From positions 1 to 47,879 of the forward strand of contig JAMPXH010000019.1 of NCBI GenBank assembly GCA_023701285.1: a stretch of DNA of 47,879 nt, in the 5' to 3' direction. Shown one piece after another: positions 1-47,879 of the stretch. The DNA comes from Candidatus Didemnitutus sp. Lineage in GTDB: Bacteria; Verrucomicrobiota; Verrucomicrobiia; Opitutales; Opitutaceae. Every line of letters begins with the position of its first letter. The first letter of the stretch is position 1. Position numbers and translations under genes: made by a program. The notes below the pieces were generated by a model that was not told the origin of the DNA, searched no databases, and was given only the letters and a program-made list of their open reading frames with translations.

Positions 1-3000
1 GCGCGCGCCACGACCACCGCCAACGTCCGCACCTTCACCGTGCTGCCGGTGAACGACGCGCCCACCGCCACCTTGCCCGGCAATCCCGTCGTCGACGAGG
101 ACAGCGCTCCCTTCACGGTCACCATCACCGATCTCTCCCCAGGCCCGGCCAACGAATCCTCCCAGCAGGTCATCGCGGTCACGGCCTCCGTCGGCGCGCA
201 GACCACGCCCGGCCTGATCCAGGCCGTCACCGCGGATTACACGCCCGGTGCCAGCTCCGCCGCGCTGACCGTCACGCTCGGCGCAGGCCTCGCCGGCACG
301 GCGCAGATCGACGTCACGATTCAGGACAACGGCGGCACCGCGCCCGGCGCCGATACCTCCACCGCGAGCTTCCTCGTCACCGTGCGTCCCGTCGCCGATC
401 CGCCGAAACTCGTCGAAGGGCAGGGGCAGAAATTCGCCGCCTTCACCAACGACCAGCTCCCGTCCAACCGCCAGGTTGCGATCGACCTCTCCGGCGTCTT
501 CACCGATGCCGACGGCGACCCCATCAGCCTCGTCTTCCAATCCATCGTCGACGACGACCACATCCTCGACGACGAGGCGCCCGGCGGCCTCGTCTTCTCC
601 GCCTCGTCGCCGCAGACCCTGCTCGTCACCTTCCCGCCCGACGCCTACGGCGAAGCCACCATCGTCTTCCAAGCCCTTGCCGGCGGCGTGTTCTCGCAGG
701 ACACCGCCACGCTCCGCATCCAGCTCACGCCGCCGCTCGGCGCCCCGTCGTTCCGCGCCATCCCTGCGCTGGCCTTCGACGAGGATTCCGGCAACCAGAC
801 CGTCTCCGTCCTCGAGATTCGCGGCGGCCTGCCGGCGCCGGGCCCCGCCACCGTGCAGACGCTCACCGCGCAGATTGTCTCTGCCACACCGGCCGACCTC
901 TTCGCCCCCGTCGCGTCCGGCGACGTCACTTACACCGCCGGCGCGGAGACCGGCACCATCATCCTGCGCCCGGCCGCGAACCGCTCCGGCACCGCCACGC
1001 TCCGCGTCACCGTCACCGACGACGGCACCGCCTCCGCTGCGCGCGCCGTCACCTTCACGCAGGACGTGCCCGTCGTCGTCCGCAACGTCGACGACCGGCC
1101 CTACCGCGTGCAGCCGTTCTCGCCCCCGACCTTCAACGAGGATCAGTTCCTCGCCGCCGGCGGCCGCGCCGCCCTCGACCTCACCGGCATCTTCGCCGAC
1201 GACGAAGGCGCCCCCGTGCGCGTGCGCATCCTCTCCATTGCCGACCCCGCTGACGTCATCGACCAGGAGAACGGCCACACCGCCACCGATCCCTTCAACC
1301 CCGAGCGCATCCTCCTTGCCCTGAACGAGAATGCCTCCGGCTCCGTCACCTTCACCGTCGGCGCCACCGCCAACGGCGTCGACTCGACCGACACCGACGT
1401 CTTCACCCTCGTAGTCAACCCCGTCAACGATCCGCCCACGCTCGACCCGCTCGCCACGCTGGCCATCACGCAGCAGCAGGCCACCTACAGCGTTCCGCTC
1501 AGCGGTCTCGGCGTCGGCCCCGCCAACGAGTCCGCGCAAAACCTCCTCGCGCTCACGCCCACCGTCCAGTCCTCGACCGTGCCCGGCCTCATCACGAACC
1601 TCGCCGTCACCCACCAGGGCAACGACGCCACCGGCACGCTCACGTTCAGCCTCGGCGCGCGCTTCGGCACCGCCGTGATCCAGCTCGCCGTGCAGGACGA
1701 CGGCGGCACCGCCCGCGGCGGCGTCGACACCTTCACGCGCACCCTCACGGTCAACGTCAACATTGCCGACAAGCCGCCGACACTCGTGCAACCCGCCGCG
1801 CCGCTCACGTTCCTCGAGGATCAGTTCACCGCCGCGGCCGGGGTCACCACCGTCAGCCTCGCCGGCAGCTACGCCGATCCCGATGGCGACGCCGTCACCT
1901 ACCAGCTTGGCGCCATCACCGATCCGGCCGACATCCTCGCCGACGAGCAGCCGGCCGGAGTCGCCCTCACCGGCGCCGCCGGCGATGCGCTCAAACTCAC
2001 GCTTCGCCCCAACGCCTTCGGCTCCGCCTCCGTGCGCTACCGCGCCGGCTCCCGCGGCCTCTTCTCGCCCACTTACGACACCCTCCAGATCACCGTCACG
2101 CCGGTGAACGACGCGCCCGCGCTCGACCAAATCTCCTCCGTCAGCGTGCCCGCCGGGTCGGCCGAAAAAGTCGTCACACTCTCCGGCCTCAACGTCGGCC
2201 CGCGCGAGTCCGCCGTGCAAACCCTCCTCGGCGTGTCCGCCACCGTCACCGGCGGTGCCGCGCAATTCGCCGCCGCCCCGAGCGTCACGCTCGACGCCTC
2301 CGGCCGCACCGCGACCCTCCGCTTCACGCCGTCCAACACCGCCGGCACCGCGACCGTGCAGGTCGCCGTGCAGGACAACGGCGGCACGGACAACAGCGGC
2401 ATCGATACCGTCACGCGCAGCTTCACCGTCACCGTCACGCCCGTCGACCATCCGCCCGTGCCGTCCGGCGCCGCGCCCGCGTATACCTACGCCGAGGATC
2501 AGTTCGCCGGCGCCGCCAACCTCACCACCGAGACGCTGCCCGCGCTCTTCACCGATCCCGACGGCGACGCCGTCTCGCTGCTGCTCGGCGCGATCAGCGA
2601 CCCCGACGATGTGCTCGATAACGAGAATAGCCGCGTGCTCCTGCTGCCCGGCAACGTCTTGCAACTCGCCTTCGTTCCCGACGCGCACGGCGCCGCGACC
2701 GTGCCTGTCTACGGCTTTGCCAACGGCCGGCGCTCCGAGCAGCCGCAAAACCTCGTCATCACCGTCACCGCCGTGAACGACGCGCCGCTCGCCGGCGTGC
2801 CCGAGCGCGTCGTCGTCGCGCCCGATCAGACGCGCGTCTCCTTCATGCTCGAACTCCAGTCACCCGGCCCGAAGGAGCAGGAGCAGCGCCTTGCCACGCT
2901 CGAGGCCACCTGGACCTCCCATGCTGGCGAAAACGTGGAGCTCCCATCGCTCGCCTTCTCCCGCGCTGGCGCCGTGCCGGTGGAGATCGCTCTGCCCGGC

Positions 3001-4086
3001 GGAGCCGCGTTCGCCGAAGGCACGCTGCGCTTCACGGTGCGCGATGACGGCGGCACCGCCCGCGGCGGCGTCGACGCACTTACGCGCGACGTGGCTTTCG
3101 CCCGCGAGGCCGGCGAGCGTCCGTGGCGCGTGCTCGCGGCGCCCGCGCCGACCGTGCGTCCCGCCACGCTCGGCGGGGTGGCGGGCCTGCAACTGGATTT
3201 CGGCGGCCGTTACGCCGCCCGCGGTCTCGGCCGGGTCGAGCTTGTGCCGCTCGGCCTCGACGACCCCGCCGGCGCCATCGACCTCGCCCGCTCCGGCCGC
3301 GTCGCCGACGAGCCCACGCAACTCTTCCTCGCGCTCGTGCCCGGCGCGCCCGCGGCCACGGTGGCCATCGCCTACACGGCGGCGAGCGAAGGCCGCCTCG
3401 CGGCCACGCCCGAAACCTTCACGTTCCACACCGGCACCGTCGCGGCGACGGTCGCCGCCGGTCCGGGCGAATCCGCGCTGCACGCGCGCCCGGTGATCGA
3501 TGGGCAATTCCGTCCTGATGTCTTCGCCGTCCGCGCGCAACCGGAGGCGGGTTTCCCGGCCTTCACGCGCTGGATTTGGCTCAGCGCCGGCAACGATGCC
3601 GGTTTCGGCGCCCGCTCCGCGGAGACACCGGAGGGAGAGTTCGCCTCCGCCGTGTTGCAGGTGCCGGTCACGGACGGTGAAGCGGTTGTTTACGAGACCG
3701 TCGCCCGGAGTGCCTTCGTGCGCCGGCGGACCGAGGCCGACGCGGCAGCGAACCGGCTGGCCGACGACGATCAGGACGGCATCCCCGCCTTCATCGAACG
3801 CCTCATGGGTCTCGACCCGGCCCGGCGCGAGACCGCAGCGCTGCACCCGACTTTCGTGCGCGAACGCGGCCGCGATTGGCTGGAGCTGCGCTACAGCCGC
3901 ATGAAGACGCGCACCGAGGGTGTCCTGCAGCTCGAGCGTCTCGACGAACAGGGCCGCTGGGTGCCCGATACGACTGCGCCGGAGATTCTCGAATCGCACG
4001 ACGAATCCGACTTGGTGCGCGTGCTTTATCCGCTCGATGGCACGCGGCCCGTGCTCGTGCGCTTCCGCGCGGCTCCGGTGGAGTGA
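1..4086 (+). CDS. Giant secreted repeat protein with cadherin/Ig-like modules (5' end outside window)
   Basis: The reading frame is open from base 1, so the start and any signal peptide lie to the left; 1361 residues are visible. It consists of about five copies of a roughly 225-residue super-repeat, each made of two beta-rich modules. One carries 'GPANESxQ' and 'VQDxGGTxxGGxDTxTR' signatures. The other carries 'EDQF', 'ADPDGDAV' and '[12 protein letters not shown]' signatures. Linkers read 'VNDAP' or 'VNDPP', as in bacterial cadherin-like and tandem Ig-like surface proteins. The acidic D/N motifs suggest calcium binding. The last 120 residues form a different module starting '[19 protein letters not shown]', related to the C-terminal modules of two other secreted proteins in this window. 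A role as surface adhesin or matrix protein is inferred; no catalytic domain is visible. ATG at 40 is an internal methionine. Confidence 0.85.
49..3470 (+). repeat. Five tandem two-module super-repeats (period about 680 nt) in the surface protein gene
   Basis: Module pairs begin near bases 49, 731, 1438, 2119 and 2788, giving spacings of about 682, 707, 681 and 669 nt. The DNA 'gtgaacgacgcgcc' recurs at the module joints near 49, 2104 and 2773. Copies 3 and 4 are the most alike and copy 5 is the most diverged, with its second half (about 3114-3470) barely recognisable. Boundaries are approximate because they were set by eye from the translation. Confidence 0.7.
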
Positions 4087-4235
4087 TCCGCCCCGGTGCC
4101 GCCCCGTGCGCCCCGGCCCGATGGAAAAGACGAACTGAATGGCGGGTTTCGCGAACTGGCCGGGCTCGAAAGCGCCCGCCTCGCCCCGATGCTGGCAGGG
4201 GCTGTGTCGCCGGCTGTGGCGCCGCGGCTCCCTGC

Positions 4236-5630
4236 ATGTCTGCCCTTCCGCGTTCCCCTGAGCCCCTGAGTTATGAAGTCGTCGTCGTCGGTGGCGGCGT
4301 CTCCGGTTGCGCCGCCGCGCTGGCGGCCGCCCGCGCCGGCGCGCGCGTGCTGCTGGTGGAGGAACACGGTTTCCCTGGCGGCTCGCTCACGGCGATGGGC
4401 GTGGGCCCGATGATGAGTTTCCACAATCCCTCCGGCCGGCAGGTCGTGGGCGGCATCGCCGACGAGATCATCCGCCGCCTGCAGGCGCGCGGCGCCAGCC
4501 TCGGGCACATCGCGGACACGACGACGTATTGCAGCACGGTGACGCCGTTCGACAGCGAGGAGTTGAAGATCGAGCTTGAGACCATGCTCGCCGAGGCGCG
4601 GGTCGACGTGCTCTACCACACGCAGCTCGCCGCGGCGTCCGCGGCGGAGGATCGCGTCGTCGCGATCACGCTGTGCAACAAGGCCGGTCTCACCGAGGTG
4701 CGGGCGGAGGTCTTCGTCGACGCCACGGGCGACGGCGATCTGGCGGCGCGCGCGGGCGTGCCCTTCGTGTTCGGCCGCGCAGGCGACGGCGCCGCGCAGC
4801 CGATGACGATGAACCTCAAGCTGGCCAACGTGGACACCGCCGCCGTGCGCGCCTACGCGCTGGCGCACCCGGAGGATTTTCTCTGGCACCCGCACGGCGC
4901 GGAAGAGGGGCGCCGTCGGTTGGAGCGTTCGCCACGCATCAGCCTCGCGGGCTTCGTCGGGGCTTGGCGCGCCGCGAAGGCGCGGGGCGAGATCGACGTG
5001 CCGCGCGACCACGTGCTGTTCTTCGAGACGCCCGTGGAGGGCGTCGTGGTCGTGAACACCTCGCGCGTCACCGGGCTCGACGCCACCGATCCGCTGCAGC
5101 TCTCGCGCGCCGAGGCGATCGGCCGGCGGCAATGCCAGCAGATCTTCCAGTTCTTGCGACGCGAGGCGCCGGGTTTCGCCGCGGCGGTGCGGATGGATTC
5201 GTCGCCGAAGATCGGCGTGCGCGAGACGCGCCACATCGTCGGCCGCTACCTCATCACCGCGGACGATCTCGTGGCCGCGCGGCCCTTCGCCGACACGATC
5301 GCGCTCGGTGGTTACCCGATCGACATCCATTCCCCGTCGTCCGAGACCACGCTCACGACCTACCTGCAGGCGGACGGCGCCTACGAGATCCCGTTGCGCA
5401 GCCTGTTGCCGGAGAAGATCGGCAACCTGCTGGTCGTCGGCCGCTGCATCAGCGCGACGCACGAGGCCTCGGCCGGGTTGCGCGTCTCGCCCATCGCGAT
5501 GGCGATCGGGCAGGGCGGCGGCGTTGCCGCCGCGGAGGCGGCGCGGCTCCGCGTGCCGGTCGCGGCGGTGCCTTTTGCGGCGTTGCGCTCGCGGTTGCTC
5601 GAGCAAGGAGCCATCCTGCCCGCGCGCTGA
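4236..5630 (+). CDS. FAD-dependent oxidoreductase (FAD_oxidored family)
   Basis: This 464-residue protein starts with a dinucleotide-binding beta-alpha-beta fold, '[20 protein letters not shown]' at about residues 15-34, followed by 'VEEHGFPGG'. It has the second FAD contact '[17 protein letters not shown]' and a C-terminal '[20 protein letters not shown]' segment typical of the family. Such flavoproteins are common in Planctomycetes and Verrucomicrobia next to glycoside hydrolases, but their substrates are mostly unknown. The ATG at 4236 is chosen because it lies just before the Rossmann fold; the frame is open further upstream into the preceding gene, without supporting similarity. It is 37 nt from the transporter gene and probably the first gene of a three-gene operon. 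Oxidation of a sugar or uronate derivative is inferred from context only. Confidence 0.85.
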
Positions 5631-5667
5631 TTTTCACCCGGCCGTCTCACCCCACCGAACCCCCGCC

Positions 5668-6909
5668 ATGTCCTGGCTCATTCCTGAACGCCGTCGCTGG
5701 ATCATTCTCGCGCTCATCTTCGCCGCGATGGTGTTGAACTACGTGGACCGGCAGATCGTGTCCGTGCTGAAACCGGTGCTGAAGGCCGAGTTTGCGCTCG
5801 ACGACCGTGGCTACGCGATGCTGCTGAACGCCTTCGTCTTTTGCTATGCGGCGACCTACGCCGGCGCGGGCTGGCTGGTGGACCGGCTCGGCGCGGGGCG
5901 CGTGATGTTCGCCGGCGTGCTCGCGTGGTCGGGTGCGTCGCTGTTGTGCGGGTTCGCCCAGACCTTCGGCCAGCTCGTGGCCTGTCGCGGCCTGCTCGGC
6001 GTCTCCGAGCCGACGACCTTCCCGTCGCAACTCCGCACGGTCACGGTGTGGTTCCCGCCGGCTTTGCGTGCGACGGCCAACAGCATCTGCGCGGCCGGCT
6101 CCACGGTCGGCGCCGTCGTGGCGCCGCCGCTCGTGGCGTGGCTGGCCCTGAGCTTCAACTGGCGCGCGGCCTTCATCGTGCCGGCGATCGTGGGGCTGAT
6201 CCTGGCCTTCGCCTGGCGCGCGCTGTATCGCGATCCGCCGCCCGGCACCGCGGTTCCGGCGGGTGCCGCCGCACCCACGCCGGTGACGGCGTTCACCTGG
6301 CCCCAGCTGTGGCGGACGCGCAGCCTGTGGGGCATTTTGTTGAGCCGCTTCGTCAGCGATCCGGTGTGGTATTTCTGCCTGTTCTGGCTGCCGGGTTACC
6401 TGCAGGAGAGCTCGGGGCTGACGCTGGCGCAGGTCGGCATGATCGGCTGGATTCCATTCCTTGTCGCGGACCTCGGCGGCATCGGCAGCTCCTGGGGCTC
6501 CGATCGGCTCGTGCGGCGCGGCTTCGCCCCGCTGCGGGCGCGCAAGCTCACGCTGGCCGGCGCGGCGCTGCTCGGGCCGCTCTGCGCGCTCACGCCGCAC
6601 CTGCCGCACGTGGCGGCAACGCTGGCGATCTTCAGCGTCGTGGGCGCGGTGTGCCTGACGTGGCTGTTCAATCTCGGCGTCGTGGTCGCGGAGAGTTTTC
6701 CCGCCGCCAACGTCGGCAGCGTGTGGGGCATCGCGGGTGCTTGCGGCGCCGTGGGCGCGATGTGCTTCAACGCTTTCGTCGGCGAGGCGATGGCCACCGT
6801 CGGTCCGACGACGATCTTCGCGGCGCTGGCGGTGCTGCACCCGCTCGCCGCCGTCATCCTCACGTTGACCGTGCGCGTGGAGCGCCCGGCTGCGGCCCCG
6901 GCGGCATGA
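5668..6909 (+). CDS. MFS transporter, anion:cation symporter (hexuronate-type) family
   Basis: The 413-residue protein has about twelve hydrophobic segments. The opening 'FAAMVLNYVDRQIVSVLKPV' matches the N-terminal signature of ExuT-like hexuronate/glucarate carriers (NYxDRxxxS). The segment 'GAGWLVDRLGAGRVM' is the family's loop 2-3 motif, and 'GVSEPTTFPSQLRTVTVWFP' matches the conserved region around helix 4. It should import a sugar acid across the cytoplasmic membrane by proton symport. The start is the ATG 37 nt after the flavoprotein stop. Its stop codon overlaps the start of the GH2 gene in ATGA, so translation is probably coupled. Substrate assignment to uronates is by family resemblance and is not proven. 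Confidence 0.88.
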   Translation: MSWLIPERRRWIILALIFAAMVLNYVDRQIVSVLKPVLKAEFALDDRGYAMLLNAFVFCYAATYAGAGWLVDRLGAGRVMFAGVLAWSGASLLCGFAQTFGQLVACRGLLGVSEPTTFPSQLRTVTVWFPPALRATANSICAAGSTVGAVVAPPLVAWLALSFNWRAAFIVPAIVGLILAFAWRALYRDPPPGTAVPAGAAAPTPVTAFTWPQLWRTRSLWGILLSRFVSDPVWYFCLFWLPGYLQESSGLTLAQVGMIGWIPFLVADLGGIGSSWGSDRLVRRGFAPLRARKLTLAGAALLGPLCALTPHLPHVAATLAIFSVVGAVCLTWLFNLGVVVAESFPAANVGSVWGIAGACGAVGAMCFNAFVGEAMATVGPTTIFAALAVLHPLAAVILTLTVRVERPAAAPAA

Positions 6910-9716
6910 GGCGCTCGGTCGCACTCGCGCTCGTCTGCGCGCTGCTGCTGGCGGCCACGGGCCTGCGCGCGGCCGCCCCGGTGGCGCCGCAGCAGATCCT
7001 GCTCAACGGCGAAGGCTGGACCTTTCTGCCCGTGCAGCGGCCGTTCTACGGCTACGAGCTCGACGCGCCCGGACGCTGGAAACCGCCGGCGCGCAGCCAC
7101 GCCTTCATCGTCGATGCGCTGTCCGATCCCGCCAACGACTGGACCACGCCGCGCGCCGTGCGCGTGCCCATGGCGTGGAGCAGCGCGACCTCCGATCCCG
7201 GCTCGCGTGCCGTGGGCGGGGATTTCGCTTTTCCGTGGTTCTGGCAATACGTGCACGTCGGACGCTACGAGCGCACCTTCGACGTGCCCGCGTCCTTTGC
7301 GGGGCAGCACATCCAGCTCGACTTCGAGAGCGTGAATTTCCGCTGCTGGGTCTACGTGAACGACCAGCTCGTGACCACGGGCGAGAACGCGGAGTTCACC
7401 CACGAGAACAAACATCCCTTCGCGGTCGACATCACCGCACATGTCGCGGTGCCGTCCACCGGCAACCGCCTGCGCGTGGTCGTGCACGATTTCACCGCGA
7501 GCTTCGCTGGCGCGTTCCCGAACGAGGACCACCCGAAGACGGGCATCACGTATCCGCTCGGCGACCGCTGCGACTATTACAACAAGGATCGCGGCTGGCG
7601 GAACATCGACAACGGCATCCTCGGCGACGTCGCCCTGCGCGCCGTGCCGCCGTTGCACGTGGCCGACGTGTTTGTCCGCACCTCCGTGCGCCGCGGCGAG
7701 ATCGCAGCGGACGTCACGCTGCGCAACGCCGACGCGCGACCGCGCACGGTGCGCGTGCAGGCCGCCGTGGCCGAGTGGCGCAGCGGCGCGCGCGTGCTGG
7801 ATTTCTCCGCCGCCCCCGCGGTCACGCTCGCGGCCGGCGAGGAGCGCACGATCACCCTGACGCAACCGTGGACGCAGCCCCGGCTCTGGTGGCCGCACGA
7901 TCCGTTCCTGCATCGCCTCGAACTCACGCTGCGCGAGGACGACCGCACGGTGGCCGTGCACTCGGAGCGCTTCGGCTTCCGCGAGGTCGAGCTGGTGGCG
8001 TCGGACGACGTCGACCGGCGCGGCTTCTACCTCAACGGCGTGCGCACCCGTCTGTTCGGCGAATCCGTCGAGCCGACCTGGAAGGACGGCTACACCGAGG
8101 GCGTCGGCACGAGCGGCCTCTACCTCTACAATCCCGAATACTGGTCCGCGCTCCTCGACGAGGCGAAGCGGCTCAACATCTCCGTGCTCCGTCCGCACCG
8201 CGGCATGTGGTTGCGAAGCATGTTCGCGCTCGCGGACGAGAAGGGCGTGATGCTCATCGCCGAGTCCACGATCAACAACGGCAACCACCAGGGCGGGCTC
8301 GGCACGCCGGAGAACCAGCGGCGCGCGATCCGCGACCTCGTGCGCACGCTACGCAACCATCCCTCGGTCGTGCTCTGGTGCCTCGCCAACGAGAGCCCGT
8401 GGGACGACACCTGGGGCGAGGAGGCGGCGCGGCACGATCCGACGCGGCCCTTCGTCGCGACGCAGACCGAGCCGCGCCATCATCCCTCGCCGTGGCTCGC
8501 GGCGGCGACGGGGTCGTATGCGATGGGATTGTCCGGCTACGAGCCGCGCATTTACGGACGGCACGACGCCAACTGGGGACCCAAGCCGCTCTACATCTAC
8601 GAGGACAACGCCTGCTACGACCAACCCGCCGACGCCGACCGCGTGCGCGCCGTGCAGCAAGGGCTGACGATCTTCCGCGGCCACCGCAGCTCCGGCTACG
8701 AGATCGTGAGCACGTTCTACACGTGGCAGAAACTCTACGGCCAGCCGCGCGACCCGGCGGAGCAACTACTCCAGATCGAATGGAGCGAGGAGGAGTTGCG
8801 CGCTGGCGGCTACCGTCCGGCGCAGGCCCGTCTGCCGCTGCTCGACCCGTGGACGCAACGTCCGGGCTATCGCATCCTGCGACCGCTCGCTCGCGGCCCG
8901 CATTCGCCGGAGGAGTTCTGGCAACGAAGCTTTTCGCCCGTGGCCGTGTTCGATCGCGCGCACGACGAGCGCCGCGATGTTGGGGCGATGCCCTACGTCG
9001 CTCCGCTCACGCCCGCGCGCACCCTCACGATCCACAACGACGACCTCGTCGATCGCACGACGCAGCTGGAAATTGAATGGACAGTCCGCGCGCTGGAGTC
9101 CGACGCCGTGCTGTCGACCGGCCGCCTCGCGCTCGACGTGCCGCTGGGTGGAGTTCGCGCGCGTGAAATCGTCCTCGACGTGCAGGGGCACGATGCGGTG
9201 CGCGTCACCTACCGGGCGGTGAAGTCGGGGCGCGTGCGCTTCGAGGAAACCATCCGGCTCGCCAAGGTGGCGGACCAACCCACAGAGACGGCGCCAGCAT
9301 CTGCGGCCGTAGTCTCCGGGGATGAGGTGGTGTTGCCTGCCACAGGAAGCGACGTGACCGCGCGCGGTTACCGTCGCGCCACCTTGGCCGGACAGCTGGG
9401 CGATGCCGTGCTGATCGCGGAGCCGGCGCAGGCGACGGACTTCGTGGAGTTCACGCCGACGCTCGCGCGCGACGGCGATTATCATCTCTGGCTGCACGTG
9501 CCGCCCGGCCTGAGCGGCCGCCTCGGCGTGGACGTGCGGCACGACACGTTGAACACGACGCTCGAAGTCCCGCTCGATCAGCCCGGTTGGATCGCGATCA
9601 CGCGCACGCCGCTGCGCCTGCGCGCCGGCGCGCTGCAGAATGCGATCCGCTTCACGCCGCACGGCGACACGCCGCGCTCCGTCGTCGATGCGATCAAACT
9701 CGTGCGCGTGCGCTGA
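6906..9716 (+). CDS. Secreted glycoside hydrolase family 2-type beta-glycosidase
   Basis: This 936-residue protein starts with a signal peptide (residues 1-24, 'LALVCALLLAATGLRA'). The order is then a GH2 sugar-binding jelly-roll (about 90-200, 'GRYERTFDVPASFAGQ' ... 'NFRCWVYVNDQLV'), an immunoglobulin-like domain (about 215-340), a TIM barrel and C-terminal beta domains. The acid/base residue is Glu496 in 'VVLWCLANES', the classic GH2 N-E signature. The probable nucleophile is Glu566 in 'PLYIYEDNACYD', although the usual GH2 context there is less conserved. It is longer than LacZ-like minimal enzymes because of extra C-terminal domains. The start overlaps the transporter stop (ATGA). A beta-galactosidase, beta-glucuronidase or beta-mannosidase activity is possible and the exact sugar cannot be read from sequence alone. 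Location is periplasmic or outer surface. Confidence 0.87.
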   Translation: MRRSVALALVCALLLAATGLRAAAPVAPQQILLNGEGWTFLPVQRPFYGYELDAPGRWKPPARSHAFIVDALSDPANDWTTPRAVRVPMAWSSATSDPGSRAVGGDFAFPWFWQYVHVGRYERTFDVPASFAGQHIQLDFESVNFRCWVYVNDQLVTTGENAEFTHENKHPFAVDITAHVAVPSTGNRLRVVVHDFTASFAGAFPNEDHPKTGITYPLGDRCDYYNKDRGWRNIDNGILGDVALRAVPPLHVADVFVRTSVRRGEIAADVTLRNADARPRTVRVQAAVAEWRSGARVLDFSAAPAVTLAAGEERTITLTQPWTQPRLWWPHDPFLHRLELTLREDDRTVAVHSERFGFREVELVASDDVDRRGFYLNGVRTRLFGESVEPTWKDGYTEGVGTSGLYLYNPEYWSALLDEAKRLNISVLRPHRGMWLRSMFALADEKGVMLIAESTINNGNHQGGLGTPENQRRAIRDLVRTLRNHPSVVLWCLANESPWDDTWGEEAARHDPTRPFVATQTEPRHHPSPWLAAATGSYAMGLSGYEPRIYGRHDANWGPKPLYIYEDNACYDQPADADRVRAVQQGLTIFRGHRSSGYEIVSTFYTWQKLYGQPRDPAEQLLQIEWSEEELRAGGYRPAQARLPLLDPWTQRPGYRILRPLARGPHSPEEFWQRSFSPVAVFDRAHDERRDVGAMPYVAPLTPARTLTIHNDDLVDRTTQLEIEWTVRALESDAVLSTGRLALDVPLGGVRAREIVLDVQGHDAVRVTYRAVKSGRVRFEETIRLAKVADQPTETAPASAAVVSGDEVVLPATGSDVTARGYRRATLAGQLGDAVLIAEPAQATDFVEFTPTLARDGDYHLWLHVPPGLSGRLGVDVRHDTLNTTLEVPLDQPGWIAITRTPLRLRAGALQNAIRFTPHGDTPRSVVDAIKLVRVR

Positions 9717-9765
9717 GCGGGAAATGCGGATCAGGCCAGCGTTCCCGCGGCATTTTAAAATTGTG

Positions 9766-9840
9766 GAGCCGCGAAGCGCGGTAGCGGCCGTCGTCCCTGA
9801 CGGCCACCTTGCGTGTAGCGCTCGGGACGAGCGCCGCTAC
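9766..9840. repeat. REP-like intergenic palindromic element with two or three hairpins
   Basis: Between the convergent GH2 and oxidoreductase genes there is a compound palindromic stretch. One hairpin has arms GGCCGTC (9786-9792) and GACGGCC (9799-9805). A second runs 9815-9840, with GTAG/CTAC outer arms and CGCTCG/CGAGCG inner arms around GGA. A shorter GC hairpin lies at about 9767-9782. The two main hairpins carry related 'GTCCCTGACGG' and 'CTCGGGACGAG' centres, a pattern like dispersed REP elements. No T-tract follows, so it is not a typical intrinsic terminator, though it may stop transcription from both sides. Only one copy is in this window, so dispersal is inferred. Confidence 0.55.
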
Positions 9841-9908
9841 CTCAAGCCAAGCGGGATCGGCAAGGATGCCGGCGCACGCACCAACCCCAAGACCAACGGC
9901 GATGGCCG

Positions 9909-10973
9909 TCAGGCCTCGACGGCGACCGGCGCACCGCCGGCGAGGGCGGAGCGGTGGCAGGCGTCCATCACCCGTTGCGTGAGCAGGGCCCAGCGCGGCC
10001 ACTCCGCGTTGAGCGTGCCGGAGGCGACTTGGGCCGCGAAGTTCCGGAACATGCGCGCATCGTGCCCCGCTCCGGGCAAGCCGTCCGCCGCGCAGGGGGT
10101 GACGACCTCGCGGCCGTCGAGCAGGTAGCGCGCGGCCTCGGGGTCCTTGGCGTGCACGAAATCGTCGAGCCGGAGCGAGCCCTGCGTGCCCGAGCAGTGC
10201 GCCCACTGCTGCGCGGGACTGCGGAACGAACAATAGAAGCCCGCCGAGACGCCGCTGGAGTAAAGGAGTTCGCCGGAAAATTCGAAAGGCACAGTTCCGT
10301 CCGCTGCGGCACTGTGGATGAGCCCGGTGACGCAGGCCGGCAAACGCCAGTCAAAGGCCCAGAGCGTGAACCGAAGGTTATACCAACCGAGGTCGCCGAG
10401 GCACCCGGCGGGCTCGAGCGCGGCCTGCGCGCGGATGTTGGCGGTGGCGAAATCCGGCGCGCCGGCGAAGCTGAAATGCGATTGCACGCGGCGCAGGTCG
10501 CCCAGCGGCCCGCCGGCGGAGAGCAACGGGCGCAGCACGGCGAGGCGCGGGTGATGCATGAACATCACGCCGTCGAGGAACTGCACGCCGTGGCGCGCGC
10601 ACGCGTCGATCTGGGCGGCGAGCTGCGTTGCGTCGACGGCGCAGGGTTTTTCGCAAAGCACATGCTTGCCCGCCTGCGCGGCCTTGACGATCCACTCGCC
10701 CCGCAGGGCGGTTGGCAGCGGCAGATAGACGGCGTCGACATCCGGGCGGGAGATCAGCTCCTCGTAGCTGCCGCAGGCGTGCGGCGTCTGCGGCATGGGC
10801 GCGGCGGTTTGGTGTTCGGCGATGAAGGCTGCGGCCCGCGCGCGATCGCGACTGGCGACGGCCGTGACGACATTGCGGCCCGACGCGAGCGCCGCCCGCC
10901 AGTTTTTCCCGCCGATGCGGGCGGTGCTCAGAAAACCCCAGCGCAGGGGACGGTCGGCGACGGAAGCGTTCAT
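9909..10973 (-). CDS. Gfo/Idh/MocA family NAD(P)-dependent oxidoreductase
   Basis: The 354-residue protein has an N-terminal Rossmann fold, 'LRWGFLSTARIGGKNWRAAL', then 'VVTAVASRDRARAAAFIAEH' and the family hallmark 'AGKHVLCEKPCAV', whose lysine is the usual catalytic residue. The C-terminal half fits the substrate-binding alpha/beta domain ('GVQFLDGVMFMHHPRL'). Members oxidise or reduce cyclitols, sugars or sugar derivatives using NAD(P). ATG at 10973 is preferred because the Rossmann strand follows within ten residues; an in-frame ATG at 11009 would overlap the upstream hipA-like gene. It starts 13 nt after that gene's stop on the same strand, so co-transcription is possible although the functions look unrelated. 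It converges on the GH2 operon, and a role in sugar catabolism is plausible. Confidence 0.88.
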   Translation of the reverse strand: MNASVADRPLRWGFLSTARIGGKNWRAALASGRNVVTAVASRDRARAAAFIAEHQTAAPMPQTPHACGSYEELISRPDVDAVYLPLPTALRGEWIVKAAQAGKHVLCEKPCAVDATQLAAQIDACARHGVQFLDGVMFMHHPRLAVLRPLLSAGGPLGDLRRVQSHFSFAGAPDFATANIRAQAALEPAGCLGDLGWYNLRFTLWAFDWRLPACVTGLIHSAAADGTVPFEFSGELLYSSGVSAGFYCSFRSPAQQWAHCSGTQGSLRLDDFVHAKDPEAARYLLDGREVVTPCAADGLPGAGHDARMFRNFAAQVASGTLNAEWPRWALLTQRVMDACHRSALAGGAPVAVEA

Positions 10974-10986
10974 GCGAAAGGGAAGT

Positions 10987-12210
10987 TCAGTGAAGTTTGG
11001 CAGCCTCATCCATCAACGGATGTTCAAATGCCGATGCATAGGCGCTGAGGGTGCGCGCCGGGATGCGCAGCTTCTTGGCGACTTTGCGCCAGTCCGCGAC
11101 CGCGGCATGCACCTCGCGCACGATGGTCTTCGCGGCTGAGTGCTTCAGACCAAAGCGGGGAGCCGCGTCCAAGGCAGCCTCGATACTGGAGTCCAAGCTG
11201 TCTTCCGAGATGGACGTCTTGGGCAGCTGAGCGCGTTCGATCTCGGGCACGGGATTTAGGTCGTAGGCCGGGGAGAGCGACCACTTGCCCGGCGTGCGCA
11301 TCAGGAATCCGTGGTTGCGGAGGTGGTCGTCGTAGTTGCTTGCGAGCAAGGAAAACACGAGCCGCCGCCAAAGTTCGCGGAGATCGCTGGACACGTCGCC
11401 GCCGAACTGACGGATGCCGTCCGCGAGAAGCGTGTAGGCACCGGCTTCGCCTTGGGGCAGCCCGAGCAGGCTGTGCGCAGAGAGGAAAGGCAGTCGTCGG
11501 CCCTCCTCGCGGTCGAAGCGGGTGATGACGGAGACGCTGCGACCGCTAACTGACACGAGCTGGGATTCCGCTGTGTTGATCCCCGCCTGCTTGGCCAAGT
11601 GGAGAGCCAGCACTTCGCCGGCAGCGATGTCTCGCAAGTCGTCCGGTTTAGGAAACTTGGCCATGGCCAGCCGACCGTCGTTGAGGGTGACGGCCGATTT
11701 CGGGCGGGCGCCGCCGAGCGGCGAACCGGCACCGAGCAGGAAGCGGAGGTCGGCGGCGGTTTCAGTCTCACCATGGATGGCATCTGCGGCCCGCAGCAGA
11801 GCGGCCAGACTCACAATGGGGGGGAGCTTGCCGGCGGTCGCGGCCAGAAAGGGGCCGTCGGGGGCGGAGCGGAATCGCAAGGCACCGATGCGAGCGGCGT
11901 CGTCGAGGGCAAGGGCGTAGTCGATTTCGCGATAGGGCTTCCGTTCGAGAACCTGTTTGCGGACCGCCCGTTCGACCAGGATGCGTCCCCAGCGATCGGG
12001 ACCACAGTCCTGCATCGCGCCAAAGAGCGCGGCACCATGGATCGGGCTGGGCCCCAGCGGCAGACTGGTGGGGTCGATGGAAAATGCGCCGTCCCGAGTC
12101 AGCCATTCACGGGCATACTCGAACGTTGCGGCGGGACTCCTCTCCGCGGTGTGCAGCCGACCCACAAGATGCGTCGCGCCCTCCCATTCGATGTGCACCT
12201 CGATGCTCAT
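10987..12210 (-). CDS. hipA: HipA-like serine/threonine kinase toxin
   Basis: At 407 residues it is slightly shorter than E. coli HipA (440). The glycine-rich loop 'LGAGSPLGGARPKSAV' (about 159-174) corresponds to the HipA nucleotide-binding and autophosphorylation loop. 'ITRFDREEGRR' (about 229-239) matches the HipA core. 'SNYDDHLRNHGFL' (291-303) holds the catalytic aspartate, and 'LSPAYDLNPV' (312-321) holds the metal-binding aspartate. All key motifs are intact, so the kinase is probably active. E. coli HipA phosphorylates glutamyl-tRNA synthetase and causes growth arrest; the target here is unknown. The start overlaps the antitoxin stop by 4 nt (ATGA), the usual hipBA arrangement. The symbol reflects family membership, not proven orthology. 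Confidence 0.87.
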   Translation of the reverse strand: MSIEVHIEWEGATHLVGRLHTAERSPAATFEYAREWLTRDGAFSIDPTSLPLGPSPIHGAALFGAMQDCGPDRWGRILVERAVRKQVLERKPYREIDYALALDDAARIGALRFRSAPDGPFLAATAGKLPPIVSLAALLRAADAIHGETETAADLRFLLGAGSPLGGARPKSAVTLNDGRLAMAKFPKPDDLRDIAAGEVLALHLAKQAGINTAESQLVSVSGRSVSVITRFDREEGRRLPFLSAHSLLGLPQGEAGAYTLLADGIRQFGGDVSSDLRELWRRLVFSLLASNYDDHLRNHGFLMRTPGKWSLSPAYDLNPVPEIERAQLPKTSISEDSLDSSIEAALDAAPRFGLKHSAAKTIVREVHAAVADWRKVAKKLRIPARTLSAYASAFEHPLMDEAAKLH

Positions 12211-12521
12211 GTCTGCGGACGCCGGATGCGCTTCGGCAGGCGTTTCTCGTCGAGGTTCAAGCCGAGCGCGTCGTCACTCGGTGTAGCCAGGTTGGCGAGC
12301 CGGTCATGGAGTTGAAGGATGAAGGCCGCCGTCGCCACAGTGCCGATGGCTACCTTCGGATCGCCCCGCTCCAGGCGCCACAGCGTATCTCGACTCACGA
12401 ACAGACGGGCCGCCATGTCGTCGGTCGAGATGCCGCGCTTCCGCCGGGCCAACGCGAGTTCCCGGCCCAGCTTGCGCAGGGCATGGACGGCGGGAAGAGG
12501 GAGCGAGGGCGACGCGCGCAC
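12207..12521 (-). CDS. hipB: HipB-like antitoxin, XRE-family helix-turn-helix protein
   Basis: This is a 104-residue DNA-binding protein. The HTH covers roughly residues 16-75, with 'LGRELALARRKRGISTDDMA' and 'LFVSRDTLWRLERGDP' forming the Cro/C1-type helices. It directly precedes and overlaps the hipA-like gene, as expected for an antitoxin that binds the toxin and represses the operon. The basic tail 'EKRLPKRIRRPQT' is probably exposed. The apparent start is GTG at 12521; no ATG is available before the HTH. It should bind the direct-repeat region just upstream. Confidence 0.83.
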   Translation of the reverse strand: MRASPSLPLPAVHALRKLGRELALARRKRGISTDDMAARLFVSRDTLWRLERGDPKVAIGTVATAAFILQLHDRLANLATPSDDALGLNLDEKRLPKRIRRPQT

Positions 12522-12570
12522 GAATTTAACGTCTGGTATAACGGACGATATGTCAAGTAACGTCAGATAT
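12522..12570 (-). promoter_or_regulatory. Putative hipBA operator/promoter region with direct repeats
   Basis: The DNA immediately upstream of the antitoxin start is distinctly AT-richer than its surroundings. TAACGTC occurs twice, at 12527-12533 and 12558-12564, 31 bp apart (about three helical turns), each followed by a similar T/A-rich tail (TGGTATA and AGATATG). On the minus strand a consensus -35 hexamer TTGACA lies at 12556-12551, but no well-spaced -10 follows it. The repeats are good candidates for HipB binding sites. The promoter assignment itself is weak. Confidence 0.4.
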
Positions 12571-12874
12571 GGCAGACTTAAGGTAGAATTGTGGGCTCAC
12601 TGAGCAGCCGATGAACGCTCAGGCGGAGGTGCCGGTTGGGATTCGTGAGCGGACTCGGGATGTCGTTGACCGTTGGCAGCGCGTGGGAGCCGTTCGTTGG
12701 GACCCGCAAGGCGCTTGGCTAAAAACGACGCGATGATGGTTGGGCGGCTGTGCCCATCCCGGGAGAAAGGGACATTGTCACCTCTCGACCTCGCACGGTG
12801 GCGGGTGCGGATTCGATTGACGAAGAGAACAAGCTCGCCGCCATACGGAGCCTTCACAAAGGTCGGGCCCGAAT
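12571..12874. other. Intergenic region without a supportable gene
   Basis: About 300 nt between the hipBA control region and tRNA-Leu. GC content is lower than the average of the window. A 41-codon frame at 12611-12736 (+) exists but has no recognisable similarity or ribosome-binding site, so it is not called. The promoter of the tRNA should lie at the right end of this stretch, but no convincing -35/-10 pair was identified by eye. Confidence 0.5.
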
Positions 12875-12960
12875 GCCCGGGTGGCGGAATGGTAGACGCA
12901 GGGGACTTAAAATCCCCTTTCCGCAAGGAAGTGTGGGTTCGAGTCCCACCCCGGGCACCA
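12875..12960 (+). tRNA. tRNA-Leu (anticodon TAA)
   Basis: The 86-nt gene folds as a class II tRNA. The acceptor arms are GCCCGGG and CCCGGGC, followed by discriminator A and an encoded CCA. The anticodon stem is GGGGA/TCCCC with loop CTTAAAA, placing anticodon TAA at 12908-12910. The long variable arm typical of leucine tRNAs follows (TTTCCGCAAGGAAGT), and the T-arm has GTGGG TTCGAGT CCCAC. It reads UUA and probably UUG leucine codons, which are rare in this GC-rich DNA. Confidence 0.97.
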
Positions 12961-12982
12961 AGCGGCAACAAACGCGAATCAC

Positions 12983-13013
12983 AAAAAGGCCGCTCGCATG
13001 CGGGCGGGCGGCC
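12983..13013 (-). terminator. Rho-independent terminator of the PEP-CTERM gene
   Basis: Read on the minus strand, a GC hairpin with arms GGCCGC (13013-13008) and GCGGCC (12993-12988) is followed by five T residues (12987-12983). It lies 28 nt past the stop of the PEP-CTERM protein gene, and also prevents minus-strand transcription from running into the tRNA-Leu locus. Confidence 0.75.
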
Positions 13014-13041
13014 GAGGGTGACGTGATCGGGGCCGGGACTT

Positions 13042-13905
13042 TCAGGCGCGGCGGCGGCGCAGGAGGCACGCGGCGAGCAGGGCGAGCGCGCCTGAGCCCA
13101 GCGCGTAGGTGGAGGGCTCGGGGATCGCCGTGGCCGTCAGCGTGATGTTGTCGAGATACATGTTCGTGCCGGACGAAGTGGAGAACGACACCGTGTCGAA
13201 GCCGAAGGTGACCGGCGTGGTGTCCGTCACGGTGTAGCTCCAGGAGTTGGACGGATTGCTGGCCTGCGTGAGCGTGTAGGTCATCTCAAGATGGCCGGCG
13301 GCGGTGCGCGTGATGGAGAAGAGGCCGTTGTAGTAATTCGGCTCGGGCGTGTCCGTGATGCCGAAGGTGAAACTGCTCGTGCCGACGACGGTGTAGCCGC
13401 TGGTGGAGGTGAGCAGCGCGGTGTTGGCGAGGCCGGTGGCGCGCTCGCGGATGGAGGAGTTGGTCGTGTAGCCGGCGGTGACTGCGTAGCCGCTGTAGGG
13501 GGCGAAGATGTTGTTGGTGCCGTCGGCGGTGAGGCGTGTGTTGCCGTTGGAGTTGAACAGGCCGAGCTTCAGCGCCGTGTTGCCGGTCGGATCGGTATTG
13601 GAGGCGTAGGCGATGTCGAAGGTCAGCGTCAGGGTCTGGCCGGCGGTCGCGAGCGTGAAGGGCGAACCGGACGCGGTGAAGTAGGACGTGATCGAGAGGC
13701 CGGAGTTGGTGGTGAGTGCGCCGCTGGTGACGCCGGCGTTGGACGAGGTGGCGGAGCTGATCAACCACGCGGCGGAGCCGGGCAGCGTCTGGCCGCTGCG
13801 GTTGCCGTCGGAGAACGTGTCGCTGAGCAGCACCTGCGCGCCGGCCGAGGTGGCGAGCAACAGGCCGCCGACGAGCGCGAGGGAGAGGAATCGGGGATTT
13901 TTCAT
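13042..13905 (-). CDS. PEP-CTERM sorting domain-containing exported protein
   Basis: The 287-residue protein has a signal peptide ('LSLALVGGLLLATSAGAQ', about residues 7-24) and ends in a PEP-CTERM anchor: 'AIPEPSTYALGSGALALLA' followed by 'ACLLRRRRA'. Proteins with this tail are recognised by the EpsH/exosortase machinery in exopolysaccharide-producing bacteria and are processed at the PEP motif. The body (about 25-235) is a Ser/Thr-rich beta domain with 'LKLGLFNSNGNTRL' and 'FAPYSGYAVTAGY'. It is homologous to two modules in the large beta-helix protein encoded 46 nt upstream on the same strand. The two genes may form one transcript, ended by the terminator at 12983-13013. Function unknown; possibly a carbohydrate-binding or matrix component. 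Confidence 0.88.
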   Translation of the reverse strand: MKNPRFLSLALVGGLLLATSAGAQVLLSDTFSDGNRSGQTLPGSAAWLISSATSSNAGVTSGALTTNSGLSITSYFTASGSPFTLATAGQTLTLTFDIAYASNTDPTGNTALKLGLFNSNGNTRLTADGTNNIFAPYSGYAVTAGYTTNSSIRERATGLANTALLTSTSGYTVVGTSSFTFGITDTPEPNYYNGLFSITRTAAGHLEMTYTLTQASNPSNSWSYTVTDTTPVTFGFDTVSFSTSSGTNMYLDNITLTATAIPEPSTYALGSGALALLAACLLRRRRA

Positions 13906-13951
13906 GGGTGACTGGGGTTGGTGGTGAAAATCAGGGTCGGAGAGGGAAAAT

Positions 13952-16900
13952 TCAGGGCGCGGTCGCCGGAGCGACGCGCAGGCGGACGAACCAGTGCGCC
14001 GTGACAGGTGCAGGGAGCGTGACCGTGACGGTTTCTTCGCCGGGGGCGCCGGGGCTCACGACGGGCGTGGCGGCAACGTCGCTCCACGCGCCGAGATCCG
14101 CAGATTGCTCGACGAAGTAGGAGATGTCGGCGCGTCCGGCGGGACGGCTGAAGCGGAACACATAGTTCCCAGCCTCGACCGTGAACGAAGGCAGACGGTG
14201 CGCGTCGGCACCGGCGGGATCGGTGCCGAGCGCGTATTCGAGCAGGTTGGCGAGACCGTCGGCGTCGGGGTCGTCGGTGGCACCCGTCGCGCCGGCGGGT
14301 GCGCGGGCGGCGATCCAGGTGGCGAAGCCGTCGAGCACGGTGAGCTGCGCCGGCGCGCTGGTGACGGCGCCGGCCTCGTTGCCGACCGTGACGCGGTAAA
14401 CGCCGGCGTGAAGCGCGGTGACGGGGCCGAGCGTGAGCGTGGACTCCGTGGCGCCGGGGATGGCCGCGCCGTCGAGCGACCATTGGTAAGTGAAGGGCGG
14501 CGTGCCGCCGGCGGTGACGCCGAACGTGACGGTGGCGCCGGCGGCGACCTGTTGCGCGACGGGGCCGGCGAGGATCTCGGGTGCGTCGGCGAGGAGCGCG
14601 GAGCCGACGCCGAGGTCGATCTGGCGGACGTTGATCGAAGTGAGCGAGCCGGAGACGCTGTGCACGCCGAGCGTGTCGAATTTCGTGTAGGCCCCCATCG
14701 GGTCGGAGAGGAGCGCCTCCTGCAGGATCGTGCCGGAGCCGTCGGCGGCCTCGATGCGCAGCGTGAGCGCGACGGCGGTGGCGGCGGTGCGCGCGACTTC
14801 GAGGCTGACGTGATAGGCGACGGTGCTGGTGAGCGCGGCGCCGGGCGTGCCGGCGCGGCCAAGCTGGGTGTAGCCGTTGCCACTGAGGTTGCTGAGCAGG
14901 GCGGCGCTCGACGCGTTGGTGCCGTGCTTCACGAACAACACCGGCGCGGCGGCGTCGCCGGCGGCGGAGGTGAGGTTCACGGCGGCGAAGTAGCCCTGGT
15001 AGGCCTTGATGGCGTTGTCGGAGGCGGAATTCGCGAGGTTGCCGGCGAGCCGCGTGCCGGTGGAGGAATCGAAGAGGCCGAGGCGGAAACCGTCCGCGAA
15101 GGACGCGGTCGCGAGGCCGTTGCACGCGAGCGTGAGCTGCACGACGAGTTTCTGGCCGACCTCGAGCGTGACGGGGCCGAACGTCGGCGCTCCGGCCGCG
15201 CCGGTGGGTTGCGTGAGATAACCGATGATCGTGCGGCTGGCGTTGAATTGCAGGGAGCCGTTCGTGCCGGCCCCGGCGTCGCCGGCGGTGTAGGTGAGCG
15301 TGCCGGAGCTGCCGAAATAGGCGCCGGCGTCGGGCGGGGCGAGCGCCGCGGCGGAGGCGGCGCGGAAGTGGTCGCTGAGCAACGGCGTGAGTTGGCCGAG
15401 CGGGCGGCGCACGTCGACCTGCGCGGGCGGGCTCGCGGCCGAGCCGCCGGCGTTGGTGACGACGACATGATAGGCGCCGGCATCGGCGCTCGTGACCTGG
15501 GTCAGCGTGAGCGTCGCGGCGGTCGCGTCGTCGAGCGCGACGCCGTCCTTGAACCACTGGTAAGTCAGCGGCGTGCTGCCGGTGGCGACGACGGAGAGGG
15601 TGAGGTTGGCGCCGCTGGTGACGGTGGCCGCGGCGGGTGGCGTGGCGATGGCGGGCGGGACGATGACCTCGACGACAAGCGTCGCCGGCGCGCTGGTGAC
15701 GGTGCCCTCGCGGTTCGCGACGGTGACGGAATAATCGCCGGCGTCGGCAGTCGTGACGGCGCTGAGGTGCAGCGTGGCGGAGGTCTGGCCGGCGAGCACG
15801 GTGTCGCCGCGCCGCCACGTGTAGGTGGGCAACGGGTAACCGGTGGCAACGACGGTGAAGGTGACCGCGTCGCCCGCGGTGACGGTGACGCCGGCCGGCG
15901 GCGCGAGGATGACCGGCGCGGCGGGCGTCGTGCTGACGCCGAGCACGGCGGCGGGCGCGCTGGTGACGGAGCCCTGCGCGTTGGCGACGGTGACGGTGTA
16001 GGCGGAGGCGTCGTCTTCCGGCGTGACGGGGAAGCGCGTGTAGGTGGCGGCGGTGGCGCCTTCGATCGCGCTGCCGTTGCGGTGCCATTGGTAGGTGAGT
16101 GGGGCGGAGCCGAGCGCGAAGACGGTGAAGGCGGCGGGCTCGCCGGCGTTGACCGTGAGGCTGGCGGGCGCGGTGACGATCTGCGGTGCGGCGGGCGCAC
16201 CGGCGGTGAACGCGGCCACGACGACGGCGCTGTCGAGCTTGCCCGGCGCGTAGGCCAGAGCGCGGAGCGTGACGTCGCCGGTGAGCGGGATGGGCGCGGT
16301 GTAAAGCGTGCCGGTGACGGGCGTGGGCGTGCTGCCGTCCGTCGTGTAGCGGATCGCGGCGCCGGGCGTGGCGCAGGCGAGCGTGATTTCCTGCTGGAGA
16401 CCGTAGGCGCCGGCGGCGGGTGTGAAGACCGGATCGGCGGTGAAGCCGTCGGCGGCGAGGTAGGCGAGGTAAGGATCGCCGGTGGCGCCGTCGTGCGGCA
16501 GGATATGGCCGAGCGGCTGGCCGCCGGGGCCGTCCCAGGTGAGTTCGACGAAGTTCGCCGCGGGCACCAAGATGTTGGTGGTGGAGCCGGCCGGGTCGTA
16601 GAGGTTGGTGACGTTGCTGGTGGAGTAATCGTCGTAGAGCTTCACCGGGATGGTGCTGCTCGTGATGTAGATGAGGGACGTGGTGTTCTCGACGCGGGTG
16701 CGCTTCAGCTCGTAGTCGCCGCCGTAGCGGTTGCCGTCGCTGGCGGCGGACATGCGGATGGTCGTGAAGGCGGCCGTGGTGTTGTTGAGGTCGTTGACCT
16801 TGCAGTTGATGTATTGGACGCGGTCGGCGCGGCCGAAGAAGCCGGAGTCGCCGTGGCTCGCGCCTTTCTTCGGCTCGATGGTGCCGGAGTAGTCGGCGGT

Positions 16901-18343
16901 GCAGTTGATGTATTTGATGTCGTGCGAGCCTTCCTTGGCGTCGTAGCCGTCGTTCACGCCGTCGGTGGCGTAGCAGTTGAAAAAGGTGACCCAGCCGCTG
17001 GTGTCGGGCGAGGTGGGTGTCTCCCAGTTGTTGTCGGCATCGCCGACGTAGAAGCCCTCGCCGAAGTCCTTCATCTGGCCGGTGCGGCGGGCGGAGCAAT
17101 CGAGGAAGAGCCAGCGTTGCGAGTAGCGCTTCACCTTGAAGGCCTCCTGCTGCACGTCCATGGCGTGGACGTTCTTCGCGATGCCGTGCTTGGCGTTGAA
17201 GAGGTAGAGCGCCTTCCAGTAATTTTTGATGACGAGGTTCTCGATGCGGTAGTGGTCGTGGTTGATGCGCAGGCCGAAGCCGGTGTTGTCGCCCTGCAGC
17301 ACGGCGGTGCCGTCGCCGCGGATGGTGATGGGTGCCTCGGCGGTGCCGGCGACGTAGGTCTGGAACGGCCCGCGGTGCACGCCGGAGACGAGGATGACGT
17401 CGCCGGGGCGGGCGGCGCGCAGCTGCGCGTCGAGCGGATCGGCGTCGGGACTGCCGGTGAGCTCGCCGGTGGTGGTGACCGTGGCACCGTGCAGCGTGAA
17501 CGACGTCATCGAGTTGCTCGTGGCGTTGAAGGCGACGGCGTCGAACAGCGTCGCGACCGGCGCGGCGGCGAGGCCGGTGGCGCCGAGGTCGAGCGCGGCG
17601 AAGCTCTCCAGCGGCACGTCCGGCGCGCTGGCCGCGGCGACGGAGAACTCGATGCGGAGCGCGTCCTCCTCCGTGCGCAGCAGGCGGAGCGTGCCGAGGT
17701 AGCGGACGTCGGGCGTGAGCGCGACCGAGTCGCCGCGCACCGCGCCGCCGGCCGTGCCGTCGGCGGTGAGCGGGGCGGCGTAGAACGCGGCGTTCTGGTT
17801 GAGCAGGTTGTTGTTGGCCGCGCCGGGATCGCGCCGGCGGACGGAGATGCCGCTGGTGGTGCCGCCGATGTTGAAGGTCACGGCGTAGCCGGCGTAGGGG
17901 ATGAAGGTGTCGGCGCCGAGGCCGAGGTTGTCGCGCGTGACGCGCTGGCCGGTGGAGTTGAAGAGGCCGATCCGGAAATTGGCGGCGGAGTCACCGAGCG
18001 GTCCTTGCAGGCTGAAGGTGAATTGGAGCCGGAGTTCCTGGCCGCCGCCGAGCGATGCGTAGGAGCCGGCGGTGGTGTAGTAGCCGGTGACCATGCGCGC
18101 GGCAGCGCCGACGGCCTGCACGAGCGTGCCGTTCTCCGGTGCGGTGCCGGGTGTGTAGGTGATGTTCGAGCCGCTGCTGAGCCAGGCGGCGCCGTCGGGC
18201 GGCGCGACGGTGGTGCGCGAGGCGCGGGTGAAGGCGTCGTCCACCAGCGTGGCCTGGCCGTGCAGCGCGAGCGGGGCCGCGAGCGCGGCAAACAGGGAAA
18301 GGCCACGGACGACCGGGCGAAAAGGACGGGGCAAACGAAACAT
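13952..18343 (-). CDS. Large secreted beta-helix (polysaccharide lyase-like) protein with Ig-like and chitobiase-C domains
   Basis: The start is set at ATG 18343, followed by a signal peptide ('GLSLFAALAAPLALHGQA'), giving 1463 residues; the frame remains open upstream. Approximate order: concanavalin-like beta module (33-280); right-handed parallel beta-helix (300-600) opening 'ARPGDVILVSGVHRGPF' with 'NDGYDAKEGSHDIKYINC'; a chitobiase C-terminal-like domain (635-715, 'AIRYTTDGSTPTP'); three I-set-like Ig domains (720-980, each with 'YQW' or 'YTW' and 'DAGxYxVxVxN'); a second copy of the first module (985-1235); a fourth Ig domain; and a C-terminal module 'DPDADGLANLLEYALGTDP'. The Asp/Lys-rich helix segment resembles the calcium/lysine site of PL9 pectate lyases, so pectin or another acidic polysaccharide is the inferred substrate. 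It is divergent from a LacI-type gene that may regulate it. Confidence 0.85.
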   Translation of the reverse strand: MFRLPRPFRPVVRGLSLFAALAAPLALHGQATLVDDAFTRASRTTVAPPDGAAWLSSGSNITYTPGTAPENGTLVQAVGAAARMVTGYYTTAGSYASLGGGQELRLQFTFSLQGPLGDSAANFRIGLFNSTGQRVTRDNLGLGADTFIPYAGYAVTFNIGGTTSGISVRRRDPGAANNNLLNQNAAFYAAPLTADGTAGGAVRGDSVALTPDVRYLGTLRLLRTEEDALRIEFSVAAASAPDVPLESFAALDLGATGLAAAPVATLFDAVAFNATSNSMTSFTLHGATVTTTGELTGSPDADPLDAQLRAARPGDVILVSGVHRGPFQTYVAGTAEAPITIRGDGTAVLQGDNTGFGLRINHDHYRIENLVIKNYWKALYLFNAKHGIAKNVHAMDVQQEAFKVKRYSQRWLFLDCSARRTGQMKDFGEGFYVGDADNNWETPTSPDTSGWVTFFNCYATDGVNDGYDAKEGSHDIKYINCTADYSGTIEPKKGASHGDSGFFGRADRVQYINCKVNDLNNTTAAFTTIRMSAASDGNRYGGDYELKRTRVENTTSLIYITSSTIPVKLYDDYSTSNVTNLYDPAGSTTNILVPAANFVELTWDGPGGQPLGHILPHDGATGDPYLAYLAADGFTADPVFTPAAGAYGLQQEITLACATPGAAIRYTTDGSTPTPVTGTLYTAPIPLTGDVTLRALAYAPGKLDSAVVVAAFTAGAPAAPQIVTAPASLTVNAGEPAAFTVFALGSAPLTYQWHRNGSAIEGATAATYTRFPVTPEDDASAYTVTVANAQGSVTSAPAAVLGVSTTPAAPVILAPPAGVTVTAGDAVTFTVVATGYPLPTYTWRRGDTVLAGQTSATLHLSAVTTADAGDYSVTVANREGTVTSAPATLVVEVIVPPAIATPPAAATVTSGANLTLSVVATGSTPLTYQWFKDGVALDDATAATLTLTQVTSADAGAYHVVVTNAGGSAASPPAQVDVRRPLGQLTPLLSDHFRAASAAALAPPDAGAYFGSSGTLTYTAGDAGAGTNGSLQFNASRTIIGYLTQPTGAAGAPTFGPVTLEVGQKLVVQLTLACNGLATASFADGFRLGLFDSSTGTRLAGNLANSASDNAIKAYQGYFAAVNLTSAAGDAAAPVLFVKHGTNASSAALLSNLSGNGYTQLGRAGTPGAALTSTVAYHVSLEVARTAATAVALTLRIEAADGSGTILQEALLSDPMGAYTKFDTLGVHSVSGSLTSINVRQIDLGVGSALLADAPEILAGPVAQQVAAGATVTFGVTAGGTPPFTYQWSLDGAAIPGATESTLTLGPVTALHAGVYRVTVGNEAGAVTSAPAQLTVLDGFATWIAARAPAGATGATDDPDADGLANLLEYALGTDPAGADAHRLPSFTVEAGNYVFRFSRPAGRADISYFVEQSADLGAWSDVAATPVVSPGAPGEETVTVTLPAPVTAHWFVRLRVAPATAP

Positions 18344-18573
18344 CGGACCGCAGGGTGGGGGAACAGCTGGGCCGGTGCGGAACACCGGTCGGCAGGCACG
18401 CGAGATGCGCCCGCTGTGTCGATTATCCCGCGAGAGGGCGGCGCCGGACAATGGTCGCAGGGCTTTCATCGTTAAGTAAGGGCAATCGCAGGTTGCGTTT
18501 TCCCGGTGCAATCGACGAAAAGGGAACGTCCGCCGGCGCACCCGGGTCTCCTGCGCGTGCCGCGGGCCGACGG
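18344..18573. promoter_or_regulatory. Divergent control region between beta-helix gene and lacI-type gene
   Basis: This 230-nt spacer must hold both divergent promoters. A perfect inverted repeat, CCGGTG-N5-CACCGG, lies at 18372-18388, 29 nt upstream of the beta-helix gene start. A second pair, GCAA-N7-TTGC, lies near 18482-18496. Either could be a LacI-family operator; the first is longer. LacI-type operators usually have a central CG with even spacing, which the first does not, so the assignment is tentative. Confidence 0.35.
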
Positions 18574-19635
18574 ATGGATGCGGTGCTTGCCGAGATGTTC
18601 TCCCCTCAAAACGTGACGATGCGCGATGTGGCGGTGCGGGCCGGCGTGACGGCCGCGACCGTGTCGCTGGCGTTGCGCGACAGCCCGGAGATCTCGGCGC
18701 AGACGAAGGCGCGGGTGCTCGCGGCGGTGCAGGAGCTCGGCTACCGGCCCAATCCCTACGTGCAATCGTTGATGCGCACGCGCCGGCGCGGGCGCGGCGC
18801 GGCGAGCCAGGCCACGCTGGCGCTGTTGACGGCGTTCCCCACGCGGCAGGGCTGGCGGGCGGACCCGACGCCGATGTTCACGCAACTCTTCGCGGGGGCG
18901 GGCGAGCGGGCGGAGAGCGCAGGTTTCCGGCTCGAGGAATTCTGGCTGCACGAGCAGGGCATGTCGCCGAAACGCTTCGCGGAGGTGCTGCGCGCGCGCG
19001 GCATCGTCGGGGTGCTGGTGGCGCCGTTGCCCGAGCCGCACGCGCTGGGCGGGTTGCCGTGGGAGGATTTCGCGGCGGTCGCGCTCGGCTTCACGCTGCT
19101 CGACCCGCTGCTGCACCGCGTCGCCAACGACCACCTGCACTCGATGCTCACGGCGCACGCCGAGTGCCGCCGGCTGGGGCACCGGCGGCTCGGGCTCGTG
19201 CTGACCAAGGAGGTGCACGAGAAGGTGCAGCGCCGCTGGCTGGCGGGCTACATGCTCGCGCAGCGCGAGGACGCCGGCGAGGCGCGCCTCGAGCCCTTGT
19301 TGGCGCCCGAGCTGACGGCGGAGGAGTTCCAGCACTGGTTCGACCGGGAGCGGCCGGATGTCGTCATCACGGCCTCGCCCGGACGCGTCACCACGTGGCT
19401 GAAGGCGCGCGGACTCGCGATCCCGCGGGACGTGGGCGTGGTGAGCCTGAGCGCGCCGGAGCAGGGCGGGCCGCTGTCGGGCATCTACCAGAATTTCGAG
19501 CAGATCGGCCGGCGCGCCGTCGACCTGCTCGTGGCCGCGCTGGAGCGCAACGAGCTCGGGCCGCCCGCGCTGGCCGACACGCTGCTGGTGGACGGCGTGT
19601 GGAATCCCGGCACGACCGTGACGGTGCGCGGCTGA
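18574..19635 (+). CDS. LacI-family transcriptional regulator
   Basis: The protein is 353 residues if started at ATG 18574. The LacI-type HTH is 'TMRDVAVRAGVTAATVSLAL' followed by the hinge-helix region 'RVLAAVQELGYRPNPYVQSL'. The rest fits the periplasmic-binding-protein-like sensor domain, ending 'VDLLVAALERNELGPPALAD' and 'LLVDGVWNPGTTV'. In-frame ATGs at 18595 and 18619 are alternatives; 18619 leaves almost no residues before the HTH. It is transcribed away from the beta-helix gene, the usual arrangement for a local sugar-responsive repressor. The inducer cannot be read from sequence. Confidence 0.9.
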   Translation: MDAVLAEMFSPQNVTMRDVAVRAGVTAATVSLALRDSPEISAQTKARVLAAVQELGYRPNPYVQSLMRTRRRGRGAASQATLALLTAFPTRQGWRADPTPMFTQLFAGAGERAESAGFRLEEFWLHEQGMSPKRFAEVLRARGIVGVLVAPLPEPHALGGLPWEDFAAVALGFTLLDPLLHRVANDHLHSMLTAHAECRRLGHRRLGLVLTKEVHEKVQRRWLAGYMLAQREDAGEARLEPLLAPELTAEEFQHWFDRERPDVVITASPGRVTTWLKARGLAIPRDVGVVSLSAPEQGGPLSGIYQNFEQIGRRAVDLLVAALERNELGPPALADTLLVDGVWNPGTTVTVRG

Positions 19636-19738
19636 GGGGTGGCGCAGCTCCATCACCGGGCACGGCGCAGCGCGAAAATCGGAAGCCGGGGCTTGTCGCG
19701 CGGCTCCGCGTGCGTTCCGTTCAGCCCGTCAACCCGCC

Positions 19739-21196
19739 ATGGACCCCATCCTCTATCTCATTCTTCCCGCGCTCCTGGTCGCGGTCGTGCTGGCCTCGGT
19801 GTGGCTCGAGCGTTGGAGCGTGCCGGTGATCCTCGTCGCGCTCGGCACCGGCATCGTGTGCGGCAGCGACGTGCTGAACCTGTGGCATTTCGAGGACATG
19901 GTGCTGACCAACCAGTTCGCGAATCTCGCGCTGGTGTTCATCCTCTTCCACGGCGGTTTCATGACGAAGCGCGCGGACTTCCGCGCTGTGGCGCTGCCGG
20001 CGGGCGGGCTCGCGACGTGGGGCGTGCTGCTGACGGCGGCGGTGACCTTCGCCGTGCTGCGTTGGGGGCTCGGCTGGCCGATGGAGCTCTCGCTGCTGCT
20101 GTCCGTCATCATCTCGTCGACGGATGCGGCGGCGATCTTCTCGATCCTGCGCCGGCAATCACTGCCGCCGCGGCTCTCCTCGACCGTCGAGATCGAGAGC
20201 GCGGCGAACGACCCGATGGCGATTCTGCTGACCACGGTGGCGGTGGCGACCCTCGCCTCGGGCGAGAAGTTCACGGGCACCACGGTGCTGCTGTTCTTCT
20301 GGAAGTTCGGTGCGGGGCCGATCTTCGGCTACCTCGCCGGGCGGCTGACGATCTGGCTGTGCAACCGGCTGCAGCCGCAGGACCGCGGCTATTACTATGT
20401 GCTGTTCGTGGGCATGGTGCTGCTGACGTATGGCGTGGCCGAGCTGGCGCAGGCGAGCGGCATGCTGGCGGTGTTCACCGCGGGCTTCGTGATGGGCAAC
20501 GGCGCCTTCGTGCACAAGCAGGGCGTCCTGAATTTTTCCGAGGCGCTCTCCACCATCGTGAACATCGGCATGTTCGTGCTCATGGGCCTGCTCGTCTTCC
20601 CCGGCGAGTGGGGCGGGCTGTGGGGGCAGGGTTTGATCCTGTTCCTCGTGCTGACGCTGGTGGCGCGACCGCTGGCGGTGTTCATCGGCACGCTGGGGAT
20701 GGGGATCGGCTTTCGCGAACGATTGTTCGCCGCTTGGGCGGGGTTGCGCGGCGCGGTGCCGATCGTGCTCGCGACGTATCCGGCGGCCGCCGGCCTGCAG
20801 CTGGGCAACCAGGTGTTCAACCTCGTGTTCTTCGCGGTGCTCCTGTCGATCCTGCTGCAGGGCTCGACGCTCGGGCTGGTCGCGAAATGGCTCGGCCTCG
20901 CCCAACCGGCGCGCCCGAAGCCGCTGTTCAGCCTCGAGATGATCACGATGGCGCAGAGCGACTACGACGTGGTGGTGATCGACATGCCCGGTCCCAAGGG
21001 CGTCGAGGGCCCCCGCCTCCGCGATCTCTCGCTGCCGGAAGGCGCCATCATCACGTTGATCACGCGCGGCGATCAGGTGGTGCTGCCGAAGGGCGAGACG
21101 CGCCTGCTCGGCTGGGATCACGTAACGGTGCTGGCGCACGCGCCCGACGAGGACCGCATCCGCGCGAAGCTCCTCGAGGCGTTCCCGGCTGAGTGA
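19739..21196 (+). CDS. CPA1-family cation:proton antiporter with TrkA-C domain (NhaP2-like)
   Basis: The 485-residue inner-membrane protein has about twelve to thirteen hydrophobic segments. The sixth region shows 'ISSTDAAAIFSIL' and the ion-binding 'IESAANDPMAILL', where the adjacent Asn-Asp pair is the CPA1 signature. The C-terminal about 90 residues are cytoplasmic ('LRDLSLPEGAIITLITRGDQ' and 'VLLPKGETRLL'-like strand pattern) and match a TrkA-C/RCK_C ligand-binding domain. This combination is characteristic of NhaP2/CvrA potassium:proton antiporters rather than simple Na+/H+ exchangers. It probably helps in potassium and pH homeostasis. It lies 103 nt after the lacI-type gene in the same direction, with no functional link evident. 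Confidence 0.88.
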   Translation: MDPILYLILPALLVAVVLASVWLERWSVPVILVALGTGIVCGSDVLNLWHFEDMVLTNQFANLALVFILFHGGFMTKRADFRAVALPAGGLATWGVLLTAAVTFAVLRWGLGWPMELSLLLSVIISSTDAAAIFSILRRQSLPPRLSSTVEIESAANDPMAILLTTVAVATLASGEKFTGTTVLLFFWKFGAGPIFGYLAGRLTIWLCNRLQPQDRGYYYVLFVGMVLLTYGVAELAQASGMLAVFTAGFVMGNGAFVHKQGVLNFSEALSTIVNIGMFVLMGLLVFPGEWGGLWGQGLILFLVLTLVARPLAVFIGTLGMGIGFRERLFAAWAGLRGAVPIVLATYPAAAGLQLGNQVFNLVFFAVLLSILLQGSTLGLVAKWLGLAQPARPKPLFSLEMITMAQSDYDVVVIDMPGPKGVEGPRLRDLSLPEGAIITLITRGDQVVLPKGETRLLGWDHVTVLAHAPDEDRIRAKLLEAFPAE

Positions 21197-21263
21197 GCCG
21201 CGCCGCCGGGGGCGCGGAAAAGTTCGGTTTGCCTCGGGTGCGGGGCTTGGTTCGTGTCGCGCG

Positions 21264-22811
21264 ATGCGTTTGTCTCCACGCCTCCTGACGCTGCTGCTGG
21301 CCGTATTCGCGGCCGGGCGCGCGCTCGCCACTTTGCCTGCGGTCACCACGCCGCTGGCCGACCGCAGCTTCAGTCCCGGCGGCGCGGCCGTGACCGTCGA
21401 CCTGCGCGCGCACTTCGGGCTGCCGGGCGTGACCGGGCAGGTCGTGCAGTTCGACACCGACCTCGGCAAGTTCAACGTCGAGCTCAACGCCACCGCGGCG
21501 CCGGTGACCGTCACGAATTTCCTGAGCTATGTGAATGCGGGGCGCTACACGAACTCCTTCTTCCACCGCTCGGTGCCCGGTTTCGTCATCCAGGGCGGCG
21601 GGTTTTATGCCACCCAGAATTTGCCTGCGGTGCCGGCCTCCGCACCGATTGCACTGGAGTCGAGTTTGTTGAATGCGCGTGGGACGATCGCGATGGCGCG
21701 CACCGATCAGCCCAACACCGCGACCAGCCAGTGGTTCATCAACACCGTCGACAACTCCACCACTTTGCCGCCCGGAACCAGCGGCGGTTATGCGGTCTTC
21801 GGGCGTGTGCTCGGCTCGGGCATGAGTGTGGCGGACGCTATCGCGGGGCTGATTCGGGTGAACATCGGTGCCCCTTTCAACGAGATGCCAGTGCGCAACT
21901 GGGCTTCGGGACAGACGTTGACGTTCGACAATCTGGTCAAGGTTAAGCGCACCGACGTCGTGCCGGTGCATCCGACGACCACGAGCGTGCGCTCGGTCCT
22001 GACCTTCAGCGTGCAGAGTTCGGCGCCGGGCGTCGTGGCGGCGGCACTCGACGGCAGCGACCTCGTGTTGACGCCGGGCGGCGGCGCGGGCGCGGCGACG
22101 ATCACCGTGACGGCCACCGACACCAACGGCAACACGGTCACGGGCACGTTGACGGCGTCGGTCGACAAGCTGGCGCAGACGATCGACTTCGCGGCGCCGT
22201 CCGACCAGCCCTTCGGCCTCGCGCCGATCGGGTTGAGCGCGACGGCCTCGTCGGGGTTGCCGGTTTCCTTCACGTTGTTGGATGGGCCGGCGACGCTCAA
22301 CGGCTCCACGCTGACCGTGCTCGCGCCGGGCACGATCCGGGTGCGCGCCACGCAGGCGGGCGATGCGACTTATGCGGCGGCGCCGGCGGCGCTGGCGGTC
22401 TTCACCGTGACGCCGAATTTCACGTCGTGGCAGGTGGAGAATTTTTCCCCGGCGGAGCTGGAGGACCCGGCGATCGGCGGGCCGCAGGCGGTGCTGGCGG
22501 GGGATGGTCTGACTAACCTGTTGAAATACGCGCTCGGGCTCGACCCGCGCCTGCCGGCCAACGGGGCCTTGCCGCTGCCGGCGAGCACGGCGGGGGAGTG
22601 GACTTTCACCTACGTGCGCCCGCCGGACCGGCCCGACATCGCCTACACCGTGCTCGTTTCCACCGACCTGGCGACGTGGAGCGACACGGGCGTGACGCAT
22701 GAGCTCGTCGGCCCGGTGGACGATTGGGAACAGTGGCGCGCGCGGGTGCCACTCAGCGTGGGCGCGAAGGTGTTTTTCCGGCTCCAGGTCGAGGCGTTGT
22801 CGTCGCCCTGA
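21264..22811 (+). CDS. Secreted cyclophilin-type peptidyl-prolyl isomerase fused to Ig-like and C-terminal modules
   Basis: The 515-residue protein has a signal peptide ('LLTLLLAVFAAGRALA') followed by a cyclophilin domain (about 50-225). The motifs 'SFFHRSVPGFVIQGGGF' (active-site Arg in FHR) and 'TSQWFIN' are intact. The domain should catalyse cis-trans isomerisation of proline bonds outside the cytoplasm. Two beta-sandwich modules follow (about 230-310 and 315-390, the latter 'QTIDFAAPSDQPFG' as in MBG/Ig-like repeats). The protein ends in a verrucomicrobial-type module, 'GDGLTNLLKYALGLDP' with 'YTVLVSTDLATWSD'. The tail resembles the ends of the beta-helix protein and the giant repeat protein. 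Most cyclophilins are about 160-200 residues, so the extension is unusual. Confidence 0.88.
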   Translation: MRLSPRLLTLLLAVFAAGRALATLPAVTTPLADRSFSPGGAAVTVDLRAHFGLPGVTGQVVQFDTDLGKFNVELNATAAPVTVTNFLSYVNAGRYTNSFFHRSVPGFVIQGGGFYATQNLPAVPASAPIALESSLLNARGTIAMARTDQPNTATSQWFINTVDNSTTLPPGTSGGYAVFGRVLGSGMSVADAIAGLIRVNIGAPFNEMPVRNWASGQTLTFDNLVKVKRTDVVPVHPTTTSVRSVLTFSVQSSAPGVVAAALDGSDLVLTPGGGAGAATITVTATDTNGNTVTGTLTASVDKLAQTIDFAAPSDQPFGLAPIGLSATASSGLPVSFTLLDGPATLNGSTLTVLAPGTIRVRATQAGDATYAAAPAALAVFTVTPNFTSWQVENFSPAELEDPAIGGPQAVLAGDGLTNLLKYALGLDPRLPANGALPLPASTAGEWTFTYVRPPDRPDIAYTVLVSTDLATWSDTGVTHELVGPVDDWEQWRARVPLSVGAKVFFRLQVEALSSP

Positions 22812-22880
22812 GCGGCGGCGGCGCAGGGGCCGGGAAAGGCCTTGCCCCGCGCGGCCCCTCTGGCAGAGCTGAGCCCCTTC

Positions 22881-23477
22881 ATGAAAATCGGTTTCCTCGG
22901 TGGCAGCTTCGACCCGGTGCATTTCGGGCACCTGATCGCGGCGCAGGACGTGTTGGAGCAGTTCCACCTCGACCGGTTGATCCTCGTGCCGGCGGCGCAG
23001 GCGCCGTTGAAGCCGCAGGACGTCCAATCCTCGACCGAAGACCGTCTGGCGATGCTGCGCGCCGCCATCGAGTGGGACAAGCGGCTGGAAATCTCCGACT
23101 ACGAGCTGCGCAAGGGCGGCATCAGCTACACGATCGACTCGGTGCGGCATTTCCGGGCGCTGTTCCCCGGCGACGAGCTGTTCTGGATCATCGGCGGCGA
23201 CCAGCTGCCGCTGTTGCACAAGTGGAAGGAGATCGGCGAGCTGGCGCGGTTGATCGAGTTCATCTTCCTCGAGCGGCCGAAGCATCCGACGAAACCGCAC
23301 CCGGAGATCCCGGGCCTGATCCTGCACCGCTGCGACGGCCACCTGATCGAGATCAGCTCGAGCGAGCTGCGCCAGCGCGTGCAGCGGCGGCTCTCGCTGC
23401 ACTATTTTTGCCCGCAGAAAGTAATCGCCTACATCGAGCAGAAGCAGCTTTATCGCGGGCAGCCGAACCCTTCCTGA
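22881..23477 (+). CDS. nadD: Nicotinate-nucleotide adenylyltransferase
   Basis: The 198-residue enzyme transfers AMP from ATP to nicotinate mononucleotide, making deamido-NAD in NAD biosynthesis. The nucleotidyltransferase signature 'GGSFDPVHFGHL' lies at residues 6-17 and the C-terminal 'EISSSELRQRV' is the second ATP-binding motif. 'WIIGGDQLPLLHKWKEI' is characteristic of NadD. ATG at 22881 is chosen because the family starts with 'MKIGFLGGSFDP'; an upstream ATG at 22842 adds thirteen residues without similarity. Its TGA is immediately followed by the rsfS ATG, a common genomic pairing. Confidence 0.95.
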   Translation: MKIGFLGGSFDPVHFGHLIAAQDVLEQFHLDRLILVPAAQAPLKPQDVQSSTEDRLAMLRAAIEWDKRLEISDYELRKGGISYTIDSVRHFRALFPGDELFWIIGGDQLPLLHKWKEIGELARLIEFIFLERPKHPTKPHPEIPGLILHRCDGHLIEISSSELRQRVQRRLSLHYFCPQKVIAYIEQKQLYRGQPNPS

Positions 23478-23966
23478 ATGACCACCCGCAAGCCGACGAA
23501 AAAAGCCGCCACCCGGAAACCCGCCGCCAAATCCGCGGGCAAGCCTGCGGCCAAAGCCCCCGCCAAGGCCGCCAAGCCAGCGGCGAAGCGCGCGCCCAAG
23601 CCCAAGGCCGCCGCTCCGGCGGTGCCGCGCCTGCTCCAGCTCATCGTCCGCGCGCTCGATGCGAAGAAGGCGGAGAACCTCGTCGTCCTCAGCGTGGGCG
23701 AGCTGTCCAGCATCACCGATTTCCTCGTCCTCGGCACCGCGACCTCCGACCCGCACCTGCGCGCGCTGCGCGTGGAGCTGGAGAAGGTGATCGATGCGGA
23801 AAAGGCCCAGATCCTCGGCATCGACACGAGCAAGGGCAGCGGCTGGACGGTGATCGACGCCTTTGACGTGATGGTGCACCTGTTCACGCCCGAGAACCGC
23901 GAGAAATACCGGCTCGAGCTGCTGTGGCGCGACGCCCAGCCGGTGCCGGTGAGCGCGCTGCTTTGA
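23478..23966 (+). CDS. rsfS: Ribosomal silencing factor RsfS with histone H1-like N-terminal tail
   Basis: Residues about 52-162 form the RsfS/Iojap domain ('VRALDAKKAENLVVLSVGEL', 'SSITDFLVLGTATSDPHLRA', 'VIDAFDVMVHLFTPENREKY'). It binds ribosomal protein L14 and blocks subunit joining under nutrient limitation. The first 50 residues are almost only Lys, Ala, Pro, Arg, Thr and Ser in 'KPAAK'-like repeats, resembling the tails of histone H1-like bacterial proteins. Ordinary RsfS is about 105-120 residues, so this is a real extension rather than a wrong start: the ATG abuts the nadD stop. The tail may bind rRNA or DNA, which is inference. Confidence 0.92.
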   Translation: MTTRKPTKKAATRKPAAKSAGKPAAKAPAKAAKPAAKRAPKPKAAAPAVPRLLQLIVRALDAKKAENLVVLSVGELSSITDFLVLGTATSDPHLRALRVELEKVIDAEKAQILGIDTSKGSGWTVIDAFDVMVHLFTPENREKYRLELLWRDAQPVPVSALL

Positions 23967-23971
23967 GCGGC

Positions 23972-24008
23972 GCTGGCTTTACAAATCGTTCACGGCTTTG
24001 CTCTTGCG
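23972..24008 (+). promoter_or_regulatory. Conserved upstream element of pilin gene 1
   Basis: GCTGGCTTTAC followed by a partly conserved TC..T.ACGG.TTT.C.TCTTG.G pattern also occurs upstream of the second pilin gene (24576-24613) at a similar distance from the start codon (about 70 and 64 nt). The surrounding DNA is not alike, so this looks like a shared promoter or activator site. Within this copy a GG-N10-GC pair (GGCTTTGCTCTTGC, 23994-24007) has sigma-54 spacing, but the second copy does not preserve it. Confidence 0.45.
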
Positions 24009-24078
24009 TGAAGCGGTGCTCCCTGTTTGGTTCCCCGGCAGCCCCGCAACGGGCTGACTTAAATAACACAACTCCATT

Positions 24079-24435
24079 ATGACCACCTCCACTCGTTCCA
24101 CCAAGGGCTTCACGCTCGTCGAAATCATGATCGTCGTCGTCATCATCGGCCTCCTGGCCGCGATGGCCATCCCGGCGTTCCAGAAGGTCCGCGCCTCGTC
24201 CCAGGACAAGGCCGTGACGAACAACCTCCGCCAGCTCTCCGCGGCGGCCGATCAATACTTCCTCGAGCGCGGCGTGAGCTCGGTCGCCTCGGCTGACCTC
24301 GTCGGCACCAACAGCTCGCAATACATCAAGAACGTCAGCCCCGTCGCCGCTGAGACCTATTCGGACATCCAGCAAGGTTCCGCCGTCACCGCTTCGGGCG
24401 TCGCCGGTGCGCGCACGATCACCTACAGCAACTGA
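24079..24435 (+). CDS. Type IV pilin-like / pseudopilin protein (copy 1)
   Basis: The 118-residue protein has a prepilin leader ending in Gly, 'RSTKGFTLVEIMIVVVIIG', with cleavage and N-methylation expected between Gly and Phe. The conserved Glu at mature position 5 is present. The hydrophobic alpha-1 helix continues as 'LLAAMAIPAFQKVRASSQDK'. The short C-terminal domain lacks the usual disulfide-bonded cysteines. It is a major-pilin or GspG-like subunit assembled by a PilC/GspF-type platform; a candidate platform gene is at 42744. A 24039-24056 hairpin (CAGCCC/GGGCTG) lies in its leader. Followed by its own terminator. Copy 2 begins 243 nt after its stop and differs internally at only a few residues. 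Confidence 0.9.
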   Translation: MTTSTRSTKGFTLVEIMIVVVIIGLLAAMAIPAFQKVRASSQDKAVTNNLRQLSAAADQYFLERGVSSVASADLVGTNSSQYIKNVSPVAAETYSDIQQGSAVTASGVAGARTITYSN

Positions 24436-24458
24436 GCTGATACACGCTTCTTTTTTCC

Positions 24459-24490
24459 AACCGCGCCCCACTCGGGCGCGGTTTTTGTTT
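24459..24490 (+). terminator. Rho-independent terminator after pilin gene 1
   Basis: The perfect stem CCGCGCCC (24461-24468) / GGGCGCGG (24474-24481), loop CACTC, is followed by TTTTTGTTT. It is about 25 nt past the stop codon and separates the two pilin genes into distinct transcription units. Confidence 0.92.
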
Positions 24491-24575
24491 ATCTACTTGT
24501 GAGCGAGTGGATTGAACGACACATTTCCGGCTGCCGGGGCCGGTCGGGCGTCAAGCGAGCGGCTCTCAGTCAGTA

Positions 24576-24613
24576 GCTGGCTTTACGGGTCTGTTACGGA
24601 TTTTCATCTTGAG
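24576..24613 (+). promoter_or_regulatory. Conserved upstream element of pilin gene 2
   Basis: This is the second copy of the GCTGGCTTTAC-containing element described at 23972-24008, 64 nt before the second pilin ATG. Conservation of sequence and spacing, between otherwise unrelated upstream regions, supports a regulatory role common to both pilin genes. Confidence 0.45.
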
Positions 24614-24677
24614 CGGGGTGGGGGGCTGGAGTTCAATGCCGCGCTCGTAAGAGCAGTTAATCATAATCCAAATACCC

Positions 24678-25034
24678 ATGAATAATCAGACTCGTTCCAC
24701 CAAGGGCTTCACGCTCGTCGAAATCATGATCGTCGTCGTCATCATCGGCCTCCTGGCCGCGATGGCCATCCCGGCGTTCCAGAAGGTCCGCGCTTCGTCC
24801 CAGGACAAGGCCGTGACGAACAACCTCCGCCAGCTCTCCGCGGCGGCCGATCAATACTTCCTCGAGCGCGGCGTGAGCTCCGTCAACTCGGCCGATCTCG
24901 TCGGCACGAACAGCTCGCAATACATCAAGAACGTCAGCCCCGTTGCCGCCGAGACCTACTCGAACATCCAGCAGGGTTCGGCCGTCACCGCCTCGGGCGT
25001 CGCCGGTGCGCGCACGATCACTTACAGCAACTAA
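24678..25034 (+). CDS. Type IV pilin-like / pseudopilin protein (copy 2)
   Basis: This 118-residue paralogue of the preceding pilin has the same leader-peptidase site (KGFTLVE) and hydrophobic helix. The proteins differ at residues 2-4 and at two positions in the C-terminal half (VASA to VNSA, YSDI to YSNI). At DNA level the first 200 coding bases after codon 4 have one mismatch. The last 150 have about fifteen, mostly silent. Having two near-identical subunits under separate promoters and terminators suggests alternative or dosage-dependent expression. It could be a major pilin or a pseudopilin of a type II secretion-like system. Confidence 0.9.
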   Translation: MNNQTRSTKGFTLVEIMIVVVIIGLLAAMAIPAFQKVRASSQDKAVTNNLRQLSAAADQYFLERGVSSVNSADLVGTNSSQYIKNVSPVAAETYSNIQQGSAVTASGVAGARTITYSN

Positions 25035-25064
25035 ACGGTTGTTTTAAGTCTCCTGTCTTGCCAA

Positions 25065-25091
25065 GCCGTCCACTTCCGTGGACGGCTTTTT
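25065..25091 (+). terminator. Rho-independent terminator after pilin gene 2
   Basis: The perfect stem GCCGTCCAC (25065-25073) / GTGGACGGC (25078-25086), loop TTCC, is followed by TTTTT. It lies 30 nt after the stop of pilin 2. The T-tract ends one base before the ATG chosen for the next gene, so that gene has essentially no leader of its own downstream of the hairpin. Confidence 0.92.
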
Positions 25092-25092
25092 C

Positions 25093-26967
25093 ATGCCCCT
25101 GTCGAAGCTCATCTTGCGCCACCGGCGGGTGTGGTTGCTGGCCGCGTTCGGCCTGCTCGCGCTCGTGGTCGGACGCTGGCTCCTGCCTGCGGACAAGGCC
25201 GTCCGGATCGTCGCGCACGGCGGTTATTGGGTCCTGTTGCTGACCTTCGCGCTCTTCGTCCGGGCGCTGTGGCGGCTCGGGCGCGGCGCCTGGGCCGGCT
25301 GGCGTCCGGCGCGGGCCGACTACGCGGCGCTCGCCCTCATCGCGGCGTGCAGCGGACTCTGGGCGGCGCACGAGCGGCACGGTTTCAAGATCCTCGCCGA
25401 TGAGGTCCTGCTCCTCGGCACCTCGATGGTCATGCACCAGCAACGCGAGGTGTCCTACCCGATCCGGGCCACGGATGTGCAGGGGCCCTTCGAGTTCACC
25501 CACAAGGTCGTCGACAAGCGCCCGTTTTTCTTCCCGTTCCTCGTCTCGCTGGTGCACGACGCCACGGGCTACCGCGGAACCAATCCCTTCTGGGTCAACA
25601 CCGCGCTCGGTTTCCTGTTCCTCGGGCTGGTCTTCGTCATCGCCGCGCGCATCGCGGTCGACCGCTGGGCGGGGGCCTTTGCCGTGCTGCTTTTCGCCGG
25701 GCTGCCGCTCCTCGCGCAACAGGCCGCGGGCGGAGGCTTCGAGTTGCTCAACCTCGTCATGCTCGCCGCCGTGCTGCTCCTCGGCTGGCGCTACGCGGAG
25801 AAGCCCGATGACGATTCGCTCACCGCGCTCTGCCTCGGTGCCGTGCTGCTGGCGCTGACGCGCTACGAATCCGTGCTCTTCGTCCTGCCCGTCGCGCTCC
25901 TCGCGCTCTGGGGCTGGGCGCGCGCGGGGCGCGTCATCCTGCCGTGGGCGGTCGTGGCGGCGCCGTGGCTGCTGTTCCCCTACGTGCTGCAAAACCGCGT
26001 CTTCGAGACCAACGCCGGGGCGTGGGAGCTCGCGAGCAAGCCGGAGGTCGGGGCGCCGTTCTCGCCCGCCTATGTGCCGGAGAATCTCGGGCACGCGCTC
26101 GGGTTTTTCTTCGACACGACGGGTTATCAGCCGAACTCGATCTTCTTCGCCGCGGTCGGCCTGCTGGCTTTGCCGTTCTTCGGGCTCGTCCTGCTCCGCA
26201 CCTTGCGCGCCGGGCGCGCTGCGACTCCCGGGGAGGCCGCCGTCGCGTGCGTCGGGCTGGGGCTCTTCGCCGTCGGCACGCTGCTGATGCTGTATTTCTG
26301 GGGCCAGTTCGATCACCCGGTCATCCGCCGGCTTAGCCTGCCCGTCCACCTGTTGCTGGCGCTGGCGGCCGTGGTCATCGGCGCGCGGCTCATCCGCCGG
26401 GCCGCCGTCTGGCGCTGGGCCTGCGGCGCCGCCGTGGTGGCGTTGCTGTTGCAAGGCCTGCCGTCGCTCACGCGCCAAGCCTACGCTTGGGAATACATGC
26501 CGGGGATCGAGATGGCGTGGCGGCAGGATTTCCTCCGCCAGCATCCGCAGAAGGATTACCTGTTCATCGACCGCGATTCCGTCTTCTGGATCACCCAGCG
26601 CGTCCCCGCCACCGCCATCGCGCAGGCCGCCGACCGCCGGGACGGTCTCGCCTACCACCTGCGCAACCACAGCTTCTCGGCCATGTATGTCTTCCAGCGC
26701 TTCACGGTCGATCAGGACACCGGGGCGCTGACGCTCGATCCGGCCGACGACATCGGGCCGGGTTTCGAGCTCGAGACCGTGTTGGAAAAACGCATCGCCA
26801 CGCTCCACCTCGCGCGCATCAGCCGCATCACGGCGATCCGCGAGGGCGGGGAGGTCACCGCGCGCGCCGGTCTCGCTCAGCCGCTCGGCGGCCCGGCGCT
26901 CGGCAAGGAGGAGTTCGAGCGCGCCAAGGCCGCCTACCTCGAGCGATGGATGAAGCAACTGCCGTGA
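25093..26967 (+). CDS. GT-C-type membrane glycosyltransferase (GT39/ArnT-like), copy 1
   Basis: The 624-residue protein has many predicted membrane segments. An acidic motif in the first periplasmic loop, 'ILADEVLLLGTSMVMHQQRE', fits the metal-binding Asp-Glu of GT-C enzymes that use polyprenyl-phosphate sugars. 'DKRPFFFPFLVSLVHDATGY' is the region seen in PMT/ArnT-like proteins after the second helix. The C-terminal 180 residues are soluble. It likely transfers a lipid-linked sugar to a periplasmic acceptor. ATG 25093 follows the pilin terminator directly; GTG 25078 is inside the hairpin. The next gene is a paralogue. Confidence 0.8.
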   Translation: MPLSKLILRHRRVWLLAAFGLLALVVGRWLLPADKAVRIVAHGGYWVLLLTFALFVRALWRLGRGAWAGWRPARADYAALALIAACSGLWAAHERHGFKILADEVLLLGTSMVMHQQREVSYPIRATDVQGPFEFTHKVVDKRPFFFPFLVSLVHDATGYRGTNPFWVNTALGFLFLGLVFVIAARIAVDRWAGAFAVLLFAGLPLLAQQAAGGGFELLNLVMLAAVLLLGWRYAEKPDDDSLTALCLGAVLLALTRYESVLFVLPVALLALWGWARAGRVILPWAVVAAPWLLFPYVLQNRVFETNAGAWELASKPEVGAPFSPAYVPENLGHALGFFFDTTGYQPNSIFFAAVGLLALPFFGLVLLRTLRAGRAATPGEAAVACVGLGLFAVGTLLMLYFWGQFDHPVIRRLSLPVHLLLALAAVVIGARLIRRAAVWRWACGAAVVALLLQGLPSLTRQAYAWEYMPGIEMAWRQDFLRQHPQKDYLFIDRDSVFWITQRVPATAIAQAADRRDGLAYHLRNHSFSAMYVFQRFTVDQDTGALTLDPADDIGPGFELETVLEKRIATLHLARISRITAIREGGEVTARAGLAQPLGGPALGKEEFERAKAAYLERWMKQLP

Positions 26968-28781
26968 ACGCGGCCGGCTCCGCCTCCGCGCCGCCCCCGG
27001 CCGCGGCCGCGCGCCTGCCCCTGCGGCTGGCGCTCTTCGGCGTGCTGGCGGTCGCGGCGGTGTTCTTCGGCTTCGTCGCCCCCGACGTCGCGACGGCGCG
27101 CGAGCTCGTGCAACGCGCCGGCTACTACACCATCGCGCTCACCTTCGCCTGGGCCGTCGTCGCCTTCGTCCGCGTCGCGCCCGCGTGGTGGCGCGAGGGT
27201 CCGGCGCTTTCGCGGCGCGAAGCCCTCGGCTCCGGCCTGACGGTCCTCGCGCTCACGCTGCTGGCGGTGCTGACCGTGCCCTTCTCCTACAAGGTGCTCT
27301 ACGACGAGTTCGTCCTGCAGAACACCGCGCTCAACCTGCATCAGCTCCGCGAGGTCGGCACCACCGTGCGCGGCTACGAAATCGAGGGCGTCTTCACCGC
27401 GCTCGGTTCCTACCTCGACAAGCGGCCCTTCTTCTTCGCCTTCCTTGTCTCGCTCCTGCACGACCTCACCGGTTACCGCGAGGCCAATGCCTTTGCGCTC
27501 AACACCGCGCTCCTGCCCGTCGTGCTCGCGCTCGCCGGCGCGCTGGCGCGGCGGTTGATGGCGGCGCGCGCCGCGTGGGCCGCGGTCGTGGCCTTCGGGG
27601 CGTTCTCGCTGCTGGCGCACAATGCCGTCGGCGCCGGCATGGAGATGCTCAACCTCGCGATGCTCCTCGTCGTCGTGCTGCTCGCGATGCATTACCTCGC
27701 CTCGCCCGATGGCACCCGGCTCGCCGCGCTCGTGCTCGCCGCTGTGCTGCTCGCGCAGACGCGCTACGAATCCAGCCTCTACATCGCCCCGACGGCGCTG
27801 GTCATCCTCGAGGGCTGGCGCCGGGCCGGGCGCATCCTGCTGCCGCCGGCCGCGCTCCTCGCGCCGGTGCTGCTCATCCCCTACGCGTGGCACAACACCT
27901 ACCTCTCCGGCACGCCGTTGCTCTGGGAGTTGCGCGAAGGCACGGAGAGCCGCTTTGGCGTGGAGTTCCTCGGCGGCAACCTCGAGCGCGCGGCGGCGTT
28001 CTTCTTCGATTTCTCCGGCCGGATCATGAACTCGTGGTGGCTCGGCGTCGCGGGCCTGCCGGCCTTCGCTTGGGTCGTCTGGCGCGCGGGGCGCGGCCTG
28101 CGCGGCTGGCGCCACGCCCCGGCGGCGGAGTTCACCGCGCTGGTCTTCGCCGGCGCCGTGACGGCCAACCTCGGGCTGCTGATGTTCTACTACTGGGGCG
28201 CGCTCGACGACCCGATCGTCTCGCGCCTCAGCCTGCCCTTCTGCGGCGTGCTCGCGCTGAGCCTCGGCTGGGTCGCGACGCAGGTGCCGGAGCGCTGGCG
28301 CGAGCGCGCGGTGCTCATCGTCGCGGGTGGCGCGTTGCTCTCGTATCAGGTGAGCGGCCTGCGCTCGAATGCGCACCACTGGGAGCAGAATCTTCTCCTG
28401 CGTGAGATCGCGTGGGAGGCGGACATGATCGACGCGTTGCCCCCGGCGAACCGGCTGCTCATCAGCAACAAGTCCCCGCTCTTCTGGCTCGGACGCGAAT
28501 TGCCCGCCATCTCCACCGGGCGCGCCCGCTGGCGCGCCGAAGGCATCAAGTTCCACCTCGATCATCATACCTTCCAGGAGATCCTCGTGCTCCAGACGCT
28601 GCGCCCCGTCGGCGCCGAGGGCGGATTCCAGATCGATCCGGCGGACCGGCTGCCCGACCACTACGTGCTCGAACCGCTGACCGAGCGGCGCTTCGGCGTG
28701 CGCCTCGCGCGCATCAGCCGCGTGCGGGAGATTCGGTTGGACGCCGCGACGGCCAGCACCCTGAATCCGCCGACGCCATGA
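26946..28781 (+). CDS. GT-C-type membrane glycosyltransferase (GT39/ArnT-like), copy 2
   Basis: This 611-residue paralogue of the preceding protein has the same layout: 'VLYDEFVLQNTALNLHQLRE' in the first loop, 'DKRPFFFAFLVSLLHDLTGY' after the next helix, many hydrophobic segments and a soluble C-terminus. The two genes look like an old tandem duplication. ATG 26946 overlaps the previous gene by 22 nt. A GTG at 26964 would give a GTGA overlap and is also possible. The stop overlaps the next start in ATGA. Substrate and acceptor are unknown. Confidence 0.8.
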   Translation: MDEATAVNAAGSASAPPPAAAARLPLRLALFGVLAVAAVFFGFVAPDVATARELVQRAGYYTIALTFAWAVVAFVRVAPAWWREGPALSRREALGSGLTVLALTLLAVLTVPFSYKVLYDEFVLQNTALNLHQLREVGTTVRGYEIEGVFTALGSYLDKRPFFFAFLVSLLHDLTGYREANAFALNTALLPVVLALAGALARRLMAARAAWAAVVAFGAFSLLAHNAVGAGMEMLNLAMLLVVVLLAMHYLASPDGTRLAALVLAAVLLAQTRYESSLYIAPTALVILEGWRRAGRILLPPAALLAPVLLIPYAWHNTYLSGTPLLWELREGTESRFGVEFLGGNLERAAAFFFDFSGRIMNSWWLGVAGLPAFAWVVWRAGRGLRGWRHAPAAEFTALVFAGAVTANLGLLMFYYWGALDDPIVSRLSLPFCGVLALSLGWVATQVPERWRERAVLIVAGGALLSYQVSGLRSNAHHWEQNLLLREIAWEADMIDALPPANRLLISNKSPLFWLGRELPAISTGRARWRAEGIKFHLDHHTFQEILVLQTLRPVGAEGGFQIDPADRLPDHYVLEPLTERRFGVRLARISRVREIRLDAATASTLNPPTP

Positions 28782-30238
28782 GCGCCCCTCTCACCGATCT
28801 CCGGGCCCACTTCGATTGGGTCGCCGACCACGACGCCTCCGCCCGGCGCGTGCAGCGCGGGTTCCATGCGCAGCTGCACGCGCACTTCCGGCACCAGATC
28901 CCCGCCGGCGAGAGTGTGCTCGAGCTGGGCTGCGGCGCGGGCGATCTGCTCGCGGCCATCGGGCCGGCGCGCGGGCTCGGCCTGGATTTCAGCCCGCGGA
29001 TGATCGCCAAGGCGCAGGAGCGGCACGGCGCGGTGCCGGGGCTCGAGTTCCGCGTGGCCGACGTCGCGGACACGCGTTTCGAGGAGCCGTTCGACCACAT
29101 CGTCCTCGACTATCTCACCGGTTACCTGCCCGACATCCAGCAGCTTTTCGAGCGGTTGCACGCCGCGGCGCATCCGCGCACGCGCCTGCATCTCACCTCG
29201 CTCAACACCCTCTGGCGCGCCCCGTTGCAATGGGCGTCGCGGCTCGGCGCCGTCATGCCGCAGCCGCCGAGCGCGTGGCTCTCGCACCACGACCTCATCA
29301 ACCTCCTCGAACTCGCCGGCTGGGAAGTCATCCGTTTCGAGCGCCAGCAGCTGCTGCCGGTGAATTTCCCGTTGCTCACCGGTCTCTGCAACCGCGTCGC
29401 GGTGCGCGTGCCGCTGGTGCGCGAGTGCGGCATCACGGTCGCCCTCACCGCGCGCCCGCGCCGGCGACCGGCGCTCGAGGCGCCGGTCTCGTGCTCGGTC
29501 ATCGTCCCTGCGCGCAACGAGGCGGGCAACATCCGCGCCGCCCTCGACCGCATCCCCGTGCTCGGCCGGCGCACCGAGGTGGTTTTCGTCGAGGGCCACA
29601 GCAAGGACGACACCTGGGAGACCATCCAGCGCGAGCTCGCCGCCTACTCCGGCCCGCATCTCGTCCGCGCGCTCCGGCAGCCGGGCAAGGGCAAGTGGGA
29701 CGCCGTGCACGCCGGCTTCGCCGTCGCCCAGGGCGAGGTGCTCGTCATCCAGGACGCCGACCTCACCGCGCCGCCGGAGGATCTCCCGAAGTTCTACGCC
29801 GCCATCGCCAGCGGCGCCGCCGAGTTCGCCAACGGCAGCCGGCTCGTCTATCCGATGGAGGAGCGTGCGATGCGCTTTCTGAATTTCCTCGGCAACAAGT
29901 TCTTCGCCCTCGCGCTCACCTTCGTGCTCGGCCAGCCGGTGAAGGACAGCCTCTGCGGCACGAAGATGCTGCTCCGCGCGGACTACGAGCGCGTGCTCCG
30001 CCGCATCAAGCCGTTCGGCAACTTCGATCCCTTCGGCGACTTCAACCTCCTCTTCGGCTCCGCGCTGCTCAACCTCCGCATCCGCGACGTGCCCGTGCGC
30101 TACAAGGACCGCACCTACGGCGAGACGAACATCTCGCGCTTCCGCCACGGCGCGCTGCTGTTCCGCATGACCTGGTTCGGGATCTGGAACCTCCGCTGCT
30201 TCCCGCTCCGCGGCGGCGAACGCGGGGAACGGCGCTGA
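28778..30238 (+). CDS. Fusion of SAM methyltransferase and family 2 glycosyltransferase
   Basis: The 486-residue protein has two domains. Residues about 1-225 form a class I methyltransferase with motif I 'VLELGCGAGDLLAAI' and 'GLGLDFSPRMIAKAQ'. Residues about 240-486 form a GT2 domain: 'CSVIVPARNEAGNIRAALDR', 'EVVFVEGHSKDDTWETIQ', 'VLVIQDADLTAPPEDLPKFY' (DxD) and 'KDSLCGTKMLLR', similar to polyprenyl-phosphate hexosyltransferases. No frameshift or stop separates them. The start overlaps the upstream gene (ATGA) and the stop shares a base with the next (TGATG). Such a fusion may make and methylate, or recruit, the same lipid-linked sugar. The acceptor is unknown. Confidence 0.87.
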   Translation: MSAPLTDLRAHFDWVADHDASARRVQRGFHAQLHAHFRHQIPAGESVLELGCGAGDLLAAIGPARGLGLDFSPRMIAKAQERHGAVPGLEFRVADVADTRFEEPFDHIVLDYLTGYLPDIQQLFERLHAAAHPRTRLHLTSLNTLWRAPLQWASRLGAVMPQPPSAWLSHHDLINLLELAGWEVIRFERQQLLPVNFPLLTGLCNRVAVRVPLVRECGITVALTARPRRRPALEAPVSCSVIVPARNEAGNIRAALDRIPVLGRRTEVVFVEGHSKDDTWETIQRELAAYSGPHLVRALRQPGKGKWDAVHAGFAVAQGEVLVIQDADLTAPPEDLPKFYAAIASGAAEFANGSRLVYPMEERAMRFLNFLGNKFFALALTFVLGQPVKDSLCGTKMLLRADYERVLRRIKPFGNFDPFGDFNLLFGSALLNLRIRDVPVRYKDRTYGETNISRFRHGALLFRMTWFGIWNLRCFPLRGGERGERR

Positions 30239-31467
30239 TGCAGGCGGCGTGGCAACGCTGGCGCTGGGCGCTGCTCGCCGCCGCCGTCACGCTGGGCGGG
30301 TTTGCCGCGTTGCTGAATTTTCCCGCCGCGTTTCGCGTCCTCGGGTTGCGCGAGATGAAACCGGTTTACGCCGACCTCGTCGCCGTGCTCGCCGCCGGCG
30401 AGGCCGTGCAGCAGGGTATCGACGTCTATCGCGGCAACCCGCTCGATCCCTTCAACCGCCCGCACGTCTATGGCCCTGCGTGGCTGGTCACCGGCTCGCT
30501 CGGTCTCACGCGCGGCGACACTGGCTGGCTCGGCACGCTGCTCGTCCTCGGCTTCATCGGCGCCGCCGTCGCCCTCTGCGCGCCGCGCACCCCCCGCGCC
30601 GCGCTGCTCACGGTCGCCCTCCTGCTCTCGCCGCCGGTCGTGCTCGCGCTCGAACGCGGCAACAACGACCTCGTGATTTTCCTCCTCCTCGCGGGTGCCG
30701 CGGCGCTGCTCGGCCGCGCCGGCCGCATGGCGTTGCCTGCGGCGACCGCCGCGCTCGTGACGGCGGCGGCGCTGAAATTCTATCCGCTCGTCTGCCTGCC
30801 CGCGCTCGCGACGCAGCGCGCCGGCCTGCGCCGGGCGCTGCCGTGGGTGATCGTCGGCGCGCTCGCCTTCGTCGGCGTGTGGTTCGCGCAACGGGTCGAC
30901 CTCGCGCGCGTTTTCGCCCTCGCCCCCGAGCCGGCGACCATCTTCGCCTACGGCCTGCGCCTGGGTGCGCTGACTTGGCGGATGCTCGGCGGCGAACACT
31001 TCTGGCTTCTGCTCGGCGCCGCCCCCGTGCTCACCGCGGGCGCTGGGTGGATCCTTCGGTCCGCGCCGGCGTTGCGGGCGCTGGTGCCGCTCCAGGGCGT
31101 CGCCGCCGCGGCGGCGGTCGCCGGGATCGCGGGCTGGATTTTCTGCTACGTGTGGACGACGAATTTCCCCTACCGCGTGCTCCTGCTGGTCCTCCTCGCG
31201 CCCGTGCTGCTGCGCCCCGAGGCTCCGCGCGCGGCCGGTCAGCTGCTCGCCGGCCTGCTGGCACTCGGCTGGCTGCTCGCGCCGCTCGATTGGTGCGCGA
31301 CGGCGTTCGATGCGGATGGCACGCGCACGACGCTGTTGCACGTGCTGGCCGTCCTGACCGGAGCGCATCAGGCGCTGGTCTTCATCGTCAGCGCGGCGGT
31401 CGCGGTCGCCCTGATCGGCTGGGTGCGGCGCGTCTGGCCGACTTGGTCGGCACGCGTGGCGGATTAA
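30238..31467 (+). CDS. GT87-like (DUF2029) membrane mannosyltransferase-type protein
   Basis: The 409-residue integral membrane protein has about ten to eleven hydrophobic segments. 'YADLVAVLAAGEAVQQGIDV' and 'YRGNPLDPFNRPHVYGPAWL' near the N-terminus, with 'ALERGNNDLVIFLLLAGA', match polyprenyl-phosphate mannose-dependent transferases of the GT87/DUF2029 group. It completes a four-gene operon with overlapping ends. Its TAA lies in a TTAA that also gives the stop codon of the convergent gene on the other strand. Confidence 0.78.
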   Translation: MQAAWQRWRWALLAAAVTLGGFAALLNFPAAFRVLGLREMKPVYADLVAVLAAGEAVQQGIDVYRGNPLDPFNRPHVYGPAWLVTGSLGLTRGDTGWLGTLLVLGFIGAAVALCAPRTPRAALLTVALLLSPPVVLALERGNNDLVIFLLLAGAAALLGRAGRMALPAATAALVTAAALKFYPLVCLPALATQRAGLRRALPWVIVGALAFVGVWFAQRVDLARVFALAPEPATIFAYGLRLGALTWRMLGGEHFWLLLGAAPVLTAGAGWILRSAPALRALVPLQGVAAAAAVAGIAGWIFCYVWTTNFPYRVLLLVLLAPVLLRPEAPRAAGQLLAGLLALGWLLAPLDWCATAFDADGTRTTLLHVLAVLTGAHQALVFIVSAAVAVALIGWVRRVWPTWSARVAD

Positions 31468-33461
31468 CTATCCCCCGGTGCGAGCAGCGCGTGCTGCAGG
31501 TCTTCCGCATTCAGACGGTGAATGAAGAAGATGTTCCCGACGATCGTGTCCGGCGCCCTTCGCTCGAGCCAGCGGCAGAGCCGCCCGAACCGCAGCTGCT
31601 CCAGCCGGTGCAGCTCCGCCGCGTAACCGGCGGCGTCGAGCGGCCGGCCCTCGCTGTCGCGGCGTTCCGCCGCCGGCACGCGTTCCTGCTCCGCCCACCA
31701 GTGCACGAGGCGCCGGTATTCCCGTTCGTAGGACTCCGACCACGGCCCGCGCACCTGGGTGTAGACGCGATGCAGCATCGTGGCGCTGATCGCGTAGATT
31801 CCCGGCTCCAGCGCCGGCAGGATCAGGCGGTCCGGCGCGTGATCGAAATACGCGTCGCCGATCCGCGTCGCGCGGATGCCGGCGTGACGCGGGTCGTCCG
31901 AGCCGAAATACGACAGGTAAACGCGCTCTCCCGCCGCGCGCGCGTCGAGCCATTGCCGCAACTCCGGCAGCCCCTGCCCCCAGTCGAGCGAGCTGTCGAC
32001 GAGGAACCGATGCCCGCCCGGCGGCCCGCCGGCCAGCGCGTTGAAATAGGTCAGGTAATGCGGGCGCACGCGCCAGGCCTCGACCGCCTGCCAGCCGGCG
32101 AGTGCGAGCACGAGCGCGAGACCGAACCGGCTGCGCGCGGACACCAGGGCTGCGCCCGCGAACACGTAGAGCAGCGGATACAGCGGCAGCAGGTGGCGGT
32201 GTCCGATGTTCAGGCTGCTCGCCAGCGCGAAGCCGCCGTAGATCGCGGCGAACACGCCCAGCGGCGCGAGACGGTAGGCCAGACGCCGGGCCCGGCGGTG
32301 ACGAGCCACGGCGAGCGCGGCCAGCACCGCGAGCGCGAGCGCGGGCAGGGTCGTCTTCAACGCGAACGCCGCCGGAAAAAATCCCGCCCAGCCGCGCTCG
32401 CGCACTTCGCCGGCGAAATACGCCAGCCGGTGCCGTGAGAACCGGTCCGTGAACGCCAGCCCGTAGAGCCACGCTTCGGGCAGCAACTTTGCCTCGCGCG
32501 CCCACCCGACGAACTTCTGCACGACGCCCGCGCGCATCTCCACCGCCTCGGGCCGCGTGCCGTCCGCCATCACCGAGCCGCCCGTGCGCGGCGTCGTCAG
32601 CAGCACCTCGTCCCACGTCTGCGCGAACCGCGCCGCGCCTCCGTCCGGCGTCGCCGCGTAGCGGAAACCGTAACCGGCCCACACGCCGATCCAGCCGATG
32701 AGCACCGCGGCCAGCGCCGCCCCGCCGAGCCAGGCGGTGCAGCGGATGCCGCGCACCCGGCCCCGTCGGCCGCCGCCGGCGACGACGAGCCCGCCGCCGC
32801 GCGTGAGGCGAACCAAGATCAGACCGAGCACGACCGGCGCGAGCAGCACGCCGGAGAATTTAGCCAGCGCCACGAACGCCGTCGCCGCGCCCGCGGCGAG
32901 CACCCGCCCCGGCGTCACGCGGTGCAGCAGCCGCCACCACGCGAGCAACGCCACCGCGAAGCCGAGCGCGGCCGCCGTGTCGGAGGTCACCAGCGCGCCG
33001 TGCGCGAGCAGGTGCGGGCAGAACGCCGCGAGCGCGAGCGTGAGCAGGCCGCCACGCTCGCCCCACAGCGCCGCCGACCAGCGCCAGATCACGCCGAGCA
33101 ACGCGAGGGCGAGCAGCGCGATCATCGCCCGCGCCGGCCCCACGATGGCCATCGTGTCCCGGCCGGGCGCGAACAGCCACGCCCGCGCCACGCCCCAGAC
33201 GTCGCCGCTCTCCCACGCCGGGCCGGAGAATTCGGGCGCGGGCGCGTCCGTCCACGCCGCCGCGAGTGCGGCCCAGCGTTGCGGCAGCAGGCCGTTCTCG
33301 GCGTGCAGCCGGAAATCCCCCGTGGCGTTGTAGGCGCGCCCGGCGGCGAGGTGCGCCGGCTCGTCGAACGTCAGCCCCACGCGCTCTGTTTGCCCCAGCG
33401 CCAGCCACGCGAAAGCCGCGAGGAGCAGCGCGGCGAAAATTCGGTAAAGGCGGGGCGGCAT
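31464..33461 (-). CDS. GT39/PMT-like membrane glycosyltransferase
   Basis: This 665-residue membrane protein starts at ATG 33461, just before the first hydrophobic segment. The frame is open 93 nt further upstream but overlaps the divergent gene's leader. 'GLTFDEPAHLAAGRAY' near residue 30 is the acidic GT39 loop motif (Asp-Glu). 'SGVLLAPVVLGLILV' and similar helices follow. The C-terminal soluble domain has 'VYLSYFGSDDPRHAG' and 'GIYAISATMLHRVY', as found in bacterial 'glycosyltransferase family 39' proteins. It faces the divergent methyltransferase gene and converges with the GT87-like gene at a shared TTAA. Confidence 0.8.
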   Translation of the reverse strand: MPPRLYRIFAALLLAAFAWLALGQTERVGLTFDEPAHLAAGRAYNATGDFRLHAENGLLPQRWAALAAAWTDAPAPEFSGPAWESGDVWGVARAWLFAPGRDTMAIVGPARAMIALLALALLGVIWRWSAALWGERGGLLTLALAAFCPHLLAHGALVTSDTAAALGFAVALLAWWRLLHRVTPGRVLAAGAATAFVALAKFSGVLLAPVVLGLILVRLTRGGGLVVAGGGRRGRVRGIRCTAWLGGAALAAVLIGWIGVWAGYGFRYAATPDGGAARFAQTWDEVLLTTPRTGGSVMADGTRPEAVEMRAGVVQKFVGWAREAKLLPEAWLYGLAFTDRFSRHRLAYFAGEVRERGWAGFFPAAFALKTTLPALALAVLAALAVARHRRARRLAYRLAPLGVFAAIYGGFALASSLNIGHRHLLPLYPLLYVFAGAALVSARSRFGLALVLALAGWQAVEAWRVRPHYLTYFNALAGGPPGGHRFLVDSSLDWGQGLPELRQWLDARAAGERVYLSYFGSDDPRHAGIRATRIGDAYFDHAPDRLILPALEPGIYAISATMLHRVYTQVRGPWSESYEREYRRLVHWWAEQERVPAAERRDSEGRPLDAAGYAAELHRLEQLRFGRLCRWLERRAPDTIVGNIFFIHRLNAEDLQHALLAPGDS

Positions 33462-33510
33462 CGCTTCTCGGAGCTTGGAGCGGCCCGCCGATTCGTCAAC
33501 CTGTCCGCCG

Positions 33511-34248
33511 GTGAACGCCTCCGAATACGCCAACCTCGCCCGCGTCGAGCGCACGCACTGGTATTACGCCGGCAAGCGCGAGATCGTGCGCGGCTGGATC
33601 CGGCGCGCGCGGCCGGCCGCGGCGGCGGACACGTTGCTCGATTGCGGCGCGGGCACCGGCATCTTCGCGCAGGAGATGGCGGCGCAGTGCCGCGTGCTCG
33701 TGCTCGACGACCACGAGGAGGCGCTGCGGATCCTGCGCACGAAATTCCAGCCGGACCAGATCCTCAGCCTCGCGGGCGATCGCGTGCCGCTGCCGGATGC
33801 CTCCCTCGAATACGTCACCGCGCTCGACGTGCTGGAGCACGTGCCGGACGACGCGGCGGTCGTGCGCGGCTTCCACCGTCTGCTCAAGCCCGGCGGACTC
33901 GCCGTCGTCACCGTGCCCGCGAGCATGGCTTTGTGGAGCGATTGGGACGTCGTGCTGCACCACTACCGGCGCTACTCGCGGCCGCAGTTGCGCGCGCTGT
34001 TCCCGCCGGAGCAGTGGGAATTGGTCCATCTCAACTACACCAACGTCGCCGCCTATCCCGCGGTGTGGCTGCTCCGCCACTGGCGGAAGTGGTTCCCGGC
34101 GCCCGCCGGCGCGGCGCGGGCGGAGGACAAGTTGCCCGGCGCCTTCCTGAACCGCCTGTTGCGCGCGCTCTTCGTCGGCCCCGCGTTCTGGCGCGTGCCG
34201 TTCCCTTTCGGCGTGAGCCTCGTGCTCGTCGCGCGCCGGCGCGGTTGA
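33511..34248 (+). CDS. Class I SAM-dependent methyltransferase
   Basis: The 245-residue protein has motif I 'LLDCGAGTGIFAQEM', the acidic end of strand 2 'VLVLDDHEEALRIL' and 'ALDVLEHVPDDAAVV', all typical of Methyltransf_11/12-type enzymes. The start is taken as GTG 33511 ('NASEYANLARVERTHWYYAG'), which matches the family's usual beginning; a TTG at 33475 would add twelve unconserved residues. It probably methylates a sugar or lipid-linked glycan, by context. Its TGA abuts the stop of the next, convergent gene (TGATCA). Confidence 0.82.
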   Translation: MNASEYANLARVERTHWYYAGKREIVRGWIRRARPAAAADTLLDCGAGTGIFAQEMAAQCRVLVLDDHEEALRILRTKFQPDQILSLAGDRVPLPDASLEYVTALDVLEHVPDDAAVVRGFHRLLKPGGLAVVTVPASMALWSDWDVVLHHYRRYSRPQLRALFPPEQWELVHLNYTNVAAYPAVWLLRHWRKWFPAPAGAARAEDKLPGAFLNRLLRALFVGPAFWRVPFPFGVSLVLVARRRG

Positions 34249-36456
34249 TCAATTCGCGAACCGGAGCGTCTCGAGCTCGCGACCGTGGCGGTCGTAGAGC
34301 ACGACGCGCAGGTAATCCGAGCGCGGCAACACCGGCAGCGGCGTAGGCAAAGGCACGCTCAGCCGCAGGTGATCGCCCGTGCGCACCGGCGCCGTGGCGG
34401 TCCAACCGTCGGCGCGCGCGGTGCCGTCGGCCGCGAGCGGCAGCGCGGTCCAGGGCGCGTGCGGCGAGACGGCGAAGCGTGCCAGCGGCGGCCCGCCGCC
34501 GAAGAGCGGCTGCAACTCGATCCGCGCGACTTCCGCCGTCGCGGTCGGGATCACCTCCAGCCGCACGCCGGACGGATCGCGCACGAAGCGCGCCGTGCCG
34601 TCGGCCGCGATCGTCCGCCCGCGCCGCACCCAGAATTCGTAGGTGTCGAGCCGGAAGGCCGCGGCGAAGTTCTTCAACAGGTAGTCGTGCAACGGGCCGC
34701 GCGGAGCGAGGTCGCGGATGACGAGGAAATTGATCAGGTAGCTCTGCACGATCACGACCGCGCGCGGGTCGGCCTCCAGCCGGTCGATGATCGCCTGTTG
34801 CTGGCGCTCGTCGAGGAGCGAGAACCAATGCGTGACGTTCGCGAGGGTGGGCGTGGGGCGGCCCGACCAGACGTTGAAGCTGAACATGCCCGGGTAGCTG
34901 AACACCGTGTCGCCGTGCGTGACCGCGTTGTGCGTGAGGATGCGGAGATTGAGCGTGTAGTCATCCGTCAGTCGCAGCCGCTCCGCGCCGGCCAGCCCGA
35001 GCGGCGCGCTCTCCTGAAACCGCAGATAACTCGCGGCCCAGGCGCGGCCGAAACTGACGCTGACCGCGCCCGCGAGCACCAGCGCCGCCACCGCCCGCAA
35101 GGCCGGACCGAGGCGCGCGCTCGCGGCGGTGAGGTGGCGCAGCGCTTCCCAGCCGCCGACCAGCGCGACGGGGAACCAGAGAAACGCGCCCCACGCCGTC
35201 TGGCTGCCCGCGACCGGATAAGCCTGCAGGAGCTGCCACGTGCCGGCCCATGCGACCCACAACCGGGCGCGCTGCCCCGGCGTCGCCGGTCCGCTTTGCA
35301 ACGGCACCGCCATCAGCCACACGAGCGGCGCACCGAACTTCAGCCCGAAGGCGGTGAGCGAGAAATCGATCGCATCGACCGCCGCCCACGCCGTCCAGGC
35401 CAGCGCGGCCAGCCGCAACAACGCCAGCAGTGAAAGCCAGGTGTCCGTCCGGCGTCGCGTCGCGACGTGCCCCAACGCCGCGCCGAGACCGGCCGCTGCC
35501 AGCCACGGCGCCAGCGCCGGCCACGTCAGCGGATGGACATAGACGAGCGGATGCCGCAAAGGCTCGAGCACCACCGCCTGCCACAGCGCGCCCGGCGGCG
35601 TGCCGCGCGCCCAGACCGCGAGCACGACGACCGTGGCGAGGGCCGCGGCCACGCCCGCGCCCCAACCCCAGTCACCGAGCCGCGCCTCGGCCCGCCGCGT
35701 CGGCTCGATCGCCAGCAGCAGCGCGAGTCCGCCGGCCGCGACGACGAAGGCGAAGATCATCACCCATTGCTCGTGCTGCAACGTGCGCATCAACGCCAGC
35801 GGTGTCGCGACGGTGCCGAGCGCCACCGCCCAGAGCAGCGCGCGCCGGGCGCGCCCCGCCTCCGTGTGCAAGGCCAGCCATGAACCGGCGGCGATGAGAA
35901 AAAAGATCCCGACGTTGATCTTGCTCAGCAGCAGCGCCGTGCCGGTCAGCGCCGCGGCCAGCGCGAAACACCGCGGCCGCCCCGCCTCGATGGCGTGCGC
36001 GCCGGCCAGCGTGCCCGCGGCGGTGATGGCCGCGAGCAGGCCGCCAGGGTGACCCGGCTCGCTGATCATGACGATGAGGCTGAGGAAGGTCAGCGCCGCC
36101 GCCGCGACGCCCAGTCCGTCGCTCCCGGTCTGCCGCCGCGTGAACCAGCCGGCCCCGGCCGCGCAGACCAGCCAGTAGCACAGGTTGAGCCAGCGCACGG
36201 TCTCGCTGTCCATCGTGCCGCCCGTGAGCGCGACGCCGAGGTGGTAGAACACGTAGGGGAACGGCCCGTATTGGCTGTAGACCGCGGTGTAGAGCCCACC
36301 GTGCGCGAAGTAGTTCCGATACGACCAGAGCACGTAGCCCTCGTCGTCGTAGGCCATGTATTGGGTGAAATGCAGCCAGGTGCCGCAGCACGCCAACGCC
36401 GCCAACGCCGCGAGGATCAGCCCGCCGCGCAGAAGTTGCTTAGTCGAAGCCGACAC
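34249..36456 (-). CDS. Polytopic membrane protein, probable GT-C glycosyltransferase
   Basis: The 735-residue protein starts with GTG and has many hydrophobic segments in residues 1-460, then a soluble beta-rich C-terminus. 'YMAYDDEGYVLWSYRNYFAH' in the first external loop resembles the acidic catalytic loop of GT-C enzymes. 'MFSFNVWSGRPTPTLANVTH' in the C-terminal part also occurs in uncharacterised glycosyltransferase-like proteins. It overlaps the end of the GT2 gene by 17 nt, so they are co-transcribed. No specific family could be named with certainty. Confidence 0.7.
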   Translation of the reverse strand: MSASTKQLLRGGLILAALAALACCGTWLHFTQYMAYDDEGYVLWSYRNYFAHGGLYTAVYSQYGPFPYVFYHLGVALTGGTMDSETVRWLNLCYWLVCAAGAGWFTRRQTGSDGLGVAAAALTFLSLIVMISEPGHPGGLLAAITAAGTLAGAHAIEAGRPRCFALAAALTGTALLLSKINVGIFFLIAAGSWLALHTEAGRARRALLWAVALGTVATPLALMRTLQHEQWVMIFAFVVAAGGLALLLAIEPTRRAEARLGDWGWGAGVAAALATVVVLAVWARGTPPGALWQAVVLEPLRHPLVYVHPLTWPALAPWLAAAGLGAALGHVATRRRTDTWLSLLALLRLAALAWTAWAAVDAIDFSLTAFGLKFGAPLVWLMAVPLQSGPATPGQRARLWVAWAGTWQLLQAYPVAGSQTAWGAFLWFPVALVGGWEALRHLTAASARLGPALRAVAALVLAGAVSVSFGRAWAASYLRFQESAPLGLAGAERLRLTDDYTLNLRILTHNAVTHGDTVFSYPGMFSFNVWSGRPTPTLANVTHWFSLLDERQQQAIIDRLEADPRAVVIVQSYLINFLVIRDLAPRGPLHDYLLKNFAAAFRLDTYEFWVRRGRTIAADGTARFVRDPSGVRLEVIPTATAEVARIELQPLFGGGPPLARFAVSPHAPWTALPLAADGTARADGWTATAPVRTGDHLRLSVPLPTPLPVLPRSDYLRVVLYDRHGRELETLRFAN

Positions 36457-37384
36457 GCCGCTTGATCACGTAGTTGGGCCGCCGCTTCACCTCGTCGTAG
36501 ATGCGGCCGAGGTATTCGCCGAGCACGCCGATGCCCACGAGTTGCACGCCGCCGAGGAAAAGCACGAGCGTCACCAGCGTGGTGAAACCCGTCTGCGCCA
36601 CCTCGATGCCGAGCAGGCGGCGGACGATGAAGAACACGCCGATGGCGAAGCCGATGCCCGCGACGCCGAGGCCGGCGTAGGTCAGCATGCGCAGCGGCAG
36701 ATGCGAGAAACTGAAGATGCCGTCGAGCGCGTAGCGCACCAGCCGCCGGAAGCTCTGCGCCGGGGCGCCCGCCGCGCGCTCCAGCCGGTCGTAGTAAACC
36801 TCCGCCCGCGGGAATCCCACCCACGAGCGCAACCCGGGGAAGAAGCGGTGCACCTCGGGCAGTTGGTTGAAGGTTGCGAGCGCATCGCGCCCGAGCAGGC
36901 CGAAGGTGCCGGTGTTGCGGTCGATGCGGATGTCGACCAGCGAGCCGAAGAGCCGGTGGAACAGGTCGAAGCCCACGCGCCGCAACCCGCCTTCCTGCCG
37001 CGAGCGCCGCACGGCGAGCACCACCTCGGCGCCGTTGCGCCACGCCGCGACCATCTCGGGGATGATCTCGGGCGGATCCTGCAGGTCGGCGTCCATCGTC
37101 ACGACCGCGTCCATGCCGCCGCATTGCGCGAGGCCGGCGGCGAGGGCGTTCTGGAAACCGAAATTGCGGGAGAGCGCCACGAGCTTGAACCGCCGGTCGC
37201 GCGCACACTGCGCCTCGATCAGCGCCGCAGTCTGGTCGCGGCTGCCGTCGTCGATCAGCACGGCGTGCCACGCGACGTCCGGGTGCGCGTCGAACACCGC
37301 CGTCAGCCGCGCGAAGAGCTGGGGCAGGACGGCCGTCTCGTTGAAGGCAGGGGTGACGATCGCGATGTGGGGCGGGCGGCTCAC
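36440..37384 (-). CDS. GT2 polyprenyl-phosphate glycosyltransferase (ArnC/GtrB-like)
   Basis: The 314-residue protein has an N-terminal GT-A domain: 'IAIVTPAFNETAVLPQLFAR', 'VLIDDGSRDQTAALIE', 'NFGFQNALAAGLAQ' and the DxD-containing 'VVTMDADLQDPPEIIPEM'. Two C-terminal transmembrane helices and 'GEYLGRIYDEVKRRPNYVI' follow, the signature of ArnC/GtrB/DPM1-like enzymes. These load sugars onto undecaprenyl phosphate, giving the lipid-linked donor used by GT-C enzymes such as its neighbours. The start is GTG 37384. Upstream membrane gene is 44 nt away. Confidence 0.9.
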   Translation of the reverse strand: MSRPPHIAIVTPAFNETAVLPQLFARLTAVFDAHPDVAWHAVLIDDGSRDQTAALIEAQCARDRRFKLVALSRNFGFQNALAAGLAQCGGMDAVVTMDADLQDPPEIIPEMVAAWRNGAEVVLAVRRSRQEGGLRRVGFDLFHRLFGSLVDIRIDRNTGTFGLLGRDALATFNQLPEVHRFFPGLRSWVGFPRAEVYYDRLERAAGAPAQSFRRLVRYALDGIFSFSHLPLRMLTYAGLGVAGIGFAIGVFFIVRRLLGIEVAQTGFTTLVTLVLFLGGVQLVGIGVLGEYLGRIYDEVKRRPNYVIKRRVGFD

Positions 37385-37428
37385 GCGGCGTGGTTTATGG
37401 CGGAGGGGAAGGGCGAGCGGAAGCGCGA

Positions 37429-38850
37429 TTATCGTCCCGCGGACGGCGGTGCCCAGCGGACGAGCCGCCAGCCGGCGATTTCACGTTCGGTTGACGGTTG
37501 GCCGGCCAGCTTGATCGCCACGCCCCAATCGGCGCCCGGAGGCAGCAGCATCGCGCGGCAACGCGGCGGCAGGTGCGCGCGGGCGTGCGCGAGCGACACG
37601 GGATGCCCCGTGATGAAGCGCACATAGATGCCGTCCTCCGCATGGTCGAAGCGCCCCTCGGCGAACCAGGTCACGAGCGGCGACCACGGCAGCCACAGCT
37701 CGCCCGGCGTGAGGCGCACCAAGGCGTCCGCTGCGCGCACCCGCTCCGTCGCGGGCCACAGGGGCACGTGGTCGGTGGTCGCGATCTTGCCCAGCACGAG
37801 CGCGACCGTCAGCGCCGCGGCCAGCGGCACCGCCCGCGGGGTCGCCCGCCGGGCGAGCGCGAGCAGGACGACGAGCGCGGGCGGCGTCAGTAGGGCGTAG
37901 CCGTGCAGGTGGTTGATGCTGCCGCCGACGGTGAACAATCCCGCGAGCCCCAACGGCAGGGCAGCCAGCCAGCAGGCGATCGGCAATCCAAGCGCCGGCG
38001 AGTCCGCGCGCCAGTGCCGGCGCGTGGCGGCGAGCACCACTGCGGGAGCGCCCCAGAGCAGCAGCAGCCAGGGCAGGGTGTCGCGGGTGCGTTGAGCCAA
38101 GTCGTCGGCCCACGGGAGCCGGCCGGGCACCGTGACGAGTCCGAACCAGAGTTCGCGGGCGCCGAATTGGGCCACGGCGATCGCCGCGAGCCCGGCGCCG
38201 CAGACTGCGGTGCGCGCGGCGTGTTGCCAGGCGCTGCGCGCATCGTGCGCGAGCCAGAGCCAGAGAATTTGTCCCGCGACCAAGCCGACGGCCGTCTGCT
38301 TGCTCGCGAGGGCGAGCGCGGTGGCGAGGGCGGCGCCCCACCGGCCCGCGGCGGTGGCGCGGCTGCGCGGGTGGACGAGCAGCAGGTTCGCGATCAGGCC
38401 GCCGGCGACGACCAGGTTGTCGCTCTGGAGAAACCGGAACGCCGGCTCCGGCCAGAGCAGGCAGGTGAGCGCGAGCGCGAGCAGGCGATCGGCGCGCGTC
38501 GCGCCGGCCGCGGGCCAGCAGAGGCAGACGGCGCCGAGCGCGCCGAGGTGGAAGGCGAGGTTGACGCCGCCCGCCACGAGCAACGCGGAGGCCGCATCGG
38601 CGGCGAGCAGCGCCGGACTCCAAAGCCACAGCGGCGCCGGACCGTAGAGCCAGGTGTTGAGCACGCCTTCACCGGGCAGCGCATAGACCGGCTCGCCGTG
38701 CGCGGCCATGAAGACGGCGGCCAGCCGCAGGTCGTTCCAACTCGAGGCCGGCAGCCGGCACCACGAGATCCACAGCCAGACGCCGGCCGCGGCCAGCGCG
38801 AGGATTGCCCAGACCCGGGACGCCGTCGTGCTGTGTCCCGCCGGATGCAA
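37429..38850 (-). CDS. Polytopic membrane protein, probable glycosyltransferase
   Basis: This 473-residue protein is dominated by hydrophobic helices ('VWAILALAAAGVWLWISW' and others), with a short soluble C-terminus. 'SSWNDLRLAAVFMAAHGEPVY' followed by 'YGPAPLWLWSPALL' resembles the N-terminal loop of GT87/GT-C proteins ('YGPA' after an acidic loop). The frame stays open far upstream, antisense to other genes. The supported start is TTG at 38850, 5 nt after the stop of the GT2 gene, because no ATG or GTG exists before the first helix. This makes it translationally coupled to that gene. Confidence 0.68.
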   Translation of the reverse strand: MHPAGHSTTASRVWAILALAAAGVWLWISWCRLPASSWNDLRLAAVFMAAHGEPVYALPGEGVLNTWLYGPAPLWLWSPALLAADAASALLVAGGVNLAFHLGALGAVCLCWPAAGATRADRLLALALTCLLWPEPAFRFLQSDNLVVAGGLIANLLLVHPRSRATAAGRWGAALATALALASKQTAVGLVAGQILWLWLAHDARSAWQHAARTAVCGAGLAAIAVAQFGARELWFGLVTVPGRLPWADDLAQRTRDTLPWLLLLWGAPAVVLAATRRHWRADSPALGLPIACWLAALPLGLAGLFTVGGSINHLHGYALLTPPALVVLLALARRATPRAVPLAAALTVALVLGKIATTDHVPLWPATERVRAADALVRLTPGELWLPWSPLVTWFAEGRFDHAEDGIYVRFITGHPVSLAHARAHLPPRCRAMLLPPGADWGVAIKLAGQPSTEREIAGWRLVRWAPPSAGR

Positions 38851-38855
38851 GGCGC

Positions 38856-39548
38856 TCAGCGGAACAGGTTGTATTTCACGATCGCGTAGATCGCGCGGAA
38901 TCCGTCGCGCCAGCCGATCTTCTTCCCCTCGGCGTAGGTGCGGCCGTAGTAGCTGATGCCGACCTCGTAGATGCGGCAGCCGTCGAGCGCGGCGACCTTG
39001 GCCGTGATCTCCGGCTCGAAGCCGAAACGGTTCTCTTCGATCCTGATCTTCTGCAGCACCTCGCGGCGGAACACCTTGTAGCAGGTCTCCATGTCCGTGA
39101 GGTTGATGTTCGTGCACATGTTCGAGAGCAGCGTGAGGAAACGGTTGCCGACCATGTGCCAGAAATAGACCACGCGGTGCGCCTCGGCGCCCATGAAGCG
39201 TGAACCGAAGACGACGTCGGCCTTGCCCTCGAGGATCGGCTTGAGCAGGCGCGGGTATTCCTGCGGATCGTATTCGAGGTCGGCGTCCTGCACGATGACG
39301 GCGTCGCCCGTCGCCGCGCCGAAGCCCGTGCGGAGAGCGGCGCCCTTGCCGCAGTTGACGGGGTGATAGACGACCTTGGTCACGAGCGGGGCGATCTCGC
39401 GCTCGAGGATCTCCCGCGTGCCGTCGGTCGAGCAGTCGTCGACGATGATGATCTCCTTGTCGGCGACCGGGGCGGCGCGCACCGCCTCGACGATGCTGCG
39501 GATCGTGTGCCGCTCGTTGTAACACGGGATGACGATGGAGAGCTTCAT
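38856..39548 (-). CDS. GT2 dolichyl/polyprenyl-phosphate mannosyltransferase-like protein
   Basis: The 230-residue soluble GT-A enzyme has '[20 protein letters not shown]', '[16 protein letters not shown]', '[14 protein letters not shown]', '[19 protein letters not shown]' (DxD) and '[20 protein letters not shown]'. These match DPM1-type transferases that make polyprenyl-phosphate mannose or glucose. It lacks C-terminal membrane helices. It is the first gene of the minus-strand set 34249-39548 and is followed by the TTG-started membrane protein, 5 nt away. Confidence 0.9.
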
Positions 39549-39660
39549 GCGCAGAGTAGGACCCGCGGACGCTAGCGGACGGCGCGGGTGAGGGAAGAGC
39601 AAAGAGGGTGCGGACCTGCCGCCTTGACGCGCCGCGCCGCGCCGCCGCATCGTGGCGGCG
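39549..39660. promoter_or_regulatory. Divergent promoter spacer between GT2 gene and VTT-protein gene
   Basis: This 112-nt spacer separates the head-to-head genes starting at 39548 (minus) and 39661 (plus). It must hold the promoter of the minus-strand glycosyltransferase set 34249-39548 and that of the VTT-xseA pair. No clear hexamers or palindromes were found by eye. Confidence 0.35.
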
Positions 39661-40356
39661 ATGTCCCTCGAGTCCCCGGCGCGCCCGAACCGAGCCCTGC
39701 TGCTCAAGCTGGGCATCGCGGCCGTGGCCGGGCTGGTCGTGCTGGCGCTGGTCTGGCGCGGACTCGACCTGCGGGTGGCGCTGGCGGCTTTCCTCGCCGC
39801 GTTGCGCGAGGCGGGTCCGGCGGTGTTCTTCACCGCGATGGCGATATTGCCCGCCTGTGGCGCGCCGCTGCTCACCTTCGTGCTGCCCGCGGTGGCGGCT
39901 TTCGGCCCGCAACTCGGCACCGTCAACGTCGTGCTGCTCTCGCTCGCCGCGATCACGGTCAACCTCTGCCTCGCTTACGCCGTCGCGCGGCGCGGACTGC
40001 GGCCGCTCGTGCAAGGACTCGTCACGCGCCTCGGCTACCGGTTGCCGGCGGTCGATTCCGGCGACGCCGTCGACCTGCTCGTCCTGTTGCGCGTGACGCC
40101 GGGCGTGCCGTTCGTGGTGCAGAACTTCCTCGCCGGGCTGGCGGAGATCCCGTTCGGCAAATACGTGGGCGTCTCGGTGCTGCTCGCGTGGCCGATCAAC
40201 ACCGCCTTCCTGCTTTTCGGCGACGCGCTGCTGCACGGCAAGGGCCGGGCGGCGCTCCTGACGCTGTGCGCGATCGTGGCGCTGACGGCGCTGCTCCACC
40301 TCGTGCGCAAGCATTACGAGCGGCGCAAGAAGCCGGCGGAGGACGCGGCGGCATGA
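39661..40356 (+). CDS. VTT-domain (DedA/TVP38-TMEM64-like) membrane protein
   Basis: The 231-residue membrane protein has about five hydrophobic segments. '[20 protein letters not shown]' and '[17 protein letters not shown]' match the conserved VTT/SNARE-associated region, where the arginine and glycines line the re-entrant loop. The family acts as lipid scramblases or undecaprenyl-phosphate flippases in some bacteria; the substrate here is unknown. ATG 39661 is chosen; GTG 39652 is possible. Its stop overlaps the xseA start (ATGA), so the two are co-translated. Divergent from the GT2 gene across a 112-nt spacer. Confidence 0.8.
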
Positions 40357-41636
40357 AACCCTCCGGCGAACTTTTCGAGGAGGAGTCCGGCCGCGTGCAG
40401 ACGGTGACGGAGTTCACCCGCCGCGTGCGCGAGCTGCTCAAGGGCGGCCTGCCCGCCGGCTGGGTGCGCGGCGAGATCTCCAACCTGCGCGCGCAGGCGA
40501 GCGGGCATTTTTATTTCTCGCTCAAGGACGCCGGGGCGCAGCTCGGCTGCGTGCTCTTCCGCGGCGACGCCGCGCGCCAGAGCGTCGTGCTCAAGGACGG
40601 CCTGCAGGTGCTCGTCTATGGCGAGGTCGACGTCTACGAGGCGCGCGGCCAATACCAGCTCATCGTCCGCGCCGTGGTGGATCATGGTGTGGGCCGTCTG
40701 CAGCAGCAATTCGATGAGCTGAAGCGCCGGCTCGCCGCCGAGGGCTTGTTCGAGCCGGCGAAGAAGCGTGCGCTGCCGCTCGCGCCGGCCTGCGTGGGCT
40801 TCATCACTTCGCCCACGGGCGCCGCGGTGCAGGACTTCATCCGCATCCTGCGGCGGCGCGACTGGCGCGGCCGGCTCGTGGTGCTCCCGGCCAAGGTGCA
40901 GGGCGCCGGCGCGGCGGAGGAAATGGTCGCGATGCTGCGCACGGCGCAGGAGTCCGGACTTTTCGACCTGCTCGTGATTGGGCGCGGCGGCGGCAGCATC
41001 GAGGATCTGTGGGCCTTCAACGAGGAGCCGCTCGTGCGCGCCGTCGCGGCGTGCACCGTGCCCATCATTTCCGCGGTCGGCCACGAGATCGACACCACCC
41101 TCTGCGATTACGCGGCCGACATCCGGGCCGAGACGCCGAGCGCCGCGGCCGAGCTCATCTCCAGCCAGCATCTCAACTGCGTCGAACGCGTGCTCAACGC
41201 CGGCACGGCGATCGAGGACATCGCCGCCATGCGGCTCGAACGCGCGCGCCAGCGCCTCGACCATGCGCGCAGCCGCCTCCGCCTGCTCTCGCCCGCCGCG
41301 CAGATCGAGCAGAACCAGCTGCGGCTCGACGATCTCGCCAACCGCCTCGGCTCCGCCCTGCGCCACGCCGTGCAGGAACGTCGCGAGCGCCTCGGCCAGG
41401 CGCGCGCCCGCCTCGCCGCCGCCTCGCCCGAGCGCCGCGTGCAGCTCGAATCGCACCGCCTGCTCGCGCTCTGGAAGCGCCTCGAATCGGCCAGCCCGCA
41501 GTCCGTGCTCAAGCGCGGCTTCGTGCTCGTGCGCGACGAGCAGGGCAATCCCGTCGCGCGCGCCGCCGGCCTCGCCGCCGGCCGCCAGCTCGTGACGGAG
41601 TTCGCCGACGGCCAGGTGCGCACCCGCGTGGAATAA
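40353..41636 (+). CDS. xseA: Exodeoxyribonuclease VII large subunit
   Basis: The 427-residue protein has the N-terminal OB-fold ('VTEFTRRVRELLKGGLPAGW', 'VRGEISNLRAQASGHFYFSL') and the catalytic region 'GFITSPTGAAVQDFIRIL', 'DLLVIGRGGGSIEDLWAFNE' and 'PIISAVGHEIDTTLCDYAAD'. A long coiled-coil helical segment follows (about 270-370), then 'KRGFVLVRDEQGNPVARA'. With XseB it degrades single-stranded DNA. The small subunit gene xseB is not next to it and was not found in the window. Confidence 0.95.
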   Translation: MKPSGELFEEESGRVQTVTEFTRRVRELLKGGLPAGWVRGEISNLRAQASGHFYFSLKDAGAQLGCVLFRGDAARQSVVLKDGLQVLVYGEVDVYEARGQYQLIVRAVVDHGVGRLQQQFDELKRRLAAEGLFEPAKKRALPLAPACVGFITSPTGAAVQDFIRILRRRDWRGRLVVLPAKVQGAGAAEEMVAMLRTAQESGLFDLLVIGRGGGSIEDLWAFNEEPLVRAVAACTVPIISAVGHEIDTTLCDYAADIRAETPSAAAELISSQHLNCVERVLNAGTAIEDIAAMRLERARQRLDHARSRLRLLSPAAQIEQNQLRLDDLANRLGSALRHAVQERRERLGQARARLAAASPERRVQLESHRLLALWKRLESASPQSVLKRGFVLVRDEQGNPVARAAGLAAGRQLVTEFADGQVRTRVE

Positions 41637-41663
41637 GCCCGCTCCGCGCCCGGCTCCGGACAA

Positions 41664-41688
41664 GTTTGCAGTCCAATGGACCACAAAC
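41664..41688. other. Inverted repeat between convergent xseA and rsmE
   Basis: GTTTG-CA-GTCC-AAT-GGAC-CA-CAAAC forms a nine-pair hairpin with one internal loop, 28 nt after the xseA stop. It is AT-richer than its surroundings and lacks a run of T on the plus strand. It may be a transcription end structure or a protein site. Nothing else was recognised in the 156-nt gap. Confidence 0.35.
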
Positions 41689-41792
41689 ATCACGGCGGAC
41701 TCGGATTGGGGGGCAACGCGAGTGGCAGGGCGATACTGGGGCGACGGCGGCGAGGCGTGAGGGGACGCAACTTGGCGCGCGAGGGGCTCGGC

Positions 41793-42515
41793 TCAGAGCG
41801 TGCCGCGGGCGGATTTCGCCAGCGTGAGGGCGGCGATGACCGCGGTCTCGAGCCGGAGCACGCGGGGGCCGAGATGGACGAGCGTGAAGCCGGCCGCGCG
41901 GAGGGCGGCGCGGTCGCGCGCGCCCCAGCCGCGCTCGGGGCCGAGCGCGAGCACGAGCGGGGCCGCGGCACCGGACGGGAGTGCGTCGCGGAGGGCCGCG
42001 GTGGCTTCGTAGTTGTCGAGCGCGAGGCGCGTCGCGCCGGCGGGCAGGGCGGCGAGCGCGGTGGCGAGCGTTTCACCGGCCGTGACTGCGGGGAGCTGCG
42101 TGGCGAAGGCCTGGGCCGCTCCGGCGAGCAGATGGCGGCGCCACTCGCCGTCGCGCCAGAGCGTGCTTTGCGCGTAGCTGGGTTCGCTTTTTTCGGTGGC
42201 GGCGAAATGCAGGGCGGCGACGCCGAGCGTGGTGGCGTCGCGGAGGATGTCGCGCGCGGTCTGCGGGCGCGGCAGGCCGAGCAGCAACGTGAGCGGATCG
42301 GGCGGGGGCGGCGGCGGGCCCCAGGCGAAAGTGAGCACGAGCGCGTCGTCGGCGAGGGCCGCGAGCGTGGCGGTGCCGCGCGGGCCGTCGACGAGGCCGG
42401 CGTCGAAGGTGTCGCCCACACCGCGGCGCAGGACGTCGCGCACATGGCGGGCGCGCGGGTCGGTGAGCGGGAGCGGTTGCCGGGTTTCCTCCGGCGTGAA
42501 CAGGACGAGGTTCAA
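41793..42515 (-). CDS. rsmE: 16S rRNA (uracil(1498)-N3)-methyltransferase
   Basis: The 240-residue SPOUT methyltransferase methylates U1498 in 16S rRNA. The N-terminal PUA-like part is 'MNLVLFTPEE' ... 'RARHVRDVLRRGVGDTFDAG'. The catalytic knot is seen in 'PLVLALGPERGWGARDRAAL' and 'LVHLGPRVLRLETAVIAAL'. Its start is a TTG at 42515, since no ATG or GTG lies nearby in frame. This TTG overlaps the TGA of a 13-codon frame starting at 42553. The tRNA-Gly gene is 60 nt upstream on the same strand. Confidence 0.92.
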   Translation of the reverse strand: MNLVLFTPEETRQPLPLTDPRARHVRDVLRRGVGDTFDAGLVDGPRGTATLAALADDALVLTFAWGPPPPPPDPLTLLLGLPRPQTARDILRDATTLGVAALHFAATEKSEPSYAQSTLWRDGEWRRHLLAGAAQAFATQLPAVTAGETLATALAALPAGATRLALDNYEATAALRDALPSGAAAPLVLALGPERGWGARDRAALRAAGFTLVHLGPRVLRLETAVIAALTLAKSARGTL

Positions 42516-42574
42516 CGGCCGATGGTGTGCGCGAGGGCGCGGGCGGTGTCCATCCCGGGTTGGCGGGGGCGCGG

Positions 42575-42648
42575 TGGTGCGGGCAGACGGAATCGAACCG
42601 ACGATACCTGTTTGGAAGACAGGAGTTTTACCACTAAACTATGCCCGC
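42575..42648 (-). tRNA. tRNA-Gly (anticodon TCC)
   Basis: On the minus strand the gene has acceptor arms GCGGGCA and TGCCCGC with discriminator A and encoded CCA. The D-arm is GTTT AGTGGTA AAAC. The anticodon stem CCTGT/ACAGG holds loop CTTCCAA, with anticodon TCC at 42616-42614. The T-arm GTCGG TTCGATT CCGTC has one U-U mismatch in the stem. The length is 74 nt including CCA. It reads GGA and GGG codons. Confidence 0.95.
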
Positions 42649-42743
42649 GGAGGCAGCGCGGCGAGAGTGGCGCGCGGCGGCGGGCATTCAAGCTTTAGTT
42701 AAATTCCGGGCGCGTCAGGAATGGAATTGCGAGGGGGTGGGGC

Positions 42744-43901
42744 ATGGGCTTTAACGGCGCCACTATGGCAACCACGTCCGCGGCGAAGCCGAAATCCAGT
42801 GTCCAAGCGGCGCAGGCGCTCGCGAAACAGAAGGCCCTCGAGAAGAAAGCGAAGACCTACAAGCTCGACCTCGGCGAGCTGGCGCTCTTCACCAGCCAGC
42901 TGGCGTCGCTACTGCAGGCCGGCCTCCCGCTCGTGTCGTGCCTGGAGGCGCTGCAGGACCAGACGGAGGACCAGATTTTCCGCATCGTCATCCGCGACGT
43001 GCGCAACGACATCGCCACGGGCACGTCGTTCTCTCAGGCGGTGAAGAAATTCCCCAACTCCTTCAACTCGCTCTTCATCTCGATGGTCGAGGCGGGCGAG
43101 GCCTCGGGTGGCCTGGCGGAGATTCTCGGCAAGGTCGCGGCCTACTTCGAATCGACGGTCAAGCTGACCAAGAAGGTGAAGTCCGCCATGACCTACCCGA
43201 TCGCGGTCATCGGCTTGGCCATCGCGCTGGTGAACGTGCTGCTCATCTTCGTCATCCCGGTGTTCGCCGAGATGTTCAAGGACTTCGGCGCCAAGCTTCC
43301 TGCGCCCACGCAGCTGCTGATCGACGTGTCGAACTTCCTCAAGGCGTGGTGGTGGGCCATCGGCCTCGGCTGCTACGGTGCCTGGGTCTTCCTCAACAAA
43401 TACACTGCGACGCCCGCCGGCCGGCGCCACAAGGACCAGTTCCTCGTGCGCGCGCCGATCTTCGGCAACCTCGTGCACAAGATCGCCCTCTCGCGCTTCT
43501 GCCGCACCTACGCGACGCTCATGCGCTCCGGCGTGCCCATCCTGCGCACGCTCGAGATCGTCTCCGCCGCGTCGGGCAAGGTCCAGGTCGAGGACGCCTG
43601 TGTCGAGATCGCCCGCCACGTCTCGCAGGGCGGACAGGTTTCCGAAGTCATGGCCGCGAACCCCTTTTTCCCGCCCATGATGAAGCACATGGTCAAGGCG
43701 GGCGAATCCACCGGCAACGTCGACGGCATGATGAACAAGATCGCCGATTTCTACGACACCGAGTGCGACGCCACCGTCGCCGCGCTCACGTCGCTGATCG
43801 AGCCGTTGCTCATCGTGTTCCTCGGCGTGGTGGTCGGCGGCATCGTCATGGCGATGTTCCTCCCGATCTTCCAACTCGGCGCGGTGGCCGGCGGCACTTG
43901 A
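42744..43901 (+). CDS. pilC: Type II secretion/type IV pilus platform protein (PilC/GspF family)
   Basis: The 385-residue inner-membrane protein has two homologous GspF domains. The first begins 'GELALFTSQLASLLQAGLPL' and contains 'NSLFISMVEAGEASGGLAEI'. The second begins 'SRFCRTYATLMRSGVPILRT' and contains 'PMMKHMVKAGESTGNVDGMM'. Three transmembrane helices follow each domain pattern, ending 'LIEPLLIVFLGVVVGGIVMA'. It anchors the pilus or pseudopilus assembly ATPase. Residues 1-30 form a Lys/Ala-rich leader. ATG 42744 has a purine-rich region upstream; ATG 42765 is possible. The assembly ATPase gene pilB is not in this window. The symbol is by family. Confidence 0.9.
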   Translation: MGFNGATMATTSAAKPKSSVQAAQALAKQKALEKKAKTYKLDLGELALFTSQLASLLQAGLPLVSCLEALQDQTEDQIFRIVIRDVRNDIATGTSFSQAVKKFPNSFNSLFISMVEAGEASGGLAEILGKVAAYFESTVKLTKKVKSAMTYPIAVIGLAIALVNVLLIFVIPVFAEMFKDFGAKLPAPTQLLIDVSNFLKAWWWAIGLGCYGAWVFLNKYTATPAGRRHKDQFLVRAPIFGNLVHKIALSRFCRTYATLMRSGVPILRTLEIVSAASGKVQVEDACVEIARHVSQGGQVSEVMAANPFFPPMMKHMVKAGESTGNVDGMMNKIADFYDTECDATVAALTSLIEPLLIVFLGVVVGGIVMAMFLPIFQLGAVAGGT

Positions 43902-44075
43902 TGGCCCGGCAGTTACGTCCGCGGTCCCGGTTCTCCGGCGGGATCGGCCCGCGCCCGCGGTGCGCCGCCGGCTTATAGGGCTGAACAGGCCGGGTGTGAA
44001 AAAACCGTTTAGCCTGCGGCGTCTAGGAACCCGCTTGCATGGCCTCGGGGCGATTCGCACAGTCATCGCTCCGCC

Positions 44076-45332
44076 ATGCCTGCCATCCTCATCGTCGACG
44101 ACCTCATCTCGATTCACGAGATGCTGGAGGCTGTCATCCAGCCGACGGGGTATGCCACGGCGTTTGCGACGGATGGCGAGAAGGCGCTGACCCGCTACAA
44201 GGCCGAGAAATTCGACCTCGTGCTGGCCGACATCGACATGAAGCCGATGGACGGCATCACGTTGCTCAAGCACCTGAAGCAATACGACCCGAGCTGCGTC
44301 GTCATCATCATGACGGCCTACGCCAGCACGGAGAGCGCGATCCAGGCGCTGAAGTTCGGGGCCTTCGACTACCTGCAGAAGCCTTTCCGGGTCGACGAAC
44401 TCATCCAGACGTTGAAGCGCGGCGTGGAGTTCAAGCGGCTGGTCACCGAGCGCGAGGCGCGCGCGGGCGCGCCGGCGGGCGTCGCGGCAGGCGATTTCGA
44501 GGCGCGCCTCGTCGGTTCGAGCCCGAAGATGACGCGGTTGGTCGCGCAGCTCCGCAAGCTCGCCACGGCGCACACTCCCGTCCTCATCACCGGCGAGCTG
44601 GGCAGCGGCCACGAGATCGCCGCCGAGTTGCTGCACCAGGCAGGCGCACCGGCCGGCAGCCCGCTGGTCGGCATCGACTGCAAGCTCAACTCCGCCGACG
44701 TCCTGCATGAAGGCTTGGTCGGCCCGAGCGGCACCGGCGGTCCCTGGGTGGAGCAGGCCCGCGGCGGCACGCTCCTGCTCCAGCACGTCCAATGCCTCGC
44801 GCCCGCCGCGCAGGAAGAGCTCGTCTCCGTGCTGCGCAGCCATTCCCACCAGCACCGCGTGGTCTGCACGACCGAGATCGACCTCGAGAAACTCACCGAG
44901 GAAGGCGGCTTCAACGAGGAGCTGTTCTACCGCATCGCCGCCCTGCCGGTGCACCTGCCGCCGCTGCGCGAGCGCTTGGAGGACCTGCCGCTCCTGATCA
45001 AGTCCGTGGCGGCCACGACCTCGAATCCCGGTTTCGACGCGCGCCAGATCGAGTTCACCGACGACGCGCTGGCCACGCTCCGCGCCTACCGCTGGCCGGG
45101 CAACCTGGCGGAGTTCACGCAGGTGATTTCGCAGGCGATCTCGACCGCCGAGGCGCGCGTCATCACCTCCGCCCAACTCCCGCTGCGCGTGCACGAGTTG
45201 AAGGACTGGCCCACGCTTGCCGATTATCTCGCCGGGCAGGAAAAACGATACCTCGCCCGCGTGCTCCACGCCACCGGCGGCGACAAGACCAAGGCCGCCC
45301 AGATCCTCGGCATCGACGCCGCCCGCCTCTGA
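44076..45332 (+). CDS. NtrC-type response regulator with degenerate AAA+ domain
   Basis: The 418-residue protein has a receiver domain with intact Asp52 ('LVLADIDMKPMDG') and Lys102 ('YLQKPF'), then a sigma-54 activator-like AAA+ domain and a Fis-type segment. The AAA+ part has lost its function motifs. Walker A is 'GELGSGHE' with His179 in place of Lys. The GAFTGA loop is missing (the region reads 'GLVGPSGTGGPWVEQARGG'). Walker B is 'GTLLLQHV' instead of LDE. The sensor II Arg is replaced ('WPGNLAEF'). The C-terminal HTH stops at 'AAQILGIDAARL', without the usual recognition-helix end. It can probably receive a phosphate but not hydrolyse ATP or activate sigma-54 polymerase. It follows pilC by 175 nt, so a role in pilus control is inferred. 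Confidence 0.88.
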   Translation: MPAILIVDDLISIHEMLEAVIQPTGYATAFATDGEKALTRYKAEKFDLVLADIDMKPMDGITLLKHLKQYDPSCVVIIMTAYASTESAIQALKFGAFDYLQKPFRVDELIQTLKRGVEFKRLVTEREARAGAPAGVAAGDFEARLVGSSPKMTRLVAQLRKLATAHTPVLITGELGSGHEIAAELLHQAGAPAGSPLVGIDCKLNSADVLHEGLVGPSGTGGPWVEQARGGTLLLQHVQCLAPAAQEELVSVLRSHSHQHRVVCTTEIDLEKLTEEGGFNEELFYRIAALPVHLPPLRERLEDLPLLIKSVAATTSNPGFDARQIEFTDDALATLRAYRWPGNLAEFTQVISQAISTAEARVITSAQLPLRVHELKDWPTLADYLAGQEKRYLARVLHATGGDKTKAAQILGIDAARL

Positions 45333-45448
45333 TCCCGCCGCGCGGCCGCCGGCCGGCCCGGCGCCACCGGCGTTTTCCCCGGTTGCTCCCCGCCGCGCCG
45401 CCGCCCCGCGCGCCCTATGACGCAGCGCTCCGGACGGCGGGTTCCGCC

Positions 45449-45466
45449 GCGGGGAACTTTTCCCGC
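45449..45466. other. Inverted repeat upstream of carB
   Basis: GCGGG(G)AA-CTT-TTCCCGC forms a short hairpin about 46 nt upstream of the carB start. It is not followed by a T-tract. It may belong to the leader of carB, but no known pyrimidine or arginine regulatory motif was recognised in this 180-nt gap. Confidence 0.3.
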
Positions 45467-45512
45467 TTGCCGCGCCCAAACCCGGGCCCAACCCTCGCCG
45501 AAATCTGCGCTC

Positions 45513-47879
<2,367 letters not shown>

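Follow-up and report, generated by a model that had tools for sequence, protein, structure and literature searches.

To our knowledge, the export routes of Verrucomicrobiota have been little studied. WxL and S-layer-homology domains, which belong to other phyla and envelope types, are terminal, repeatedly reused, non-covalent surface domains, and substrate-binding modules commonly occur also inside proteins and in several copies. The C-terminal domains of the type IX secretion system (T9SS) are described by PF18962 and TIGR04183. For PEP-CTERM, the published criteria are a C-terminal location, often many occurrences per genome, and presence on diverse signal-peptide proteins (PMC1569441). Here, we analyzed a window of 47,879 nucleotides (the whole stretch of DNA under study and the entire contig C129 of Candidatus Didemnitutus sp.), in which three proteins end in a common domain, hereafter the tail.

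Tail-bearing genes of the window and further copies of the tail

The original prediction was that three proteins share a C-terminal module of about 120 residues, and homology detected by tblastn bears this out. With the tail of the beta-helix protein as query against the 4.02 Mb genome, the cyclophilin tail was recovered at E 1.0e-13 and the more distant repeat-protein tail (3736-4080, plus strand) at E 3.5e-6. The module of the beta-helix protein (13955-14329, minus strand; supported by motif scan, tblastn, profile and AlphaFold) comprises a loop and helix start (DPDADGLANLLEY, 14234-14272), next a beta-sandwich, and the final strand WFVRLRV. It closes a beta-helix/Ig-domain protein gene (13952-18541, minus strand), whose listed frame opens with GTG and which has a signal-peptide-like start at an internal ATG at 18343 (MFRLPRPFRP...). 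The module of the secreted cyclophilin (22428-22808, plus strand; motif scan, tblastn and profile) has a degenerate loop (VLAGDGLTNLLKYALGLDP) and ends a cyclophilin-type peptidylprolyl isomerase gene (21264-22811, plus strand; PF00160, E 4.2e-33) with a signal-peptide-like start. The repeat protein, with a Big_9-type match, occupies positions 1-4086 (plus strand); its frame is open from base 1 and its 5' end is truncated by the contig end. Its divergent module, recognized by tblastn, profile and structure model, lies at about 3706-4083 (plus strand) and not within 13952-22811, where it had been placed. In a six-frame motif scan, the strict D-loop/NLLxYALG and YxVxxSxDLxxW patterns were found in the beta-helix and cyclophilin proteins only. 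The latter pattern is thus present in both tails for which it had been stated; the former, claimed for all three proteins, holds in its strict form for these two but not for the divergent repeat-protein tail.

Adjoining the beta-helix gene is that of a PEP-CTERM protein (13042-13905, minus strand), whose body is homologous to the beta-helix N-terminal domain (32% over 262 positions, E 3e-14); the two proteins are related bodies with different C-termini. The interval 13952-22811 further contains a LacI-type regulator (18355-19635) and an Na/H exchanger (19739-21196), in which the Pfam matches comprise regulator and exchanger domains only, respectively.

Across the genome, tblastn gave 55 tail places at E<=10 and a profile search 58 at E<=0.01, and about 52 copies were accepted, 51 of them terminal and one internal but of nearly full length. 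The tail alignment excludes four of the 55 tblastn places: an internal copy 755 aa from the protein end (C139) and a partial copy (C119), both scored as misses in the terminal-position count, and two places without a profile match (C113 and C159_36269), which are outside the 53 proteins counted for position. All 51 own tails share the same W and R in the sandwich. The tails finish in an F-x-R-L-type strand plus about five residues, the final strand F-x-R-L-x-V being practically the protein end. Calcium-type loops number one or zero per tail: a DxDxDG-type loop is present in 38 and absent in 13 of the 51 own tails, present in 72 of 75 related tails (a set picked partly by the same motif), and absent in 13 of 14 Akkermansia tails. 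Because of these absences, the D/N-rich loop is neither essential to the tail nor its defining part.

AlphaFold modeled the tail as a single confident domain (pLDDT 94.1, pTM 0.86) with two helices and an Ig/FN3-like beta-sandwich. The repeat-protein tail model has helices and strands in the same order, a result favored by the alignment used. A Foldseek search with the tail model gave nothing at E<=0.001. The best structural matches were cytokine-receptor FN3 domains (Z 7.7, rmsd 2.8 over 83 residues, 7% identity), and T9SS domains were not among the 50 VIA matches listed, which does not count against such a domain; the VIA matches (Z<=7.7) indicate a fold class only, with no relationship implied. 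In Pfam, NCBIfam and PDB, only weak, sub-threshold matches to the tail were obtained, the best solved structure found by sequence reaching a non-meaningful E of 0.13. DUF3999 (PF13163) matched 5 of 51 tails (best E 8.3e-5) and the tail of one Akkermansia carrier (E 4.4e-4, 20 bits against a curated cut-off of 30), the latter match spanning only part of the 424-position family; this resemblance may be treated as a lead, not as membership. TSP3_bac matched 2 of 51 tails (best E 9.5e-5). F5_F8_type_C_2 (6/51 tails, best E 0.0092) and Amuc_1099_fam (8/51, best E 0.0024) are regarded as chance matches. The tail was unmatched in a plasmid collection and is not described in the titles or abstracts surveyed in the open-licence literature.

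Position, carriers and distribution of the tail

A profile of the tail was used to count its occurrences and position, as had been proposed together with the original prediction. In 51 of 53 own-genome proteins, and in 75 of 78 related proteins (a set absent from the model), the tail forms the very C-terminal end; a place in the middle of proteins, named beforehand as evidence against the predicted signal, is therefore rare (2/53 own and 3/78 related not at the extreme end). The related exceptions have more than 200 residues (L105 and L145) or 31 residues (L106) behind the domain. There were 80 related loci, of which two without a visible stop were excluded from the position count; one of these (L149) has at least 75 residues beyond the match and may be internal. 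The tail is present once in 52 of the 53 own proteins. Ig-type domains served as a control: 23 of these 53 proteins hold 85 of them, none within 15 aa of the end.

Cytoplasmic carriers had also been named as contrary evidence, but the carriers mostly look exported. Signal-peptide-like starts, called by a rough home-made rule rather than SignalP, were observed in 37 of 43 own carriers vs 34 of 134 control ORFs, and in 55 of 65 related carriers vs 154 of 414 control ORFs. Scoring left out 8 of 51 own carriers, whose 5' end is open, and 15 of 80 related ones. At E<=1e-5, 70 Pfam and 52 NCBIfam models (overlaps counted) match 45 of 51 carriers. The body types include chondroitinase B, BNR, RCC1, cyclophilin and esterase, and one carrier matches the NCBI 'choice-of-anchor' model TIGR03803. 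Among 32 tail pairs with at least 55% identity, eight have bodies lacking detectable similarity and 24 have related bodies, so that part of the tail spread is plain gene duplication. More than half of the own tails (28/51) fall into one clade, which contains just three further rows, all from close relatives, and the other 23 are dispersed among tails of other species. Thirteen of the 14 Akkermansia tails constitute one clade, and the three Akkermansia tails with body Pfam matches terminate sulfatase, GH18 and BNR-type bodies. These two clades speak for tail reuse inside a lineage.

The tail was found in 138 of 288 Verrucomicrobiota genomes; it is spread across the phylum and, contrary to what had been supposed, is not specific to this lineage. 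Copy counts in this survey are floors, at most 15 candidates having been scored per genome, and the search profile, derived from own-genome tails, may undercount in other genomes. In a genome scan, among the best 80 of at least 314 confirmed matches, Verrucomicrobiota groups are named in 78 titles, the remaining two giving no more than 'bacterium'. For the window's family, 25 genomes were fully scored, with no copies in eight, 1-5 in ten, 9-20 in three and 35-63 in four. Two genomes of the window's own genus have 3 and 9 tails, and Akkermansia muciniphila has 2. Tail copy number is graded and patchy, from 0 to 63 in the family; an all-or-many distribution was ruled out by the full scoring of 16 further genomes (10/25 with 1-5 copies).

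For A. muciniphila, the identity of the two carriers is consistent with the sulfatase Amuc_0953 and the GH18 enzyme Amuc_2164. A C-terminal BACON domain on the A. muciniphila sulfatase and GH18 enzyme is noted in the genome paper (PMC3048395). BACON stands before the tail in both carriers, and the approximately 120 residues behind it have no Pfam annotation. In a term search of the text on the Akkermansia outer-membrane proteome, the two carriers were not named.

A candidate sorting or anchoring domain and alternative readings

We lean, if only slightly, towards a role of the tail in the surface sorting or anchoring of Verrucomicrobiota exoproteins, as a folded C-terminal domain that is so far undescribed. 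We infer a localization signal, the existence of a specific partner and its place of action as follows: carriers would exit the cytoplasm via an N-terminal signal peptide, and the tail would be recognized, at the outer membrane or outside it, by a partner (either a protein or a surface polymer) that would deliver the carrier to the surface or retain it there. Where bodies are related, the tail would be a putative alternative to PEP-CTERM. Functionally, the most telling observation is that related bodies have PEP-CTERM ends in this genome, which makes sorting or anchoring the most likely role; such exchange, together with reuse on unrelated bodies, fits this role. A body in common with tail carriers was found for 11 of 31 PEP-CTERM proteins vs 9 of 134 other ORFs, in a comparison where two of the 31 queries (L237 and L238) were misread and 7 of 37 matches are without a locus. 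One such pair, C115_46819 and C16_57593, aligns over 442 positions that extend to the PEP motif (gap -1) and to 9 aa before the tail; the window contains another. PEP-CTERM counts do not follow tail counts across genomes. PEP-CTERM and tail genes were also seen near each other, an observation that has no control for general clustering of secreted-protein genes.

The predicted sorting, anchoring or secretion signal is partly supported by terminal position, export-type starts and exchange with PEP-CTERM, whereas graded copies and the lack of a partner among neighbors count against it. Copy number being graded, a machine that serves only one or two proteins would be less expected. When 548 neighboring ORFs of at least 250 aa were clustered, no recurrent gene was found beside the tails; the widest cluster spans 6 loci, and 19 of these neighbors themselves bear a tail. 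Exosortase was detected at E<=1e-5 in 133 of 138 tail genomes vs 79 of 150 tail-less genomes, with 130 of the 212 positive genomes reaching the family's cut-off. This co-occurrence follows clades, and exosortase as tail partner was rejected by phylogenetic profile, since it is present in all eight tail-free relatives too. Exosortase negatives are unsafe because the model missed EpsH (Amuc_1470) of A. muciniphila, reported in the genome paper (PMC3048395).

Terminal position and varied bodies equally suit a non-catalytic binding module (e.g., for surface or substrate polysaccharide) that is kept C-terminal while localization is determined elsewhere. This is the foremost alternative, though in our view an unlikely one. 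The beta-sandwich is a fold class common to many binding domains, several body types have glycans as their targets (chondroitinase B, BNR, sulfatase and GH18), BACON, which precedes the two A. muciniphila tails, is thought to bind carbohydrate, and the graded copy number falls as low as one per genome. However, the tail is hardly ever internal or multiple, unlike substrate-binding modules, the cyclophilin, esterase-like and RCC1 carriers are without an evident common substrate, and exchange with PEP-CTERM on related bodies also argues against such a module. More doubtful still is a reading in which a novel Verrucomicrobiota machine, comparable in function to T9SS, would move folded proteins at the outer membrane or fix them there, with the tail as its recognition domain; it would have few clients in some genomes and dozens to a hundred in others, including the two A. 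muciniphila mucin-glycan enzymes.

We consider it very unlikely that the tail is a structural cap that protects long repeat or Ig proteins at their C-terminus. Of the 23 carriers with Ig-type domains, 16 have one that ends no more than 25 aa from the tail, but 30 of 53 carriers have none by a small profile, the cyclophilin carrier does not belong to the long repeat proteins, and a cap would not be missing from eight relatives yet present in 35-63 copies in others. That the tail is a calcium module of the thrombospondin-3/dockerin type, in which the D-loop does the work, is highly improbable: the loop is frequent in own and related tails (the latter picked partly by motif) and TSP3_bac gave its two matches, but tails without the loop retain the invariant sandwich W and R in our 51 and make up nearly all of the Akkermansia set, no dockerin match was obtained, and no cohesin was found in the genome while the positive control was detected. 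A divergent substrate domain of the known T9SS is scarcely credible, for although T9SS domains follow the same general plan, with an Ig-like sandwich at the C-terminus of many secreted proteins whose bodies are unrelated, no T9SS tail model was among the Pfam and NCBIfam matches at E<=0.1.

Should sorting or anchoring be the role of the tail, as many as about a hundred exoproteins per genome would carry this label, and a comparison of close relatives with many and with no tails would offer a way to find the machinery. Such a signal would also be relevant to the placement of the A. muciniphila sulfatase and GH18 enzyme.

Comparison with known systems

Like WxL and S-layer-homology domains, the tail is terminal and reused, but neither family was matched in the Pfam and NCBIfam searches. 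DUF3999 gave weak matches in few tails, that in Akkermansia being below the curated cut-off, and cytokine-receptor FN3 domains have the fold class in common with the tail at Z under 8. A DxDxDG loop followed by a helix is found in TSP3/dockerin modules and also in most tails outside Akkermansia, in which it is dispensable; dockerins have two duplicated calcium-loop repeats and a cohesin partner, whereas the tail has at most one loop. A classical autotransporter ends in a beta-barrel of about 255 residues, whereas the tail is a small sandwich, and neither of the two autotransporter barrels in the own genome overlaps a tail. T9SS C-terminal domains are Ig-like, folded and borne by unrelated cargo, a plan that the tail shares by prediction, although none of the 51 tails matched their families. 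The T9SS core gene SprA was matched in 0 of 288 genomes, and equally in none of the control genomes. The PEP-CTERM/exosortase system (TIGR02595, TIGR02602) resembles the tail in its C-terminal location on diverse signal-peptide proteins, with related bodies in this genome. No PEP-CTERM model in Pfam or NCBIfam matches any of the 51 tails at E<=0.1, and 'many per genome if at all' is not true of the tail (10/25 family genomes with 1-5 copies). PEP-CTERM consists of a short motif, a membrane helix and a basic end, whereas the tail, which has none of these, is predicted to be a folded domain of about 120 residues.

The C-terminal module in the window and its genome

By homology, two proteins encoded in the window end in the same module of about 120 residues (the tail): a beta-helix protein (13952-18541, minus strand) and a cyclophilin (21264-22811, plus strand). 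With the beta-helix tail as the sole query, the cyclophilin tail was retrieved from the same genome at an E-value of 1.0e-13, and that of the repeat protein, on the window's left edge, at 3.5e-6. The original prediction of a common terminal module on three secreted proteins was borne out with a correction: the repeat protein lies outside the interval assigned to the three (13952-22811), is truncated by the end of the contig (C129, which the window spans entirely) and has a divergent tail. The same interval also contains two ordinary genes, for a LacI-type regulator and a Na/H exchanger. At a G+C content of about 70%, the window has many long antisense and shifted ORFs, which are probably not genes. 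At 42744-45332, a T2SS-F/PilC-type protein precedes a sigma-54 response regulator; the two may be part of a pilus or type II secretion locus.

In the 4.02 Mb Didemnitutus genome, tblastn detected 55 tail places at E<=10, and a profile of 51 tails detected 58 at E<=0.01 (54 at E<=1e-5). All 51 rows of the alignment share two invariant residues, W in the D-L-x-x-W motif and R in the last strand, F-x-R-L. The DxDxD loop occurs in 38 of these 51 tails, in 72 of 75 related tails from other genomes (a set partly chosen by that motif) and in 1 of 14 Akkermansia tails; since it is missing from part of the Didemnitutus and most of the Akkermansia tails, it does not define the module. Two tails (contig C137, 23963-24235 and 29910-30182) have no D-loop at all, retain the LLAYALG helix and are directly joined to an apparent Ig domain.

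An AlphaFold2 model of the tail built from 77 sequences (mean pLDDT 94.1, pTM 0.86) has helices at residues 5-12 and 31-37, followed by six strands ending at residue 124 of 128. The model of the divergent repeat-protein tail (pLDDT 83.9, below 50 only at residues 1-18) shows the same order of elements with small differences. Foldseek gave no match to the tail model at E<=0.001, and a sequence search of solved structures gave none either (best E 0.13). The top VIA-align hits were cytokine-receptor FN3 domains (Z 7.7), a likeness of fold class only. The module is not covered by any Pfam or NCBIfam model; among the 51 tails, DUF3999 (5 tails, E 8.3e-5) and TSP3_bac (2 tails, E 9.5e-5) gave the best of the weak matches. 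DUF3999 (PF13163), a family of unassigned function, showed recurrent weak similarity to tails of the alignment and to the related locus L209, and could be a fold relative.

Position, export and bodies of the carriers

Among 53 Didemnitutus carriers with a profile match, the protein ends within 15 residues of the domain in 51 and within 5 in 50, figures that depend on a model made from those tails. Independently of the model, 75 of 78 related proteins with a visible stop codon end within 5 residues. As a control, 23 of these 53 carriers hold 85 Ig-type domains, none of which lies within 15 residues of the C-terminus. The original prediction held in that the module is not common mid-protein in either set. 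It lies well inside the protein at the related loci L105 and L145; L149 is probably a third internal copy. A nearly full-length internal Didemnitutus copy (contig C139, 6432-6740), 755 residues ahead of the protein end, is possibly a relative serving as an ordinary domain.

A signal-peptide rule was positive for 37 of the 43 Didemnitutus carriers whose 5' end is complete and for 55 of 65 related carriers, versus 34/134 and 154/414 other ORFs of the same loci; the rule is rough and is not SignalP, and the control ORFs include other secreted proteins. Among the 45 of 51 carriers within the size limit, bodies matched 70 models in Pfam and 52 in NCBIfam at E<=1e-5, counting overlapping models. Ig domains were the most frequent (14/45 carriers) among the matches listed, 25 of each set having been examined, and one carrier matches TIGR03803, an NCBI "choice-of-anchor" family. 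Single-linkage clustering placed the 51 bodies in 11 groups, one of which, with 38 members, is probably joined via shared Ig and repeat domains.

Distribution and history of the tail

The module was found in 138 of 288 Verrucomicrobiota genomes (E<=1e-5). Among the 25 genomes of that set that belong to the window's family, scored fully or up to 150 candidates, eight have no tail, ten have 1-5, three have 9-20 and four, including the Didemnitutus genome, have 35-63; some single matches (G155 and G283) span only the D-loop part. Counts are 3 and 9 in two genomes of the window's genus, at least 97 and at least 113 in two from another family of the same class, and 1, 2, 5 and 6 in four Akkermansia genomes. 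A plasmid search with the module found nothing. Occurrence is patchy and copy number graded rather than all-or-many, and the case for a dedicated machine is weaker for it.

In A. muciniphila ATCC BAA-835, the tails (contig C1, 1138864-1139229 and 2636291-2636650; L213 and L214) follow BACON in two carriers, a sulfatase with PA14 and BACON and a GH18 protein with laminin-G and BACON. These fit Amuc_0953 and Amuc_2164, named in 2011 as the two proteins with C-terminal BACON (PMC3048395) and given elsewhere as a 3-O-S-Gal sulfatase and a GH18 protein (PMC12834350). Amuc_2164 is reported as incomplete in strains H1 and H2 (PMC9415379). Neither is named in the main text of an outer-membrane proteome paper, which was searched by term.

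In a tree of 143 tails, which has few columns and many weakly supported forks, 13 of 14 tails from the four Akkermansia genomes fall in a single supported clade; 28 of the 51 Didemnitutus tails group with just three further rows that come from close relatives. The remaining 23 are scattered, and the Didemnitutus label changes 22 times versus a shuffled mean of 42.0. Among 32 Didemnitutus tail pairs with at least 55% identity over at least 90 residues, bodies are related in 24 and show no detectable similarity in 8. These clades and pairs make it likely that tails have both been duplicated along with their bodies and passed from one body to another.

Apparent exchange with PEP-CTERM and proposed function of the tail

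PEP-CTERM, a known C-terminal sorting signal, has 37 matches in the Didemnitutus genome at E<=0.01. A further PEP-CTERM protein, detected by Pfam and not among the 37, lies directly downstream of the beta-helix gene (13042-13905) and matches the N-terminal body domain of the beta-helix protein (32% over 262 positions, E 3e-14). Further along, the beta-helix protein matches this domain a second time, more weakly (E 2e-4). Comparison of 31 PEP-CTERM proteins, two of them misread, with tail carriers showed a shared body in 11, versus 9 of 134 other ORFs. In the clearest pair, C115_46819 and C16_57593 (442 positions, 34.6% identity), the alignment stops at the PEP motif in one and 9 residues short of the tail in the other; most other pairs have at least one further domain between body and tail. 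Of the 37 PEP-CTERM genes, 11 have a tail no more than 4 kb away, against about 3.5 expected (p 0.00045, ignoring contig ends and the general clustering of secreted genes). Because bodies are shared and the genes lie near one another, the two look like alternative C-termini on related proteins.

PEP-CTERM was present in all 15 genomes checked, with 2 to 37 copies irrespective of tails. Exosortase was detected in 133 of 138 genomes with tails versus 79 of 150 others, an association confounded by clades, and also in all eight tail-free relatives in the window's family. Absence calls by TIGR02602 are unsafe, since at E<=1e-5 it misses the A. muciniphila exosortase, assigned to Amuc_1470 (PMC3048395).

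The best account of the tail, and on balance a somewhat probable one, is a surface-sorting or anchoring domain, given the terminal position, the single copy, the varied and mostly exported bodies and the exchange with PEP-CTERM. This account is weakened by the lack of a partner: no recurrent gene neighbour was found among neighbouring ORFs, and exosortase does not track the tail. A search for the type IX secretion system was silent, as was its control. That the tail is a binding module with no sorting role, a reading aided by the graded copy number, is a serious if rather unlikely rival. Domains of this kind are known; no description of this family turned up in the Pfam, NCBIfam and literature searched.
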